IMG/VR virus record: IMGVR_UViG_3300034196_000147
Coordinates: 1 to 47,193 of that record
Length of the DNA stretch: 47,193 bases
Strand: one strand, 5' to 3'
From: a virus
Each line of letters begins with the position of its first letter. The stretch's first letter is position 1. Position numbers and translations under genes: made by a program. Of this stretch, positions 1 to 47,193 are shown piece by piece. The notes below the pieces were generated by a model that did no database searches, had not been told where the DNA came from, and worked only from the letters and a program-made list of their open reading frames with translations.

Positions 1-127
1 GTCCAAGGAGTATGTGGCCACCGCCGTGGCCAACTTCGTGGAGAAGGGCGGCGAAGCCGCCGACTACGCCGAGAAGCTGCGCAGCATCCCCAAGCGCGTC
101 GACACCGAGGTCCACACGACCTACACC
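1..127. repeat. Left copy of 127-bp terminal direct repeat
   Basis: Bases 1-127 are identical to 47067-47193. The tape measure reading frame continues across the join without a break when one copy is removed. The simplest reading is an assembly overlap of a circular or circularly permuted molecule, giving a unique length of about 47,066 bp. A true short terminal repeat is possible but less likely, because it lies inside a structural gene far from the terminase. Confidence 0.9.
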
Positions 128-505
128 AACTCGGGCGACCACCCCGGCAAGGACGATACCGGCCCGCCAGGCAAGGCGATCGGTGGCCCGGTGACGGCCG
201 CGCAGCTCTACCTCGTGGGCGAGCAGGGGCCGGAGTTCTTCGTCCCCGAGACCGACGGGCGGATCATCCCGGCCAGCCAGACCCGCACGATGCTGCGCAT
301 GGCCGAGGCCGCTGGCGGGGCGGGCGCGCGCTACGCGCAGCCGGCCACTAGCATCAGCTACGCTGGCGGCACGACCTACGGCGGCGACACCTACAACCTG
401 GATCTCCGCGGCGCCGCCCCCGGCGTGGAGGCCCTGGTGCGCCAGGCGATCACGGACATCAACGCACAGACCGGGCGCAGCGCCCAGATCCGGAGCCAGT
501 CATGA
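2..505 (+). CDS. Tail tape measure protein, C-terminal part (continues from 44446-47193)
   Basis: This is the end of the tape measure gene that starts at 44446 and leaves the right edge; codons stay in phase (TCC at 2-4). Joined across the 127-bp overlap the protein is about 1,041 residues. The C-terminus carries VGEQGPEFFVPETDGRIIP, a motif common near the end of siphovirus tape measure proteins (LVGEQGPE, then an IIP motif). The stop (TGA, 503-505) overlaps the ATG of the next tail gene in an ATGA junction, showing translational coupling. Confidence 0.9.
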   Translation, partial: SKEYVATAVANFVEKGGEAADYAEKLRSIPKRVDTEVHTTYTNSGDHPGKDDTGPPGKAIGGPVTAAQLYLVGEQGPEFFVPETDGRIIPASQTRTMLRMAEAAGGAGARYAQPATSISYAGGTTYGGDTYNLDLRGAAPGVEALVRQAITDINAQTGRSAQIRSQS

Positions 506-1935
506 GCACCATTGAGCTGACCGACGGGACGACGACGCTTGACCTGGCGCAGGGCGACCTGCGCCTCGACAGCGACGGCTGGGGTCCGGCGATCAGCCGC
601 CGGCGGATGTCTGAGCTGGGCAGCACCAGCCCGTACGATGAGGTCGATGAGCTGCTGCGCCTGGTCGCTGACGGCGCCACGCCCGGGGCGGCCTGGGCGG
701 AGCTGCAGCGCCTCCTCGACCAGGCCCGGCGCTGGGAGCTCGGCGACCCGTCGGCCGCCGCGGTGCGGCTACGCGTCCGGCCGGACTGCTCCAACCTGGC
801 CGGCGGCGTCGTGCTGGAAACACCACTGCTGCGCGGCAGCGTGGGCGCGTACCCGGGCCGCTGGCAGCGCACGCTCCTCAGCGATGTGATCGGCCCGATT
901 GACGCGCAGGTCCGGCGGCGCGGGCTCTGGTACAACCCGACCTATGAGAGCGCGAACTCGTCGAGCGTGACGGCGCAGCAGCTCATGACCTGTACTTTCG
1001 CCAGCGCCCAGGAGCATCTGTGCCCGGTGAGCCTATCGCTGGTCCAGCAGACCGGGCTGCTTGGCACATTTCCGGTGCGCGGCGGGCTGCTGCTGGCGCC
1101 GTCCGCCAGCGCGTTTCAGATCGTCGCTGCCGAAAGCATGACGGTTGCCGGCTACACCTCAGTGGCCGATGCCACCTGCCGCGGCGGCGCCAAGCTGCGC
1201 TATACGGCGACCGGCACCAGCGAGGTGCGATCCGCGCGCGCGGCGATCAGCAACGTGCGCGAAGCCGACATCTACATCGTGGCCACCGCGTCGCAGGCCA
1301 TCCCGCCGCAGCCCTTCCGCGTGCGGGCGGTACTGTACCGCAACTGGTACGGCTCGGCCGACCTCGAGTCGGGCATCTACACCAACACGGTCAGCATCGG
1401 CGGCCAGAACCCTGGCTCAAGCAGCTACGATATCGACTCGCCAGCACTGCGCTATCTCGGGACCGTCAACATCCCCGACAACATGATGATCGATAGCATC
1501 AAGATCTGCATCACGGCGCCAGATGCCTCGGGCAGCCCCACCTTTGATATCGACACGATCGTTCTCCTGGCGCACGACTATGGCCCGACCTACCCGCTGA
1601 TCTGGTCGAACGGGTCGGTCGAGGGCAGCCCGTTCAGCCTCGGCACCTCGGCTGCTGGCACTGGGCTGACCGCGATCAACGTGGATCAGCGGCCGCTCGC
1701 CACGCCGACGCCGCGCCTCTACCAGGCCTTTGCCTCCGCGCCGTTCGCCTCCGCGGTACGCGCGCCGCGCGAGATCGTGGGCGACCCCGCCGTCCACGTC
1801 AGCGGCGCCACCCTGGTCGGCTGGGCCTCGCTCTCCGCGCCCAACTGCTATATGGATAACGGAACCCAGGTCGGGGCGGCCTACACGTATCAGCTACAGG
1901 CGCGCCGCTACCCGGCCGCCCTCGCCCTGGAGTAG
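502..1935 (+). CDS. Putative distal tail (Dit-like) or minor tail protein
   Basis: A 477-residue protein directly downstream of the tape measure gene and overlapping it by 4 bp, the place where siphoviruses encode the distal tail protein. The N-terminus begins with a short beta-rich stretch (TIELTDGTTTLDLAQGDLRL) followed by a helical part. The rest is Ser/Thr/Ala-rich and beta-like, with repeated VRA and TAT segments suggesting a beta-sandwich or carbohydrate-binding-like fold (about residues 200-380). I do not recognise a specific family. The role is inferred from gene order: it would connect tail tube and hub at the tail tip. Confidence 0.6.
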   Translation: MSTIELTDGTTTLDLAQGDLRLDSDGWGPAISRRRMSELGSTSPYDEVDELLRLVADGATPGAAWAELQRLLDQARRWELGDPSAAAVRLRVRPDCSNLAGGVVLETPLLRGSVGAYPGRWQRTLLSDVIGPIDAQVRRRGLWYNPTYESANSSSVTAQQLMTCTFASAQEHLCPVSLSLVQQTGLLGTFPVRGGLLLAPSASAFQIVAAESMTVAGYTSVADATCRGGAKLRYTATGTSEVRSARAAISNVREADIYIVATASQAIPPQPFRVRAVLYRNWYGSADLESGIYTNTVSIGGQNPGSSSYDIDSPALRYLGTVNIPDNMMIDSIKICITAPDASGSPTFDIDTIVLLAHDYGPTYPLIWSNGSVEGSPFSLGTSAAGTGLTAINVDQRPLATPTPRLYQAFASAPFASAVRAPREIVGDPAVHVSGATLVGWASLSAPNCYMDNGTQVGAAYTYQLQARRYPAALALE

Positions 1936-1937
1936 CC

Positions 1938-3692
1938 ATGCAAGCTATCACGGTGCTCATCCAGGCAGCGTCGGGGCCGATCGACTGGACGGCATATGTC
2001 ACGGGGGCGCCCTGGGATTTTGGCGAGCATGGCTGTCGCTCGCTAGAACTCACCATCCCGCGCCGCGTCATCGACGCATACATGCTCTATATCAGCCAGG
2101 GCACGCAGACCGTGATCGCGACTCGCGGGGCGCGCATCCTCTGGTCAGGCCAGATCGATGCGGCGAGCCTCACGCTCAACGCCGACGGGACCACCGTCAA
2201 GGTGCGCGCGCTGGGCAACTGGCAGACGCTGCGCCACGGCCGGCATACGGCCATGTGGTCAACGACCAAGGTCGACGGCTGGCAGGTGCTGACCGGCGAT
2301 CTGCTCGCCGGCGTCGCCGACAAACGCTTTGAGACAGACACCAACAACAGGCTGTTCATCTCGACGCAAAAAAACACGCTCTACGTCGCGGGCGCCCGAG
2401 TGGGCGCCCTCTACTTCCAGGTCCCCGACGGGGCGCCAGGCGTGGGCGGCCTGGGCCTGGCCTTCACCTTCGACGCGCCCAGCGGCTACATCATGGAGGT
2501 ACGCGGCTACGACGCCGGATTTACCGGCGGCACCTCGATTTACTCGCTCACTAGCGCGGGCGCGGCGCTGTCTGGCGCCCTCTGCTTGGGCATCTCGCCC
2601 GCGAAGGCGATCATCGTCGTGTGGATGATCGTGCCGGACGGCACGACCGAGGCCCGCGAAAATGGCCTGAGCTATATCCGCTGCACGCGGGTGCGGCTGA
2701 CCCAGACGATCAGTGACTATGTGCTGACCACGCTGTCGGCCAACCTGGTGGCTGGCGCCGGCGTTACGGCGACGGTGGCCAGCACCGCGCGCATGTACGC
2801 GGGCCAGACCATCTACCTGAACAACGCCGCGACGAGCCAGAGCGAGGCGGTCACCATCACCAGCGTGACCAATGCGACGCACGTTGTTGCGACCTTCGCG
2901 CTCAATCACACCAGCGGCGAGACGGTGCGGGCGCCGGTGGTCTACGGCTCGCGGATCGCGGCCGCGCTCCTCGCCGAGGCGCGCGCGCTCAATATCAACC
3001 TGATCGCTGGTGATGGGGGCCTGATTGCGGGGACCGTCCTCGACATCACCGATGCGAGCTATGAGGACGCGCTGCCGGCCGACGTGCTCGACGACCTCGC
3101 GCGGCGCGGCGACGGGGCTGGCGGCCTTATCGAGACGGGCGTCGACGAGCTCAATCGGCTCTACTTTCGGCCGAAGGGCAGCGCGGCCACCGCTTGGTAT
3201 GTGCGGCTGGAGGCGCTCAGCCTCGATCGTCCGCGCACCAGCATCGAGAACCGCATCTATGCGACCTACGACGACCCGGCCAGCGATCGCACGCTGCGCA
3301 CCGCGAGCGCCAACGACAGCGCCAGCCAAGGCCAGTATGGGCTGACCCGGATCGGCCTGGTCGAGGCGTCGACCAGCAGCGCCACACTGGCCGGCACGAT
3401 CCGCAATCTGGCGCTGTCCGACCGGGCCGATCCGACGCCGGCGGCGCAGATCGGCATCGTCCAAATCGAGAACGTGGCGGGGGCGATCGTCTCCGGCGAC
3501 CAGATTCGCCCGGGCGATACCGTCACGATCCGCAACCTGCCGCCGGCGATCGGGCTGGGCGGCGGCCGTGTCCGCTCATTTGTCGTCTCGGAGATGCGCT
3601 ACGATCCCATGACCCGTCAGGTCAGCGTCGTGCCCGAGACCCCGCTGCCATTGCTGGACGTGCTGATCGCCCAGGGGCTGCTCCCAGGATAG
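1938..3692 (+). CDS. Putative tail hub/baseplate protein (Tal or gp27-like)
   Basis: A 584-residue protein, with ATG at 1938 preceded by GGAG at a suitable distance and 2 bp after the previous stop. The N-terminus (DWTAYVTGAPWDFGEHGCRSLELTIPRR) looks like the beginning of hub proteins that define a local coordinate frame. A later part (about residues 270-320, SANLVAGAGVTATVASTARM) resembles a beta-rich insertion. The C-terminus (GDQIRPGDTVTIRNLP, then VSEMRYDPMTRQVSVVPETP) matches the end of many siphovirus tail-tip hub proteins, where a beta-barrel closes the hub. Being third after the tape measure gene supports a hub or tail-associated role; receptor binding is not shown. Confidence 0.65.
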   Translation: MQAITVLIQAASGPIDWTAYVTGAPWDFGEHGCRSLELTIPRRVIDAYMLYISQGTQTVIATRGARILWSGQIDAASLTLNADGTTVKVRALGNWQTLRHGRHTAMWSTTKVDGWQVLTGDLLAGVADKRFETDTNNRLFISTQKNTLYVAGARVGALYFQVPDGAPGVGGLGLAFTFDAPSGYIMEVRGYDAGFTGGTSIYSLTSAGAALSGALCLGISPAKAIIVVWMIVPDGTTEARENGLSYIRCTRVRLTQTISDYVLTTLSANLVAGAGVTATVASTARMYAGQTIYLNNAATSQSEAVTITSVTNATHVVATFALNHTSGETVRAPVVYGSRIAAALLAEARALNINLIAGDGGLIAGTVLDITDASYEDALPADVLDDLARRGDGAGGLIETGVDELNRLYFRPKGSAATAWYVRLEALSLDRPRTSIENRIYATYDDPASDRTLRTASANDSASQGQYGLTRIGLVEASTSSATLAGTIRNLALSDRADPTPAAQIGIVQIENVAGAIVSGDQIRPGDTVTIRNLPPAIGLGGGRVRSFVVSEMRYDPMTRQVSVVPETPLPLLDVLIAQGLLPG

Positions 3693-3696
3693 GCCT

Positions 3697-4050
3697 ATGC
3701 CGTTGCTGCTCATCACCCTGCTCGCCGCGCTCCTGACCCCATCGCCGCCTGGCGCGCTGCATCCCGAGGCCGAGCTGGCGCGCGGCGACCTGGTGGTGAT
3801 CTGGATCCCGCCGCCCGATCAGTTTATGGCGTGCGTCTTCGCGCGCACACCGGATCGGCTGCTCGGCTGCGTCACCGCGCCGGAGCAGGCCTCCTTCATC
3901 CTCCCCGCCGCTAGTCGCGATGTCCGCCTCCAGGTGCGCCAGGGCGAGACGGTGGAGGTCCGCGTCTACGCGCTGAGCGGCGCCGTCGCGGGACGGGGCA
4001 CGGCGGGGGTGCGCGGGCGGGCGGCGTGGCTGCCCGTGGTCGTGCGCTGA
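3697..4050 (+). CDS. Small exported protein of unknown function, last late gene
   Basis: 117 residues, starting 4 bp after the hub gene. It opens with a hydrophobic stretch (PLLLITLLAALLTPSPPGAL) that looks like a signal peptide or membrane anchor. The rest is a small beta-rich domain (RGDLVVIWIPPPDQF, VRLQVRQGETVEVRVYALSG). It is the last gene of the rightward late operon and is followed at once by a strong hairpin that separates it from the converging leftward block. Possible roles are a lipoprotein-like exclusion factor or a tail accessory; no family is recognised. Confidence 0.6.
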   Translation: MPLLLITLLAALLTPSPPGALHPEAELARGDLVVIWIPPPDQFMACVFARTPDRLLGCVTAPEQASFILPAASRDVRLQVRQGETVEVRVYALSGAVAGRGTAGVRGRAAWLPVVVR

Positions 4051-4054
4051 GCAC

Positions 4055-4095
4055 AAAAAAACACCCCCCGATCAGCACTGCTGATCGGGGGGTGT
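4055..4095 (-). terminator. Strong intrinsic terminator between converging operons
   Basis: Near-perfect inverted repeat, 17-bp arms 4061-4077 and 4079-4095. On the plus strand it is preceded by seven A (4055-4061), which become a U-tract after the hairpin in leftward transcripts. It therefore ends the leftward operon whose last gene stops at 4160. The hairpin also faces the end of the late operon. A second small hairpin (GATCTCAG at 4126-4133 with CTGAGATC at 4143-4150) sits between it and the last leftward gene. The palindrome GTGTGCGCGCACAC (4094-4107) abuts its right edge. Confidence 0.85.
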
Positions 4096-4107
4096 GTGCG
4101 CGCACAC
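4094..4107. repeat. Dispersed palindrome GTGTGCGCGCACAC, copy 1 of 7
   Basis: Exact 14-bp palindrome in the intergenic space between converging operons. Its first two bases are shared with the right arm of the adjacent terminator. Other copies are at 10312, 19019, 23430, 29447, 35738 and 43593. Confidence 0.9.
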
Positions 4108-4159
4108 GTCGTGATGGGGCACTGCGATCTCAGTGCGGCGCGCTGAGATCTCAGTCTGC

Positions 4160-4906
4160 CTACGGTCCCCAGCTCCCGCCGCCGCCGCCGATCGCGCCCC
4201 ACTCCTCGGGCTCAGTCGTCGCGCCCGGCGGCGACACGGCCACGGCGATGTAGCGCTCGGCCGTGTCGACCAGCACGCGCATCTCGGCAGTCGGCTGCGG
4301 CTGGAGCTCGGCGGCCGTGGGCTGCGGCTCGTCGGCCACGGCGGCCGGCGCTGCGGCATAGACGATCTGCGGCTGCGCCGTGGGCTGCGCCGGCGCAGCG
4401 GTGGGCAGCAGCTCCGGGGCGGCGGCCAGGCGCTCGGCCGGCACGGCCCCGGTGAGCGCGGCGACGGGCGCCCAGAGCGGCGCGGCCATGTGCGCCGTCT
4501 GGAACTGCGCCCAGCCCGCATACTGCGCCGAGATGGCCACATCGCCCGTCAGCTCGATCGACCCGTAGACCGCGCCCGACGGCGCCCAGAAGGCGACGAT
4601 CGTCGGCGGGGCGGCTACGGCCAGGGCGGGCGTGGGCGCCACGGTGGAGGCTCGCGTCTGCGGGCCGGCGCTGGCCAGCATCGTCGCCGGCCGGCTGCCC
4701 AGCGCCAGCACGAGCGCCACGGCCAGGGCCAGGGCCAGGACGCTCGATCCGGCGGCCAGGTAGAGCAGGGCGCGATCACGGGGCGGCAGGGCCACCGGGG
4801 CGGCCAGCGTCGCCGTCGGCGTGGGCTCGGGCGCGATCAGGGGCTGCGTCTCGCCGAGGGCGGGCTCGGGCGGGGCGATGGTGACGAACTGCTCAGTGCT
4901 GATCAT
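4160..4906 (-). CDS. Single-pass membrane protein with Pro/Ala-rich linkers, unknown function
   Basis: 248 residues. The N-terminal ~45 residues are acidic and proline-rich. A single hydrophobic segment follows at about residues 46-69 (LLYLAAGSSVLALALAVALVLAL), and the rest is an Ala/Pro/Thr/Gln-rich, probably external part that ends in a Gly stretch. The segment TIVAFWAPSGAVYGSIELTG resembles a small globular core. Its start overlaps the upstream gene by 4 bp (4903-4906), so it is co-translated with the gene at 4903-5205 and is the last gene of the leftward operon. A surface or superinfection-exclusion role would fit but is only a guess. Confidence 0.6.
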   Translation of the reverse strand: MISTEQFVTIAPPEPALGETQPLIAPEPTPTATLAAPVALPPRDRALLYLAAGSSVLALALAVALVLALGSRPATMLASAGPQTRASTVAPTPALAVAAPPTIVAFWAPSGAVYGSIELTGDVAISAQYAGWAQFQTAHMAAPLWAPVAALTGAVPAERLAAAPELLPTAAPAQPTAQPQIVYAAAPAAVADEPQPTAAELQPQPTAEMRVLVDTAERYIAVAVSPPGATTEPEEWGAIGGGGGSWGP

Positions 4907-5205
4907 AGCGAGCGCTCCTTGATATAGTCCTGAAGGCGGGTAATGTAGCTGCGGATCACGGCGTGGGCGTCGGCCAGGGCGCCGGGCCAGTCGTCGGCCG
5001 GGTCGATGATGCCAGGGTCAGCGGCGCCCACGAAGTACGCCACCTGGCGGACGGTCTCGCCGTCCAAGAAGGCAGCGACGGCGGGCGACGGATCAAGCTC
5101 AGGTTCGGCCGAGCGCGGTGTGAGCGGCGCCCAGCGGCGAGCCAGGCGACGCAGCCAGCGGGGCTGGCGACGCAGCCAGCGACGGGCGGAGCGGGCGAGA
5201 TTCAT
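4903..5205 (-). CDS. Small Arg-rich protein, unknown function
   Basis: 100 residues from ATG at 5205, chosen because GAAGG lies just upstream; a longer frame to 5256 would run into the inverted repeat. The first ~35 residues are very basic and Trp-rich (ARRWLRRQPRWLRRLARRW), so they could bind nucleic acid or membrane surfaces. The C-terminal half is acidic then helical (DDWPGALADAHAVIRSYITRLQDYIKERSL). It follows the FtsK-like ATPase gene and overlaps the membrane protein gene downstream. No family recognised. Confidence 0.6.
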   Translation of the reverse strand: MNLARSARRWLRRQPRWLRRLARRWAPLTPRSAEPELDPSPAVAAFLDGETVRQVAYFVGAADPGIIDPADDWPGALADAHAVIRSYITRLQDYIKERSL

Positions 5206-5221
5206 CGTAACAACACCTTCG

Positions 5222-5307
5222 TAACAACAGCATCGATACAGGCGGCAATTTGGCATTCTGGCGCCACATGCGCGCGTGCTATGGGGCCTGTATCGATGCT
5301 GTTGTTA
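5222..5307. repeat. 22-bp perfect inverted repeat with 42-bp centre
   Basis: Arms 5222-5243 and 5286-5307 are exact reverse complements; each contains ATCGAT flanked by GC and AC. A partial direct repeat, CGTAACAACA, occurs twice on the gene-proximal side (near 5206 and 5220). The element lies in the gap between the FtsK-like ATPase gene and the next leftward gene. The loop is too long and lacks a T-tract for an intrinsic terminator, so a protein-binding or recombination site is more likely. Confidence 0.7.
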
Positions 5308-5322
5308 TCATCGTGTATCGCG

Positions 5323-6900
5323 CTAGGCGACCTTCGGGCGGCGTACCAGCGTGTACAGAAAGGACCGTGATCCGGGGACTTTTCGGGCGTCGATGAAGCC
5401 CTCGGCCTTGAGCTCGGCCAGGCGCGCCTTGACCACGCTTAGCGCCGCGCCGGTGCGATCGGCGACGGACTGAGCGTCGAGCCCAGCCGGGGCGGCGGCC
5501 AGCGCGTCCATAATCTTCTCGGCCGCCGTCCAGTCGAGGATGGTGGTCTGCGACGCCGCCGGGCGCGCCATGGGCCGCGGTGCCGGGCTGGGCTGGACGG
5601 GGGCGGGCGGGGGCGGCGTGGGGGCAGCGCTGGCCAGCACCTGCGCTGGCTTGGGCGTCCAGGGCTGGTAGGGCTGGGGCGGGCGGCCCTGGGCGGCCGG
5701 CGCCAGGTCCTCGGCGGTGAGGTGCGGCAGCCTGAGCAGCGCCGGCTCGTCGCCGCCGTCGAAGTACAGCGCCTGGCCGACGGGCAGCACGGCCACCTGG
5801 CGGGCCTCCTCGCTGCTGGGCAGGATGGGCGCGGCGGCGTCCGGGTTCATATTGAAGATCAGGCGGTGCGTGGCCTGATCGCGGCCCTGGCGAGCGACCA
5901 CGCCGCCGAACCAGGCCCCGCGCAGGTCATGGGCGATCAGCAGGGTGTGCACGCCCGCGGCCGAGGCCTGCGTGGCGGTGAGGAAGAGGTCGGTGAGCGC
6001 CTCGGCCGAGACGACCCCGCGCCCAGCCACGCTGGAGAAGTCGTCGACCACCAGCAAGATGCGCTCGCCGGTCTCGCCGTAGTCGATGCGCCGCCGGGCG
6101 ATCTTCGTCACCAGCTCCACGGTGTGGGCGATCTGCTCGGGCTCGATCGCCTGGCGGTAGATCGCCCCGGTCATCGTGGCCAGCTGCTGGCGCAGCAGCG
6201 AGCGGTCGCGCCGGTAGCTCGGGTCGCAGATGAAGATCGTCCACCCGCTCAGCGCGGCCTGGCCGATCAGCAGCGCGGCGGCTGAGCTCTTGCCCTTGCC
6301 CGACTGCCCGGCCACAATCATCAGTCCCCACTCTGGGGCGCGGATGTAGCGCGGCTGCTGCCCGGCGTAGCCCATCAGCAGCTGGGTGGCGCCGGGGGTG
6401 ACGTCCTTGCGGTCGATGAGCTGCTGGAGGCGCGGCACGCCGTAGGCAAAGTGCTCGTGCGGCGGCGGCAGCGCCGGCGCTGCGGGCTCCTCGGTGAGCT
6501 GCGGGGCCGGCTCGCGCAGCTCGACGGCGAGCGGCTCGCGGGCGCGCGGGGCCTGGATGGTCAGGCTGTGCAGCCCGTCCGGCAGCTCCTGGTGCTGCGC
6601 CCGGGCCAGGGCGATCTCCAGCGAGGCGGCCCGCGCCTTCGGCGACGCCCAGCGGGTGAAGGTGCCGATCGCGGCCACAAAGCCAACGGCGCCACCGATG
6701 ATCAGCAGGCCGATCAGCCCCCAGGCCAGGCCCTCGGTGGCCAGCGCGCCGGCGTCCTGCACCCGCCGGGCCGTGCCCTGCACATAGTCGTAGTCGCGCA
6801 CGAAGTAGACCCAGGGCATCCCGACGCAGGCAAGCAGCAGCGCCCCAATAATCACGACAACGGTCGATACACGCCCGCCTGGTGAAGTGTTGTTTTCCAT
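5323..6900 (-). CDS. FtsK/SpoIIIE-like membrane-anchored DNA-translocase ATPase
   Basis: 525 residues. Two hydrophobic segments lie at about 13-34 and 57-80. A linker leads to a P-loop ATPase core with Walker A GQSGKGKSS (198-206) and Walker B ILLVVDDF (281-288), in the FtsK/HerA style. A Pro-rich linker (about 400-450) then leads to a winged-helix domain (about 455-515, AAEKIMDALAAAPAGLDAQSVADRTG), comparable to the DNA-reading gamma domain of FtsK. Known relatives pump double-stranded DNA through a membrane-bound hexamer. Here it sits beside a ParM/ParR pair, so segregation, resolution or transfer of a plasmid-like genome is a plausible job. It is shorter than cellular FtsK and has two rather than four membrane segments. 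Confidence 0.75.
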   Translation of the reverse strand: MENNTSPGGRVSTVVVIIGALLLACVGMPWVYFVRDYDYVQGTARRVQDAGALATEGLAWGLIGLLIIGGAVGFVAAIGTFTRWASPKARAASLEIALARAQHQELPDGLHSLTIQAPRAREPLAVELREPAPQLTEEPAAPALPPPHEHFAYGVPRLQQLIDRKDVTPGATQLLMGYAGQQPRYIRAPEWGLMIVAGQSGKGKSSAAALLIGQAALSGWTIFICDPSYRRDRSLLRQQLATMTGAIYRQAIEPEQIAHTVELVTKIARRRIDYGETGERILLVVDDFSSVAGRGVVSAEALTDLFLTATQASAAGVHTLLIAHDLRGAWFGGVVARQGRDQATHRLIFNMNPDAAAPILPSSEEARQVAVLPVGQALYFDGGDEPALLRLPHLTAEDLAPAAQGRPPQPYQPWTPKPAQVLASAAPTPPPPAPVQPSPAPRPMARPAASQTTILDWTAAEKIMDALAAAPAGLDAQSVADRTGAALSVVKARLAELKAEGFIDARKVPGSRSFLYTLVRRPKVA

Positions 6901-6965
6901 AGCACGGCCTCGCTTATACTATGCAGTGGGGCGGGTCGCCTTGCACGGCCTCCCTGCCCCACTGG

Positions 6966-7017
6966 GCGCCCCTGCTGAACTCAGGGGCGCCTCTCTGTGT
7001 TCAGCCTAGCGCTGAAC
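6966..7017. terminator. Hairpin and GCTGAAC repeats between segregation genes and FtsK-like gene
   Basis: GGCGCCCCTG (6966-6975) pairs with CAGGGGCGCC (6982-6991), a 10-bp GC-rich hairpin. The heptamer GCTGAAC occurs at 6974-6980 and 7011-7017 and inverted at 6999-7005. There is no clear T-tract leftward, so this may be a weak terminator or processing site after parR, or part of a regulatory region for the FtsK-like gene that starts at 6900. Confidence 0.5.
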
Positions 7018-7041
7018 CTTGATTTTGTGACTACTTTGCGC

Positions 7042-7083
7042 GGGTGTATTACACTTTCGCGCCGCGCGCCGGGTGTATTACAC
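7042..7083. repeat. Two GGGTGTATTACAC repeats, candidate centromere or operator
   Basis: Identical 13-mers at 7042-7054 and 7071-7083, 29 bp apart. The second extends to the 15-bp palindrome GGGTGTATTACACCC, with a single central T. They lie immediately downstream of the ParR-like gene (ends 7085) and upstream of the FtsK-like gene. ParR proteins bind short direct repeats (parC) next to their operon, so this is the nearest centromere candidate; an operator for the FtsK-like promoter is the alternative. Confidence 0.5.
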
Positions 7084-7084
7084 C

Positions 7085-7315
7085 CTAGAAGGCGTCGAGC
7101 AGGGCGTCGAGCTCGTCCTCTGTGATGCCCAGCGCGCTGGCCGGGCTCTCCACCTCGCGGGCCTGGCCGGAGAGGTAGGCGGCGGCCCAGCGCAGGATCG
7201 CCGCGCTGCGCCCGCGCTCGCCCACGTCGGATAAGGCGGCCGCCACGATCAGGGCGTCCGGGTTCGCCGGCGAGAGCGAGAGCGGGACGATGGTGCGCCG
7301 GCCCTTGATGAGCAT
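7085..7315 (-). CDS. ParR-like centromere-binding adaptor
   Basis: 76 residues, starting one base after the stop of the actin-like gene. The N-terminal half (RRTIVPLSLSPANPDALIV, then RGRSAAILRWAAAYLSG) has the basic strand followed by two helices expected of a ribbon-helix-helix fold, with the ParR-like feature of a short helix ending in a conserved hydrophobic AAYL. The acidic C-terminal tail (ITEDELDALLDAF) resembles the part of ParR that contacts the end of the ParM filament. Size, position and pattern agree with ParR; the assignment rests on the actin-like neighbour more than on sequence identity. Confidence 0.65.
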   Translation of the reverse strand: MLIKGRRTIVPLSLSPANPDALIVAAALSDVGERGRSAAILRWAAAYLSGQAREVESPASALGITEDELDALLDAF

Positions 7316-7316
7316 C

Positions 7317-8282
7317 TCAGCTCCCCCGCTGGGCCTTGCGGCGGGCGTAGCGCCAGAGGCCGATCGCGATGGCCTGCTGGGGGTTGCTCACCACACGGGC
7401 CGCCTTGAAGGCCCGGCGCAGGTCCTCAGCGACCCAGTGGACGGTGCCGCCGGCGAAGAGGTAGGCCACCGGCTTGAAGCTCGACCAGGAGCGCTGGAGC
7501 TCCCCGACGACGGCCTCACGGTACTGGCGCAGCAGCTGATCGGCCGCGGGATCCTTGCCGGGGGTGCGCACGGCCGCCTCCAGTCGGCGCTCGGCGTCGA
7601 GATACTGCTGGCCGCTCTGCTGCATCAGCGCCTCGACGACCTGGCGCGAGCCGAGCAGGGGGCTGGCCGACTGGCCGGGCAGGGCGCGCAGGCCTTCGAG
7701 CACCGAGCGGTTCAGGGTGGCGCCGCCGATGTCGCCGACGGCCACCAACCCCTTGGCCAGCGCGGCCTGGTCGGTGCGGATCGCGCCGGCGTCGTCGAGC
7801 AGCTCGTAGGAGATCACCGCGTTGGGCTCCGACTGGACGTAGATCTCCTTGATCTCGATCAGGCCCTTCAGGCCGGCGCGCAGGTGGGCGGTGATTGCCG
7901 CCTCGGCCGACTCGTCGCGCCAGGCCACCGGCAGTGCCGTGGCGATCAGCACCGTCGGCTTCCCCTTGGCCAGGCCGGTGTGCTGGGCGCTCATCTGGGC
8001 CAGGGCCTGATACATCGGCGAGTGGGGCTCCAGGCGCCCGTTGGCCATCTGGCGATTGGCCAGGGGCAGGCGCTCGGCCGCGCTGCCGCCGATGTAGCTG
8101 GCGCCGCCGACGGTGGCCACCAGGTCGACGCTCTTGCGGATCAGGCCGGTGTCGTCGCTGCGGGCGAACGGGGCGATCACGGCCGGGTAGGGGCGGAGAT
8201 CCTTGCGCTCGCCGGCGCGGGTGATCGTGTCCTTGACCATACGCTGGCCGGGGTTGTGGCCCCAGCAGATGAGCTCGCTCAT
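7317..8282 (-). CDS. ParM-like actin-family plasmid segregation protein
   Basis: 321 residues, a usual ParM length. Actin-fold nucleotide motifs appear in order: a degenerate phosphate-1 region near the N-terminus (GHNPGQRMVK), TVLIATALPVAW (110-121), the SEPNAVISYELLDD segment (151-164), phosphate-2 AVGDIGGATLN (181-191), and the adenosine motif YLFAGGTVHW (274-283), followed by NPQQAIAIGLWRYA. ParM polymerises with ATP and pushes plasmid copies apart through ParR bound to parC. The ParR-like gene follows with a 1-bp gap. Upstream of the start the plus strand has GTTAGG twice (about 8298-8313), which might be further adaptor sites. Presence in a phage implies stable extrachromosomal inheritance, or positioning of replicating phage DNA in the cell. 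Confidence 0.8.
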   Translation of the reverse strand: MSELICWGHNPGQRMVKDTITRAGERKDLRPYPAVIAPFARSDDTGLIRKSVDLVATVGGASYIGGSAAERLPLANRQMANGRLEPHSPMYQALAQMSAQHTGLAKGKPTVLIATALPVAWRDESAEAAITAHLRAGLKGLIEIKEIYVQSEPNAVISYELLDDAGAIRTDQAALAKGLVAVGDIGGATLNRSVLEGLRALPGQSASPLLGSRQVVEALMQQSGQQYLDAERRLEAAVRTPGKDPAADQLLRQYREAVVGELQRSWSSFKPVAYLFAGGTVHWVAEDLRRAFKAARVVSNPQQAIAIGLWRYARRKAQRGS

Positions 8283-8324
8283 ATTCGTGTTCTTTCTGTT
8301 AGGAATGCGTTAGGGTTGGGGGTA

Positions 8325-8651
8325 CTAGGCCATCTTGTTGGGCTTGCCGCGCGGCGTGCGGGGCGGGCGGCTCGTGCGGCGCTGGGCGTCGAAGACGGCC
8401 TCAGCGGCCCGGAGCGCCCATCCGTCGTCGCTGGCCACGCGCTCGCTAATGAGCGCGATGATCAGGTCGCCGAGGGCGATCGAGAGGACGTGGGCGGTAG
8501 CGGCCTCCGTGGGCGCGATCGCGATCGTGGTCTCCCACATCGCCCTCGCCAGCTCCGGGTCGCTGCGGACGTCGGCCTCGGTCGCTGTGGCCTCGGCGTC
8601 GGTGGCGGCGCGCTCGCTGGCGTAGAGGCGGCGGATCTCGTCGGGGGTCAC
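8325..8651 (-). CDS. Small helical hypothetical protein
   Basis: 108 residues with a GTG start that overlaps the MazG stop (GTGA). Acidic, alanine-rich N-terminal helix (PDEIRRLYASERAATDAEATATEADVRSD), a hydrophobic helix (VLSIALGDLIIALI), and a basic tail (RTSRPPRTPRGKPNK). It lies between mazG and parM in the same transcription unit. No family is recognised. Confidence 0.6.
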   Translation of the reverse strand: MTPDEIRRLYASERAATDAEATATEADVRSDPELARAMWETTIAIAPTEAATAHVLSIALGDLIIALISERVASDDGWALRAAEAVFDAQRRTSRPPRTPRGKPNKMA

Positions 8652-8998
8652 TCGGCCACCTCGATGCGACCGATGCTCGCCTGCGCGCTGTAGCCCTCCG
8701 GGTAGCGAGCGCGCAGCTTCTCGACGTTCGCCGCCATCACGTCGGATAAGCTCAGATCAAGCTTCGAGCACAGCGCGGCGACATACCAGAGCACGTCGCC
8801 CAGCTCCTTCTTCACCTTCTCGAGGTCGAGGCCGTGCTGGTGGAAGATGCCCTTCTTCACCAGATCGGCCACCTCGCCCGCTTCGCCCGCCAGTCCGATC
8901 GCGTTCCATGCAATCATCACTTCGTCAGACGTGATGGTGAAATCCGGCTCTTCGATCAGCGTTCGCCCAGCAAGTTCCTGGTAGGTCGTGGCGTCCAT
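8648..8998 (-). CDS. mazG: MazG-like nucleoside triphosphate pyrophosphohydrolase
   Basis: 116 residues, the length of single-domain phage MazG proteins. The metal-binding pattern is clear: ExxE at 39-42 (GEAGEV) and ExxD at 65-68 (KKELGDVLWY), with the helical segment VMAANVEKLRARYPEGY following as in the family. The enzyme hydrolyses (d)NTPs to monophosphates and pyrophosphate; phage versions are thought to reshape nucleotide pools or starvation signalling during infection. GAGGAG precedes the ATG. The 64-bp gap upstream holds an AT-richer cluster of TGCA-type inverted repeats that may be its own promoter region. Confidence 0.85.
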   Translation of the reverse strand: MDATTYQELAGRTLIEEPDFTITSDEVMIAWNAIGLAGEAGEVADLVKKGIFHQHGLDLEKVKKELGDVLWYVAALCSKLDLSLSDVMAANVEKLRARYPEGYSAQASIGRIEVAE

Positions 8999-9028
8999 AG
9001 ACTCCTCATTGCATTAATCAGCGGCTTC

Positions 9029-9056
9029 GTGCAATGGTGCATTTTGCAATTGCACC
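9029..9056. promoter_or_regulatory. Cluster of TGCA inverted repeats upstream of mazG
   Basis: GTGCAA (9029-9034) pairs with TTGCAC (9050-9055), and GGTGCA (9036-9041) pairs with TGCACC (9051-9056). This AT-richer gap is one of the few non-overlapping junctions of the leftward block, so an operator or promoter for mazG-parM-parR is plausible. I cannot define -35 and -10 boxes with confidence. Confidence 0.4.
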
Positions 9057-9062
9057 AGCGTG

Positions 9063-9266
9063 CTACGGCTGCTCCTTCGCCTGGCGCCGCAGGGCGGCGG
9101 CCAGCGTGGCGAAATCAGCGCTCCTCACCGCCTCGTGGGGCGGGCAGCGCAGCGACGTGGCCCGGCGCTCGGCCTCGGCGACGAGGGCCAGGGCGGCGGC
9201 CAGGGCCTCCTTGCGCGCCCGTGGGCTGCGCTGGAGGGCGACGGGGAGGGCGGGGGCGGGGGTCAC
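9063..9266 (-). CDS. Small hypothetical protein
   Basis: 67 residues from GTG at 9266, which overlaps the upstream stop (GTGA). Composition is Ala/Arg-rich and helical (RARKEALAAALALVAEAERRAT), with one CPPHEAVRSADFATLAAALRRQA segment. No family recognised; kept because of the overlap with its neighbour and operon position. Confidence 0.5.
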   Translation of the reverse strand: MTPAPALPVALQRSPRARKEALAAALALVAEAERRATSLRCPPHEAVRSADFATLAAALRRQAKEQP

Positions 9267-9646
9267 TGCGGTGTCTCCTCTCGTGCGGCGGCCCGCTCGG
9301 TGGCGTAGGACGCCGACGCGCCATCGGCCCACCACGGCGGCGTGTAAAGCCGCCCCGGCCCGTACTCGTGCGCCATCTCGCCCCAGCGCCGCCAGGCCGT
9401 GTCCCGAACTTCAGCGAACGTCCGCGCGGTGATGTTGGCGCCCCCGCCCTCGGCATCCATGTAGTCGTTGACGATCCCGGCGTCGGCATCGGTGATCCCC
9501 GTCGGGTCGCAGCCGGGGCCGTCGAGAAACTGACTGATCGCCGTCGGGCCAAAGCGCGTGCCGACATAGAAAAAGCCCTCAGCGCCGAAGTACCAGAAGC
9601 CGAGGCCGCCCGGGATCGTCGGCTCACGATGATGCTCAGTGGTCAC
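9263..9646 (-). CDS. Hypothetical aromatic-rich protein
   Basis: 127 residues with a GTG start overlapping the previous stop by 4 bp. The N-terminal half is rich in Gly and aromatics (GGLGFWYFGAEGFFYVGTRFG), and the middle has an acidic stretch with DADAGIVNDYMDAEGGG. The C-terminus is charged. No known family is recognised. The amino-acid mix is very different from the alanine-rich shadow frames, which supports it as a real protein. Confidence 0.6.
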   Translation of the reverse strand: MTTEHHREPTIPGGLGFWYFGAEGFFYVGTRFGPTAISQFLDGPGCDPTGITDADAGIVNDYMDAEGGGANITARTFAEVRDTAWRRWGEMAHEYGPGRLYTPPWWADGASASYATERAAAREETPQ

Positions 9647-9861
9647 TTTCTTCCCTCCTGTCGATAAATCTCGGCCTTCGCCGCCTCGCTATCCCCGCCG
9701 TACCAGGCGGCGGCTAGGGCGCTCAGGCTGATGGCTCCGATGCCCATCAGGTCATCCGCCCGCTTCCGTCGCTCCGCCCGCGTCCGCGGCTTGGGGCCGA
9801 GGCGCCGGGCTGCCCGCTGCGTTGCGCGGGTGGTCAGGGTTGCGATCGGATAGGTGCTCAT
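9643..9861 (-). CDS. Small basic hypothetical protein overlapping its neighbour
   Basis: 72 residues. ATG at 9861 has GGAGG upstream, and the end overlaps the next gene in a GTGA junction. Basic N-terminal half (TRATQRAARRLGPKPRTRAERRKRADDLMG) and a small hydrophobic helix (ISLSALAAAWYGG). It shares 110 bp (9752-9861) in another frame with the C-terminal part of the Zn-ribbon gene. Either both frames are used or the Zn-ribbon tail is not essential. Confidence 0.55.
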   Translation of the reverse strand: MSTYPIATLTTRATQRAARRLGPKPRTRAERRKRADDLMGIGAISLSALAAAWYGGDSEAAKAEIYRQEGRK

Positions 9862-10078
9862 CCTCAGAAACCTCCAGTCCGGGCAGCATCTGATTGCCCT
9901 GCCGCTTCAGCAGGGCGTCGGTGGGCGGCGGGCCGACCCAGCCGCAGCCCTTCTTGTCGATGCAGTACAGCCGCGGCCGCTTCTCGCCCCAGAGCCGCAC
10001 CTCCCCGCCGCAGTCGGGACAGGTGCGGGCGATGCGCCGCGCCGGCGGGGGCAGGGCCAGCGGGTGCGAGGGGCTCAT
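9752..10078 (-). CDS. Zinc-ribbon protein
   Basis: 108 residues. ATG at 10076-10078 overlaps the ParB-like stop by one base. A treble-clef or ribbon-like CPDCGG (about residues 20-25) and a CIDKKGCGWVG segment give four cysteines in CxxC...CxxxxxC spacing, similar to topoisomerase-type zinc ribbons that hold DNA. The C-terminal third (DRNPDHPRNAAGSPAPRPQAADAGG) is low-complexity and overlaps the next gene. Probably a nucleic-acid-binding accessory of the ParB-like protein next to it; that link is inferred from position. Confidence 0.6.
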   Translation of the reverse strand: MSPSHPLALPPPARRIARTCPDCGGEVRLWGEKRPRLYCIDKKGCGWVGPPPTDALLKRQGNQMLPGLEVSEDEHLSDRNPDHPRNAAGSPAPRPQAADAGGATEAGG

Positions 10079-12081
10079 CAGTCGGCCGCCTTCGCCCGGG
10101 CGATCACCTGATCGGCCAGGTCGTCGATGCGCACCGTCGCGGCTTCATAGTCGCCGTCGGGGATCGTCTCGTCGCCCACACAGTCGGCAAGGTGGTTGGC
10201 GACGTCGCCGAGCAGAACCTCGTCAAGCGCCTGTGTGCCGCGCTCGAGTGCGTCAATCCAGGCGAGGATCTGAGGGAAGGTAAGCGGCTCGCCGTCGAGC
10301 GGCGCGAGGGTGTGTGCGCGCACACCTGACGCCGGCGCGGTCATAAACTGGGCGTTGTAGGCGGCCTCGTGCTCGGCCGCCCGCTGCGCGTCTTCGGCGG
10401 CGGTGGCCTGTGCGCGTCGCTGGGCGTCGATGCGCGTCATATCAACGGCGGCCTGGGCGCCGGCGATCTCGCCGGCGAGCGCGGCGTGCTCCGGGTGGCC
10501 CTCGGGCAGCCGGCCGAGGAGCTGGCGCGCGTCGCCGAGGAAGCTGTCGGCGATCGGCAGCTCGGCCAGCTCCTGGGCCTCGTCGAGGCGCTGGCGCAGC
10601 AGGGCGATCCGCTCGACCGTCTTGGCCTCCTGCTGCGCCGCCTCCTGGGCCGCCCAAGGAAGCGCGACATCCGCCGCGGCCAGCATCTTCTCCAGCGCTT
10701 GCTTCGCCTTGGGGAGATCGACCCCATAGTCGTAGTGATACTTGATCTCTTCCTTCACCAGGATCACCGCGAGCTCCTGGGCCAGCTGGGCGACCGTTGC
10801 TCCGGCGCCGAGCTTCGCCAGGGCATTGGGGCTGCCCAGCCGCAGCAGCAGGCGCAGCGCCCCGATCGGCGCGGCGGCCAGGGCCGTGGCCAGGGCGGCC
10901 TCGGCAGGAAGCTTGTAGCGCTCCTTGATCTCCTTCTTGTCGGCCTTCTTCTTGGCCGCCTCATTGAGGGCGACGGCGCCCTCGGCCGCCTTCGCCACCG
11001 CGGCGCGACAGACGCAGCGGCCGCCCTCGCCGTGGGCGCAGACGATCCCGCAGTTGGGGTGCTCGGCCACCGTGTGGGGGAGCCAGGTCCGCTCGATGTA
11101 GACCACGCCCAGCTTGCCGCAGGCGCGCCGCTTGGCCTCGGCCCGCAGCGCCGGCAGCGGGACACTGTTCAGGCTGTCATAGTCGCGGTAGCTGGCGACG
11201 GCCACCGCCGGCAGCTTGGCCTTCTCGGCCGCGGGCGCTGCCTTCTCGCGCAGGATCACCGCGCGCTTATCGCCGGCGCAGGTAGCATCGGGACAGCGGT
11301 TCGTGCTCTTCAGGCGCAGCGGGCACTCTTTGCAGCTCGCCGCGCGCACGCTGGCCAGGGCGATCTCCCGCTTGGCGAACTCCTCTTTGTCCAGGTCGAT
11401 CGTGAGCTTGTTGAGCACCTCGCCCACGCGCTCGCGCAGCCGATCGGCCGGCCAGCTCGGCGCCAGCGTAACCAGGTGCTCTAGCGAGACAACTGACTGC
11501 TGGCCCGTCCAGATGTTGAAGCGCTCGTCCCAGGCCGTAGCGGGGAGCTCGGCCAGGGGGCGCAGGGCCATCGCCTGGCGCTCCGAGAGCTCGCCGCGCT
11601 CCAGCAGTGTGAGCGCCTGTTGCGGGAGCCGCAACAGTGACAGCTTGTTCGTGACCGTCGTGCGGTCGAGCTGGAGGCGCTCGGCCGCGGCCTTGTGCGA
11701 CCAGCCGAAGGCCGTGGTGTAGGTCTCGATCGCCTTCGCCTCCTCGTAGGCGGTGAGGTCGCTGCGGTCTCGGTTCTCAGTCCAGGCGTGCAGGGCCATG
11801 GTCTCATCGTCGAGGGCGCGCACGACCAGGGGCATGACGCGCCAGCCGTCGCCGGGCTGGTTCGTGGCCAGCGCGCGATAGGCCCGCAGGCGCGAGTGAC
11901 CAAAGGCCAGCTGGTAGCGCGCGCCGGTGGGGCGGGCGATCGGCACCTGCAGCAGGCCGTGCTCGGCGATGCTGGCGGCGATCGCTGCGATGCGCTCGGC
12001 ATCGTAGACCAGCCGCGGCTGAAAGGGGTTGTCATCGACCAGGTCGAGCGGGATCAGCACGGGTGTGGGCGTGTCAGTCAC
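10078..12081 (-). CDS. Large ParB-like DNA-binding protein
   Basis: 667 residues, about twice the usual ParB. The N-terminal ParB/Srx-like domain has DNPFQPR (17-23), the nucleotide-pocket segment FGHSRLRAYR (60-69, in place of the usual GERRxxA) and TENRDRSDLTAYEEAKAI (101-118). A helix-turn-helix follows (GWSHKAAAERLQLDRTTVTNKLSLL, 126-150). Then come two cysteine groups (C250, C253, C263, C268; C344, C348, C356, C358) that could hold zinc, and a long helical C-terminal region. In partition systems ParB binds parS and spreads with CTP; in phages and plasmids KorB-like relatives repress transcription. Copy 2 of the dispersed palindrome lies inside this gene. GTG start overlaps the upstream stop region. 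Confidence 0.75.
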   Translation of the reverse strand: MTDTPTPVLIPLDLVDDNPFQPRLVYDAERIAAIAASIAEHGLLQVPIARPTGARYQLAFGHSRLRAYRALATNQPGDGWRVMPLVVRALDDETMALHAWTENRDRSDLTAYEEAKAIETYTTAFGWSHKAAAERLQLDRTTVTNKLSLLRLPQQALTLLERGELSERQAMALRPLAELPATAWDERFNIWTGQQSVVSLEHLVTLAPSWPADRLRERVGEVLNKLTIDLDKEEFAKREIALASVRAASCKECPLRLKSTNRCPDATCAGDKRAVILREKAAPAAEKAKLPAVAVASYRDYDSLNSVPLPALRAEAKRRACGKLGVVYIERTWLPHTVAEHPNCGIVCAHGEGGRCVCRAAVAKAAEGAVALNEAAKKKADKKEIKERYKLPAEAALATALAAAPIGALRLLLRLGSPNALAKLGAGATVAQLAQELAVILVKEEIKYHYDYGVDLPKAKQALEKMLAAADVALPWAAQEAAQQEAKTVERIALLRQRLDEAQELAELPIADSFLGDARQLLGRLPEGHPEHAALAGEIAGAQAAVDMTRIDAQRRAQATAAEDAQRAAEHEAAYNAQFMTAPASGVRAHTLAPLDGEPLTFPQILAWIDALERGTQALDEVLLGDVANHLADCVGDETIPDGDYEAATVRIDDLADQVIARAKAAD
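10312..10325. repeat. Dispersed palindrome GTGTGCGCGCACAC, copy 2 of 7
   Basis: Exact copy inside the ParB-like gene, where it encodes part of the segment GVRAHT near residue 587. Being inside a coding region argues that the site is kept for its DNA sequence, or was inserted as a unit into a tolerant linker. Confidence 0.9.
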
Positions 12082-12307
12082 TGGCCACCTCCTCCCCGTG
12101 CTCGGCCTCGATGTGGTGGAAGTAGTAGGGACCGGCCAGGACGCGGGCGTTGGCGAACTGCGTGGCCGACATGCGCCCAGGCGTGGCGGGCGCGGGGCTG
12201 GGCAGGCCCGCCGTTGATCGCGTCGGATCGGGCATCTGGTGGTTCAATACCCGCGCGACAACCTCACGCAGGTTCGCGCGGCGTGGCGGGCCGAAGAAAT
12301 CGAACAT
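12074..12307 (-). CDS. Small hypothetical protein upstream of ParB-like gene
   Basis: 77 residues. ATG at 12307 is preceded by AAGGAG. The N-terminus MFDFFGPPRRANLREVVARVLNH is helical, and the C-terminus has an aromatic/His patch (GPYYFHHIEAEHGEE). It overlaps the preceding stop by one base and the ParB-like GTG by 8 bp, so the three genes are translationally coupled. No family recognised. Confidence 0.6.
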   Translation of the reverse strand: MFDFFGPPRRANLREVVARVLNHQMPDPTRSTAGLPSPAPATPGRMSATQFANARVLAGPYYFHHIEAEHGEEVASD

Positions 12308-12561
12308 TACCGAACTCCTTCGCGGTGGAGCCGTGCGGCCCCACTCAGGGCCGGCGTCGCGCCCGTCGGGCGAGCCGGCGGCGGCGTGTGGGCTTCGTAG
12401 GATGACGCGGCGGCTCGGCCGATCGCCACCTCCAGGCCGCCGGCCAGCGCGGTCAGCTGGCCGGCGATGGCCAGCGCATCGGCGCCGGGGGCGGCGAGCG
12501 CGGCCGCGACGGTGCGCAGCTGCGCGGCGGTGTGGCGGGCCGTGGACAGGAGGTCGCTCAT
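12307..12561 (-). CDS. Small alanine-rich helical protein
   Basis: 84 residues. ATG overlaps the upstream stop by 4 bp and its own TAA shares a base with the next ATG. The first ~55 residues form one or two amphipathic helices (LLSTARHTAAQLRTVAAALAAPG, ALAIAGQLTALAGGLEVAIGRAA), and the rest is a proline-rich tail. It may be a partner of a neighbouring DNA-binding protein. No family recognised. Confidence 0.55.
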   Translation of the reverse strand: MSDLLSTARHTAAQLRTVAAALAAPGADALAIAGQLTALAGGLEVAIGRAAASSYEAHTPPPARPTGATPALSGAARLHREGVR

Positions 12562-13106
12562 GCGGCCCTCCGGAGCTGGAAGTGGAGATAGCGCACCTGG
12601 AGCCAGCGGCGGCGAGCGGCGTAGACGCCCACGTGGTCGCCCCGCTGCGCGAAGCGGGCGATCCCGTCGGCCAGGCGGTCAAGCTTCGCGTCGAGCTCCG
12701 AGAGCGCCTCGGCCCGCAGCGCGGCCTCATCGACCACGGCGGGCGGGGCCGGCGGGGGCGGTGGCGGCTCGCGCGGCGGCGGGGCCGGGGCCGCCACGAC
12801 AACCGGAGGCGGGGGCGCCGGCCGGGCGACGACAGGCGGGGGCGGCGTGGGGGCGCGCAGCGCCGGCGGCGCGTCGCAGGCAACCGAGCAGCGCTTGCAC
12901 ATGCCCTCCCGCTTCAGGCTCTCGATGCCGGGGCGCTCACAGTGCGGGCAGACGAAGCCGCTGGCCAGCTCCTCGCGCAGCTGGGCGACGAAGGCGCGGC
13001 CGACTTTGTAGCGGCGGCTGAGGGCCTGGTCAGCCAGCGCGGGCGTGGCCAGGAGGGCGGCGCGCACCTGGTCGGCGATGGTGGCGGCGTCGGTGGTGGT
13101 GCTCAT
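12558..13106 (-). CDS. Putative DNA-binding protein with CxxC zinc knuckle and Pro-rich linker
   Basis: 182 residues from ATG at 13106, chosen because it overlaps the upstream stop (ATGA); the longer frame to 13403 is only a shadow. Helical N-terminus, with RRYKVGRAFVAQLREEL possibly a helix-turn-helix. A four-cysteine zinc site follows (CPHC, then CKRC about 15 residues on), then a proline-rich linker (APTPPPPVVARPAPPPP) and a basic helical C-terminus (VYAARRRWLQVRYLHFQLRRA). Lying next to the replication-initiator candidate, it may be a replication accessory; this is inference. Confidence 0.6.
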   Translation of the reverse strand: MSTTTDAATIADQVRAALLATPALADQALSRRYKVGRAFVAQLREELASGFVCPHCERPGIESLKREGMCKRCSVACDAPPALRAPTPPPPVVARPAPPPPVVVAAPAPPPREPPPPPPAPPAVVDEAALRAEALSELDAKLDRLADGIARFAQRGDHVGVYAARRRWLQVRYLHFQLRRAA

Positions 13107-13381
13107 CGGGATACCTCGGCGTCGAGCCGATCCGCCTCGGCCAGGAGCTCGGCCGCCTGGCGTCGGGCGAAGCGGGTGTGCAGCGTGTCGATGTCGCCGG
13201 CGGGCAGGTGGCGCAGGATGCTGGCGGCCTCGCGGCGGGCGGCCGCGGCCCGCTGGGCGCGCTGGGCGGGGCCGGGTGGCGGCAGGGTGGCCGGTCGATG
13301 TGGGCTGGGCGGCGTGCTGAGCCGCGCCAGCCGCTCGCGGTAGGCGGTCGTGCCGCCCTCCACACGGAACGTGCGGTGCAT
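13103..13381 (-). CDS. Small basic hypothetical protein
   Basis: 92 residues. ATG at 13381 follows GAGGAGG, one of the best ribosome sites in the block. Basic and helical (RTFRVEGGTTAYRERLARLS, then RAQRAAAARREAASILRHLPAGDIDTLHTRFARRQAAELLAEADRLDAEV). It overlaps the next gene by 4 bp. A conserved 14-mer (13394-13407) lies just upstream of its ribosome site. Confidence 0.6.
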   Translation of the reverse strand: MHRTFRVEGGTTAYRERLARLSTPPSPHRPATLPPPGPAQRAQRAAAARREAASILRHLPAGDIDTLHTRFARRQAAELLAEADRLDAEVSR

Positions 13382-13393
13382 GGGAACCTCCTC

Positions 13394-13407
13394 GTGGTAT
13401 CATCGGG
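13394..13407. promoter_or_regulatory. Repeated motif GTGGTATCATCGGG, copy 1
   Basis: Identical 14-mer here and at 14569-14582, each just upstream of a leftward gene start. Read on the plus strand it contains an extended -10 (TGG-TATCAT), similar to the TGC-TATACT boxes at 23834 and 33411. Read on the minus strand it is CCCGATGATACCAC. Which strand is used is not certain. A direct repeat TGGGAACCTCC flanks it (13381-13391, 13420-13430). Confidence 0.45.
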
Positions 13408-13472
13408 CGGGGCGTTGGGTGGGAACCTCCGCGCCCCGTGGCCCGGCTGCTGGTGGCGGCCGGGCCGTCGTG

Positions 13473-14531
13473 TTAGTCGGCCAGTTGGCCGAAGCGGCGG
13501 ACCACGCGATCCTCAGGGCGGGGGTGGCGCGGCGGGCTGGCCCGGGGCGGGCTGAGCAGTAGCCCGCGCCGCGTCAGATCCGCCTCCAGGTCAGCGACCG
13601 CGGCCGCCGGTGTGGCGCCGGCGTTGATGCGCTGGGCCACAAAGACCAGGTTCAGCGTGGGCGCGTCGGGCGGCAGCGCCCGGCGGGCCAGGCCGAGCGG
13701 GCTCTCGTCGTCGGGATCGTCGGGATCGTCGGGCTCTTCCGTCGCCGGCGGCGCAGCGGGGGGCCGGGGCGGCTGGCGCGGCGGCGCGGCGGTGGCGGCC
13801 CGCGGGGCCGGCTCCTCGCGCGGCCGCGGCACCACCACCTGCTGGCGCAGCGCCAGGCACTCCAGGGCCAGGCCGGGCGGGGTGTGCGCGTTGGGCTTGG
13901 CCGTAGCCATCGCCAGGGCCGTCGCCACGTCCGCCGGCGTCGCCGTCGGGTTGTTGGCGGCCACCCGCGCAATTAGCTTGGGGTGTGCGCCGGCTGCCTG
14001 CAACGCATTGACCGTTGCCGGCGCGAGCTGGGCGGCCTGTTCGTCCTGCCCGGTTGCCCTATCCGCTTCCGGAAAAGGCGCCGCCGTCTGCTGCTGCTGC
14101 TGCTCATGAGCATGTAAAGAGAAGATAGAAGGATCAATTTCTGATCCTTTTGGCGAGGCCTCCGGGGGCGTTGGGCTGCCCTCCGTCAAGGATCGATCGC
14201 AAGGATCAGAAATTGATCCTTTCGAGGGCGTGCTGAGGGCCACCGGCGGGCGCTGCTCGGGCGGAGGCAGCAGCTCGATCTCGTAGCCGCGGCCTCGGCC
14301 GCGGCCCAGCGAGTGGCGCACCAGGTAGGGGCCGTCGAGGTGGTGCATCGCCGAGGAGACGGTGCCCTCACTCACGCAGGCCCGCCGGGCGATCTCGGCC
14401 TGGCTTATCTTGCGGCGGGCGCCGTCGGGGATCAGCCGGCGCAGGGTGGTGAGCACCTTGTGGGCGCCGCCGGGGAGGGCCTGCATCGAGCGGGTCATCC
14501 GGGCGTGCGAGATGCCTTGCCAGGTGCTCAT
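13473..14531 (-). CDS. Winged-helix replication-initiator candidate
   Basis: 352 residues from ATG 14531 (an alternative GTG at 14561 adds 10). The N-terminal ~95 residues form a winged helix: GGAHKVLTTLRRLIPDG, then ISQAEIARRACVSEGTVSSAMHHL as the recognition region, and a basic wing with GRGRGRGYEIEL. A long low-complexity Ser/Pro/Gln and Ala/Pro linker follows (with a Q5 run). The C-terminal part has TATPADVATALAMA and LNLVFVAQRINAGATPAAAVADLEADL. The DNA encoding the linker contains two oppositely oriented 21-bp palindromic sites, the layout of initiator genes that carry their own origin (lambda O). Replication function is inferred; a transcription regulator is the alternative. Confidence 0.6.
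   Translation of the reverse strand: MSTWQGISHARMTRSMQALPGGAHKVLTTLRRLIPDGARRKISQAEIARRACVSEGTVSSAMHHLDGPYLVRHSLGRGRGRGYEIELLPPPEQRPPVALSTPSKGSISDPCDRSLTEGSPTPPEASPKGSEIDPSIFSLHAHEQQQQQTAAPFPEADRATGQDEQAAQLAPATVNALQAAGAHPKLIARVAANNPTATPADVATALAMATAKPNAHTPPGLALECLALRQQVVVPRPREEPAPRAATAAPPRQPPRPPAAPPATEEPDDPDDPDDESPLGLARRALPPDAPTLNLVFVAQRINAGATPAAAVADLEADLTRRGLLLSPPRASPPRHPRPEDRVVRRFGQLAD
14129..14222. other. Candidate origin: palindromic sites inside the initiator gene
   Basis: 14129-14150 and 14201-14222 hold the same 21-bp site in opposite orientation. The core is GGATCAATTTCTGATCC in the first and GGATCAGAAATTGATCC in the second, each flanked by AAGG and CCTT. A half site AAGGATCGATC starts at 14188. 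The stretch 14110-14150 is clearly more AT-rich than its surroundings. Iterons plus an AT-rich patch inside an initiator gene is the lambda-type origin layout; a binding site for the protein's own autoregulation is the alternative. Confidence 0.5.
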
Positions 14532-14568
14532 CGCGGCCCCCGCTGTGACACTGGTTGGCACGGAAGCT

Positions 14569-14582
14569 GTGGTATCATCGGG
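14569..14582. promoter_or_regulatory. Repeated motif GTGGTATCATCGGG, copy 2
   Basis: Same 14-mer as at 13394-13407. On the plus strand it is followed 15 bp later by a good intrinsic terminator (14597-14633), so a short rightward RNA of about 50 nt would result. On the minus strand it lies upstream of the initiator gene start. Confidence 0.45.
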
Positions 14583-14846
14583 TTAGTCCTCAGTTTGCCC
14601 CGCGTCGCCCTCTTCTGGCGGCGTGGGGCTTTTGCGTCCATAGGTCTGGCGCTCGGCGTCGAGCTGGCGCCAGACCAGCGCGAGCTTCTGCCGGATCAGG
14701 TCCGCCTCGGCCAGGATGTCGGGGCTGGTGGTACGAAGCGCGATAAAACGGGCGGCCTCATCGGCAGCATCGATCGCGGCCAGCGCATCCTCGACGATAG
14801 CGATGTTAGCGAAGATTCTCGGCCTCGGTTTGCGGGGGGCGGGCAC
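14583..14846 (-). CDS. Small hypothetical protein
   Basis: 87 residues from GTG 14846, chosen because AGGGAG lies 8 bp upstream; GTG 14855 and ATG 14897 are alternatives in the same frame. Helical core (IAIVEDALAAIDAADEAARFIALRT, ILAEADLIRQKLALVWRQLDAERQ) and an acidic Pro-rich tail. Its last ~50 bp contain a hairpin that works as a rightward terminator (14597-14633). It overlaps the end of the membrane protein gene. Confidence 0.5.
   Translation of the reverse strand: MPAPRKPRPRIFANIAIVEDALAAIDAADEAARFIALRTTSPDILAEADLIRQKLALVWRQLDAERQTYGRKSPTPPEEGDAGQTED
14597..14633 (+). terminator. Rightward intrinsic terminator inside the 3' end of a leftward gene
   Basis: A 13-bp stem (14597-14609 with 14617-14629, including two G-U pairs) and a 7-nt loop, followed by TTTT (14630-14633). 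The T-tract is on the plus strand only, so it would stop transcription antisense to the local genes, for instance from the extended -10 at 14569-14582. Confidence 0.55.
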
Positions 14847-15150
14847 GATAGTCACTCCCTGCGATTGCCCCCGCGAGCTTGGCGAGGGCCTGTTCATTAC
14901 GCCTTTTTCGCTGAGCCCACCACAGCAGCACGGCCGGCATGCTGGCGGTGGCGGCGATGGTCCAGTAGACGGCGGCGGCCTGCGCCGTGGCGCCGCCGCG
15001 GTAAATACCGTGGCCAGTGAGGGCCACGCCCATTACGGCGGCCCCCACGGCCGCGTGCTCGATCGGATCAAGGTCGTCTCCAAAGGCGCATTCGACCAGC
15101 ACGAGCAGCATGCTGGCGCCGATACCGGCTGCGGTCGACGAAGTAATCAC
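14806..15150 (-). CDS. Small multi-pass membrane protein
   Basis: 114 residues with a GTG start preceded by GAAGGA. Three likely membrane segments: about 5-23 (STAAGIGASMLLVLVECAF), 31-52 (IEHAAVGAAVMGVALTGHGIY) and 59-79 (AAVYWTIAATASMPAVLLWW), then a basic tail. It is the first gene of the leftward block and faces the integrase gene. Holin-like proteins have this size and layout, but it is far from the lysin gene, so exclusion or anchoring of replication are equally possible. Confidence 0.6.
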   Translation of the reverse strand: MITSSTAAGIGASMLLVLVECAFGDDLDPIEHAAVGAAVMGVALTGHGIYRGGATAQAAAVYWTIAATASMPAVLLWWAQRKRRNEQALAKLAGAIAGSDYRARPPQTEAENLR

Positions 15151-15188
15151 AACAGCGTCCTTCCGTCGTACAGTAGACCTGTCCTAGT

Positions 15189-15237
15189 GGGAACTGGGGC
15201 AACGCCCCGGCGGGCGGTTGCGGCCACCGCCGGGGCG
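15189..15237 (+). promoter_or_regulatory. Leader hairpin upstream of the integrase
   Basis: GGGAACTGGGGCA (15189-15201) is identical to 23849-23861 in the lysis leader. An 11-bp stem follows, CGCCCCGGCGG (15203-15213) with CCGCCGGGGCG (15227-15237), then CTT. This lies between the divergent membrane protein gene and the integrase. A clear -10 is not visible, so control by attenuation is only a possibility. Confidence 0.45.
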
Positions 15238-15328
15238 CTTGGCGCCTATGGGCGCGTCGATCTGCGGATACCATGAAATTCCCGAGGCCCTTTACACCGC
15301 GTACGGGGCAGCGGACCAGGGAGTTTCC

Positions 15329-16276
15329 GTGGATAAATTCATTGTGGCGTTCGTAGACGGGTGTGCGGACACGTGCCAGGCCAACACGCGGGCGACCTAC
15401 CGGGCGTATCTGTCGCACTACGCCGCGTGGCTGCGGGAGTCCGGCCACGCCGACGGCTTTGCGCCAGCGACGCTGCGCGCCTACCTGGCTAGCCGGCGTA
15501 GCGACAGCAACGCGACGCTGCGCAACCGGGCGCGCTACCTGCGCCTGTTCTGTGCCTGGCTCGTGGATCGCGGCGACCTGGCGCAGAGCCCCTTTGCGGG
15601 CCGCGATCGGGTGAAGGCGCCCGCCAAGAAGCGGGCCAGGCGGGCGGTGTGGAGTGAGGCCGAGGTGGTGGCGCTCCTGAGGGCGACGGCGCCGACCCAG
15701 TGGAAGAAGGGGGAGCGCAAGACCACGCGCCAGCAGTGGCAGCCCGATGGGCCGATGGCCCGCGAGGCGCTTCAGGGGCGGGCGCTCGTGCTGCTGCTGG
15801 TGGACTCGGCCCTGCGGGCGGCCGAGGCCTGCGCGCTGAGCTGCGGGCAGGTGCGCGGGGCGCGGCTGCTGATCCGCAGCAAGGGCGGACATTTCGACGC
15901 CGCCTTCGTCTCGGCGACGACGCGGGCCGTGCTGCGCGAGCTGGCCGGCGAGCGGCCAGACCTCGATCCGCTGTTTCGGGACTTTAACAACCGGCGCTGC
16001 TCGACGGCGGGGCTGCGCGGGATAGTGCAGCGCCTGGCGCTGCGGGCAGGCGTGCCGCTGCCCCCGCGGCCGGTGCACGCCTTCCGGCACTACGCGGCCC
16101 GTCAGTGGCTCAAGGCCGGGGTGCCGGACCTGACGATCCGCCAGCTCATGCGCCACGAGAGTCTGGCGACGACCCAGATCTATACCGAGCTCGACGATGA
16201 GGAGTTGGCGGAGCTGCACGCGGACGCAAGCTCGATCGATCAGCTCATGGCGCGGGCGGGCCTGAAGGCCGCATAA
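15329..16276 (+). CDS. int: Tyrosine integrase
   Basis: 315 residues from GTG 15329, chosen for AGGGAG five bases upstream; ATG 15248 in the same frame lies within or just after the hairpin and has no ribosome site. An N-terminal SAM-like core-binding domain (about 1-95, TRATYRAYLSHYAAWL, TLRNRARYLRLFCAWLVDRG) is followed by the catalytic domain with R163 (ALRAAEACAL), K185 (IRSKGGH), H250-x-x-R253 (HAFRH), H276 (LMRHESLATTQ) and the nucleophile Y285 (IYTEL). These enzymes join attP to attB. The tRNA-Val fragment immediately downstream is the expected attP position for an integrase of this type. Confidence 0.9.
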   Translation: MDKFIVAFVDGCADTCQANTRATYRAYLSHYAAWLRESGHADGFAPATLRAYLASRRSDSNATLRNRARYLRLFCAWLVDRGDLAQSPFAGRDRVKAPAKKRARRAVWSEAEVVALLRATAPTQWKKGERKTTRQQWQPDGPMAREALQGRALVLLLVDSALRAAEACALSCGQVRGARLLIRSKGGHFDAAFVSATTRAVLRELAGERPDLDPLFRDFNNRRCSTAGLRGIVQRLALRAGVPLPPRPVHAFRHYAARQWLKAGVPDLTIRQLMRHESLATTQIYTELDDEELAELHADASSIDQLMARAGLKAA

Positions 16277-16283
16277 GGAGAGC

Positions 16284-16366
16284 GAAGGATGCGCTCTAGC
16301 TCAGTTGGTTAGAGCGCATCCTTCACACGGATGAGGTCACTGGTTCGAGTCCAGTATCGCCCACCA
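16284..16366 (+). other. Candidate attP: 3' part of tRNA-Val (CAC) with flanking inverted repeat
   Basis: 16297-16366 reads as a tRNA from the D-stem onward: D-arm GCTC...GAGC, anticodon stem CATCC/GGATG with loop TTCACAC (anticodon CAC, Val), T-arm ACTGG/CCAGT, acceptor 3' strand ATCGCCC, discriminator A and CCA. The seven bases in the 5' acceptor position (TGCGCTC) do not pair with it, so this is not a functional tRNA. The left flank 16284-16298 (GAAGGATGCGCTCTA) is the exact inverse of 16310-16324, a 15-bp inverted repeat around an 11-bp centre in the D-loop, as expected of paired integrase core sites. Integration would restore the host tRNA gene. Confidence 0.75.
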
Positions 16367-16387
16367 GTCCGCGTGAATAGACTGTCA

Positions 16388-16420
16388 GACGTGCGCCCTG
16401 CTTCTGCGGTGGCGCACGTC
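16388..16420. terminator. 10-bp hairpin downstream of int and attP
   Basis: GACGTGCGCC (16388-16397) pairs with GGCGCACGTC (16411-16420), with a 13-nt loop and no T-tract. A second inverted repeat follows (CGATAGGCC at 16433-16441, GGCCTATCG at 16456-16464). These may be terminators, or arm-type integrase or excisionase sites close to attP. Confidence 0.45.
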
Positions 16421-16528
16421 GCCATATCCGAGCGATAGGCCAGGTATGGTATGCCGGCCTATCGCGCACATCAGCCCGATCCGCCTCTGGGCGGTCGTCG
16501 GGTCAGATTGTAAAGGAGCGGAGGGCCT

Positions 16529-16798
16529 ATGTCGCTCAACACGCAGTTCAACGAACTCACCGCAAACCAGTTTGTGACCCTGCTGGTGAGCGGAACGGTC
16601 ATCACGGGAATAGTCGTCGAGCACGACGATCTCGAAGTCGTGTCCCTCAGCAACGCCGGGATCAATGGGAGCAAAGAGCCGCTGAACCTCTACGTTAGCC
16701 GGAACGCGATCCAGGCTATCGCCGTGCGGGAGGCGAGGGGTTCGGCGCCCTCAGGGCCTGTCGCCGGCGGCGAGCGGCCGCCGTCCCTGCTGCGCTAG
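16529..16798 (+). CDS. Small beta-rich (Sm/SH3-like?) protein
   Basis: 89 residues, with AGGAG and GGAGG before the ATG. The core (NQFVTLLVSGTVITGIVVEHDDLEVVSLSNA, then NLYVSRNAIQAIAVRE) alternates hydrophobic and polar residues as in a five-strand barrel of Sm or SH3 type. The tail is Gly/Pro-rich. It lies between attP and the repressor region and ends tail-to-tail with the next leftward gene, sharing two bases of the stop codons. An excisionase-like or RNA-binding role cannot be told apart from sequence. Confidence 0.6.
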   Translation: MSLNTQFNELTANQFVTLLVSGTVITGIVVEHDDLEVVSLSNAGINGSKEPLNLYVSRNAIQAIAVREARGSAPSGPVAGGERPPSLLR

Positions 16799-17019
16799 GG
16801 CTCGAAGTGCGTGGTTCCCGCCTGTGTGATGCTGTAGCCCGCTTGGGCGGCCAGCACCCGGATTACCGCGCTGCTGTAGTGTTCGATGATCGGCCCGTCC
16901 ACGTGGCGAAAATCGTTCGGCACGATCAGAGCGGCGCCGAAGCGGTTGATTAGGGCCGCGATCCCTTCGGCGTCAAAGATGTCGCGGGGCGCGGCCGGGG
17001 CCTTCTCGTCTTGTTCCAT
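16795..17019 (-). CDS. Small hypothetical protein downstream of the repressor
   Basis: 74 residues from ATG 17019, with AAGGAA upstream; the longer frame to 17154 would begin inside the terminator hairpin. Acidic N-terminus (MEQDEKAPAAPRDIFDAEG) and a mixed core (IAALINRFGAALIVPNDFRHVDGPIIEHYSSAVIRVLAAQAGYSI). It lies after the strong hairpin that follows the repressor gene, so its expression is probably low or separately controlled. No family recognised. Confidence 0.55.
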   Translation of the reverse strand: MEQDEKAPAAPRDIFDAEGIAALINRFGAALIVPNDFRHVDGPIIEHYSSAVIRVLAAQAGYSITQAGTTHFEP

Positions 17020-17149
17020 TCCCCAGTTCCTTTCGGTTGATCCCGTCGCAAGACGGTCAACATAGCCGGTCGCTCTGACGCAGTGCAGGGAGGTCGGTGG
17101 CAGCAGTGGCGGCGCTGTCTCGCCTGGAAAACTCGGCAGCGTAACCACA

Positions 17150-17206
17150 AACAAGAGGGGTCTTCAGGCAGGCTTAAGCCGCTGCTGCCTGAAGACCCCT
17201 CTTGTT
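17150..17206. terminator. 22-bp perfect hairpin at the end of the repressor gene
   Basis: Arms 17150-17171 and 17185-17206 are exact reverse complements over 22 bp with a 13-nt loop. The repressor stop codon (17174-17176) lies in the loop and its last codons are in one arm. In the leftward direction the arm ends in TTGTT followed by TGTGGTT, a moderate U-rich end; rightward it is followed by ATTT. Probably a bidirectional terminator after the repressor. Confidence 0.75.
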
Positions 17207-17491
17207 ATTTAGCGGATCATACTCCAGAACATCGTTCGTGTTGACCGCACGCCCTAGCAGCTCGCCGTAATAGGCGCAGATCCCCATCAGCTCCAGAGTC
17301 TTCACCTCGAAAATCTTCCCCAGCTCGTAATTGTTCAGGCGCGCCCGCCCCATCTCCGCAGCAGGATCGCCACTGATCTCCCGCATTTTGGCGGTGATCC
17401 CCTCGGCGGCCTCTCGCGTAGATAGCTTCGCGCCTGTCTTCTGCTGCGCCTCGAAGCGCAGTCTGCGCGTCCCGTTGATTATCCTTGCCAT
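17174..17491 (-). CDS. Small XRE-like repressor (CI-type)
   Basis: 105 residues, with AAGGAGG five bases before the ATG. Basic N-terminus (RIINGTRRLRFEAQQKTGAKLSTREAAEGI), then a helical core where RLNNYELGKIFEVKTLELMGICAYYGELL has the spacing of XRE/Cro helices 3-5 (N-x-Y-E-x-G...L-x-x-I-c-x-Y). It has no peptidase domain, so it is shorter than lambda CI. It is read from a good leftward promoter that shares operators with the early rightward promoter, the arrangement of a lysogeny repressor. The fold assignment is moderate; the regulatory position is strong. Confidence 0.7.
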   Translation of the reverse strand: MARIINGTRRLRFEAQQKTGAKLSTREAAEGITAKMREISGDPAAEMGRARLNNYELGKIFEVKTLELMGICAYYGELLGRAVNTNDVLEYDPLNNKRGLQAAAA

Positions 17492-17517
17492 ACTTCCTCC
17501 TTGCGGCTACGGTGGCG

Positions 17518-17590
17518 ATCATAGCACGCTATTTTGCTATCGTCAAGATCTATTTTGCTACTTGACGGTAGCAGACTGTCATGGTACAAT
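17518..17590. promoter_or_regulatory. Face-to-face immunity promoters with shared operators
   Basis: Rightward: TTGACG (17562-17567), 17 bp, TACAAT (17585-17590), with TG one base before the -10. Leftward on the minus strand: TTGACG (17541-17546), 17 bp, TATGAT (17518-17523). Direct repeats CTATTTTGCTA lie at 17529-17539 and 17550-17560, exactly 21 bp apart (two helical turns). Inverted repeats are ATAGCA-N8-TGCTAT (17521-17540), inside the leftward spacer, and TGCTAC-N6-GTAGCA (17556-17573), whose centre is the rightward -35 box. This is a repressor/early-promoter switch. Confidence 0.85.
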
Positions 17591-17641
17591 TGCAAGTGTA
17601 GGAAGACAAATTAGCACCACACGGAAGCAAGGAGCCCCGCA

Positions 17642-18235
17642 ATGAACACCACCCGCCGCATCCTCAGCAACGAGAACCTGGTCGACAGCGACCGCGTCAT
17701 CGCCGAGCGCGAGGGCGAGCGGGCGGCGGTCGAGGCGGCGGTCGAGCTGGCCCCGCTGAGCTACGCGGCGATGAAGGCCGCGAACGCCGAGCGGCGGCTG
17801 GGCGAGCTGCTAGCGGATCTGGCCGACGACCTGGTTCGCCCGCAGGCGGTGCGCTTCCTGGCCGAGCGCGGGCTGCCCTGGAGCTGGGGCGACGTTGACG
17901 AGGTGGAGCGCCGGTTCCGCCGCCTGGTCAATGAGCACCGCCAGGCCACCTTCGACGAGCTGGTCGAGGGCATCATCGCCCGGCTGCGCAAGCTGGCCGC
18001 TTGCCACGTGGCGCCGGCGCCGGCCGAGCCGACCACGATCACCGTCGCGTCCTCGAAGGGCGACGGCACAACCTACCAGGTGGCGATCGACGGCAGCGCG
18101 TGCACCTGCAAGGGCTTCTTCTGGCGGCACACCTGCCGCCACGCGACCGAGCAGGCCGAGGCCTATGAGATGGCCGCCGCCATCGCCGACGATGAGGCGA
18201 TGAAGCGCTGGGCGCGCTACGGGCGGGCGGCGTAG
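17642..18235 (+). CDS. SWIM zinc-finger protein, first early gene
   Basis: 197 residues; AAGGAG precedes the ATG and the gene is first after the early promoter. The N-terminal two thirds are helical and charged (SYAAMKAANAERRLGELLADLADDLV, EVERRFRRLVNEHRQATFDELVEGIIARLRKL). The C-terminal part is a beta strand (TYQVAIDGSA) leading to the SWIM motif C154-x-C156-x8-C165-x-H167, known to bind DNA or proteins. SWIM proteins occur with recombination and plasmid factors; here it heads the same operon as a Rad52-like annealing protein, so a role in DNA recombination or replication is plausible. Confidence 0.75.
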   Translation: MNTTRRILSNENLVDSDRVIAEREGERAAVEAAVELAPLSYAAMKAANAERRLGELLADLADDLVRPQAVRFLAERGLPWSWGDVDEVERRFRRLVNEHRQATFDELVEGIIARLRKLAACHVAPAPAEPTTITVASSKGDGTTYQVAIDGSACTCKGFFWRHTCRHATEQAEAYEMAAAIADDEAMKRWARYGRAA

Positions 18236-18271
18236 TACTATCAGTTTACAACAGTGAAGGAAACACAACCG

Positions 18272-18403
18272 ATGAAGACCCTGACAATCGTGGTGGCGGC
18301 CCGGATCGTGGTGGCGGGGCTGAGGGCGCGGCGGCTGGGCTGCCGCCCGGACGTGGTGCGCACGGTGACCTTCCTGATGGCGTACCGGCTGGGGGCGATC
18401 TGA
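18272..18403 (+). CDS. Very small basic protein (43 aa)
   Basis: ATG at 18272 with AAGGA upstream; the stop overlaps the next ATG (TGATG), which supports translation. The sequence is hydrophobic and basic (KTLTIVVAARIVVAGLRARRLG, then DVVRTVTFLMAYRLGAI). No family recognised; it may serve mainly as a translational coupler for the next gene. Confidence 0.5.
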   Translation: MKTLTIVVAARIVVAGLRARRLGCRPDVVRTVTFLMAYRLGAI

Positions 18404-18636
18404 TGGTCTTCCTCGACTACGTGCACCCCGACGACCGTGAGGCGGCCCAGATCCGGGCCAGCCTGATCGCCGCCCAGCGCCAGATCGAGCACATCGCCTG
18501 CCGCGTCGAGGCGCTGGCCCCGCGCAGCGAGACCCCCGGCGACGACGCGGATCAGCTGTTCGCGGCCCTGCTCACCATCTCCACGCCCCTGTTCGACCTG
18601 GCCAAGCTCGTGCGGCGCCAGGCCTTCCTGATGTAA
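18403..18636 (+). CDS. Small helical hypothetical protein
   Basis: 77 residues, ATG overlapping the upstream stop. Acidic N-terminus (VFLDYVHPDDREAAQIRASL), then long helices (IAAQRQIEHIACRVEALAP, LFAALLTISTPLFDLAKLVRRQAFLM). Early-operon location before the recombination gene; no family recognised. Confidence 0.6.
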   Translation: MVFLDYVHPDDREAAQIRASLIAAQRQIEHIACRVEALAPRSETPGDDADQLFAALLTISTPLFDLAKLVRRQAFLM

Positions 18637-18672
18637 AGCGAGGGCTCGGGATTGCTCCCAAACCCCCTACCA

Positions 18673-18708
18673 CTGGGCGGGCCTCGATTGGACCCGCGTC
18701 CCGCCCAG
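18673..18708. terminator. Intercistronic hairpin in the early operon
   Basis: CTGGGCGGG (18673-18681) pairs with CCCGCCCAG (18700-18708) across an 18-nt loop with no T-tract. More likely an RNA-stability or processing hairpin than a full terminator. Confidence 0.45.
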
Positions 18709-18725
18709 CACAAGGATGATACACC

Positions 18726-19010
18726 ATGCAGCAGACTGAGACGCAGATCACCGGCCTGGTGGCCGCTCGCGGGATGAAGACGGTGGCCGACTGGCACGCG
18801 ATGGACTTCACCGGCAAGATCGCCTGGCTGGCGCAGCTTTCCGACCTCCACGTCCGCGCCCAGGCCTCGGTGCTGGCGATGACGGGCCGGACCACGGTGA
18901 TGAAGGTCCTGGTGGCCTGGATCAGCCTCGGCTTCCTGCCCGAGAGCCGCCTCCAGGCGGTCTGGGCGGCGCGGGCCGAGACGGGGGCGGGGCTCAGCCC
19001 GGCCGACTAG
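18726..19010 (+). CDS. Small hypothetical early protein
   Basis: 94 residues, with AAGG and ATG in a short gap after a hairpin. Mixed helical sequence (GLVAARGMKTVADWHAMDFTGKIAWLAQLSDLHVRAQASVLAMTGRTTVMKVLVAWISLGFLPESRL). It directly precedes the Rad52-like gene, separated by palindrome copy 3, and may be functionally linked to recombination. No family recognised. Confidence 0.6.
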   Translation: MQQTETQITGLVAARGMKTVADWHAMDFTGKIAWLAQLSDLHVRAQASVLAMTGRTTVMKVLVAWISLGFLPESRLQAVWAARAETGAGLSPAD

Positions 19011-19018
19011 CGAACGAC

Positions 19019-19032
19019 GTGTGCGCGCACAC
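19019..19032. repeat. Dispersed palindrome GTGTGCGCGCACAC, copy 3 of 7
   Basis: Exact copy in the 55-bp gap before the Rad52-like gene, 33 bp upstream of its ATG and just before its AAGGAG. Confidence 0.9.
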
Positions 19033-19065
19033 CTTCAGCCCTCAGCATTCAAGGAGATCACCTCG

Positions 19066-19698
19066 ATGGCCACGCTCAACAACCTGCCCGCCACGGCCGA
19101 CGAGGCCGCCGCCCGCTTCTTCGCCCGCTTCGGCCCGGCCCTGATCAGCGACTTCCTCGGCCACACGACCGAGGCCCCGGCCTCGGTGGAGGCCTGGATC
19201 GCGCTGGGCCAGGAGGTCAACGCGCGCGGCGCCACCCGGCCGCTGACCCTGGCCCACATCGCCGGCGCCCTGGCCGAGCCCTTTGCCCTAGAGCAGATCG
19301 AGCTGAAGCCCGGCGCCACGACGAAGGACAAGGCCCGCGCCCTGGCCCTGCCCTACGTCGATCTCCGCGCCTACCAGGATCGCCTCGACCAGGTCGCCGG
19401 CCTCGACGGCTGGAGCGTCGAGTACCGCCAGCTGGGCCAGGCCAGCATGATCTGCCGCCTCACGATCCTGGGCGTCGTGCGTGAGGACGTCGGCGAGCCC
19501 TCCGAGGACGGCTCGAACCCGGCCACCGAGTCGCTCGCCCAGGCATTCAAGCGGGCCTGCTCGGCCTTCGGCCTGGGCCGCTACCTCTACAGCCTGCCGA
19601 AGGTCTGGGCGGCCTACGACGCCGACGCCCGGCAGTTCAAGGACCCGATCGGCACGGCCCGCGATATTTACCGGCAGGGTGGCCTGCTGAGCCGCTAG
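19066..19698 (+). CDS. Rad52/Rad22-family single-strand annealing protein
   Basis: 210 residues from ATG 19066, with AAGGAG upstream; the frame extends further but through the palindrome. The segment from about residue 95 on carries the family pattern: LPYVDLRAYQDRLDQVAGLDGWSVEY, then MICRLTILGVVREDVGE, then ESLAQAFKRACSAFGLGRYLYSLPKVW. Such proteins form rings on single-stranded DNA and anneal complementary strands; phage versions repair and circularise genomes and promote gene exchange. No partner exonuclease is visible nearby. The upstream SWIM protein could be an accessory. Confidence 0.85.
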   Translation: MATLNNLPATADEAAARFFARFGPALISDFLGHTTEAPASVEAWIALGQEVNARGATRPLTLAHIAGALAEPFALEQIELKPGATTKDKARALALPYVDLRAYQDRLDQVAGLDGWSVEYRQLGQASMICRLTILGVVREDVGEPSEDGSNPATESLAQAFKRACSAFGLGRYLYSLPKVWAAYDADARQFKDPIGTARDIYRQGGLLSR

Positions 19699-19707
19699 AC
19701 CCAACCG

Positions 19708-19734
19708 ACCGGCGCCGGATTGTCCGGCGCCGGT
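19708..19734. terminator. 12-bp hairpin after the Rad52-like gene
   Basis: ACCGGCGCCGGA (19708-19719) pairs with TCCGGCGCCGGT (19723-19734) around a 3-nt loop. It is followed by TTCACCAG twice rather than a T-tract, so a processing or attenuation hairpin is likelier than a strong terminator. Confidence 0.55.
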
Positions 19735-19763
19735 TCACCAGTTCACCAGAGGAGAACAACCCA

Positions 19764-19979
19764 ATGAGCACGATCTCCCGCCCGTCCCTCAACATCGACT
19801 TGACGCAGAACGTGGTGCCGATCTCCCGCGCGGCCTCGTCGCTGGCCGCCCTGATCAAGCGCGCCCAGGCTGACCAGGTGCCGATCGTGGTGACCCAGAA
19901 GGGCTACCCGTCGGGCGTGATCGTGCCGATCGCGCTGTTCACCGCCCTGAAGGCCTTGGCCGACGAGGCCGCGTCGTGA
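19764..19979 (+). CDS. Phd/YefM-like antitoxin
   Basis: 71 residues with GAGGAG upstream. The stretch NVVPISRAASSLAALIKRAQADQVPIVVTQKGYPSGVIVPIALFTAL matches the Phd/YefM fold: a short strand, a DNA-binding helix pair, and the VTQKGxPxxVIVP strand. Antitoxins of this family repress their operon and neutralise a toxin. The next gene does not resemble Doc or RelE/YoeB toxins, so this looks like a solitary antitoxin. It may protect against host toxins or act as a small regulator. Confidence 0.75.
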   Translation: MSTISRPSLNIDLTQNVVPISRAASSLAALIKRAQADQVPIVVTQKGYPSGVIVPIALFTALKALADEAAS

Positions 19980-20022
19980 TGATCCGCTGGGTGTGGCGGA
20001 TCGAGTTTAGGAAGGCATAGCC

Positions 20023-20397
20023 ATGACCCTCCGCGCTATCTTCCGCGAGATGTACGCCACGGCCGCGGCTCGCCAGGCCGGCGATCAGCCCGGCGAGTCC
20101 TACCGCGTGCTCGCCGGCGGCGCCGAGGTGCGGGTGCGCGTCCTGGGCAAGAAGCACCAGGTCGTGCTCTCGCGCCGGCGGGTGTTTGTCTCTGAGGAGG
20201 AGATCCGCACCTTCCGGCGCGACGGCGGGATCCCCGAGGGCGCCACCCGCAAAGACTACAAGACCCCGCGCGACAAGCGGCGCCACGTGGCCCTGACCTG
20301 GGAGGCGCAGGCGACGCTCTTCGACCTGCTTGATAAAGCCACCGAAGCCCCCGCGCCGCAGCAGGACGCGGAGGAAGGTCGGGCGGAAGTTTCGTAA
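20023..20397 (+). CDS. Hypothetical early protein
   Basis: 124 residues, with AGGAAGG before the ATG. N-terminal helix (TLRAIFREMYATAAARQAG), then a beta-rich basic middle (EVRVRVLGKKHQVVLSRRRVFVSEEEIRTFRRDGGIPEG) and a basic C-terminus (TRKDYKTPRDKRRHVALTWEAQATLFDLL). It follows the antitoxin-like gene but lacks toxin signatures that I can recognise. It is the last gene before a pair of strong hairpins. Confidence 0.6.
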   Translation: MTLRAIFREMYATAAARQAGDQPGESYRVLAGGAEVRVRVLGKKHQVVLSRRRVFVSEEEIRTFRRDGGIPEGATRKDYKTPRDKRRHVALTWEAQATLFDLLDKATEAPAPQQDAEEGRAEVS

Positions 20398-20402
20398 TTC
20401 GG

Positions 20403-20490
20403 AACCGCGCCACCTTCTGGCGCGGTTGGCGCGAGCTGGCGCGAGTTTGGCGCAAGACGCCCAGGTCCGAGATCGGACCTGGGCGTCTTG
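20403..20490 (+). terminator. Two strong hairpins ending the first early operon
   Basis: AACCGCGCCA (20403-20412) pairs with TGGCGCGGTT (20418-20427). Further on, 20453-20470 pairs perfectly over 18 bp with 20473-20490 around a two-base centre. Three GGCGCGAG-like repeats lie between them. The second stem ends CTTG without a long T-tract, but the pair very likely blocks read-through into the methyltransferase gene. The following 140 bp (20491-20632) are AT-richer, with TATAGT and TTGACA-like boxes that do not form a clear spaced promoter. Confidence 0.65.
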
Positions 20491-20632
20491 TACGTGGGGC
20501 CTCAGCCACGGTCGTGTTCTTCCTATTTAGCACACACTCTGAATGTCCTGTAAATAGCAATTCATCAAATGGTTATGCTCCGATCGTATAGTTACTTGCA
20601 TTGACAAACAGCTTTCGCTGTCGGAGCAACCC

Positions 20633-22291
20633 ATGCCATCACAACTACCCAACACGCTCTACTACGGTGACAACCTCGATATTCTGCGCCAGTACATCGC
20701 CGACGCCTCGGTCGACCTGGTCTACCTCGACCCTCCCTTCAACTCCAATCGTAACTACAACGTGCTCTTTAAGGATGAGAAGGGCGTCGATAGCGAGGCC
20801 CAGATCACCGCGTTCGAGGATACCTGGCACTGGAACCAGGCGGCTGAGGTGACCTATCGCGATCTGGCGATCGGGAGCCCCATCGGCGAGCTGATGGGCG
20901 CCATCCTCACGCTCACCGGGCGCGGCCAGATGGGCGCCTACCTGGTGATGATGGCGGCGCGGCTGGTCGAGTTGCACCGCGTGCTGAAGCCGACGGGCAG
21001 CCTGTACCTGCACTGCGACCCCACCGCCAGCCACTACCTGAAAATCATCCTCGACGGCATTTTCAACCCTCGTTTCTTTCGGAATGAGGTGATATGGCAG
21101 CGTACATCTGCCCATAATGACCCATCACGCTACGGGCGTATTCACGATGTACTGCTGTTCTATACCAAGAGTGACACCTTTACGTGGAACCCGCAGTACA
21201 CCACTCCTGATGAGAAGTTTTTCAGCGCACACGATTTCGAGAAAGACGACCAAGGGAAGCTCTATCGAAAACGTGATCTGACCGCCCCCTCACATGCAGG
21301 TGGCAGCTCCGGTCAATACGATTGGAAGGGCAAACGCCCACCGACAGGGCGTATGTGGAGCTATGTTCAGGACAAAATGGAGCAGCTCGAAGCTGACGGC
21401 AGAATTGTGTACACCAAGACGGGGATGCCCCGATTAAAGATATACCTCGAAGACTTAAAGGGGACGCCCCTGCAGGATGTATGGGCTGACCCCGATCTCT
21501 GGCTCAACTCAGCCGCTAAAGAGCGCCTGGGCTACCCCACACAGAAGCCGCTGGCCCTCCTAGAGCACATCATTAATACGAGCTCGAACCCCGGCGATGT
21601 GGTCCTTGACCCCTTCTGCGGCTGCGGGACGGCGGTGGCCGCCGCCCAGAAGCTCGGCCGGCGCTGGGTGGGTATCGATATCACGCACCTCGCCATTGCG
21701 CTTCAGAAATATCGCATGGAGCAGATGTATCCCGGCATGACCGTCCAGGTCATCGGCGACCCCAAGGATATCGGCGCCGCGCACCAACTCGCCAACGACG
21801 GCCGTTACCAGTTCCAGTGGTGGGCCTTGTCGTTAGTGCGGGCGCGACCCGTCGGCGGCGATGCGGGCAGCAAGGTGGGCAAGAAGGGCAGCGACAAGGG
21901 GATCGACGGGGTGATCAACTTCGTGGATGACGCCGGCGGCAAGCCGAAGCGCACGTTAGTACAGGTGAAGTCGGGCAAGGTGAAGTCGGGCGACATCCGC
22001 GACCTGGTCGGCACGGTGCAGCGCGAGGGCGCGCAGCTCGGCGTCTTCATCACCCTGGAGGAGCCCAGCCGCGATATGCGAACAGAGGCGACCAGCGCAG
22101 GCTTCTACGAATCGCCGGGCTGGGGGAAGCGCTACCCGAAGGTCCAGATCCTCACCATCGCCGAGCTGCTGCGCGGGGTCGATGTGCAGATGCCGCCGCC
22201 CTTCGGGACGTTCAAGGCGGCCCAGCGGGTGAAGGGCGATCCCGAAGCCGAGCAGCGGGAGCTTGATCTCACTGAAGCCTCCGCTGCGTGA
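20633..22291 (+). CDS. Adenine DNA methyltransferase fused to Mrr-type endonuclease
   Basis: 552 residues. Motif IV DPPF at 33-36 comes before the SAM-binding motif I DPFCGCGT at 326-333, the beta-class order, with the target-recognition region between (about 140-290). GYPTQKPLALLEHI (300-313) is typical of these enzymes. The C-terminal domain has DKGIDGVINF (421-430) and QVKSG (444-448), the PD-(D/E)xK pattern of Mrr-like nucleases, then GVFIT. It would add N6-methyladenine and might cut DNA of different methylation state, so it could protect phage DNA from host restriction or attack competitors. DNA encoding the middle (about 21060-21530) is visibly more AT-rich than both ends, suggesting an exchanged recognition domain. 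Confidence 0.85.
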   Translation: MPSQLPNTLYYGDNLDILRQYIADASVDLVYLDPPFNSNRNYNVLFKDEKGVDSEAQITAFEDTWHWNQAAEVTYRDLAIGSPIGELMGAILTLTGRGQMGAYLVMMAARLVELHRVLKPTGSLYLHCDPTASHYLKIILDGIFNPRFFRNEVIWQRTSAHNDPSRYGRIHDVLLFYTKSDTFTWNPQYTTPDEKFFSAHDFEKDDQGKLYRKRDLTAPSHAGGSSGQYDWKGKRPPTGRMWSYVQDKMEQLEADGRIVYTKTGMPRLKIYLEDLKGTPLQDVWADPDLWLNSAAKERLGYPTQKPLALLEHIINTSSNPGDVVLDPFCGCGTAVAAAQKLGRRWVGIDITHLAIALQKYRMEQMYPGMTVQVIGDPKDIGAAHQLANDGRYQFQWWALSLVRARPVGGDAGSKVGKKGSDKGIDGVINFVDDAGGKPKRTLVQVKSGKVKSGDIRDLVGTVQREGAQLGVFITLEEPSRDMRTEATSAGFYESPGWGKRYPKVQILTIAELLRGVDVQMPPPFGTFKAAQRVKGDPEAEQRELDLTEASAA

Positions 22292-22305
22292 CCCCTTGAC
22301 CCCCG

Positions 22306-22362
22306 TGCTACCATAGCCCTGTGTTCGCCCTTCACGGCCCCCGCGATTGTCGCGGGGGCCGT
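22306..22362 (+). promoter_or_regulatory. Promoter-like box and leader hairpin upstream of second recombinase
   Basis: TGC-TACCAT at 22306-22314 resembles the extended -10 boxes found elsewhere in this genome. A 12-bp perfect hairpin follows (22334-22345 with 22351-22362, 5-nt loop). No T-tract follows. It could be a terminator for the methyltransferase gene or a structured leader for the recombinase. Confidence 0.45.
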
Positions 22363-22386
22363 GGCGATCTTCCCCGGAGCCCCGCC

Positions 22387-23424
22387 ATGCCCACGCTGCG
22401 CGACGCCCTCGCGCGCCGAATTGCCCAGCGCCCCGAGCTGCTCGACGGAACCCCCGCCGAGCGCGCCCTAATACGGCCGGAGACGCCTGCCGATCGGGTC
22501 GAGACATGCGAGAATGGACATTCTGGGCAGTCTCGCGGCGCCGGCCCGGCGGCGGTCTACCTGGCCCGCCTGGCGCCGGGATCTCGGCCGACGATGCGCG
22601 CCGCCCTGACGACCTGCGCGCGCCTCCTCGGCCACGCCGATCCCCACACCTGCCCCTGGCACCAACTGACCTACGTCCACACCGCGGCCCTGCGCGCCCA
22701 GCTGGCCAGCAGCCTGGCGCCGGCGACGGCCAATAAGATCCTGGCCGCCCTGCGCGGCGTGCTGCTCGAGTCGCGCCGCCTCGGCCTGATGGGCGCCGAT
22801 GCCTGCGCGGCCGCGCGCGACGTAGCCCCGGTGCGTGGCCGGCGCCTGCCCGCCGGCCGGGCCCTGGCCGCCCAGGAGCTCGCCGCCGTGCTGCGCACCT
22901 GCGCGGCCGACGGCGGGCCGCGCGGCCGGCGCGACGCCGCGCTGATCGCGGTCGGCTACGGGGCCGGGCTGCGTCGGGCCGAGCTCGTCGCCCTGGCCCT
23001 GGCCGACTATGACCGGGGCGAGCGGACGCTGCGCGTGCGGCGCGGCAAGGGCAATGCCGAGCGGGTGGCCTACCTGGGCGCCGACTGGGCGCGCCTGCTC
23101 GATGTATGGTTGGCCGTGCGCGGCCGGCGGGCCGGGCCGCTCTTCCTGGCAACCACGCGCACCGGGCGGATCCTGGCCCGCGGCCTGGCCGCCTCGACGG
23201 TGCGCGAGATCTGCCTGGCCCGCGGCGACGCGGCCGGCGTGGCCCGCTTCAGCCCCCACGATCTGCGCCGCACCATGATCGGCGACCTGCTCGACGATGG
23301 GGAGGACCTGGCCACGGTGCAGGCCACCGTCGGCCACGCCAACATTGCCACCACTGCCCGCTACGACCGGCGCGGCGAGCGGGCGAAGCGGCGCGCTGCC
23401 GAGCGCCTGCGCCTGGCCGAGTAG
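22387..23424 (+). CDS. Second tyrosine recombinase (XerD-like)
   Basis: 345 residues from ATG 22387, with GGAG upstream. The N-terminal core-binding domain spans about 55-145 (MRAALTTCARLLGHADPHTC, LAPATANKILAALRGVLLESRRLGL). The catalytic set is R197 (GLRRAELVAL), K221 (RGKGNAERVAYL), H291-x-x-R294 (SPHDLRRTMI), H317 (VGHANIATTARYDRRG) and Y326. It is quite different from the integrase at 15329. The C-terminus has the GHxxxxTTxxYdrrG pattern of site-specific recombinases on mobile elements. Possible roles are resolving genome multimers, fitting the partition genes, or an alternative integration route. Confidence 0.85.
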   Translation: MPTLRDALARRIAQRPELLDGTPAERALIRPETPADRVETCENGHSGQSRGAGPAAVYLARLAPGSRPTMRAALTTCARLLGHADPHTCPWHQLTYVHTAALRAQLASSLAPATANKILAALRGVLLESRRLGLMGADACAAARDVAPVRGRRLPAGRALAAQELAAVLRTCAADGGPRGRRDAALIAVGYGAGLRRAELVALALADYDRGERTLRVRRGKGNAERVAYLGADWARLLDVWLAVRGRRAGPLFLATTRTGRILARGLAASTVREICLARGDAAGVARFSPHDLRRTMIGDLLDDGEDLATVQATVGHANIATTARYDRRGERAKRRAAERLRLAE

Positions 23425-23426
23425 CG

Positions 23427-23446
23427 GAGGTGTGCGCGCACACCTC
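23427..23446. repeat. Dispersed palindrome, copy 4 of 7, extended to 20 bp
   Basis: Here the 14-mer (23430-23443) is extended to the perfect palindrome GAGGTGTGCGCGCACACCTC. It starts just after the recombinase stop and ends one base before the -35 box of a good promoter (23447). Confidence 0.9.
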
Positions 23447-23476
23447 TTGACCGACGCCGCACGGCCGTGCTATATT
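23447..23476 (+). promoter_or_regulatory. Sigma70-type promoter abutting the palindrome
   Basis: TTGACC (23447-23452), 18 bp, TATATT (23471-23476), with TGC directly before the -10. The 20-bp palindrome lies immediately upstream of the -35, a position from which a bound protein could either activate or repress. It would drive the small frame at 23507. Confidence 0.7.
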
Positions 23477-23506
23477 TGTGGCGGCTGGGGACGCCGAGGG
23501 TCAGCG

Positions 23507-23602
23507 ATGGCCCACGCGGAAGAGAAGCCCGGCCACCAATACCCATTAGGGGCGGGCAGCTCGTACGGGAGCAAACGGAAGGGTGCCCAGTTGGGCTGCT
23601 GA
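23507..23602 (+). CDS. Putative 31-residue micro-protein
   Basis: ATG at 23507 has GAGGG six bases upstream and lies about 25 nt after the expected transcription start of the preceding promoter. The peptide begins MAHAEEKPGHQYPLG and ends SKRKGAQLGC; it is hydrophilic, basic at the end, with a C-terminal cysteine. It is the only translatable frame with its own promoter and ribosome site in the 515-bp gap between the second recombinase and the endolysin. It could be a small regulator, an anti-host peptide, or a leader. Confidence 0.45.
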   Translation: MAHAEEKPGHQYPLGAGSSYGSKRKGAQLGC

Positions 23603-23686
23603 GAACGCCGGCCCGCCCCGCGCACTGCACCGACCGCACGTTGCCAGGGTGACATGATCGGCGCCAGGCGCCTTGACCTGTAGCAA

Positions 23687-23705
23687 TCTGGATCACGTGA
23701 CCAGA
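23687..23705. repeat. Palindrome TCTGGATCACGTGACCAGA
   Basis: 19-bp palindrome with one central imbalance, in the non-coding space downstream of the second recombinase. An imperfect inverted repeat follows nearby (GACATAGGC then GCCTACGTC, about 23715-23740). Either could be the site used by the second recombinase or an operator for the lysis promoter. Confidence 0.45.
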
Positions 23706-23752
23706 CCCCTCGACGACATAGGCGCCCAGTTGCCTACGTCATAGCCCGGGCC

Positions 23753-23777
23753 AGCCCCCGCCGCAACGCGGGGGCTT
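23753..23777 (+). terminator. Intrinsic terminator before the lysis promoter
   Basis: AGCCCCCG (23753-23760) pairs with CGGGGGCT (23769-23776) and is followed by TT. It would end transcription coming from the recombinase and micro-protein region and insulate the lysis promoter. Confidence 0.65.
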
Positions 23778-23833
23778 TGCTATGCCCGGTCGTTGACAGT
23801 TTGCTCAGGTTCTTCCCCTCGTTCGCACCCCTG

Positions 23834-23914
23834 TGCTATACTCAGATCGGGAACTGGGGCACGCGGGAAGCGTAGAACCTCCAGTTCCCATTTGGTTTTT
23901 GCACCGCGTGCCCC
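23834..23914 (+). promoter_or_regulatory. Late (lysis) promoter with immediate terminator, pR'-tR'-like
   Basis: Extended -10 TGC-TATACT (23834-23842) with no matching -35. The expected start near 23849 is the first base of GGGAACTGG (23849-23857), which pairs with CCAGTTCCC (23881-23889), followed by ATTTGGTTTTT: an intrinsic terminator about 50 nt into the transcript. A second stem, GGGGCACGCGG (23856-23866) with CCGCGTGCCCC (23904-23914), is interleaved with the first in A-B-A-B order, so it could form a pseudoknot or an exclusive alternative fold. The lysin ATG is at 23940. This matches the lambda late promoter layout, where an antiterminator is needed. Confidence 0.65.
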
Positions 23915-23939
23915 AGGCCCTCACCACCCTGGAGGCGCC

Positions 23940-24656
23940 ATGGCCACGGCCGACTATACCTTCCTCTCCCCCGCCCGGATCTCTCTTGAGCAGTTCACCC
24001 GCGTCCTCACTCGCATGCGCTCGCCGGCCCGCGCCGTGGCCGCGGCGTGCTATGCGCTCCTCACGCGCCGCGGCTTTGACCCCGGCCTGACCCTCGGCTT
24101 TTACCTCCACGAGAGCAGATGCGGCACGCGCGGGAGCGCGGTCTACACGCTCAACTGGGGGAATATTCGCATCCCCACGCGCCGCGCCGCGCCGTGGGGA
24201 CGGGCGCTGAACCCAAAGGCCAAGGGCAGCCTGGCCAAGTACGCCAGTTGGACCGACGGCCTGGAGGCCTGGTGCGACCTGATGAGCGAGGTCTACGTCC
24301 CCAGCGGCCGCGCGTCGCTGGCCACGGCGATCCCGAGCTACGCCCCGGCCGGGCCGCCCGACTTCAACCAGCCCCAGATCTACATCGCCCAGGTGCGCAC
24401 GGCCCTGGAGAGCTGGATCGCCGAGGATCAGGTAATGGCCGGCACGCGCATGCTGGTGATCGGCGACGGCACGCGGGTGCGGAATGATCACAGCCTCGAC
24501 GGGCGGATCCTGCTGAAGCTGTCGGCGGGCTCGGCGGTGGTGGTCGACCAGGTCGTCGACGGCACGGGCCTCGACGCAGCCCCGATGCAGTGGGCGCGCA
24601 TCGTCAGCCCGATCGAGGGCTACGTCGCTCTCTACCTGCTGCGGGCGGTGGCGTAG
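23940..24656 (+). CDS. Endolysin: lysozyme-like domain plus SH3-type binding domain
   Basis: 238 residues from ATG 23940 with GGAGG upstream. The N-terminal ~165 residues look like a glucosaminidase or lysozyme-superfamily domain: LTLGFYLHESRCGT holds a probable catalytic Glu in LHES, then YTLNWGNIRIP (the NxxGNI motif of glucosaminidase-type enzymes), SWTDGLEAWCDLMSEVYVP, and ATAIPSYAPAGPPDFNQPQIYIAQVRTALESW. The C-terminal ~70 residues form a bacterial SH3-like domain (GTRMLVIGDGTRVRNDHSLDGRILLKLSAGS, then WARIVSPIEGYVALYLL), a usual cell-wall anchor. It lacks a signal peptide, so a holin should release it. First gene of the late operon. Confidence 0.8.
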   Translation: MATADYTFLSPARISLEQFTRVLTRMRSPARAVAAACYALLTRRGFDPGLTLGFYLHESRCGTRGSAVYTLNWGNIRIPTRRAAPWGRALNPKAKGSLAKYASWTDGLEAWCDLMSEVYVPSGRASLATAIPSYAPAGPPDFNQPQIYIAQVRTALESWIAEDQVMAGTRMLVIGDGTRVRNDHSLDGRILLKLSAGSAVVVDQVVDGTGLDAAPMQWARIVSPIEGYVALYLLRAVA

Positions 24657-24766
24657 TGGGCGCCGTCGGCTGGCTCTGCCTGGCGGGGCTGGGGCTGCTC
24701 GGCCCAGGGCTGGCCATCGCCTGGCTGCTCGGCCGGCTGCGCGGGCCACGTCGGGAGGGCGAGTAG
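24656..24766 (+). CDS. Tiny membrane protein, holin candidate
   Basis: 36 residues. GTG overlaps the lysin stop by one base (TAGTG) and the stop is followed directly by the next ATG. One hydrophobic segment (AVGWLCLAGLGLLGPGLAIAWLLG) and a basic C-terminus (RLRGPRREGE), the pattern of a minimal single-span holin or antiholin. Position right after the lysin supports this. Confidence 0.55.
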   Translation: MGAVGWLCLAGLGLLGPGLAIAWLLGRLRGPRREGE

Positions 24767-25096
24767 ATGAGCGAGCCATTGCGCACCGACTACTACGGTT
24801 TGGCCGTCGCCGCCGCGCTCGACGGCGATAACATCGCGCTCCAGGTGGCCCGCGACGCCGCCGCGCTGCGCCTGGCCGCCAACCCCGCCGCCCCGCCGCT
24901 GGCCCGCGTCCTGGCCAACGTGGCGGCGGCCACGCTTCAGCCCGCCGAGGCCGAGCTGATGATCGCCAGCGACCCCTCCCTGACGCAGGCCGTCGTCGCG
25001 CTGGAGTCGGCCCAGATCGGCGAGCTGAGCATCGGCCAGATCGCGGGCCGCGACATCATCACGATCAACGTGTACGCCGGGACGGCCACGCTATGA
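24767..25096 (+). CDS. Small hypothetical protein with GRDI motif
   Basis: 109 residues. Helical, alanine-rich first two thirds (YYGLAVAAALDGDNIALQVARDAAALRLAANPAAPPLARVLANVAAATLQPAEAELM), then a strand-rich end (IGELSIGQIAGRDIITINVYAG). I associate the IxQIAGRDIITINVY pattern with short tags in multi-domain effector proteins of Chloroflexota and Cyanobacteria. Overlaps the next gene by 4 bp. A role in lysis control is possible from position. Confidence 0.55.
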   Translation: MSEPLRTDYYGLAVAAALDGDNIALQVARDAAALRLAANPAAPPLARVLANVAAATLQPAEAELMIASDPSLTQAVVALESAQIGELSIGQIAGRDIITINVYAGTATL

Positions 25097-25527
25097 CCAA
25101 CGGGCAGCAGCCGGCCGCCGCCTGGGATCTGGCCCTCGAAGGCATCACGAAGCTTGCGACGCAGCTTGAGGCGTTGCAGGCGACGACGACCGAGATGCAG
25201 GCGCAAATCTCCTACATCCGCCAGAGCGCCGCCCCGATCTCGATGATGCGCGCCCAGGAGAACGACATCAGCGACCTGTCCAAGGCGCTGGCCGCGCTCG
25301 ACACGCGGGTCGTCTCCGTCGAGCAGGGCGCGACAGCGGCGATCTTAGAGCGCCTGGCCAGCGACGCCGAGCTGCGCGGCGCCTACGAGGCGGCCGACCA
25401 GGAGGATCGGCACGAGCGGCGCAAGGCCAACGACCGGCGCGATCTGCTACTCTTCCTCGGCTTCCTGGCCGTGGTGGTGGCGATCTTGTTTCTCGCCTAT
25501 GTGATCTGGGGGGCGGTGCGCCGATGA
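25093..25527 (+). CDS. Coiled-coil protein with C-terminal membrane anchor (XhlA-like)
   Basis: 144 residues. A long helical, coiled-coil-like part (EGITKLATQLEALQATTTEMQAQISYI; DISDLSKALAALDTRVVSVEQGATAAILERLASDAELRGAYEAADQEDRHERRKANDRRD) leads to one membrane segment (LLLFLGFLAVVVAILFLAYVIWG). XhlA-type accessory holins share this design. It lies in the lysis cluster and overlaps the genes on both sides by 4 bp. A spanin-like tether is the alternative. Confidence 0.6.
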   Translation: MTNGQQPAAAWDLALEGITKLATQLEALQATTTEMQAQISYIRQSAAPISMMRAQENDISDLSKALAALDTRVVSVEQGATAAILERLASDAELRGAYEAADQEDRHERRKANDRRDLLLFLGFLAVVVAILFLAYVIWGAVRR

Positions 25528-25913
25528 TCAACGCGCTGACCGACTACGACGCGACCATTGCCGCGCTCATCGCCCACGACGAGGCGCTCGACCCGACGCG
25601 GGCCGCCCTGTTGCGCGAGATGTTCACGGCGCAGCGGCTGTTTTTTCACAACCTCGGCCAGGCCATGAGCGACAACAGCGCGGCGGTGACGAGCCTCGCC
25701 GAGCGGGTGCAGGGCCACATCAGCGGCCAGCTGCTCGACGTGATGGCCGCCCAGCAGGAGAGCTCGCGTCAGCACGCGATCATCTTGAAGCGCCTGGGCG
25801 CCCAGGACGCCATGCTCCAGGCGACGCACGAGCGCATGATCGAGATCGCCCGCCTGCTGCGCTCGCGCGAGGCGGTCGACCCGCGCGAGCGCGAGGCCGA
25901 TCGCTACGAGTGA
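25524..25913 (+). CDS. Helical hypothetical protein in lysis cluster
   Basis: 129 residues, all-helical by pattern (ATIAALIAHDEALDPTRAALLREMF; VTSLAERVQGHISGQLLDVMAAQQESSRQHAIILKRLG; MLQATHERMIEIARLLRSREAVD). Overlaps the membrane-anchored coiled-coil gene by 4 bp and may bind it. No family recognised. Confidence 0.6.
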   Translation: MINALTDYDATIAALIAHDEALDPTRAALLREMFTAQRLFFHNLGQAMSDNSAAVTSLAERVQGHISGQLLDVMAAQQESSRQHAIILKRLGAQDAMLQATHERMIEIARLLRSREAVDPREREADRYE

Positions 25914-25925
25914 GGGAGAGGGGCT

Positions 25926-26174
25926 ATGCGACGTTTCCTGATCAGACTGTTGGCACCGCAGATCAACGACCTCATCGATGAGGCGATCATGTACTGGATC
26001 GAGAGCGGCAAGCTCACCATGGTCATGGCCGCCCAGTCGGAGCACCTGCGCACGGCCCTGCGCCGCGCGCTCGATGACATCCTGATCGAGGAGCACGCGG
26101 CCACCATGTCCGCGGCCGTCGCGACGGGTGTCGACCCGCTCATCGAGAGCGATCTGCCCATCCAACCATCCTAA
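25926..26174 (+). CDS. Small helical hypothetical protein
   Basis: 82 residues, with GGGAGAGG before the ATG. N-terminal RRFLIRLLAPQINDLIDEAIMYWIESG, then helical acidic sequence ending in DPLIESDLPIQPS. It separates the lysis cluster from the packaging genes. No family recognised. Confidence 0.6.
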   Translation: MRRFLIRLLAPQINDLIDEAIMYWIESGKLTMVMAAQSEHLRTALRRALDDILIEEHAATMSAAVATGVDPLIESDLPIQPS

Positions 26175-26202
26175 CCCACACTCTAGCCTACGGTGAAGCC
26201 CA

Positions 26203-26682
26203 ATGACCGGACGCGCACGCACAGAACGCACACCCCAACGCATGCGCGAGCTCTTCCTCAAGGAGCTGGCGCGGCGCGGCAATGTCAGCGACGCCGCCCG
26301 CAAGGCCGGCGCGGGACGGCGCACCGTCTACCAGTGGCGCGAGGCCGAGGAAGGATTTGCCGCAGCCTGGGACGAGGCGCTCGAGGTGGCCATCGACCGC
26401 CTGGAGAGCGAGGCCTGGCGCCGCGCGGTCGAGGGCGTGAAGAAGCCGATCATCGGCCGGGTGGGCAAAGACGAGGACGGCATTCTTACCGATGACAAGG
26501 GGCGGCCCCTCTACCTCCAGGAGTACTCAGACTCGCTGATGAACACCCTGCTCAAAGCCCACCGGCCCGAGAAGTACCGCGAGCGCTCGGAGGTCAAGCA
26601 CACCGGCCTGACGATCGAGCAGGCCGCGGCCCTGAGCGACGACGAGCTCGACGCCAAGCTGAAGGAGCGCGGCCTGCTGTGA
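26203..26682 (+). CDS. terS: Terminase small subunit
   Basis: 159 residues. The N-terminal helix-turn-helix (MRELFLKELARRGNVSDAARKAGAGRRTVYQWREAEEGFAAAWDEALE) is the classic small-terminase pattern for binding the packaging site. The rest is helical (AIDRLESEAWRRAVEGVKKPI; YSDSLMNTLLKAHRPEKYRER, very common in small terminases). Followed directly by the large subunit, with overlapping stop and start codons. It would select phage DNA and load the motor. Confidence 0.88.
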   Translation: MTGRARTERTPQRMRELFLKELARRGNVSDAARKAGAGRRTVYQWREAEEGFAAAWDEALEVAIDRLESEAWRRAVEGVKKPIIGRVGKDEDGILTDDKGRPLYLQEYSDSLMNTLLKAHRPEKYRERSEVKHTGLTIEQAAALSDDELDAKLKERGLL

Positions 26683-28076
26683 TGACCGGCCTCACCACTA
26701 ACGACCTGGTCCTGCTGCGCGAGCGCCGCAAGCGCCGGGCGGGCTACGCCGCGGGCGTGGCCGAGTTTGTGGCGCGCACGAAGATCGAGGTGCCCCACGA
26801 TGTGGGCGCCTCGGTCGTGCCGTTCGCGCCCTGGCCGGCCCAGCTCGACGCCCTGCAGGCCATGCTGCGCGAGCGCCTGATCGTCTTCCTGAAGGCCCGC
26901 CAGCTGGGCATCTCCTGGATCACCTGCGCCTTCGCCCTGCACCAGGCGATCAGCCACGAAGGGCAGACCTGGCTCTTCTTCAGCCAGGGCCAGGACGAGG
27001 CCGACGAGCTGATCCGCCGGACCCAGTTCCTGCACGACCAGCACGAGGACCGCGCGCGCTTCCCGGTCCAGGTCAAAGACAACACCGAGGAGCTCGTCTG
27101 GTCCAACCGCTCGCGCATCCTCAGCCGGGCGGCCACCAAGCGGGCCGGGCGCAGCTTCACCGGCTCCGGCGTCGTGCTCGATGAGTTTGCCTTTATGCTC
27201 TACGGCCCGCAGGTGCTCGCCGCGGTCAAGCCCACGATCGACGCCGGCGGCAAGCTCTTCATCATCTCCTCGGCCGACGGCGCCGGCTCGGGCTACCATC
27301 GCATCTGGCAGACCGCCGAGGGCGGCGCCTCGGGATTCACGCCCTACTTCATCCCGTGGACGGCGCATCCCGGCCGCGACGCGGGCTGGCGCGACCGTAT
27401 CCTTGAGGAGAGCCCGGAGCTCACGCGGGCCGACGTGCTGCGCGAGTACCCGGCCACGCCACTGGAGGCTTTCACGTTTGCCACCGGCCTGATCTACGGC
27501 GACGTCTGGGCGGACCTGCCCGCCGGCGACAGCGTGCGCGAGGCGGCCGAGTATGTGGCCGGGCTGCCCCTGATCTGGGCCGTTGACGATGGCTATGTGG
27601 GCAGCATCGACCCGACGACGCGCACCTACACGGCCAGCAGCCACCCGCGGGTCTTCCTGCTGATTCAGGAGCACCCCGACGGGCAGATCTGCGTGGTCGC
27701 CGAGCACTACGCCGTCGGCGTGCTCGAAGGCACGCACATCGCCACGGTGCTGGCCCTGCCCTACCCCGCCCCCGATCACGCCGTCGTCGATAAGTCGGCC
27801 GCCGCCCTGAAGGGCCACCTGCACGCCGCCGGCGTGGGCACGATCTCGCGCGCCCCCGGCGTCGAGGAGAGCATCAAGGTGCTGCGCGGCATGCTGGCCA
27901 AGGACACGGGCGGCCGGCGGCGCATCCTCATACACCCGCGCTGCCATCACCTGCGCGCCGAGCTGAGCCTGTACCGGCGCGACGCCACCGGCGGGGTGGT
28001 GAAGGCCTTCGACCACGGGCCGGACGCCCTGCGCTACTACGCCTGGACCAAGCGACACGAGGCCGCCAATGACTGA
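26682..28076 (+). CDS. terL: Terminase large subunit
   Basis: 464 residues from ATG 26682 (GTG 26679 is also in frame). ATPase domain: LKARQLGISW (about 70-79) is the large-terminase Walker A variant, VVLDEFAFM (about 164-172) is Walker B, and ISSADGAGSG (about 195-204) the coupling motif. Nuclease domain in the C-terminal half: VDDGYVGSIDP, DHAVVDKSAAAL and DHGPDALRYY supply the metal-binding Asp residues of the RNase H-like fold. It pumps DNA into the head and cuts it. The stop overlaps the portal gene by 8 bp. Confidence 0.92.
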   Translation: MTGLTTNDLVLLRERRKRRAGYAAGVAEFVARTKIEVPHDVGASVVPFAPWPAQLDALQAMLRERLIVFLKARQLGISWITCAFALHQAISHEGQTWLFFSQGQDEADELIRRTQFLHDQHEDRARFPVQVKDNTEELVWSNRSRILSRAATKRAGRSFTGSGVVLDEFAFMLYGPQVLAAVKPTIDAGGKLFIISSADGAGSGYHRIWQTAEGGASGFTPYFIPWTAHPGRDAGWRDRILEESPELTRADVLREYPATPLEAFTFATGLIYGDVWADLPAGDSVREAAEYVAGLPLIWAVDDGYVGSIDPTTRTYTASSHPRVFLLIQEHPDGQICVVAEHYAVGVLEGTHIATVLALPYPAPDHAVVDKSAAALKGHLHAAGVGTISRAPGVEESIKVLRGMLAKDTGGRRRILIHPRCHHLRAELSLYRRDATGGVVKAFDHGPDALRYYAWTKRHEAAND

Positions 28077-29562
28077 TACGACCCTGGACCGCCGCCGCAG
28101 TGTGACCGCCGACGATCAGACCAAGGTCGTCAAGACGGGCGATTTCGTCTCGGTGGTGCTCGCGCCCTCCGACTGGGGGGCGATGCTGGCCACTGAGTTC
28201 AACGTGAACGTCCATATGGGCCTACCGCCGCGCGCCCAGTACAACCGGCGCCGCGACGCGCTGCTGCGCGGCACGCTGGAGATGGAGCCGATGTGGGCGG
28301 CCGCGCTCACCAAGGCCACTGCCAAGCAGGTGGCCCTGGGCTGGCTGGTCGACGACGACAAGGATATCAAGACCCGCGCGAAGCTGGCCCAGAGCATCAT
28401 CGAGCTCTACGACGGCGACTTTGAGAGCGGCATCCAGCGCGGCTACCAGGATTACAACACCACGGACAACGGGCAGTGGATCGAGATCATTCGGGCCAGC
28501 AAGGGGCCGGGCTCGCGGGTGACCGGCCTGGCGCACCTCGACAGCCTGCGCGTCACGCGCACGGGCGACCCGGAGGTGCCCGGCATCTACACCAACCTGC
28601 TGGGGCGCGAGAAGCCGCTGTATGCCCACCAGTGCATCAGCATCACCGCCATGCCCAGCGCAGATATCACGCTGCGCGGCATGGGCCTCTGCCCGGCGTC
28701 GATCGCCTGGCCAACCATCTGCAAGATGCAAGCTCTAGAGCTCTACTTCACCGAGAAGGTAACCGGGCGGCGTAACCTGGCGATCCACCTGATCCGCGGG
28801 ATCACGATGGGTCAGCTGAAGGGCGCCCTGGAGACCTCGGAGGCGAGTGCTGCGGCCAAGGGCCACGTCTTCTACCGCGGCGCGCTGCTGATCCCCGGCC
28901 TGGACAGCGGCGACCAGGTCGATGTGACCACGATCCCGCTGGCCGAGATCCCCGACGGCTTCGAGATCGAGCCGGAGCGCGCGCGGGCGGACAACATCTA
29001 CGCCAACGCGATCGGCATCTTCGTTGGCGAGATCAAGCCGCTCACCGGCCAGGGCCTCGGCAACGGCCAGCAGGCCGCGCTGCTTGAGGAGCAGGCCGCG
29101 GTCTCGCAGATGGCCGCCTGGCGCAAGCAGTTCGCCACGGCCATGAAGCAGGTCACGCCGAAGACCACGGTCTTCCGCTGGTCGAGCAACGATGACACCG
29201 ACCGCAAGCGCAAGGCCGAGGCCGACGGCGCCGTGGTGATCTGGCTGGCCACCGCGGTCGAGAAGCTCGGCCTGTCGCCGGCCGTGGCCCAGCAGATCCT
29301 GCTCGACAACAAGATCCTGGCCCCCGAGCTCGCGCCCAAGGACGCCACCGCCGGCGGCACGCTCACCGATGAGGAGCAGGCGCCCAGCGGGCCAGACCCC
29401 GCGCCCGGCCCCGGCCCCGTCGCGCCGCCGGCGGCAGCCGCCGCAGGTGTGCGCGCACACCTCCCCGCCCAGACCAAGGCCACACGCCGCCCCGTGGCGC
29501 TCGATGTGACCGACGATGTGATCGCGGCGGCCAACGCACTGCGGGCTGAGGTGAACGGGTGA
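28069..29562 (+). CDS. Portal protein
   Basis: 497 residues, starting inside the end of the large terminase gene. Core segments LPPRAQYNRRRDALLRGTLEMEPMWAAALTKATAKQVALGW, GNGQWIEIIRASKG-like DNGQWIEIIRA, the wing region, and PLTGQGLGNGQQAALLEEQAAV, which is typical of portals near the long clip or tunnel helix. The C-terminal ~100 residues are a Pro/Ala-rich linker (where palindrome copy 5 encodes GVRAHL) plus a short helix (LDVTDDVIAAANALRAEV). It would form the dodecameric gate of the head. Confidence 0.85.
   Translation: MTDTTLDRRRSVTADDQTKVVKTGDFVSVVLAPSDWGAMLATEFNVNVHMGLPPRAQYNRRRDALLRGTLEMEPMWAAALTKATAKQVALGWLVDDDKDIKTRAKLAQSIIELYDGDFESGIQRGYQDYNTTDNGQWIEIIRASKGPGSRVTGLAHLDSLRVTRTGDPEVPGIYTNLLGREKPLYAHQCISITAMPSADITLRGMGLCPASIAWPTICKMQALELYFTEKVTGRRNLAIHLIRGITMGQLKGALETSEASAAAKGHVFYRGALLIPGLDSGDQVDVTTIPLAEIPDGFEIEPERARADNIYANAIGIFVGEIKPLTGQGLGNGQQAALLEEQAAVSQMAAWRKQFATAMKQVTPKTTVFRWSSNDDTDRKRKAEADGAVVIWLATAVEKLGLSPAVAQQILLDNKILAPELAPKDATAGGTLTDEEQAPSGPDPAPGPGPVAPPAAAAAGVRAHLPAQTKATRRPVALDVTDDVIAAANALRAEVNG
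29447..29460. repeat. Dispersed palindrome GTGTGCGCGCACAC, copy 5 of 7
   Basis: Exact copy inside the Pro/Ala linker near the C-terminus of the portal gene, encoding part of AGVRAHLPA. The frame relative to the gene differs from copy 2 only by strand: both are read as VRAH. Confidence 0.9.
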
Positions 29563-31328
29563 CACTCAGCGCCCCAACCAACAGCAACTCCGCCCAGGGC
29601 AACGCGTCGACGGTGGTCGACGCGGCGTTCCCGAGCAACGTCACCGCGGGCAACACGGCGGTGGTGCTCGTTGGCGGTTACGCGACGGGCGCCTGGGGCG
29701 CGAGCGCCATCGCCAAGCAGGCGGGCACGGCGACGGTCGGCACGGTCACGCAGATCAGCGTGGTCAGCGACGCGGTGCACTCGCTCTACATCGCGGCGTA
29801 TTTGATCCCCATCACCGGCAGCGGCTCACTGACCCTGCGCGCCACGGCGACATCCTCGGGCCAGTACCCCAGCATCATCGTGCACGAGCAGCCCGGCGCC
29901 GGCGTGGCTGACGCGGGCACGAGCGGCAACGCGAGCGGCGCCAGCCACGCCACGGGCAGCGCGTCGAATACCACCACCGACGCGGTCGGCTACGCCTGGG
30001 ATGTCCACGGCGGCGGCACGAGCACGCCGACGGTCAGCAGCGGCTGGACGTTGGGACAGGTCCAGAGCAACTCCAGCCTCCAGCCGATCGCCAGCGCCTA
30101 CCAGCTTTTCACAACCACAGGTAGTAGATCTGCCACCTTCACATGGGAAAACGCGCCGTATTTGGCGGGTATCGTGCTGCTCAAGGCGAGCAGCAGCTTC
30201 AACCCGACCCAGACGGTTACCGACACGGGCGCCGGCGCGAACACGGCGACGGGTGCCTATGCCGCGACGATCGCCGAGACAGGTACAGGCGCGAATACAG
30301 CCACCGGCGCCTACATGGCCACCGCCCTGGCCGACAGCGGCACGGGCAGCGATAGCGCTACTGCCCAGCAGGGCGCGACCGCGGCCGACAACGGCAGCGG
30401 CAGCGACACGGCCAGCGCGGCCGCGGCAGGCACCCTGGCCGAGGCCGGCACGGGCACCGACAGCGCCGCCAGCGCGCTGAGCGGCGCGCTGAGCGACGCG
30501 GGCAGCGGATCGGACGCCCTGAGCGCCCAGGCCGGCGGGAGCGCCCCGGAGACCGGCGCAGGCAGCGACACGGCCAGCGCCGCCTACGCGGCCACCCTGG
30601 CCGAGACGGGTAGCGGGGCTGACACCGCCGCTGGCGCCCTCTTCGCCACGCTGGCTGAGACGGGCACGGGCGTGGATACCGCCAGCGCTGGCGGCTCCGG
30701 CACGGGCACCGCCCCCGATACTGGCGCAGGCGCCGATGGCGTGAGCGGCGCCTACAGCGCCAGCCTGGCCGAGACCGGCAGCGGCGGCGATACCCTGAGC
30801 GCGCAGGCTGGCGCCTCCCTGGCCGAGAGCGGCGCCGGCGCGAATACGGTCAGCGGCGCGCTCTTCGCGACGCTGGCCGAGACCGGCACGGGCATCGACA
30901 CGGCCAGCGCGGGCGGCGCAGGCAGCGGCACCGCCCCCGACAGCGGCGCAGGGTCTGACGGGGCCACCGGCGCGTATGCCGCCACGCTGGCTGAGAGCGG
31001 CGCCGGGGTCGACCAGGTCGCTGGCCAGCACGGCGCCGGCGTGGCTGAGAGCGGTGTCGGCCTGGACACGATTAGGGCCCTCTTCCGCGCCGTACTGCCC
31101 GACGTCGGCCACGGCAGCGACACGGCCGCCGGCGACCTTCCCAGCGGCGGCATCCCCGCCGGCGGGCGCATTGTGGCCCGCCCGGTGGTGGCCACCCTCT
31201 CCCCACGCGGCCCCACGGCCACGCTCAGCCCATCCCTCCCTGCCGGGCGCATCGTCGCCCGGCCCGTCGTCGGCGTGCTCACTGTTCGCACGCCCATCGC
31301 CACTTTCACCACAAGGAGCACCCCATGA
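29559..31328 (+). CDS. Repeat-rich structural protein (fibre or decoration)
   Basis: 589 residues, overlapping the portal gene by 4 bp. Residues 1-215 look like a beta-sandwich (AGNTAVVLVGGYATGAWG; SLYIAAYLIPITGSGSLTLRATATSSGQYPSIIVHE; SATFTWENAPYLAGIVLLKAS), typical of repeat surface proteins. From about 217 to 510 there are some 16 repeats of 18-20 residues, with consensus ATLAETGTGxDTASGAxx, very low in charge other than Asp and Glu. The C-terminus repeats AGRIVARPVV twice. Position next to the portal suggests a virion protein; repeat numbers may vary between relatives. Confidence 0.7.
   Translation: MTLSAPTNSNSAQGNASTVVDAAFPSNVTAGNTAVVLVGGYATGAWGASAIAKQAGTATVGTVTQISVVSDAVHSLYIAAYLIPITGSGSLTLRATATSSGQYPSIIVHEQPGAGVADAGTSGNASGASHATGSASNTTTDAVGYAWDVHGGGTSTPTVSSGWTLGQVQSNSSLQPIASAYQLFTTTGSRSATFTWENAPYLAGIVLLKASSSFNPTQTVTDTGAGANTATGAYAATIAETGTGANTATGAYMATALADSGTGSDSATAQQGATAADNGSGSDTASAAAAGTLAEAGTGTDSAASALSGALSDAGSGSDALSAQAGGSAPETGAGSDTASAAYAATLAETGSGADTAAGALFATLAETGTGVDTASAGGSGTGTAPDTGAGADGVSGAYSASLAETGSGGDTLSAQAGASLAESGAGANTVSGALFATLAETGTGIDTASAGGAGSGTAPDSGAGSDGATGAYAATLAESGAGVDQVAGQHGAGVAESGVGLDTIRALFRAVLPDVGHGSDTAAGDLPSGGIPAGGRIVARPVVATLSPRGPTATLSPSLPAGRIVARPVVGVLTVRTPIATFTTRSTP
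30216..31090 (+). repeat. Tandem ~54-60-bp coding repeats
   Basis: Imperfect DNA repeats encode the 18-20-residue units (for example ATLAETGTGVDTASAGG and ATLAETGTGIDTASAGG). Units around 30650-30730 and 30870-30960 are nearly the same over about 80 bp, evidence of recent duplication. They are a source of slippage and copy-number change. Confidence 0.8.
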
Positions 31329-31894
31329 TCGCAGACGCAGCACACGGCGCCGACGGCGCCGCAGGCCAGCACGGCGCAGGCCTGCACGAGCCCATCACGA
31401 TCCACGGCCACTGGCGAGCCGTCCACTACCTCGGCGACTGGACCCCCGAGCAGATCGACGCCGGGCTCGCCCCGATTGCGATCGACGAGGGCGGAGAACC
31501 GATGATCTACGAGGCTGAGAACATCCTGGTGAACACTGGGATCGCCCTGCTGCTCGACCTGCTGATCGGCGCAGGCGGGACGGTCTACAGCAACGCCAAC
31601 GCGTACGTAGGGATCGGGGACTCGAATACGGCCGTGGCCGCCAGCCAGACCGACCTGCAGGCGGCAAGCAACAAGGTGCGCCAGGCGATGGACGCCACCT
31701 TCCCGAGCCGCAGCGCGCAGACGCTCACCTTCCGTGGCACCTTTGGCACCGGCGTGGGCAACTTCTCGATCCAGGAGGCGGCCATCTTCAACGCGGCCGC
31801 CGCAGGCACGATGCTCAACCGCCTCTTGGCCGCCCTGGGCACGAAGACGTCAGCTACCACCCTGCAGCTCACCTGCACCGTCACGATCAGCTAG
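31325..31894 (+). CDS. Structural/tail-fibre-like protein
   Basis: 189 residues, overlapping the repeat gene by 4 bp. Acidic and Gly/His-rich N-terminus, then ENILVNTGIALLLDLLIGAGGTVYSNANAYVGIGDSNTAVAASQTDLQAA and TLTFRGTFGTGVGNFSIQEAAIFNAAAAGTMLNRLL. The pattern of a helix (LLLDLL) then YVGIGDSxTAVAxSQTDL is common in phage fibre or decoration proteins. Probably works with the repeat protein upstream. Confidence 0.65.
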   Translation: MIADAAHGADGAAGQHGAGLHEPITIHGHWRAVHYLGDWTPEQIDAGLAPIAIDEGGEPMIYEAENILVNTGIALLLDLLIGAGGTVYSNANAYVGIGDSNTAVAASQTDLQAASNKVRQAMDATFPSRSAQTLTFRGTFGTGVGNFSIQEAAIFNAAAAGTMLNRLLAALGTKTSATTLQLTCTVTIS

Positions 31895-31904
31895 GAGGCA
31901 GCCC

Positions 31905-32267
31905 ATGCCCACCGCGCTGACCGAGATGCGCCGGGGGGATACGCCCGCGTGGGATCTGGCCGTCGTCCAGGATGACGGCAGCCCGCTCGACCTCTCGGGC
32001 TGGACGATCTACTTCACCGCCAAGCGCACGATCACCGACCCCGACCCCGGCGTCTTTCAGCTGACCAACGGGAGCGGGGTCACCATCACCGACGCGGCCG
32101 GCGGCCTGGCCACCATCCAGCCGCGCCGCGCCGATACGAGCACGATCCTCGACGAGCCGCGCCTGATCTGGGACGTGCAGCTCAGCAAGGCCGGCGCGCC
32201 CGATCAGACCTTCACCGTGATAAGCGGCGAACTGCTGATCCGCCGCGATGTGACGAGGGCACCCTAA
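31905..32267 (+). CDS. Small beta-sandwich (BppU-N-like) virion protein
   Basis: 120 residues from ATG 31905, with TAGGAGG upstream. RRGDTPAWDLAVVQDDGSPLDLSGWTIYFTAKRTITDPDPGVFQLT, then GLATIQPRRADTSTI and LIWDVQLSKAGAPDQTFTVISGELLIRRDVT form the seven-strand Ig-like pattern seen at the N-terminus of baseplate upper proteins and many fibre adaptors. The stop overlaps the next ATG. A head or neck fibre component fits with the neighbours. Confidence 0.65.
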   Translation: MPTALTEMRRGDTPAWDLAVVQDDGSPLDLSGWTIYFTAKRTITDPDPGVFQLTNGSGVTITDAAGGLATIQPRRADTSTILDEPRLIWDVQLSKAGAPDQTFTVISGELLIRRDVTRAP

Positions 32268-32815
32268 TGCCTGAGCTCGCGCCCATCCTGCGCCGCGTGC
32301 TCGATGGGATCGACACGCTCAGCGACGGCCTCAACAGCGGCGCGCTGAGCGTCACGCAGTGGCACAACGACATGGCCCAGGCCCTGCTCGTCGGCCACAC
32401 CGCGGCCTACCTGGAGGCGCGCGGCCAGCAGACCCTGGGCGCGGGCGCACGGGCGATGATCGCCGACCTGGTGGGCGACCAGGTGAGCTACCTGAACCGC
32501 TTCGCGGACCAGATCGACGCCAATGGCTGGAACGACGCGCGCGACCGATCGCGGGCTGCGCTCTATGCCGGCAGCTTGAAGCAGGCCTTCGCGCGCGGTG
32601 AGACCTTCGGCCTGGACCTGCCCTACTATCCGGGCGACGGCAGCTCGGAGTGCCTGGGCAACTGCGGGTGTCGCTGGCGCGTCGACTGGATCGACCCCGA
32701 GGAGCTCGACGCGGACTGCTACTGGGAGCTAGGCGGCAAGGAGCACCACTGCAAAACCTGCCCGTCGCGCGCGGCCGCCGGCCCGCTCCGCTTTCGCAAG
32801 GGGGTGCGCATATGA
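32267..32815 (+). CDS. Minor head / head morphogenesis protein with zinc-type Cys cluster
   Basis: 182 residues. Helical N-terminal two thirds (LSVTQWHNDMAQALLVGHTAAYLEARGQQTL; ALYAGSLKQAFARGE). The C-terminal part LPYYPGDGSSECLGNCGCRWRVDWIDPEELDADCYWELGGKEHHCKTCPSRA has Cys/His ligands in the pattern of Mu gpF and SPP1 gp7-like morphogenesis proteins, which often end in a CxxC...H...C segment. These bind the portal and assist early capsid assembly or DNA entry. Confidence 0.75.
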   Translation: MPELAPILRRVLDGIDTLSDGLNSGALSVTQWHNDMAQALLVGHTAAYLEARGQQTLGAGARAMIADLVGDQVSYLNRFADQIDANGWNDARDRSRAALYAGSLKQAFARGETFGLDLPYYPGDGSSECLGNCGCRWRVDWIDPEELDADCYWELGGKEHHCKTCPSRAAAGPLRFRKGVRI

Positions 32816-33240
32816 TCGCCGTCAAACCGATCCTGCCCGGCGGCAAGGCCCTCAAGGTCTTCCAGAAGGGCGTGTACACGCGGGCCTGGGAGCGTACGCG
32901 CGATCAGGCCATCAGCAAGGCCCGCGACGAGGTCAAGAGCATCACGCGCAGCTGGACGAAGCCGCCCGGCCTCAGCGTCAAGCAGGAGCCCTGGGGGGCC
33001 ACGCTCAGCATCGACGATCCGCGCTGGCTGTATGCGGATCTGGGCACCAAGCGCCACGTGATCCGCCCACGCGCGAAGAAGTTCTTGAAGTTCAGCGTCG
33101 GCGGCCAGACGGTCTTCGCGCGCAAGGTCAACCACCCGGGCCAGAAGGCGCGCTACCTGACCAAGCAGGTGCAGGGCGTGGTCGACCGGCTGAACATGGC
33201 GGCCACCTTCGCCAACCTTGTGGGGGAGCTCACCCGGTGA
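32812..33240 (+). CDS. HK97-gp10-like virion protein
   Basis: 142 residues from ATG 32812, which overlaps the previous stop by 4 bp. IAVKPILPGGKALKVFQKGVYTRAWERTRDQAISKARDEVKSITRSWTKPPG, then LYADLGTKRHVIRPRAKKFLKFSVGGQTVFARKVNHPGQKARYL: the GTKxHxIRPxxAKxLxF pattern is the mark of the HK97-gp10 head-tail or minor structural family. Possibly a tail-completion factor that fits at the head-tail joint. Confidence 0.8.
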   Translation: MIAVKPILPGGKALKVFQKGVYTRAWERTRDQAISKARDEVKSITRSWTKPPGLSVKQEPWGATLSIDDPRWLYADLGTKRHVIRPRAKKFLKFSVGGQTVFARKVNHPGQKARYLTKQVQGVVDRLNMAATFANLVGELTR

Positions 33241-33389
33241 ACGACGCCACGCGCGCCGCCCTCATCGCCCTCTACGCCGCGATCTGCGCGGTGCTCAGCC
33301 TGCCCCTGCCCGAGGGCACACGGCGCAGCTTGCGCGGGAGCAAGTACCAGCTGGCGCGCGACTTGGATCTGCCGATAACGAAGCTGTAA
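33237..33389 (+). CDS. Small 50-residue hypothetical protein
   Basis: GTG 33237 overlaps the stop of the HK97-gp10-like gene in a GTGA junction. The peptide NDATRAALIALYAAICAVLSLPLP, then EGTRRSLRGSKYQLARDLDLPITKL, has one hydrophobic helix and a basic helix, as in small membrane or DNA-binding peptides. It is the last gene before the leader at 33411. No family recognised. Confidence 0.5.
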   Translation: MNDATRAALIALYAAICAVLSLPLPEGTRRSLRGSKYQLARDLDLPITKL

Positions 33390-33410
33390 CCCGCAACCGT
33401 TTGCGGCCTG

Positions 33411-33506
33411 TGCTATACTCGTGCTAATTGATCATTCGTTCGCCTATCCCGCGGCCACACCGCGGCGCCGGCGTCACGCTCTTCACCGAGCGGGCGCCGG
33501 CTTTTT
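33411..33506 (+). promoter_or_regulatory. Capsid-operon promoter with immediate terminator
   Basis: Extended -10 TGC-TATACT (33411-33419); no clear -35. About 30 nt past the expected start there is CCGCGG twice (33449-33454, 33460-33465). A stem follows, GCCGGCG (33467-33473) with CGCCGGC (33495-33501) plus an inner GCTC/GAGC, and then TTTTT (33502-33506): a true intrinsic terminator. The next ATG is at 33516, only 10 bp on. Same layout as the lysis leader at 23834. Confidence 0.65.
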
Positions 33507-33515
33507 GCGTCTCCT

Positions 33516-35717
33516 ATGCCAATTCGTAGCAAGCGCCAGTGGGGGTTCCTGTTCGCGACGGGCAAGCCGTTCGCGCGGCGCTGGGCGCGTGAAACGCCCG
33601 GCGGCACGGGGGCGCGCTTCCGCAACCTGCCCACGAAGGTAGCGAAAAAGGAGGCGGCCACCGCCCCGCTCGCCGTGCCGGCCCACGGCCCCGGCGGGCT
33701 GCTGAGCACGCCCGGCCTGGGCGGCACGCCGCGCCACCGGCGTTGGGGCAAGCGCCTGAAGGCCACGCGCATCGTCGGCAACCTCTTCCGTTCCAACACG
33801 GGGCAGTTCTCTTCGGGGGGCGACGACAGCACGCCGGCAAAGAAGCCCACGAAGGCGCCCAAGAAAAACGACGCGCCCGCCGCGGCCGACGCAAGCGCCC
33901 CGGCCGCGGCGCCGCCGAAGCAGACGGCCGCCCAGCGCGCGGCCACCGCCGCGGCCCGCCGCGAGCGCAGCGCGGCCGAGCAGGCCACGCGCGACGAGGA
34001 GTCCACGACCGAGCAGGCCGCCCGCGACGGCGAAGACGCCCAACTGGCCGGGGCGAAGACGCCCAAGGAGCGCCAGGCCCTGCGCCAGCAGATCGCCACC
34101 GCGCGCCGCGCGCGGGCCGCCGAGCTGCGCAAAGCCCGTCGTGAGCGATCCACGGCCGAGCGGGCGGCTCGATCTGCGGAGGACGCCGCCCCCGGCACGG
34201 CCGCCGCCGCCAAGCCCGAGAAGCCCAAGAAGGGCGGCGGCGGGGGCGGCAAGGGGCCGAAAGCCCCCAAGCCCGAAGACCCGGCCAAGGCCGCAGCCGC
34301 CGCCACGCGCGAGCAGGAGCGGGCCGCCCGCGCCGCCGAGACGGCCAAGCGCCGGGCGGCCACGGACCAGCGCATTGCGGCCACCGAGCAGCGCCGCCAG
34401 CAGGCCGACGCCCAGCGCAGCGAGACCCAGCAGCGCCAGCTCACCGACCTGACCCAGCGCGCGGCCAGCGGCACAAGCAAGCTGAGCGATAGCGAGTGGC
34501 AACACCTGATCGTCAGCGGCATGGCCGAGCGTCGGCCGACAGGCCTCTTCCTCACCCCGGCCGGCCAGCAGCAGACCACGCGCCAGCCCCAACAGGTCAA
34601 GGCCAGCGCCGGCGCCGGCGCGTTCCAGGTCTTCAAGGCCTCCCACGGCCAGTACCGATGGATCAGCATCAGCTCCTCGGCCTTCGAGGATCGCGACGAG
34701 GAGATCGTCTGTAAGGCCGCCCTAGCCAGCGACTGCGACCGCGCCGACGCCGACGGCGACTACGGCCCGCTGCGCTGGTGGCACCTGCCCGGCGTCGACA
34801 TTGGCGACTGCGACTTCAACGCGATGAGCGGGCGCTGCCTGATCGAGATGGGCACCTTCCGCTCTGCGGCCGTCGCCCGCGCGGCGCAGCAGGCCGCGCC
34901 AGACCTGGAGCTGAGCCTGGGCTTTAAGCACTACCCCGACGAGCCCGTCGGCGGAGTGTTCTCGTATATCCGCCGCTTCGAGCGGTCGCTGGTTCCCCGC
35001 GGCCGCGTGTCGAATCTGCTGACCTCGTTTGCCGTTGCGCACAAGGAGCCCCGTATGGACCCCGCAAAGCTGAAGACTGCCCTGGAGAAGTTGGGCACGA
35101 GCCCGGAGGCCCGCGCGGTGATGGAGACGATCATCGCCGAGGCCCAGACCCGCGAGAAGGCCGCCGATGAGGCGGGCCTGGCCTTCAAGGACGCGCCGCC
35201 CTGGGCGCAGGCCCTGATCGGCCGCATCGACGCCCTCGAGGAGGCATTCAAGGCGCCGATGGACGCCCTGGAGATGCTCGACGCCGGCACGACTGAGGCC
35301 GCCGACGGCGAGGCCGACATGGCCGACGGCGAGGGCGACGACGCCGACGCCGGCTACGCGATCGGCGACATGACCCGCGACGAGTTCAAGGCCCTGATGG
35401 GCGAGGTGCTCAACGAGCTGGGCGGCAAGCTCTCGACGATGGACGCCGAGCTGAAGGCCATGGGCTACGAGCGGCGCATGAAGGCCCACGAGGCCGGCCT
35501 GGCCGCGATCGGCAAACAGGTCGAGGCCATCCTCACCACGGTCAAGGAACTAAACGGCGACGCGCCAGCCGGCCGCCACACCGGCCACAAGGCCAGCGAG
35601 GATAACGACGACCTGCCCGCCGAGCTCGCCGAGCTCTTCAAGGACGACGGCGACGACCTGGACCTGTCCCCGCTCGGCCAGGTAGCTGCCTTCCTGACCC
35701 GGCCCGTCACGGCCTAA
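33516..35717 (+). CDS. Capsid maturation protease fused to scaffold
   Basis: 733 residues; no clear ribosome site, since the terminator hairpin ends just before the ATG. Residues 1-100 are basic, with VPAHGPGGLLSTPGLG (54-69), a motif also present in the capsid protein. About 105-330 is Ala/Arg/Lys coiled coil. About 370-520 resembles an XkdF or HK97-type prohead protease (WISISSSAFEDRDEEIVCKAALASDCDRADADGDYGPLRWWHLPGVDIGDCDFNAMSGRCLIEMGTF, then SLGFKHYPDEPVGGVFSYIRRFERSLVPRG). The end is an acidic coiled coil of scaffold type (MDPAKLKTALEKLG...). Protease-scaffold fusion before the major capsid gene is a known arrangement; catalytic residues cannot be fixed by eye. Confidence 0.7.
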   Translation: MPIRSKRQWGFLFATGKPFARRWARETPGGTGARFRNLPTKVAKKEAATAPLAVPAHGPGGLLSTPGLGGTPRHRRWGKRLKATRIVGNLFRSNTGQFSSGGDDSTPAKKPTKAPKKNDAPAAADASAPAAAPPKQTAAQRAATAAARRERSAAEQATRDEESTTEQAARDGEDAQLAGAKTPKERQALRQQIATARRARAAELRKARRERSTAERAARSAEDAAPGTAAAAKPEKPKKGGGGGGKGPKAPKPEDPAKAAAAATREQERAARAAETAKRRAATDQRIAATEQRRQQADAQRSETQQRQLTDLTQRAASGTSKLSDSEWQHLIVSGMAERRPTGLFLTPAGQQQTTRQPQQVKASAGAGAFQVFKASHGQYRWISISSSAFEDRDEEIVCKAALASDCDRADADGDYGPLRWWHLPGVDIGDCDFNAMSGRCLIEMGTFRSAAVARAAQQAAPDLELSLGFKHYPDEPVGGVFSYIRRFERSLVPRGRVSNLLTSFAVAHKEPRMDPAKLKTALEKLGTSPEARAVMETIIAEAQTREKAADEAGLAFKDAPPWAQALIGRIDALEEAFKAPMDALEMLDAGTTEAADGEADMADGEGDDADAGYAIGDMTRDEFKALMGEVLNELGGKLSTMDAELKAMGYERRMKAHEAGLAAIGKQVEAILTTVKELNGDAPAGRHTGHKASEDNDDLPAELAELFKDDGDDLDLSPLGQVAAFLTRPVTA

Positions 35718-35737
35718 CGCGGGCCTCGCCCCCCGAC

Positions 35738-35751
35738 GTGTGCGCGCACAC
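35738..35751. repeat. Dispersed palindrome GTGTGCGCGCACAC, copy 6 of 7
   Basis: Exact copy in the 55-bp gap between the protease/scaffold gene and the major capsid gene, a few bases before the AGGAGA ribosome site. Confidence 0.9.
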
Positions 35752-35772
35752 CTAGCACCCAGGAGACTCCCG

Positions 35773-37284
35773 ATGAAACCCCAGGCCCTCCGCGCCCTCA
35801 TCGACCGCGAGGCCCGCCGGCAGGCGCAGGCCATGCTGGCCAGCCGCGAGAAGGCGAGCGGCACCACCAGCACGCTCGTGCCGCCCCACGGCCCGAACGC
35901 CCTGTTCAACACGCCCGGCCTCGGCCGCGGCATCGTCAACGCGGTCATCCAGCCCCTGGCCGGCTTCTACGGCTACCTGGAGGCCCGCGGCCACGTCCAC
36001 ACGACGCGCTACGTCAACCCGGTCTTCGGCATGCTCACCGGCCAGACGGCCAGCACGGGCACCGAACCGACGGCCAACTGCGCGCCCGGCCGCGTCCCCG
36101 GCAACCTCAAGATCTGCAAGCAGGTCTGGCCCTTCGGCCAGATGACCATGAACAGCCCGGTGATCAGCCTGCTCGACGCCGGCCAGGTGAACAACACCGG
36201 CGAGAGTCTCGACCTGCAGCTGATCGGCAACCCCTTTGCCGACCTGCCCAAGATCGTGCCGGTCGACGTGAAGCAGATGTTCGTGAACAAGCAGGCCAAG
36301 GCGCTCGTTGAGCTGGTCAACGCCATGCGGCGCGACTACTGCCCGCTGGTGTTCACCGGCTCGCCGGCGAGCACCGCGGCCAGCGCCGGCGGCTACAAGG
36401 AATACAACGGGCTCGATCGGATCATCAATACCGGCTACGTCGACAGCGAAACGCAGGCCCGCTGCTACGCGGCCGACAGCACGATCGTCACGAACCTGAT
36501 CGGCAAGAACCTCTCCGACCCCACGGCCAACTCGACAATCCCGGCCGAGTATGTGGCCACCCTGGTGGAGGCCTACGACCTGATGAGCTACACGGCCAGC
36601 CAGGCCCAGCTCGGCCAGGTCGAGTTCGCCTTTGTCGGCCGGCGCGGGCTCTTCCGCGCGCTCACCGAGGTCTGGCCCTGCACCTACCGCACCTACCGCT
36701 GCCACACCGGCGACCCCAACGGCAAGAGCCAGATCGTGCTCGACGGCAACGCCATGGCCCAGCAGGTGATCGACATGCGCAAGGGCGCCTACCTGCTGAT
36801 CGACGGCGTCGAGGTGCCCTTCATCATCGACGACTGCATGCCCGAGACCTTCCTCAATAACGCCACGGCCGGCGGCGGCCTGTGGACCTCCGATCTGTAC
36901 CTGGTGCCGCTGCGCTCGCCGGCCTTCATCGGCGACGAGTACAGCCCGGCCGGCCAGATCACCTTCCTCGACTTCTTCGACTTCAAGGCCCCTGGCGCCG
37001 CCCAGGACATCATCACCGGCATGCAGTGGCAATCGCACGCCCGCGTGTCGAACGACGGCCGCTACCTGATCCTCACCGAGCCGCCGACGCGCGGCTGCTT
37101 TGAAATCCAGATCTGGCAGCGCCCGCGCCTGATCTGCCGGGCGCCCTTCCTGGCCGCGAAGTTTGAGGACCTGCGCTACCAGAAGCGCTTCAATGAGCGG
37201 AGCCCCTTCCCGGGCAACGCCTACAACCTCAACGGCGGCAACTACTCGCTGCTGGGCCAGACCTTCAGCTCGCCGGTGTCCTGA
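35773..37284 (+). CDS. Major capsid protein
   Basis: 503 residues from ATG 35773 with AGGAGA upstream. The N-terminal ~50 residues contain VPPHGPNALFNTPGLG (36-51), matching the same motif in the protease/scaffold protein. The rest is a mixed alpha/beta protein with long strands and loops (YVNPVFGMLTGQTASTGTEPTANCAPG; PVISLLDAGQVNNTGESLDLQLIGNPFADLP; FAFVGRRGLFRALTEVW; ITFLDFFDFKAPGAAQDIITGMQWQSHARVSNDGRYLILTEPPTRGCFEIQIWQRP). Position after the protease and before a hairpin, and the size, make it the major capsid candidate; the HK97 fold is expected but not provable by eye. Confidence 0.75.
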   Translation: MKPQALRALIDREARRQAQAMLASREKASGTTSTLVPPHGPNALFNTPGLGRGIVNAVIQPLAGFYGYLEARGHVHTTRYVNPVFGMLTGQTASTGTEPTANCAPGRVPGNLKICKQVWPFGQMTMNSPVISLLDAGQVNNTGESLDLQLIGNPFADLPKIVPVDVKQMFVNKQAKALVELVNAMRRDYCPLVFTGSPASTAASAGGYKEYNGLDRIINTGYVDSETQARCYAADSTIVTNLIGKNLSDPTANSTIPAEYVATLVEAYDLMSYTASQAQLGQVEFAFVGRRGLFRALTEVWPCTYRTYRCHTGDPNGKSQIVLDGNAMAQQVIDMRKGAYLLIDGVEVPFIIDDCMPETFLNNATAGGGLWTSDLYLVPLRSPAFIGDEYSPAGQITFLDFFDFKAPGAAQDIITGMQWQSHARVSNDGRYLILTEPPTRGCFEIQIWQRPRLICRAPFLAAKFEDLRYQKRFNERSPFPGNAYNLNGGNYSLLGQTFSSPVS

Positions 37285-37295
37285 TCGGACCGACC

Positions 37296-37353
37296 TGCGC
37301 CAGGCTAGGCCGACGGGCCAAAGAGGGACTTTCCCCCGCCCCTGCCTGGCGCA
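37296..37353. terminator. Hairpin downstream of the major capsid gene
   Basis: TGCGCCAGGC (37296-37305) pairs with GCCTGGCGCA (37344-37353), with a 38-nt loop and no T-tract. It may stabilise the capsid mRNA or partly terminate, lowering expression of the decoration genes behind it. Confidence 0.5.
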
Positions 37354-37386
37354 CCCCTGGGGATACGACGCGAGAGGGGAGACGCG

Positions 37387-38487
37387 ATGGACCTGCCGCT
37401 GATCAGCATCATCACCCCCGTCGGCCCGCGCCACGTCGATCACGTGGGTGTGGCGGCGGCCTCCGTCGCCTGGCAGAGCGTGCCGGCGGCCTGGGTTGAG
37501 CACCTCATCGAGCACGACACCGACCGCAGCGGGCCGGCGGCCACGCGCAACCGGGCGCTCGCGCGGGCCAAGGGCGCCTTCGTGGTCTTCCTCGACGCCG
37601 ATGACTATTTGATCCCGACGGCCCTGGAGACCTACCTGCGCGGCTTCGCGCGGGCGGGCCAGGCCAGCTACGTCTACGCCGACAACTACGTGATCAACGC
37701 CGACGGCACGCACCACTACAGCAACAGCGCCGAGTACGACCAGACGCACCAGGCCCACTACAACCAGCACGTCGTGACCGCCCTGGTGCCCACGGCCCTG
37801 GTGCGCGCGGTGGGCGGCTTCGACGACGCGATCGACCTCTGGGAGGATTGGACGCTCTGGCTGCGGCTGGCGATCACGGGCTATTGTGGCCAGCGCATCC
37901 GCGAGCCAGCCCTGGTCTACCGCATCAGCGAGGGCGAGCGTATGGTGCGCGGCCAGGCGCTCGGGCAGCCGCCGATGGAGCTGGTGCAGCGGCGCTACGC
38001 CAACGAGAAAGGGCAGATCGTCATGTGTGGATGTGGACAGCCTCCGGAGGCCCGCCTGGCCCAGCAGCAGGCCCAGTTCGCCGTGCAGGTTCTGGGCGCC
38101 CCGGCTGGCGACATCGGCAACGGCCTGATCCGCCTGGTCTACGCCGGGCTCCAGAGCGGCGGCTTCTTTGCGACGAGCCAGACGACCGGCCAGCGCTACA
38201 AGCTCGGGGGCGGGCGCCTGGTCGACGCGGATCCGGCCGATGTGGACTGGCTGATCAGCATCGGCTGCCAGCCGGTGGTGCGCGCGGACTTCGTGCCGCC
38301 CCCCGAGCCGGTGGCCCTGGGCAACGTGGCCGAGAGCGCCGCCCCGCCGATGCCGCCGGCGCAGCCGCTCGGCGCCGCGCCTGACGACGACACGCCGCGG
38401 ATCACCGAGCTCACCCCCGGCCCGGAGGCGCCGACGGAGGGCGCCCCCTACACGCCCACGCGGCTGAAGAAGCGAGGCGCAGCGTGA
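37387..38487 (+). CDS. Family-2 glycosyltransferase, decoration cassette gene 1
   Basis: 366 residues, with AGGGGAG before the ATG. GT-A fold: LISIITPVGPRHVDHVGVAAASVAWQSVP, then AATRNRALARAKGAFVVFLDADDYLIP with the DADD metal site (about 70-73), YVYADNYV, GGFDDAIDLWEDWTLWLRLAITGYCGQRI (the ED-x-x-LWLRL acceptor motif), and PALVYRISEGERM. The last ~150 residues are an extra part with CGCGQPPEARLAQQQ and a Pro/Glu-rich tail. Such enzymes transfer sugars from nucleotide donors; here probably onto virion proteins or phage DNA bases, since host envelope genes are absent. Confidence 0.8.
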   Translation: MDLPLISIITPVGPRHVDHVGVAAASVAWQSVPAAWVEHLIEHDTDRSGPAATRNRALARAKGAFVVFLDADDYLIPTALETYLRGFARAGQASYVYADNYVINADGTHHYSNSAEYDQTHQAHYNQHVVTALVPTALVRAVGGFDDAIDLWEDWTLWLRLAITGYCGQRIREPALVYRISEGERMVRGQALGQPPMELVQRRYANEKGQIVMCGCGQPPEARLAQQQAQFAVQVLGAPAGDIGNGLIRLVYAGLQSGGFFATSQTTGQRYKLGGGRLVDADPADVDWLISIGCQPVVRADFVPPPEPVALGNVAESAAPPMPPAQPLGAAPDDDTPRITELTPGPEAPTEGAPYTPTRLKKRGAA

Positions 38488-39122
38488 GCGAGGTCGCCGT
38501 CATCCTGCCCTGCCGGGGGCGCCACGAGCAGACGATCACCTACGCCGCGCAGCTGCGCGCGGCCGCCGGGGCGGTCGATGTGGAGTGGTGGGCCGTAGGA
38601 GGTCCAGACGAGCGGCCTACGCTGACCGAGCTGGAGCGCGCAGCGTGGCGAGTGCTCGAAAATAATCGCCCGCTCAGTTACTGGAGGGCGCTCGACCTTG
38701 CGCTTGGCGATGCGCGAGGTGCGATCATCTGCGCCGTCGCCAACGACGTGTGGGCGCAGGAGGGCTGGCTGGCCAACGGCCTGGCCGCCTACCGGGCCAG
38801 ATTCGCCGACGGCGAGGGCCTGATGGGCTTCGCCGGCGATGGGCACCCGCCTGAACATTCGTGTCATTTCCTAATCGGACGCGGGCTGCTCTTCTACCTG
38901 GGCGGCTGGCCCGTCCACTACCACCACAACTTTGGAGACGCCGAGCTGTGCCTGCGCGCCCAGCAGCTCGGCCGCTACGGGAAGGCCACCCACGCCGTGC
39001 TCGAGCACCGCCACGTATGGGCAGGGGCCGCCCCTGACGACGCGGTGTATCAGGCCGGGCGGGCGCGCTGGGCTGAGGATCAGAGTCTGTTTGAAGCGAG
39101 GAAAGCGAGGAACTGGGTATGA
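38484..39122 (+). CDS. Second glycosyltransferase-like protein
   Basis: 212 residues, overlapping the previous gene by 4 bp. EVAVILPCRGRHEQTITYAAQLRAAAGAVDVEWWAVGG starts a GT-A-like Rossmann half. NRPLSYWRALDLALGDARGAIICAVANDVWAQEGWLANGLAAY has an NDVW where the usual DxD would be. LIGRGLLFYLGGWPVHYHHNFGDAELCLRAQQLG matches the glycosyltransferase acceptor-side motif (GG-x-F-D-x-x-F-x-x-x-x-D-x-D-L-C-x-R-x-x-x-x-G). Probably works with the first gene. Confidence 0.7.
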   Translation: MSEVAVILPCRGRHEQTITYAAQLRAAAGAVDVEWWAVGGPDERPTLTELERAAWRVLENNRPLSYWRALDLALGDARGAIICAVANDVWAQEGWLANGLAAYRARFADGEGLMGFAGDGHPPEHSCHFLIGRGLLFYLGGWPVHYHHNFGDAELCLRAQQLGRYGKATHAVLEHRHVWAGAAPDDAVYQAGRARWAEDQSLFEARKARNWV

Positions 39123-39355
39123 GCGAGCAGAAGAGCGAGAAGCCGCAGCAGGTGCCGAGCATCGGCCGGGTTGTCCACTTTGTGTACGGGACGCAGCACG
39201 TACCGGCGATCATCACCGACCCGGCCAATGGCATCACGGTACATCTGACCGTCTTCCCTGTCGGCCAGCCGCCATTCACCGACCTGGTCGCCCAGGACGA
39301 AGGGGCGAAGGCCGGCGGAACCTGGCACTGGCCCGAGTACGTTCCCGCGAAGTAA
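39119..39355 (+). CDS. Small conserved-looking phage protein
   Basis: 78 residues, overlapping the previous gene by 4 bp. IGRVVHFVYGTQHVPAIITDPANGITVHLTVFPVGQPPFTDLVAQDEGAKAGGTWHWPEYVP. Small proteins with VVHFVxGxxHVPAIIT and TWHWPE are common near phage tail genes. A compact beta barrel is likely. No enzymatic motif; probably a structural or decoration accessory. Confidence 0.7.
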   Translation: MSEQKSEKPQQVPSIGRVVHFVYGTQHVPAIITDPANGITVHLTVFPVGQPPFTDLVAQDEGAKAGGTWHWPEYVPAK

Positions 39356-39357
39356 CC

Positions 39358-39951
39358 ATGCTCACCCTGCACCACATCAGCGAGCGCGACGCCAGCGAGG
39401 GCTACCCCGGCCCGGTGCCCGCGCTCCAGCGCGTCTGGGAGTTCGCCCAGATGCTCGACCTCTACCGGCAGCGCCGGCCGCGGAGCGTGCTCGAAGTGGG
39501 CAGCTACCACGGGGGCACGCTGTACCACTGGCTCACCACCGCGGCCCCCGGCGCGTTTGTGGTGAGCGTCGATCTGCCGCCCGCCGGGGTGGACAACCGC
39601 GCCCTGTTCCACGCCTGGTGCCCGCCAGGGGTGGAGCTGCATTGCCTGCGGGGCGATAGCCGTGATCCGGCCATCCTGGCCGCGGTCGAGGGGATCGGCC
39701 CCTTCGACTGGGTCTTCCTCGACGCCGGCCACGCGCGCGAAGAGATCGCCGCCGACTGGGCGGCCTATCGCCCACTCGTGGCCGACGGCGGGGTAATCGC
39801 CCTGCATGACATCCTGCCCGGGCGGGGACCGCAGGCCTGGATCGAGGTCTGCCCGGTGTGGCGGGCGATCCAGCGCCAGGGCTACGTGACGCAGGAGATC
39901 GTGGCCTCCGAGGATGTGAACTGGGGCGGGATCGGGGTGGTCTACCTATGA
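39358..39951 (+). CDS. Class I SAM-dependent methyltransferase
   Basis: 197 residues from ATG 39358. Motif I VLEVGSYHGGTLYHWL (about 44-59), acidic strand end SVDLPP (about 70-75), motif LRGDSRDPAIL, FDWVFLDAGHAREEIAADWAAYRPLVADGGVIALHDI (the DAxHxxxxxxxDxxxxxPLxxxGGxxxxHD pattern of CmcI/TylF-like methyltransferases). In glycan loci these enzymes methylate sugars. Between glycosyltransferases here, it probably modifies the sugar put on by its neighbours. Confidence 0.8.
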   Translation: MLTLHHISERDASEGYPGPVPALQRVWEFAQMLDLYRQRRPRSVLEVGSYHGGTLYHWLTTAAPGAFVVSVDLPPAGVDNRALFHAWCPPGVELHCLRGDSRDPAILAAVEGIGPFDWVFLDAGHAREEIAADWAAYRPLVADGGVIALHDILPGRGPQAWIEVCPVWRAIQRQGYVTQEIVASEDVNWGGIGVVYL

Positions 39952-40475
39952 AGCTGCACCTGCTCACCGCGGTCACCCGGCCCGCCAACCTGCCCGCGCT
40001 GGCCGCGAGCATCGACGCCGCCCAGGTCGCCGGCGTCGCGCTCGTCTGGCACATCGGCTACGACCTCGAGCGCACGGCCGTCGGCGGGCAGGCGATCAAG
40101 AACGCGCTGATCGATAGCATCGCCGACGGCTGGGTCAGCATCCTCGACGATGACAACCTGCTGCACCCCGATCTGCCGCGGCGCCTGGCCGAGACGCTGG
40201 CCGCGCAGGCGGACGCCCTGCTGATTGTCGTCAGCCAGCAGCTGCCCGACGGCGGGGTGCGCCGGGCCGGCCTGGGCTGCCTGCACGTCGACCAGGTCGA
40301 CGCCGCCCAGCTGATCGTCCGGCGCGACGCGCTCGGCGAGCGGCGCCTGGTCGAGACCTACGCCGGCGACGGCCTGCTCGCCGAAGCCCTGGCCGCGGCC
40401 CTGCCGGCGGGCCAGATCGTCTACCTCGACGAGGTGCTGAGCTACTACAACCGACTCCCGGGAGGTGTGGCGTGA
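39948..40475 (+). CDS. Third glycosyltransferase-like protein
   Basis: 175 residues from ATG 39948, overlapping the methyltransferase gene by 4 bp. KLHLLTAVTRPANLPALAASIDAA is the start of a GT-A fold, and GWVSILDDDNLLHPDLPRRLAETLA holds the DDDN metal site (about 67-70). QQLPDGGVRRAGLGCLHVDQVDAAQLIVRRDALGERRLV and LYDEVLSYYNRLPGG-like YLDEVLSYYNRL end the catalytic core. It is short, a minimal catalytic domain. Third enzyme of the cassette. Confidence 0.75.
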   Translation: MKLHLLTAVTRPANLPALAASIDAAQVAGVALVWHIGYDLERTAVGGQAIKNALIDSIADGWVSILDDDNLLHPDLPRRLAETLAAQADALLIVVSQQLPDGGVRRAGLGCLHVDQVDAAQLIVRRDALGERRLVETYAGDGLLAEALAAALPAGQIVYLDEVLSYYNRLPGGVA

Positions 40476-40756
40476 TCGACCTGCTGCTGCGCCTGCTCGG
40501 CGTCTACCGGCTGACCTACCTGGCCCTCCACGAGGACGGGCCCTTCGAGCTGGGCGCCCACTGGCGCACCCTGGCCCAGGACGGCCCGGCGTGGGTGCAG
40601 GATGGCGCCCGCTGCCCGCTCTGCCTGTCATTCTGGATCGCCCTGCTGCTGGCCCTCGTGCCCGCCTGGGCGGCCCGCTGGCTCGGCCTGGCCGGCCTCT
40701 TCCTCCTCTGGCGCACCCTGGAGCAGAAGCTATGGCGTACCGTCCCGACAATCTAG
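40472..40756 (+). CDS. Small membrane protein (DUF1360-like)
   Basis: 94 residues with GTG start after GGGAGG. LLLRLLGVYRLTYLALHEDGPFELGAHWRTL, then CPLCLSFWIALLLALVPAWAARWLGLAGLFLLWRTLEQKLW. The pattern YRLTxLxxxExGPF...CxxCxxFWIxL is shared by small phage membrane proteins of the DUF1360 type, with a CxxC beside one or two membrane segments. The frame overlaps the start of the next gene by 25 bp. Function unknown. Confidence 0.65.
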   Translation: MIDLLLRLLGVYRLTYLALHEDGPFELGAHWRTLAQDGPAWVQDGARCPLCLSFWIALLLALVPAWAARWLGLAGLFLLWRTLEQKLWRTVPTI

Positions 40757-42027
40757 CGCCGCTCACCCCCCTGGATACCTTCCGGCGGATCGTGGGCTGG
40801 AACCCGCGGCACTTCTGGGGCTTCGCAGGCGCCGGCAAGGCCCGGGTGACCGCGAAGTGCATCGGTCTGCTGCGCGAGTATGGCTGGCAGGACCAGGACG
40901 CGGCCGCGCGCAGCGGCATCCGCGAGGCCTTATCCAACGCCGAGGCCAACCTGGCGCAGTGGCTCAGCTTCCGCATTGCCCCGGCCTGGGCCGAGGCCAC
41001 GATCCCCTACGCCGGGAGTGACGGCCGGCGGCTGCCGCTCGCGCTGCCTGAGGGCCAGCTGCGCGCCCTGGGGGTGCAGGCCCGCACGACGATCGGCGAC
41101 GTGTCCCTCTTCAGCGCCACCAGCCCCTACAGCGGCGACAGCCCGGCCGCGCCCTATCTGCTCTACCGAGATCGCGACGGCGACGGGATCATCGACCAGG
41201 TCGAGGCGGCGATCGCCACCAGTGTCACCGACCCCGATCAGATCGCGGTCTACGTCCCCGAGGCCGCGCGATGGGACGGCTCCGACCTGGCCGAGCGCTG
41301 GCACATTCGCCCGCTGCGGGTGCGCATCGCCAATGGCGTGGCCACGATCACCGGCCCGGCCTGGGCCTGTGCCAAGCCCGTGCTGTGGGAGGGCGAGGAC
41401 GGCGCGCCGCTCAACGGGATCGACCCGGCGGCGAACGCCAGCTACCTGGACGCCCTCACCGTCTGCCGGCTGAGCACCGACCCCAACGGCACGACGCTCG
41501 ACACGGCCATGGCCGTGCTTACCTGGGAGACCAGCCCGGCGCCGGCCTGGTGCTGCACCGACGGCAGCAGCGGCGACCCGGCGGCCAGCGCGCAGGCGAT
41601 CGCCCGCGTGGGCATCCGCTCAGCCGAGATGGGGCTGGTCACCCCGGCCCAATCCGTCTACAACCCGACGGCGGGGACCTGGGCCCAGGTGCTCGACTGG
41701 GCGGCGCTGGGCTGCCGCGAGCCCGATCGGGTGACCGTGCGCTACTACGCCGGCCTCGACGCGCAGGCCGACGGGCAGCCGGCTGAACCCTGGGCGACGA
41801 CGGTCTGCCGGCTGGCCGCGGCCGATCTGGCCCGCCCGGTCTGCTCGTGCCAGGAGGCCCACAAGGGCGTCGCGCTCTGGCAGCAGGACCTCAGCCAGAC
41901 CGGGGCCACCGACGTGCTCTTCCAGGCGCCCGGCGACTTCGACAACCCCCTCGGCTCGCGGCGCGGCCAGATCTACGCTTGGCGCCAAGTGCTTCAGTAC
42001 CAGCAGACCCCCGGGATTTGCATCTAA
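40732..42027 (+). CDS. Connector/neck-like virion protein with EF-hand-like loop
   Basis: 431 residues from ATG 40732 with GGAG upstream. The N-terminal ~85 residues (PLDTFRRIVGWNPRHFWGF; QDQDAAARSGIREALSNAEANLAQWLSFRIAP) look like the helical head-completion fold. A beta-rich body follows, with YRDRDGDGIIDQVEAAI (about 145-160), a good DxDxDGxIxxxE calcium loop. The later part has paired cysteines (PAWCCTDGS, VCSCQEAHKG). It lies between the decoration genes and the tail tube gene, where head-to-tail connectors are usually found. Calcium would stiffen or order the joint. Confidence 0.6.
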   Translation: MAYRPDNLAPLTPLDTFRRIVGWNPRHFWGFAGAGKARVTAKCIGLLREYGWQDQDAAARSGIREALSNAEANLAQWLSFRIAPAWAEATIPYAGSDGRRLPLALPEGQLRALGVQARTTIGDVSLFSATSPYSGDSPAAPYLLYRDRDGDGIIDQVEAAIATSVTDPDQIAVYVPEAARWDGSDLAERWHIRPLRVRIANGVATITGPAWACAKPVLWEGEDGAPLNGIDPAANASYLDALTVCRLSTDPNGTTLDTAMAVLTWETSPAPAWCCTDGSSGDPAASAQAIARVGIRSAEMGLVTPAQSVYNPTAGTWAQVLDWAALGCREPDRVTVRYYAGLDAQADGQPAEPWATTVCRLAAADLARPVCSCQEAHKGVALWQQDLSQTGATDVLFQAPGDFDNPLGSRRGQIYAWRQVLQYQQTPGICI

Positions 42028-42041
42028 GGAGGCCCCTCACC

Positions 42042-43583
42042 ATGCCAGACTTTAGCGTCGAGCAGCTGCGCAAAAACCAGGACGTGCGCGTCCACTACCA
42101 GCCCGGCGGGGCTGGCCCGTCCAACCCGGTCTACTTCCTCGGCGGCGACGAGGCCCAGATCGGCTTCATCACCGGCGCCACGAAGGTCAACACCGGCTCG
42201 ATCGATCCGATCTGGGTGCCCAGCCCGCGCCGCGCGGGGACCTGGGAGCTGCGCGGCCGTATGCGCGGGGCGCCCTCGCTGCCCAAGATCAGCCTGGAGT
42301 TTCACGAGTACCTGACCGGCGGCATCCCGTCCCAGCTCAAGAAACAGAACTGCCCCACCACCTTCTACGAGATGTCGAGCCGCTGTAAGGATCTGTCTGA
42401 CTACAACCGCGGCTGGGACGGGTACGTGCTGGTCTACGCCGACGGCATCGCCGGCGATGTGGACCTCGGCGCCCGCAACGCCCGCACCGACGACAACCCG
42501 CTCTCCGACTCGCTCGACTACACCCTGCGCGACCTCTACCCCGTCGGCCAGCTGGCCTTCGGCGAGGAGGCCGCCACGCAGGTGGTCCAAGAGGTGATCG
42601 ACGGCACGTACTTCGCCGCCGGCAGCTGCGGCGAGTGCGGCATCGCCAACGACGGCTCGCGCCTTTCCTACTACGTGACGCGGGCCAACGTGGGCAGCCC
42701 CAGCGCGCCGGGCCAGATCGTCTACAGCACCGACTACGGGGTCACCTGGCAGACCGGCACGATCACCGGGATCGGTCTGACCAATGCCCCGGTGGCGATC
42801 GACATCGCCGGCAACCGCCTGTTCGTGCTGGTGCCCGGCGCGACGAGCATCTTCTACGCCTCGATCAACGACGACACCGGCGCACCGGGGGCCTGGACCG
42901 CGCTCACCGGCGTGGGGGCCTACAACGACACCTGGGTCCAGGGCGCCCGCTCGATCTGGTTCTGCGGCCCCGCCGGCATCATCCATAAGACCCGCGACAT
43001 CGGCACCGCGCCCACGCTGATCGACAACGGCGCCGGCGCGGTGGTTCTGAATCGCATCCACGGCAACAAGAGCACCGTGGTGGCCGTCGGCGCCTCGGGC
43101 ATGGTGCGCGCCTCGCTTAACGCCGGCGCGACTTGGACGACCTACCCAGTCGTGATCAGCGGCGCGACGATCAGCACAGCGCTGGTAGGGGTCTGGGTCT
43201 GGAGCAACAAGCGCTGGTATGTCCTGGACACCGGCAACAAGCTCTACGTGACCGAGAACGGCGGCAACACCTGGGCGGCCGTCGCGCTGCCCTTCAATGC
43301 CACCGGCGCCGCTCGGGACATTGTCTTTGCCACCCCGGAGATCGGCTACATCACCCAGGACGTGAGCACCACGGCGTACCTGGCATGCACGATGGACGGC
43401 GGGGCGACCTGGGCCAACGACGGCAGCCGGCTGCTCCAGTACCCGGTCTTCGAGCGCGGCAACCGCATCGTCGTGCCCCAGTCGGGCATCGCCGACGTGG
43501 ACGCCAACACCATCGGCGTGGCCGGCCTACGCGGTGTGGGCGGCGACGGCGTCGTGATGCTGGGCGTGAGCAGCCAGATCTAA
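42042..43583 (+). CDS. Major tail tube protein with Asp-box (propeller-like) domain
   Basis: 513 residues from ATG 42042, with AAGGAGG upstream. Residues 1-190 are a tail-tube-like domain (DVRVHYQPGGAGPSNPVYFLGGDEAQIGFITGATKVNTGSIDPIWVPSPRRAGTWELRGRMRGAPSLPKISLEF; DYNRGWDGYVLVYADG). Residues ~195-510 contain four Asp-box-like motifs: STDYGVTW (229-236), SLNAGATW (358-365), TENGGNTW (404-411) and TMDGGATW (450-457), as in sialidase- and Ycf48-like beta-propellers. A tube subunit with a large repeated surface domain would make a knobbed tail that can bind sugars. Tail function follows from position before the chaperones and tape measure gene. Confidence 0.7.
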   Translation: MPDFSVEQLRKNQDVRVHYQPGGAGPSNPVYFLGGDEAQIGFITGATKVNTGSIDPIWVPSPRRAGTWELRGRMRGAPSLPKISLEFHEYLTGGIPSQLKKQNCPTTFYEMSSRCKDLSDYNRGWDGYVLVYADGIAGDVDLGARNARTDDNPLSDSLDYTLRDLYPVGQLAFGEEAATQVVQEVIDGTYFAAGSCGECGIANDGSRLSYYVTRANVGSPSAPGQIVYSTDYGVTWQTGTITGIGLTNAPVAIDIAGNRLFVLVPGATSIFYASINDDTGAPGAWTALTGVGAYNDTWVQGARSIWFCGPAGIIHKTRDIGTAPTLIDNGAGAVVLNRIHGNKSTVVAVGASGMVRASLNAGATWTTYPVVISGATISTALVGVWVWSNKRWYVLDTGNKLYVTENGGNTWAAVALPFNATGAARDIVFATPEIGYITQDVSTTAYLACTMDGGATWANDGSRLLQYPVFERGNRIVVPQSGIADVDANTIGVAGLRGVGGDGVVMLGVSSQI

Positions 43584-43592
43584 GCGTGCCAC

Positions 43593-43606
43593 GTGTGCGC
43601 GCACAC
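43593..43606. repeat. Dispersed palindrome GTGTGCGCGCACAC, copy 7 of 7
   Basis: Exact copy in the 39-bp gap between the tail tube gene and the first tail chaperone gene, just before the AAGGGGG ribosome site. Confidence 0.9.
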
Positions 43607-43622
43607 ACCAAGGGGGAACGAG

Positions 43623-44243
43623 ATGAGTGAGTACCGAAACGGCGCGGCGCCTGACGAGGCTCCCGCCCCTGCTGCCCGGGGCCGACGCGCCCCGGCCTAC
43701 CCGACCACTGTCCTGCCCAACAGCGGCTACGAGGTGCAGGTGCGCCGGCTGGCGGCTGGCGTGCCCGTCGAGCTGCGCGCCGTGGCCTACCGCGAGTTGC
43801 TCAGCGAGCGACCGCAGCCGCCCGCCCAGGAGGTGGAGACGGCGCCCGGCGAGACGCGCCTGGTCGAGCGGCCCAGCGACCCGGACTATCTGGAGGCGCT
43901 GCGGGCCTGGGATACGCGGGTGCGCAACCTGGCCGGCCAGAAGCTGATCGCCCTGGTGCGCGACTACGCGCTGCTCACGCCCACGGACCCTGACGCGGTG
44001 GCCGACTTCCGCGCGGCCATGGCCGCCGTCGGACGTGAGCTGCCGCTCAGCGACCGCGAGGTCTTCGTCTGGGAGATCCTCGCACCCACCGACGCCGATC
44101 AGGGCCACCTGCTGGCCTTCGTGCTCGGCCTGTCTGAGGCGGCAGAGGAGGCCGTGCGGGCGCACAAGGCCACCTTTCGCGGTGACGTACCAGGGAAGGC
44201 CGCTGGAGCGCTGGCCGATCCCCCACGGGAAGGCCAGCAGTAG
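43623..44243 (+). CDS. Tail assembly chaperone, zero frame (gpG-like)
   Basis: 206 residues from ATG 43623; the frame continues upstream only through the palindrome. Disordered N-terminus, then YEVQVRRLAAGVPVELRAVAYRELL and LRAWDTRVRNLAGQKLIALVRDYALLTPTDPDAVADFRAAMAAVGRELPLSDREVFVWEILAPTDADQGHLLAFVLGLSEAAEEAVRAHKATF. Length and helical content fit the first tail chaperone, which keeps the tape measure protein soluble before tail assembly. Near its end a CCCCCA run allows +1 slippage into the frame at 44182-44442. Confidence 0.75.
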   Translation: MSEYRNGAAPDEAPAPAARGRRAPAYPTTVLPNSGYEVQVRRLAAGVPVELRAVAYRELLSERPQPPAQEVETAPGETRLVERPSDPDYLEALRAWDTRVRNLAGQKLIALVRDYALLTPTDPDAVADFRAAMAAVGRELPLSDREVFVWEILAPTDADQGHLLAFVLGLSEAAEEAVRAHKATFRGDVPGKAAGALADPPREGQQ

Positions 44244-44442
44244 CGCGCTCTACCACTGGCGCAGCATCGCCCGCTGGCGCGGCCTGAGCTGGGAGTATTT
44301 TCGGACGCTGGACCCGGACGCTATGGCTGGCTACATCGCCGAGTATGAGACGGCCACGTCCCTGGAGGCCCTGGAGGCAGAGCAGGCCCGCAAGGAGGCC
44401 GCGCGACGCGCGCGGCGGACAGGCGGCAGATCGCGGGTGTAA
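44182..44442 (+). CDS. Tail chaperone extension (gpT-like), probably expressed by +1 frameshift
   Basis: Reads in the +1 frame relative to the first chaperone gene and overlaps its end. The likely shift site is 44220-44225 (zero frame CCC CCA): Pro-tRNA on CCC can slip to the next CCC, then read CAC. The product would be 200 residues of the first protein plus 72 more, about 272 in all. The extension (HGKASSSALYHWRSIARWRGLSWEYFRTLDPDAMAGYIAEYETATSLEALEAEQARKEAARRARR) is helical with a charged tail, as in other extensions. A GTG at 44182 could allow separate translation but has only a weak ribosome site. Listeria phage PSA uses +1 shifting at proline codons. Confidence 0.65.
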   Translation: MTYQGRPLERWPIPHGKASSSALYHWRSIARWRGLSWEYFRTLDPDAMAGYIAEYETATSLEALEAEQARKEAARRARRTGGRSRV

Positions 44443-44445
44443 CCG

Positions 44446-47193
44446 ATGGCGCTGCCAGAGTCGGGCTTTAAGCTCATCGCGCAAAACGCGGCCGTCTTCA
44501 TCGCCGATATGGATCGGGCGGGGACGGCCTCTGAGGCGTTCGCCGATGCGGTGACCGCCACCTCGAGCCAGGTGGCCCACGCCCAGACCGCCCAGGACCG
44601 CGCCGTCGCCAACGCGGCCGGCATGTACCAGGACGCCGCCGGCAAGTGGCGCACCGCCTCGGGCCAGTTCGCCTCCTCGGCCGAGAAGGCCGCCGCCGGG
44701 ATCATCGACTCCAGCGACGACGTGGCCAAACAGGGCGGCAAGGGCTACAAGAGCTTCGAGGAGGTGGCCAGCGGGGCGCTGCGCAAAGTCGGCGAGATGG
44801 CCGTCGACTACGCCGCCCAGGCCGGCGCGGCGATTGTCCAGTTCGTCGGCGACAGCATCGGCCAGGCGGGGGACTTCGAGGCGGGCATGAACCGCTTTGG
44901 CGCCGTCGTCGGCTCGGCGATGGACGACAGCGGACAGAGCCTGGAGAGCTTCAGTAAGCTCTTCCTCAAATTGGGCGCCGATACGCAGTACTCGGCGGCC
45001 CAGGCCCAGGACGCGGCGATCAATCTGGCCAAGGGCGGCATCGACCCGGCCACGATCGCCGCCGGCGGCCTGGAGGCGGCGCTGAACCTAGCGGCCGCTG
45101 GCGAGCTCGATCTGGCCCAGGCCGCCGAGATCACCGCCAAGCAGTACGGCGTGTGGGTCAGCGCCTCCGCCAGCGCGGCCGAGAAGGCCGCCTTCCTGGC
45201 CGAGAGCGCCGATCTGCTCTCGCAGGCTGCCAACGCCTCGACCGTCGATGTCGACGACCTGGCCCTCGGCCTCTCCAACGCTGGCGGCGTGGCCAAGGTC
45301 AGCGGGCTCTCCTTCCGCGAGACCGTCACGACCATGGCCCTGCTGGCGCCGGGCTTCTCCAGCGCGGCCGACGCGGGCACCTCGTTTAAGACGTTCCTGA
45401 CCCGCCTGATCCCGACGACGGACGCGCAGGCCTCGGCAATGGCCAAGCTCGGCCTGCTCACCGCCGACGGCAGCAGCGCCTTCTACGATGCGACCGGCTC
45501 CTTCATCGGCATGGAGAAGGCGGCCGGGCTGCTTCAGAACGCTACTAAGGGCCTCACCAACGAGCAAAAGCAGATGGCCCTCCAGGCCATCTTCGGCTCG
45601 GACGCGCTGCGGGCTGGCGCGATTTTGGCCGAGCAGGGCGCCGACGGCTACGACCGCATGGCGGGCAGCATGAGCGCCGCTGGCACGGCCGCCGAGCAGG
45701 CCGCCGCGCGCAACAAGGGCTTCAACTTCGCCCTCGAATCGGCAAAGGGCAGCCTGGAGAATTTCGGCATCGTGGCCGGCTCGCTGGCCCTGCCCGCGCT
45801 AACCGACCTGCTCACCAACGCGGTGATCCCGCTGATCAACGGGCTGACCGACTTCGCCAGCGCCCTGGCCGATCCGACCACCATGACCGGGCAGTGGGCC
45901 AGCGTGCTGAGCTCGCTGCTGGTGCCAAGCCTGGAGGGCCTGGCCGCGGCCACGGTCGCCTACGCGGCCACCCAGCTGCCGGTGCTGATCACCGCCGTGA
46001 CGGCCAGCAGCGGCGCGTTTATGGCCCAGGCCGCCGCGATCGCGGCCACGATGATCCCGCTGGCCGCCGTCGCCGTCGCCGTCGCCGGCGTGGCCTGGGC
46101 CTACAACGACTACAACAGCAAGATCGCGACGGCCACCCAGAAGCTGCTGGAGAGCAAGAGCTGGTGGGAAGCCAGCACGCAGGCCCTCGACGCCTACAAG
46201 GCCGCTCAGCTGGAGACCAACCCGAGCATCGCGGCCGCGGCCGCCACGGTGGAGTCGCTGCGCGCCCAGATCGAGCAGGAGACCGAGGCGCTCGGCCGGC
46301 GCATGACGGCGGGCCAGGAGAGCGACGCCCAGTATGCGACCGATATCGCCCACATCAACACCCTGGCTGGCTCGCTCCAGGCGGCCACCACCAACCTCGA
46401 CGCCCAGACCCAGGCCAGCGTGCGCACCGCCGCGGCTGGCCAGACGGCCACCGCGGCCGCGGCGACCATGGGCACCCAGACCGAGATCATGGGCGGCCAG
46501 GTGGCCCTGACGGCCGACGAGGTCGAGAAGCTCGGCCAGAAGATCCAGGATACGTACCAGAAGGGCGGCGAGGCCCTGGGCGCCTACGTCACCACCGAGG
46601 CCACCTTCCTCGACGGGGTCGAGCAGCGCCAGAGTGAGCACGCCACCAAGATCGCGGCCCTGGAGGCCCAGAAGCAGCAGGCGACCACGGCCGAGCAGCA
46701 GAAGGGCATCAACGACCAGATCGCGGCCCTGAACCAGGACTACGCCGATCAGGAAGCCGCCCAGGCCGCAAGCTACGCCGAGCAGCAGGCCGCCCAGCAG
46801 GCCCACCTCGGCCAGATGCTGATCGATTACACGGTGAGCCAGGCCACGCTGGGCAATATCTCCAAAGAGAAGGCCGCCGAGATCACCGCCGCCCTGGCGG
46901 AGCAGTATGGCCTCCAGGAGAGCGACACGGCGACGATTTTCCTGCATATGGCGGGCTCGATCGACGAGTTCGCCAGCAGCTCCTCGTCAAACATCGGCGA
47001 CCTGATCGGCACCCTCGAAGACCAGCAGGCCGCGGCGGTCGACACCGAGCAGGCCATGACCTCCATGTCCAAGGAGTATGTGGCCACCGCCGTGGCCAAC
47101 TTCGTGGAGAAGGGCGGCGAAGCCGCCGACTACGCCGAGAAGCTGCGCAGCATCCCCAAGCGCGTCGACACCGAGGTCCACACGACCTACACC
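44446..47193 (+). CDS. Tail tape measure protein, N-terminal and central part (continues at 2-505)
   Basis: Begins ATG 44446, 3 bp after the chaperone extension stop, and is open to the window end; joined to 2-505 it makes about 1,041 residues. After a helical N-terminus, the TP901-type core occupies about 145-410: SKLFLKLGADTQYSAAQAQDAAINLAKGG, then ITAKQYGVWVSASASAAEKAAFLAESADLLSQAANASTVDVDDLALGLSNAGGVAKVSGLSFRETVTTMALLAP and QAIFGSDALRAGAILAEQG. About 430-560 holds hydrophobic membrane-like segments (AAATVAYAATQLPVLITAV; ATMIPLAAVAVAVAGVAWAY). The rest is long coiled-coil. It sets tail length and probably enters the cell envelope at infection. Confidence 0.9.
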   Translation, partial: MALPESGFKLIAQNAAVFIADMDRAGTASEAFADAVTATSSQVAHAQTAQDRAVANAAGMYQDAAGKWRTASGQFASSAEKAAAGIIDSSDDVAKQGGKGYKSFEEVASGALRKVGEMAVDYAAQAGAAIVQFVGDSIGQAGDFEAGMNRFGAVVGSAMDDSGQSLESFSKLFLKLGADTQYSAAQAQDAAINLAKGGIDPATIAAGGLEAALNLAAAGELDLAQAAEITAKQYGVWVSASASAAEKAAFLAESADLLSQAANASTVDVDDLALGLSNAGGVAKVSGLSFRETVTTMALLAPGFSSAADAGTSFKTFLTRLIPTTDAQASAMAKLGLLTADGSSAFYDATGSFIGMEKAAGLLQNATKGLTNEQKQMALQAIFGSDALRAGAILAEQGADGYDRMAGSMSAAGTAAEQAAARNKGFNFALESAKGSLENFGIVAGSLALPALTDLLTNAVIPLINGLTDFASALADPTTMTGQWASVLSSLLVPSLEGLAAATVAYAATQLPVLITAVTASSGAFMAQAAAIAATMIPLAAVAVAVAGVAWAYNDYNSKIATATQKLLESKSWWEASTQALDAYKAAQLETNPSIAAAAATVESLRAQIEQETEALGRRMTAGQESDAQYATDIAHINTLAGSLQAATTNLDAQTQASVRTAAAGQTATAAAATMGTQTEIMGGQVALTADEVEKLGQKIQDTYQKGGEALGAYVTTEATFLDGVEQRQSEHATKIAALEAQKQQATTAEQQKGINDQIAALNQDYADQEAAQAASYAEQQAAQQAHLGQMLIDYTVSQATLGNISKEKAAEITAALAEQYGLQESDTATIFLHMAGSIDEFASSSSSNIGDLIGTLEDQQAAAVDTEQAMTSMSKEYVATAVANFVEKGGEAADYAEKLRSIPKRVDTEVHTTYT
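47067..47193. repeat. Right copy of 127-bp terminal direct repeat
   Basis: Identical to 1-127. See the left copy for the interpretation as the overlap of a circular molecule. Confidence 0.9.

Follow-up and report, generated by a model that had tools for sequence, protein, structure and literature searches.

Type II DNA segregation systems of the ParMRC kind, known from plasmids R1, pB171, pSK41 and pCW3, combine an actin-like NTPase gene, a small adaptor gene that follows it, and a centromere, parC, built as a direct-repeat array 5′ of parM. Published accounts place type II parC upstream (PMC9426499, PMC5016525), as the first-pass annotation of the locus described here had correctly stated, and characterised ParR proteins bind direct repeats that usually lie 5′ of parM (PMC9426499); one general published statement allows par sites on either side of the operon. 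It is through its tail that ParR of R1-type systems binds ParM (PMC5016525, section 7), the same account describing C-terminal tail contacts with ParM for the adaptors of R1, pB171, pSK41 and pCW3, and in a pSK41 construct with parC behind parR the turnover of ParM was still active (PMC4911067). Phages whose lysogenic stage is a circular plasmid usually carry Xer recombinases and ParMRC or a similar system (PMC7685451). Bacillus plasmid prophages such as B83 and IEBH are of siphovirus size and encode a ParM-like/RHH pair, often together with an Xer recombinase, B83 having tyrosine recombinases (PMC8026635, PMC6669507), and the ParM-like protein of Bp8p-C is cited as affecting lysogeny (PMC6669507). 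In prophage CGP3 of C. glutamicum the adaptor gene alpA lies upstream of the actin gene alpC with 24 repeats in front, and phage copies are two-fold fewer without AlpC and AlpA (PMC4446434). Literature mostly outside subscription journals yielded no paper describing a 3′ centromere for a phage ParM.

The present locus comes from a 47,193-bp stretch of viral DNA, one IMG/VR record, analysed over its whole length (the window), and encodes an actin-like protein of 321 residues and, starting one base past its gene on the same minus strand, a protein of 76 residues (Table 1). With moderate confidence, we read this pair as a phage-borne type II (ParMRC-like) DNA segregation cassette with its centromere 3′ of parR, because the actin-like protein is a PHROG_691 ParM, the pair is conserved, the adaptor tail is shared with Bacillus phages, two palindromes behind parR are kept in a relative, and the Bacillus phages too carry 3′ repeats. 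The cassette is a variant of the known ParMRC kind: as in R1, pB171, pSK41 and pCW3, an actin-like NTPase gene is followed by a small adaptor gene (in three of three contigs here), whereas no direct-repeat array was seen upstream of parM, two palindromes lying 3′ of parR instead, and its ParR has no detectable sequence similarity to solved ParR proteins. With B83, IEBH and similar prophages the window shares its siphovirus size and a ParM-like gene paired with a candidate RHH gene, but the iterons of B83 are 5′ of parM, the host group is another one, and the window recombinase is a putative Xer (PMC8026635, PMC6669507).

Table 1. Features of the candidate segregation locus and of the surrounding genome (window coordinates)
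Feature	Position	Strand	Remarks
Direct terminal repeat, exact	1..127 = 47067..47193	.	Identical copies
Membrane-anchored P-loop ATPase, 525 aa, winged-helix C terminus	5323..6900	-	FtsK/HerA-like (weak)
Two hairpins between palindromes and next gene	6964..7017	.	T-rich tail in + direction only
Palindrome 1 of candidate centromere (GGGTGTATTACACT)	7042..7055	.	Conserved in L002
Palindrome 2 of candidate centromere (GGGTGTATTACACCC)	7071..7085	.	Conserved in L002; 15 bp
parR-like gene, 76 aa	7085..7315	-	ATG start; putative RRT strand, two helices, C-terminal tail ITEDELDALLDAF
parM-like gene, 321 aa, actin-like NTPase	7317..8282	-	PHROG_691; ATG start
GTTAGG pair	8298, 8309		Near 8300; both copies present
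108-aa protein, no assigned function	8325..8651	-	42 bp upstream of parM
MazG-like pyrophosphatase, upstream gene	8648..8998	-	Pfam/PHROG scans
ParB-domain protein, 667 aa	10078-12081	-	TIGR00180 3.3e-28, Noc-like 5.8e-30
Tyrosine recombinase, integrase or Xer-type resolvase	22321..23424	+	PHROG_1, NCBIfam

Joined at its identical 127-bp ends, the window gives a circle of 47,066 bp, and a tape-measure-like reading frame crosses the join; the genome was circular or circularly permuted in the sample, a permuted virion genome having the same appearance. The window represents a tailed phage, as shown by its terminase subunits, tape-measure-like protein, Rad52/Erf-like annealing protein and tyrosine recombinase, and this phage is probably temperate. 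An integrase and a repressor gene had been noted at first. The former corresponds to the tyrosine recombinase, which matches the PHROG_1 integrase at 2.2e-31, but its top NCBIfam match is XerC (2.7e-30, 106 bits, under the 335-bit cut-off); 'integrase' is a putative label, and the enzyme may be an Xer-type resolvase. For the latter, the scanned window proteins (a subset of ORFs) contained no phage repressor family, and no plasmid replication initiator was found among them. The element may, as first suggested, both integrate and persist as a segregating plasmid. Genome-contig searches using the ParM alignment and the large terminase gave 33 and 30 pattern matches, respectively, and no relative. 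A recombinase 54% identical to that of the window is encoded at 7577-8692 of L042, in contig G003.

The 321-residue protein matches PHROG_691, a phage partition protein family, over residues 47-318 (E 4e-16, 60 bits), with Bp8p-C among the PHROG_691-type matches, and Pfam ALP_N weakly (E 0.001, under the cut-off). In profile-profile comparison it aligns with the ParM proteins of six Bacillus phages at 93% probability (E 3e-7, 279 columns), and the ParM of one relative, L003, matches the ParM model PRK13917 at 3e-6, under its cut-off. An alignment of eight ParM-like proteins bears out the earlier description of an actin-family protein with phosphate-2 and adenosine motifs: DIGGATLN (D184) occupies the former and AGG (277-279), its Gly pair kept, the latter, while QSEPNAV (E152) forms a connect-1-like stretch. 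Phosphate-1, phosphate-2, connect-1 and adenosine are the labels that we take to apply to these stretches. At phosphate-1 (N-P-G-Q-R-M-V-K) Asn10 replaces the usual Asp and the following Gly and Lys are kept; this residue is Asn in all three members of the window branch and Asp in nine of nine other distinct ParM-like proteins. Between the window and the relative L002, ParM differs by dN 0.13 and dS 0.44, which points to evolution under constraint. Structure prediction, proposed earlier as a check on both proteins, put R1 ParM at the top of a Foldseek search (E 8e-4), a match that deserves little weight because the AlphaFold model, built from a three-row alignment, is poor (pLDDT 48) and the superposition loose (rmsd 12.6 A, TM 0.26).

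For the 76-residue protein, which had been proposed as a ribbon-helix-helix candidate one base behind the actin gene, the reading frame and spacing stand, whereas the fold is still an unproven candidate. Its pattern is discerned by eye only, as an RRT-containing strand, followed by two helices that end in GRSAAILRWAAAYL and by an acidic C-terminal tail; Pfam, PHROGs, NCBIfam and PDB gave neither ParR homology nor a ribbon-helix-helix match, and the AlphaFold model (pLDDT 61, poor) contains helices at residues 19-34, 38-48 and 66-74 and no strand. Over its final 13 residues the protein matches the tails of those whose genes directly follow parM in six Bacillus phages, adaptors of 88-101 residues that carry RRT, RRS or RKS near the start and whose tails end in RLDxF. 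Against a matrix of these six tails the three ParRs of the window branch score 15.1 (window), 22.0 and 11.5; among 1984 other ORF ends the top score is 1.9, and none reaches 15.1 or the lowest of the three, a result to be read as an estimate of rarity and no test of homology, as the control ends are mostly non-coding. Shuffled tails attained their own score in 1, 0 and 3 of 20,000 trials. When the ParR profile is set against that of the Bacillus ParRs, the tail alone aligns (hhalign probability 1.8%, p 0.027). By analogy with R1-type systems, the 76-residue protein may bind ParM through this tail. Divergence between the window and L002 (dN 0.41, dS 0.57) suggests that ParR is under weak constraint. 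Other searches for relatives were set aside: ParR had no BLAST match to the Paenibacillus neighbour P0002, with an hhalign p of 0.31, tblastn of ParR in plasmids and phages matched at chance level alone, and a PDB search with the ParR profile returned designed repeat proteins (dTor, E 1.7e-7), judged to reflect composition.

The parM-parR pair is present in all three contigs known, the window and viral contigs G001 (locus L002) and G002 (locus L003), and viral-contig searches for more ParM/ParR relatives returned these same two alone. ParM is about 85-86% identical to that of the window in L002 and 67% in L003, and ParR 58% and 49%, respectively. Outside the pair the genomes are mosaic: the window has its early region and recombinase in common with G001, and its structural genes and terminase in common with G002. 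In each comparison no full-length protein is better kept than ParM (85% for G001, 67% for G002); the other proteins common to the window and G002 are 29-54% identical, apart from two partial matches over just 32 and 37 residues at 63-65%. Behind parR, L002 has the same palindrome pair at a spacing of 30 bp (29 bp in the window), and in the spacer between parR and the ATPase gene the palindromes are the longest conserved blocks, most of the rest having diverged. The pair is absent from L003, where an 11-bp perfect inverted repeat directly after parR forms a hairpin followed by a T-rich stretch; next comes a TCTGGTGTGAT/ATTACACCAGA palindrome that covers a promoter-like site. Immediately 5′ of parM, L003 has a perfect inverted repeat of 15 bp, and there its strongest symmetric DNA is found, 4 of 2079 segments being as rich against 140 of 2079 for the 3′ spacer. 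The putative DNA-contacting strand of ParR is common to the window and L002 and differs in L003, which fits a change of site, although three sequences cannot establish it.

In the window itself, the two GGGTGTATTACAC repeats reported behind parR, 29 bp apart, are confirmed: GGTGTATTACAC occurs at 7043-7054 and 7072-7083 (29 bp from start to start), each unit is a palindrome, GTGTA-T-TACAC, and the palindrome next to parR overlaps the last base of its stop codon. The whole window holds no third site with up to two mismatches (four strand matches, equal to two sites); shuffled windows give a mean of 0.83 strand matches, and 2 of 100 reach four. Two palindromes alone are fewer than the repeat arrays of published parC. 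The motif by itself is also not specific to ParM loci, since of 13 viral-contig stretches with the paired palindrome one is the L002 contig, ParM was not seen among the neighbourhoods listed for the remainder, and at least four stretches (L020, L021, L022, L029) contain the pair as portions of a single, longer inverted repeat. A GGTGTATTACACC palindrome pair lies at 6984-7022 of L028, an unrelated contig rich in GC, close to an ORF for an Arc-like repressor. The GTTAGG repeats suggested as an additional ParR target are indeed present, but were rejected as a centromere, having no counterpart in L002 or L003, and the 42-bp 5′ spacer contains no repeat of 8 or more. The hairpins beyond the palindromes were likewise rejected as terminators, as their T-tails oppose the direction of parR transcription in both the window and L002.

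Repeats were then compared by position at nine loci, the spacer before parM against that after parR, using 8-mer pairs and 500 dinucleotide shuffles. Direct repeats exceeded the shuffles in the 3′ spacer of six of six Bacillus phages, which are not six independent cases as Yucatan and 015DV002 have closely related loci (p 0.000 for f2b1, 015DV002 and Moonbeam, 0.002 for Yucatan and Troll, 0.030 for Bobb). The same holds for the window and L002 (0/500 shuffles each), but not for their 5′ spacers; in the 3′ spacer of L003 direct repeats gave p 1.0 and inverted repeats 0/500. An excess 5′ of parM was seen in Troll (0/500) and L003 (p 0.006) and not at the other seven loci, that is, in one of the six Bacillus phages (p 0.074 in f2b1, and a spacer of merely 24 bp in Yucatan). 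As a genomic control, every 150-bp segment of 24.6 kb was scored in four Bacillus phages, Yucatan and Troll being left out. Segments matching the 3′ spacer in direct repeats numbered 0/2447 in f2b1, 2/2443 in 015DV002 and 0/2441 in Moonbeam, so that in three of the four the spacer ranks first or close to first in repeat content, and that of Bobb is unexceptional (91/2453). In the GC-rich genomes, for which this control is a weak test, the figures are 121/4705 (window), 280/1405 (L002) and 2046/2079 (L003). Repeats behind parR are thus clear in most of the Bacillus phages and likely in the window and L002, and this phage family may therefore have parM-parR-parC as its usual order. This order, as first proposed for the window, draws support from family membership, the shared ParR tail, the palindromes kept in one relative and the 3′ repeats of the Bacillus-phage relatives, while the palindromes as ParR sites keep the rank of candidates. 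The Bacillus Herelleviridae with PHROG_691-type ParMs (Bp8p-C, Bobb, Moonbeam, f2b1, 015DV002, Yucatan, Troll) resemble the window in their related ParM, in the repeats located 3′ of parR and in an adaptor gene directly 3′ of parM, whose product bears RRT, RRS or RKS near its start and has an LD-x-F tail. They differ in that their ParM is only ~20% identical and keeps the phosphate-1 Asp, the phages are large, and the repeats are direct iterons rather than two palindromes.

If the pair does segregate DNA, the two GTGTAWTACAC palindromes would be bound by the N-terminal ribbon-helix-helix of ParR dimers, and the acidic ELDxLLDxF tails of these dimers would attach to the end of ATP-driven ParM filaments. 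The filaments would then transport copies of the phage circle or set them apart, either in the plasmid-prophage state or while the genome replicates once induced. The circular contig fits both plasmid segregation and CGP3-like replication or transport, and it is possible, if somewhat doubtful, that the filaments serve positioning or replication of phage DNA after induction of an integrated prophage and have no part in plasmid partition. The tyrosine recombinase of the window would suit such a role, as would the precedent of CGP3, which likewise joins a prophage-borne actin to a DNA-binding adaptor and repeats; however, its repeats have another motif, the window shows neither an adaptor gene upstream of the actin gene nor promoter repeats, its adaptor and sites lying behind the actin gene, no attachment site or host flank was found for this circular contig, and Bp8p-C, of PHROG_691 type, is listed among plasmid prophages without a recombinase (PMC8026635). 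A reading of the palindromes as an operator of the downstream ATPase gene, or as a site for some other regulator unrelated to ParR, is tentative to a similar degree. They lie ~140 bp ahead of the ATPase start in the window and 111 bp in L002, a similar palindrome in L003 overlies the promoter-like site of the next gene, and the similar pair near the Arc-like repressor ORF of L028 (PHROG_6506, E 0.007) indicates that such palindromes can be operators. Against this, no sigma-70-like promoter was found in the spacer of the window or L002, the palindromes reach into the region of the parR stop codon and are separated from the ATPase gene by GC-rich hairpins, and 3′ repeats also occur in Bacillus phages whose next gene is unrelated.

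Two further readings concern the proteins. A degenerate or non-dynamic scaffold, in which the phosphate-1 Asn abolishes or slows nucleotide hydrolysis, is an unlikely role for the actin-like protein: Asn10 does set the branch apart from other ParM-like proteins, but Asp184, Glu152 and the adenosine Gly pair are retained and the dN and dS values given above indicate constraint. It is more improbable still that partition proper falls to the ParB-like protein and its seven scattered 14-bp palindromes, with ParMR in an accessory role. The protein has ParB domains (TIGR00180 3.3e-28) and seven perfect GTGTGCGCGCACAC copies occur in the window where 0.0007 are expected, but no ParA was found among the scanned window proteins, G001 and G002 have ParMR without ParB or an exact GTGTGCGCGCACAC, and the contig fragment G003 carries GTGTGCGCGCACAC three times with no ParB homologue found, so that the motif may be dictated by the host. 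A close-relative scan of viral contigs gave no relative of the ParB-domain protein.

Returning to the segregation cassette, an annotated FtsK translocase is encoded 2.7-3.8 kb behind parR in four of four Bacillus stretches, and the 525-residue ATPase of the window is a conserved neighbour in L002 (54% identity). A link between ParMR and an FtsK-like translocase stays a lead, however, because the window ATPase is FtsK-like only weakly (PHROG_1358 E 0.061; hhalign 9% against the Bobb FtsK, around the Walker A stretch only). Another membrane ATPase is encoded directly before parM in L003, and was rejected as a homologue of that in the window (hhalign probability 0.6%). It is rather doubtful, but conceivable, that phage ParMs of PHROG_691 type constitute a separate class, with a centromere 3′ of parR and ties to an FtsK-like membrane translocase; in the window branch the centromere would have shrunk to two palindromes, and the actin, working with Asn at phosphate-1, would form long-lived filaments that hold the circle at the membrane. 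Should ParR bind downstream, the rule given in a review, that type II parC lies upstream and controls the promoter, would fail for this phage family, and the centromere would be uncoupled from autoregulation. Many phage ParM loci, in which the adaptor still bears the label 'hypothetical', would also gain sites to test, and the branch provides a natural Asp-to-Asn actin for studying nucleotide hydrolysis in filaments.

Some features elsewhere in the genome may be recorded. The GTGTGCGCGCACAC copies, at 4094, 10312, 19019, 23430, 29447, 35738 and 43593, are evenly spread on the 47-kb circle (gaps 4.4-8.7 kb, chance ~2 in 10,000), and five of the seven are intergenic by the ORF table; elsewhere there is none in G001, one match with two mismatches in G002, three perfect copies in G003 and one in G004. 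The motif is a possible parS, operator or host-dictated sequence. A Phd/YefM-type antitoxin (19764-19979, +; Pfam 4e-9, over the cut-off) has no recognised toxin alongside, the next ORF (20023-20397) being unassigned, and a DNA methyltransferase (20633-22291, +) has in its C-terminal part an Mrr-like/inactive nuclease domain (Pfam). Glycosyltransferase-like proteins are encoded in the late region, at 37387-39122 and 39858-40475.

Follow-up and report, generated by a model that had tools for sequence, protein, structure and literature searches.

We analysed a 47,193-base stretch of DNA from an uncultured phage (IMG/VR virus record IMGVR_UViG_3300034196_000147), hereafter the window, which has a GC content of 70% over its whole length. 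A Chloroflexota host is suggested, tentatively, by TerL alone, which weakly matches MAG contigs from that phylum; relatives of the phage come from uncultured material, partly assigned to Chloroflexota, and neither the DNA nor the lysin found a match among GenBank phages. Near the middle of the window, a gene for a lysin-like protein heads a run that continues with a very short ORF containing a hydrophobic stretch, a gene whose 144-aa product has a hydrophobic helix at its C terminus, and then the terminase genes; the ~20 kb downstream of these lysis and terminase genes hold genes that lie mostly on the forward strand. The leader at 23849 is supported as the head of this lysis/packaging operon. 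We infer that the product of 23940–24656 is a lysin from its HES and NWGN motifs, from partial profile matches of its C-terminal part to amidase-looking ORFs in relatives, and from its position. The protein gave no convincing family match in Pfam, PHROG or PDB, the best solved structure being a phage cell wall hydrolase at an E-value of only 0.86, and its AlphaFold model (mean pLDDT 48) was too poor for a structure search. Homologs are present in the related genomes L002, L028 and L059. The features of the leader and its operon are:

23834–23842, + strand: extended −10 element TGCTATACT (TATACT at 23837–23842, TG just upstream)
23849–23859, + strand: stem A 5′ arm GGGAACTGGGG, including the predicted start G23849 (core 23849–23857)
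23854–23866, + strand: stem B 5′ arm CTGGGGCACGCGG, overlapping the 5′ arm of A
23870–23902, + strand: inner extension of B by thermodynamic prediction (GCG/UGC plus AGAACC 23874–23879 / GGUUUU 23894–23899)
23879–23889, + strand: stem A 3′ arm (A′) CTCCAGTTCCC
23890–23900, + strand: U-rich tract ATTTGGTTTTT past stem A, predicted intrinsic termination site, missing in L002
23904–23916, + strand: stem B 3′ arm (B′) CCGCGTGCCCCAG
23916–23939, + strand: possible hairpin GGCCCTC/GAGGCGCC over the ribosome binding site GGAGG (23931–23935)
23940–24656, + strand: lysin-like protein, 238 aa, first gene of the operon, with HES and NWGN motifs
26203–28076, + strand: terminase small and large subunits, same operon as the lysin-like gene

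Several other elements were seen in the window. It encodes two distinct tyrosine recombinases (integrases; 15218–16276 and 22321–23424), one of them directly upstream of the late promoter. Repeated palindromes (GTGTATTACAC / GGGTGTATTACACCC, 7045–7085) adjoin parA-like (7317–8282) and parB-like (10078–12081) genes. They are probably parS centromere sites, which suggests that the prophage state is plasmid-like despite the two encoded recombinases. Between neighbouring genes at 17151–17205, a near-perfect 20–21-bp hairpin bordered at either end by T-rich sequence is a probable bidirectional terminator. Just past the integrase gene, a promoter-like TTGACC-18-TATATT (23447–23476) faces ~280 noncoding bases that end in a GC-rich hairpin plus TTTGCTAT (23754–23775), and may make a separate RNA of ~300 nt; folded as a structured RNA, 23482–23790 was no more stable than its shuffles and had no match in Rfam.

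The leader is preceded by an extended −10 element for which there is no −35 box at normal spacing, and the pattern TG.TATACT occurs at two sites only in the window, 23834 and 33411. Seven bases past TATACT lies G23849, the predicted transcription start, which is also the first base of stem A. The stem core pairs GGGAACTGG (23849–23857) with CCAGTTCCC (23881–23889) in nine perfect pairs, or eleven with one G-U, and is followed by ATTTGGTTTTTG, the T5 run beginning 6 nt past the stem. Judged by its letters, this U-rich tail would be usable but not ideal as a terminator tail; a simple terminator scanner did not report the stem A terminator, and Rfam 15 covariance models run over 22000–26000 gave no credible match, even at E-values up to 5. 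The predicted terminated RNA of ~50–52 nt has a folding energy of −24.6 kcal/mol (z −4.2). Default termination at stem A in the window's phage is moderately supported as a prediction. A first-pass annotation of this DNA had described a promoter running straight into a terminator, a transcript that opens with the terminator's own first arm, and a resulting 50-nt RNA; our analysis finds the arrangement present and predicts the same start and very nearly the same product.

Interleaved with stem A is a second stem, B, whose arms (23854–23866 / 23904–23916) are complementary at 13 of 13 positions. The order A-B-A′-B′ given in the first-pass annotation holds, whereas its 11 bp and its end at 23914 give way to 13 pairs reaching 23916. 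The two 5′ arms have 23854–23857 in common (to 23859 with the extended A), an overlap of 4–6 nt, so the stems compete. This order and the mutual exclusion of the stems recall H-type pseudoknots and attenuator leaders. Unlike in an H-type pseudoknot, the overlapping 5′ arms (about 6 nt in L002) do not allow both stems to form fully together, so the pseudoknot proposed earlier is not available in its full form, although a shortened A of about 5–7 pairs could coexist with B. According to the folding model, the inner extension of B would bury the U tract once B forms, leaving A′ in the loop of B.

The relative L002 (IMGVR_UViG_3300019360_000027), found via TerL (58% identical; lysin 33%), carries an equivalent leader. 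Its lysin homolog is preceded by an extended TATACT (TGGTATACT), and the leader has a stem A of 13 pairs and a stem B of 16 pairs in the order A-B-A′-B′, ending at position 68. The two phages have the same 68-nt layout at an equal distance from TATACT and upstream of a homologous lysin, while an alignment of their leader letters scores 10, no higher than the mean of 10.2 obtained with shuffled sequence. This agreement is one of architecture and not of column-wise covariation, as stem lengths differ. After stem A, L002 has ATTCCATGCA in place of the U tract; A therefore cannot terminate transcription in that phage, and what the element conserves is something other than termination at A. Just after B′, inspection revealed a start-site hairpin (GGCTACCTCG/CGAGGTTGCC) similar to that in the window. 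Relatives keeping one stem only had been named in advance as evidence against a paired element; L002, the sole testable relative, keeps both stems in unrelated letters. Testable leaders are those of the window and L002: the L028 contig has lost its leader, beginning only with the start codon of the lysin, and L059 is uninformative, with its lysin inside an operon and not its first gene. Profile searches with the lysin and neighbouring genes returned L028, L059 and the distant L060–L062, and a DNA pattern of bases common to both leaders (TATACT..GAAGCG..TGCAC) gave L002 and chance hits among the matches listed.

When the window leader was dinucleotide-shuffled, none of 3000 sequences yielded two interleaved stems equally strong with A near the 5′ end, and A and B each exceeded all 3000 shuffles. 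Equally strong interleaved stems occur at ~8 places in the window, this leader included (both strands, mostly inside genes), and by structure alone the coincidence of interleaved stems comes to about 1 in 1000 per position. By itself, the window's structure is suggestive, not conclusive. The L002 leader likewise outperformed its shuffles (0/3000 matched its two interleaved stems). Because the same pairing recurs independently in L002, at the same place and in different letters, the A/B paired structure, with both stems known from two phages only, is very likely maintained by selection and likely functional.

Other identities for the element were considered and set aside. An HDV-like ribozyme, whose P1/P2 would also fit the order A-B-A′-B′, would have its P1 beginning at the transcription start; by inspection the leader has no P3/P1.1 and no matching J4/2, and Rfam returned nothing. 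The L002 element has no adjacent integrase, as an integrase attachment site would; the arms are 23 and 37 nt apart, too far for the usual dimer sites of a DNA operator; and the minus strand has no T run with which to form a terminator.

Folding of the growing transcript gave A alone until about +64, with B appearing at about +70, both in the window and in L002. For the full leader, B is more stable in the window (−50.6 versus −47.9 kcal/mol), whereas in L002 A plus the start-site hairpin is more stable (−55.8 versus −50.3 kcal/mol), because this hairpin competes with B there; the final fold is therefore not conserved. The U tract is transcribed at +42 to +52 and B′ only at +56 to +68, so that B cannot prevent termination in cis and forms only on read-through transcripts. 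This timing speaks against the earlier suggestion that B switches the transcript between termination and read-through, and sets the leader apart from an attenuator, since its second stem comes after the terminator. The role of B is the weak point of the scheme proposed below, and the interleaved stem is its most interesting, unexplained part.

A promoter followed closely by a terminator is also found elsewhere in the window:

33411–33419, + strand: second TGCTATACT promoter
33463–33506, + strand: second promoter-proximal terminator, a hairpin (33463–33499) followed by GCTTTTT

ORF 33516–35717, a probable structural gene, has its start codon 17 nt beyond this terminator; the 33411 leader lacks the interleaved-stem element. 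L002 has a counterpart of the promoter-terminator pair (L002:9417), and terminator-like hairpins precede the homologs of this ORF in L005, L006, L009 and L013, yet L006 and L009 show no clear promoter there. Among 21 distinct TG[CG]TATACT sites counted in the TerL family, a strong terminator lies within 93 nt downstream at six and within the same distance upstream at none, against a genome-wide background of 1.6% per position; L013:12006 is, by eye, a seventh promoter with a downstream terminator. In L013, L014 and L034 the terminator stands between the promoter and lysis/packaging genes, and the lysis promoters of L005, L007/L009 and the L021 group have no leader terminator. Promoters before the ORF 33516 homolog in L021, L023–L027 and L029 have TTGACA near the TATACT boxes and no leader terminator, an arrangement that contrasts with the window group. 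Two further leaders were observed in passing. The only other TATACT in the window, a third (6915–7005), also precedes interleaved stems, GGCGCCCCTG/CAGGGGCGCC, where the loop CTGAAC pairs with a downstream GTTCAG in a small pseudoknot order. At L011:5035–5110, a GIY-YIG-like ORF is preceded by a promoter (TGGTATAAT) and then GCCCCGGCGGTGTCTCACCACCCCGG, which makes a compact hairpin leader.

The likeness to lambda pR′-tR′ drawn in the first-pass annotation is borne out, in that a promoter-proximal terminator heads a lysis/packaging operon. In the lambdoid pR′-6S-tR′ regions with Q (lambda, phage 21), too, a late promoter and a proximal intrinsic terminator precede lysis/head genes and give a short default RNA. 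The present leader differs in that stem A starts at +1 and the RNA is about 50 nt, in the presence of at least two such promoters per phage, and in the interleaved second stem. Its working would be like that of pR′-tR′, and membership of the Q system is no more than a possibility. Q needs an element between −35 and −10 plus a −10-like pause sequence (PMC6606751). The sequences upstream of 23834 and 33411 have no common block of at least six bases at like spacing, a comparison that a degenerate site would escape, and the first 18 transcribed bases, GGGAACTGGGGCACGCGG, show on inspection no TANNNT-like hexamer or A/T-rich match; no common loading site for antitermination was recognised at these promoters. 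Also in agreement with the earlier reading, which saw no obvious Q-like protein, Pfam/PHROGs scans of most predicted genes found neither Q nor another antitermination family, though such scans would miss AlpA-like non-homologous factors. The published accounts report no sequence homology to Q for AlpA of Pseudomonas aeruginosa (PMC7969949), and none to such factors for GafZ of the Caulobacter gene transfer agent (PMC11150451), so the missing Q homolog is weak evidence and an unrecognised factor is plausible here. In both systems, lysis or structural genes lie behind leader or downstream terminators that a promoter-loaded factor passes (PMC7969949, PMC11150451); leader RNA structures of the A/B kind are not described in the portions of these accounts drawn on here, and no AlpA or GafZ homolog was recognised here.

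The reading we favour, at a probability of about 0.45 and thus tentatively, is that of a terminated late promoter of the pR′-tR′ kind with a putative antitermination step and, once that is passed, a refolding of the leader in which B takes the place of A. RNA polymerase would start at ~23849 from the extended −10 promoter, and the first 41 nt would fold immediately as hairpin A, which together with the U tract would end most transcripts at ~50 nt. As the promoter-then-terminator arrangement also occurs at 33411, the late genes are probably switched on by polymerase ignoring leader terminators, in the fashion of Q or AlpA, through a putative factor; the recurrence suggests that this step would be common to the 23849 and 33411 leaders. 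On read-through, the new B′ arm is predicted to open A from its apical side, refolding the leader into the longer B, which in L002 would be favoured only transiently. The termination decision at ~+50 precedes B′, so B would work only on escaped transcripts, where its probable effects are to take A out of the message, to cap the 5′ end and to set the openness of the lysin start site.

The stems might instead form a message-stability or translation device of the lysin leader, in which a 5′ hairpin protects the message, A, B and the start-site hairpins set lysin output, and termination at A is incidental. Retention of A and B without a U tract in L002 fits this explanation, as do the possible ribosome-binding-site hairpin just past B′ in both leaders and the position immediately ahead of a lysis gene, for which a tight dosage is important. 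It leaves the promoter-then-terminator arrangements at 33411, at L002:9417 and in L013, L014 and L034 unexplained, and the start-site hairpin competes with B in L002 only; we regard it as a possible but less likely account. Classical attenuation, with B as the antiterminator of A and a signal choosing between them, would make sense of the way B ties up A's 5′ arm together with the U tract, but B′ lies downstream of that tract and is synthesised too late, and L002 has no terminator to control, making this very improbable; it would require B′ of another RNA to pair in trans. Equally little credence is due to chance: at 70% GC, interleaved inverted repeats could arise at random, and these stem strengths are equalled at about seven further places in the window, but chance would hardly produce the exact start-site placement in two phages with unrelated leader letters.

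Two further explanations assign the work to the RNA itself. The 68-nt RNA could be a cis-acting antiterminator that modifies polymerase in the style of HK022 put, directed at later terminators such as that at 33463. HK022 putL is about 70 nt and lies just downstream of PL, and put RNA consists of two consecutive stem-loops (PMC9378689). The present leader, likewise a structured RNA of ~70 nt directly after a phage promoter, resembles putL in size and extreme 5′ position (PMC9378689), and a Q-like protein was not recognised. However, put acts in early operons with its stem-loops in succession, whereas here the operon is late and the stems interleave and exclude each other; moreover, the fold does not lie upstream of its own terminator, the letters are not conserved between the window and L002, unlike a polymerase-binding surface, and the 33411 leader has no such element. 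We therefore find a put-like role improbable. An RNA-only late-gene device without a Q protein, consisting of a structure-conserved, sequence-independent 5′ leader in which A is replaced by B after read-through, is unlikely; the part assigned to B, marking or shielding escaped transcripts or acting on polymerase, seems similarly doubtful, as does the alternative action, in which the terminated 50-nt RNA would work in trans on B′ of other leaders.

Late-gene control in this phage group appears to have had no earlier study. Taken from its sequence, the leader at 23849 would be a new variant of late-operon leader that recalls pR′-tR′. If the favoured reading is true, at least two late promoters per phage would be held off by leader terminators and released jointly by a putative antitermination system, and this joint release would make a new example of a regulatory logic that is rare. 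To this the interleaved stem would add a refolding of the leader once transcription escapes, a defined and testable RNA rearrangement.
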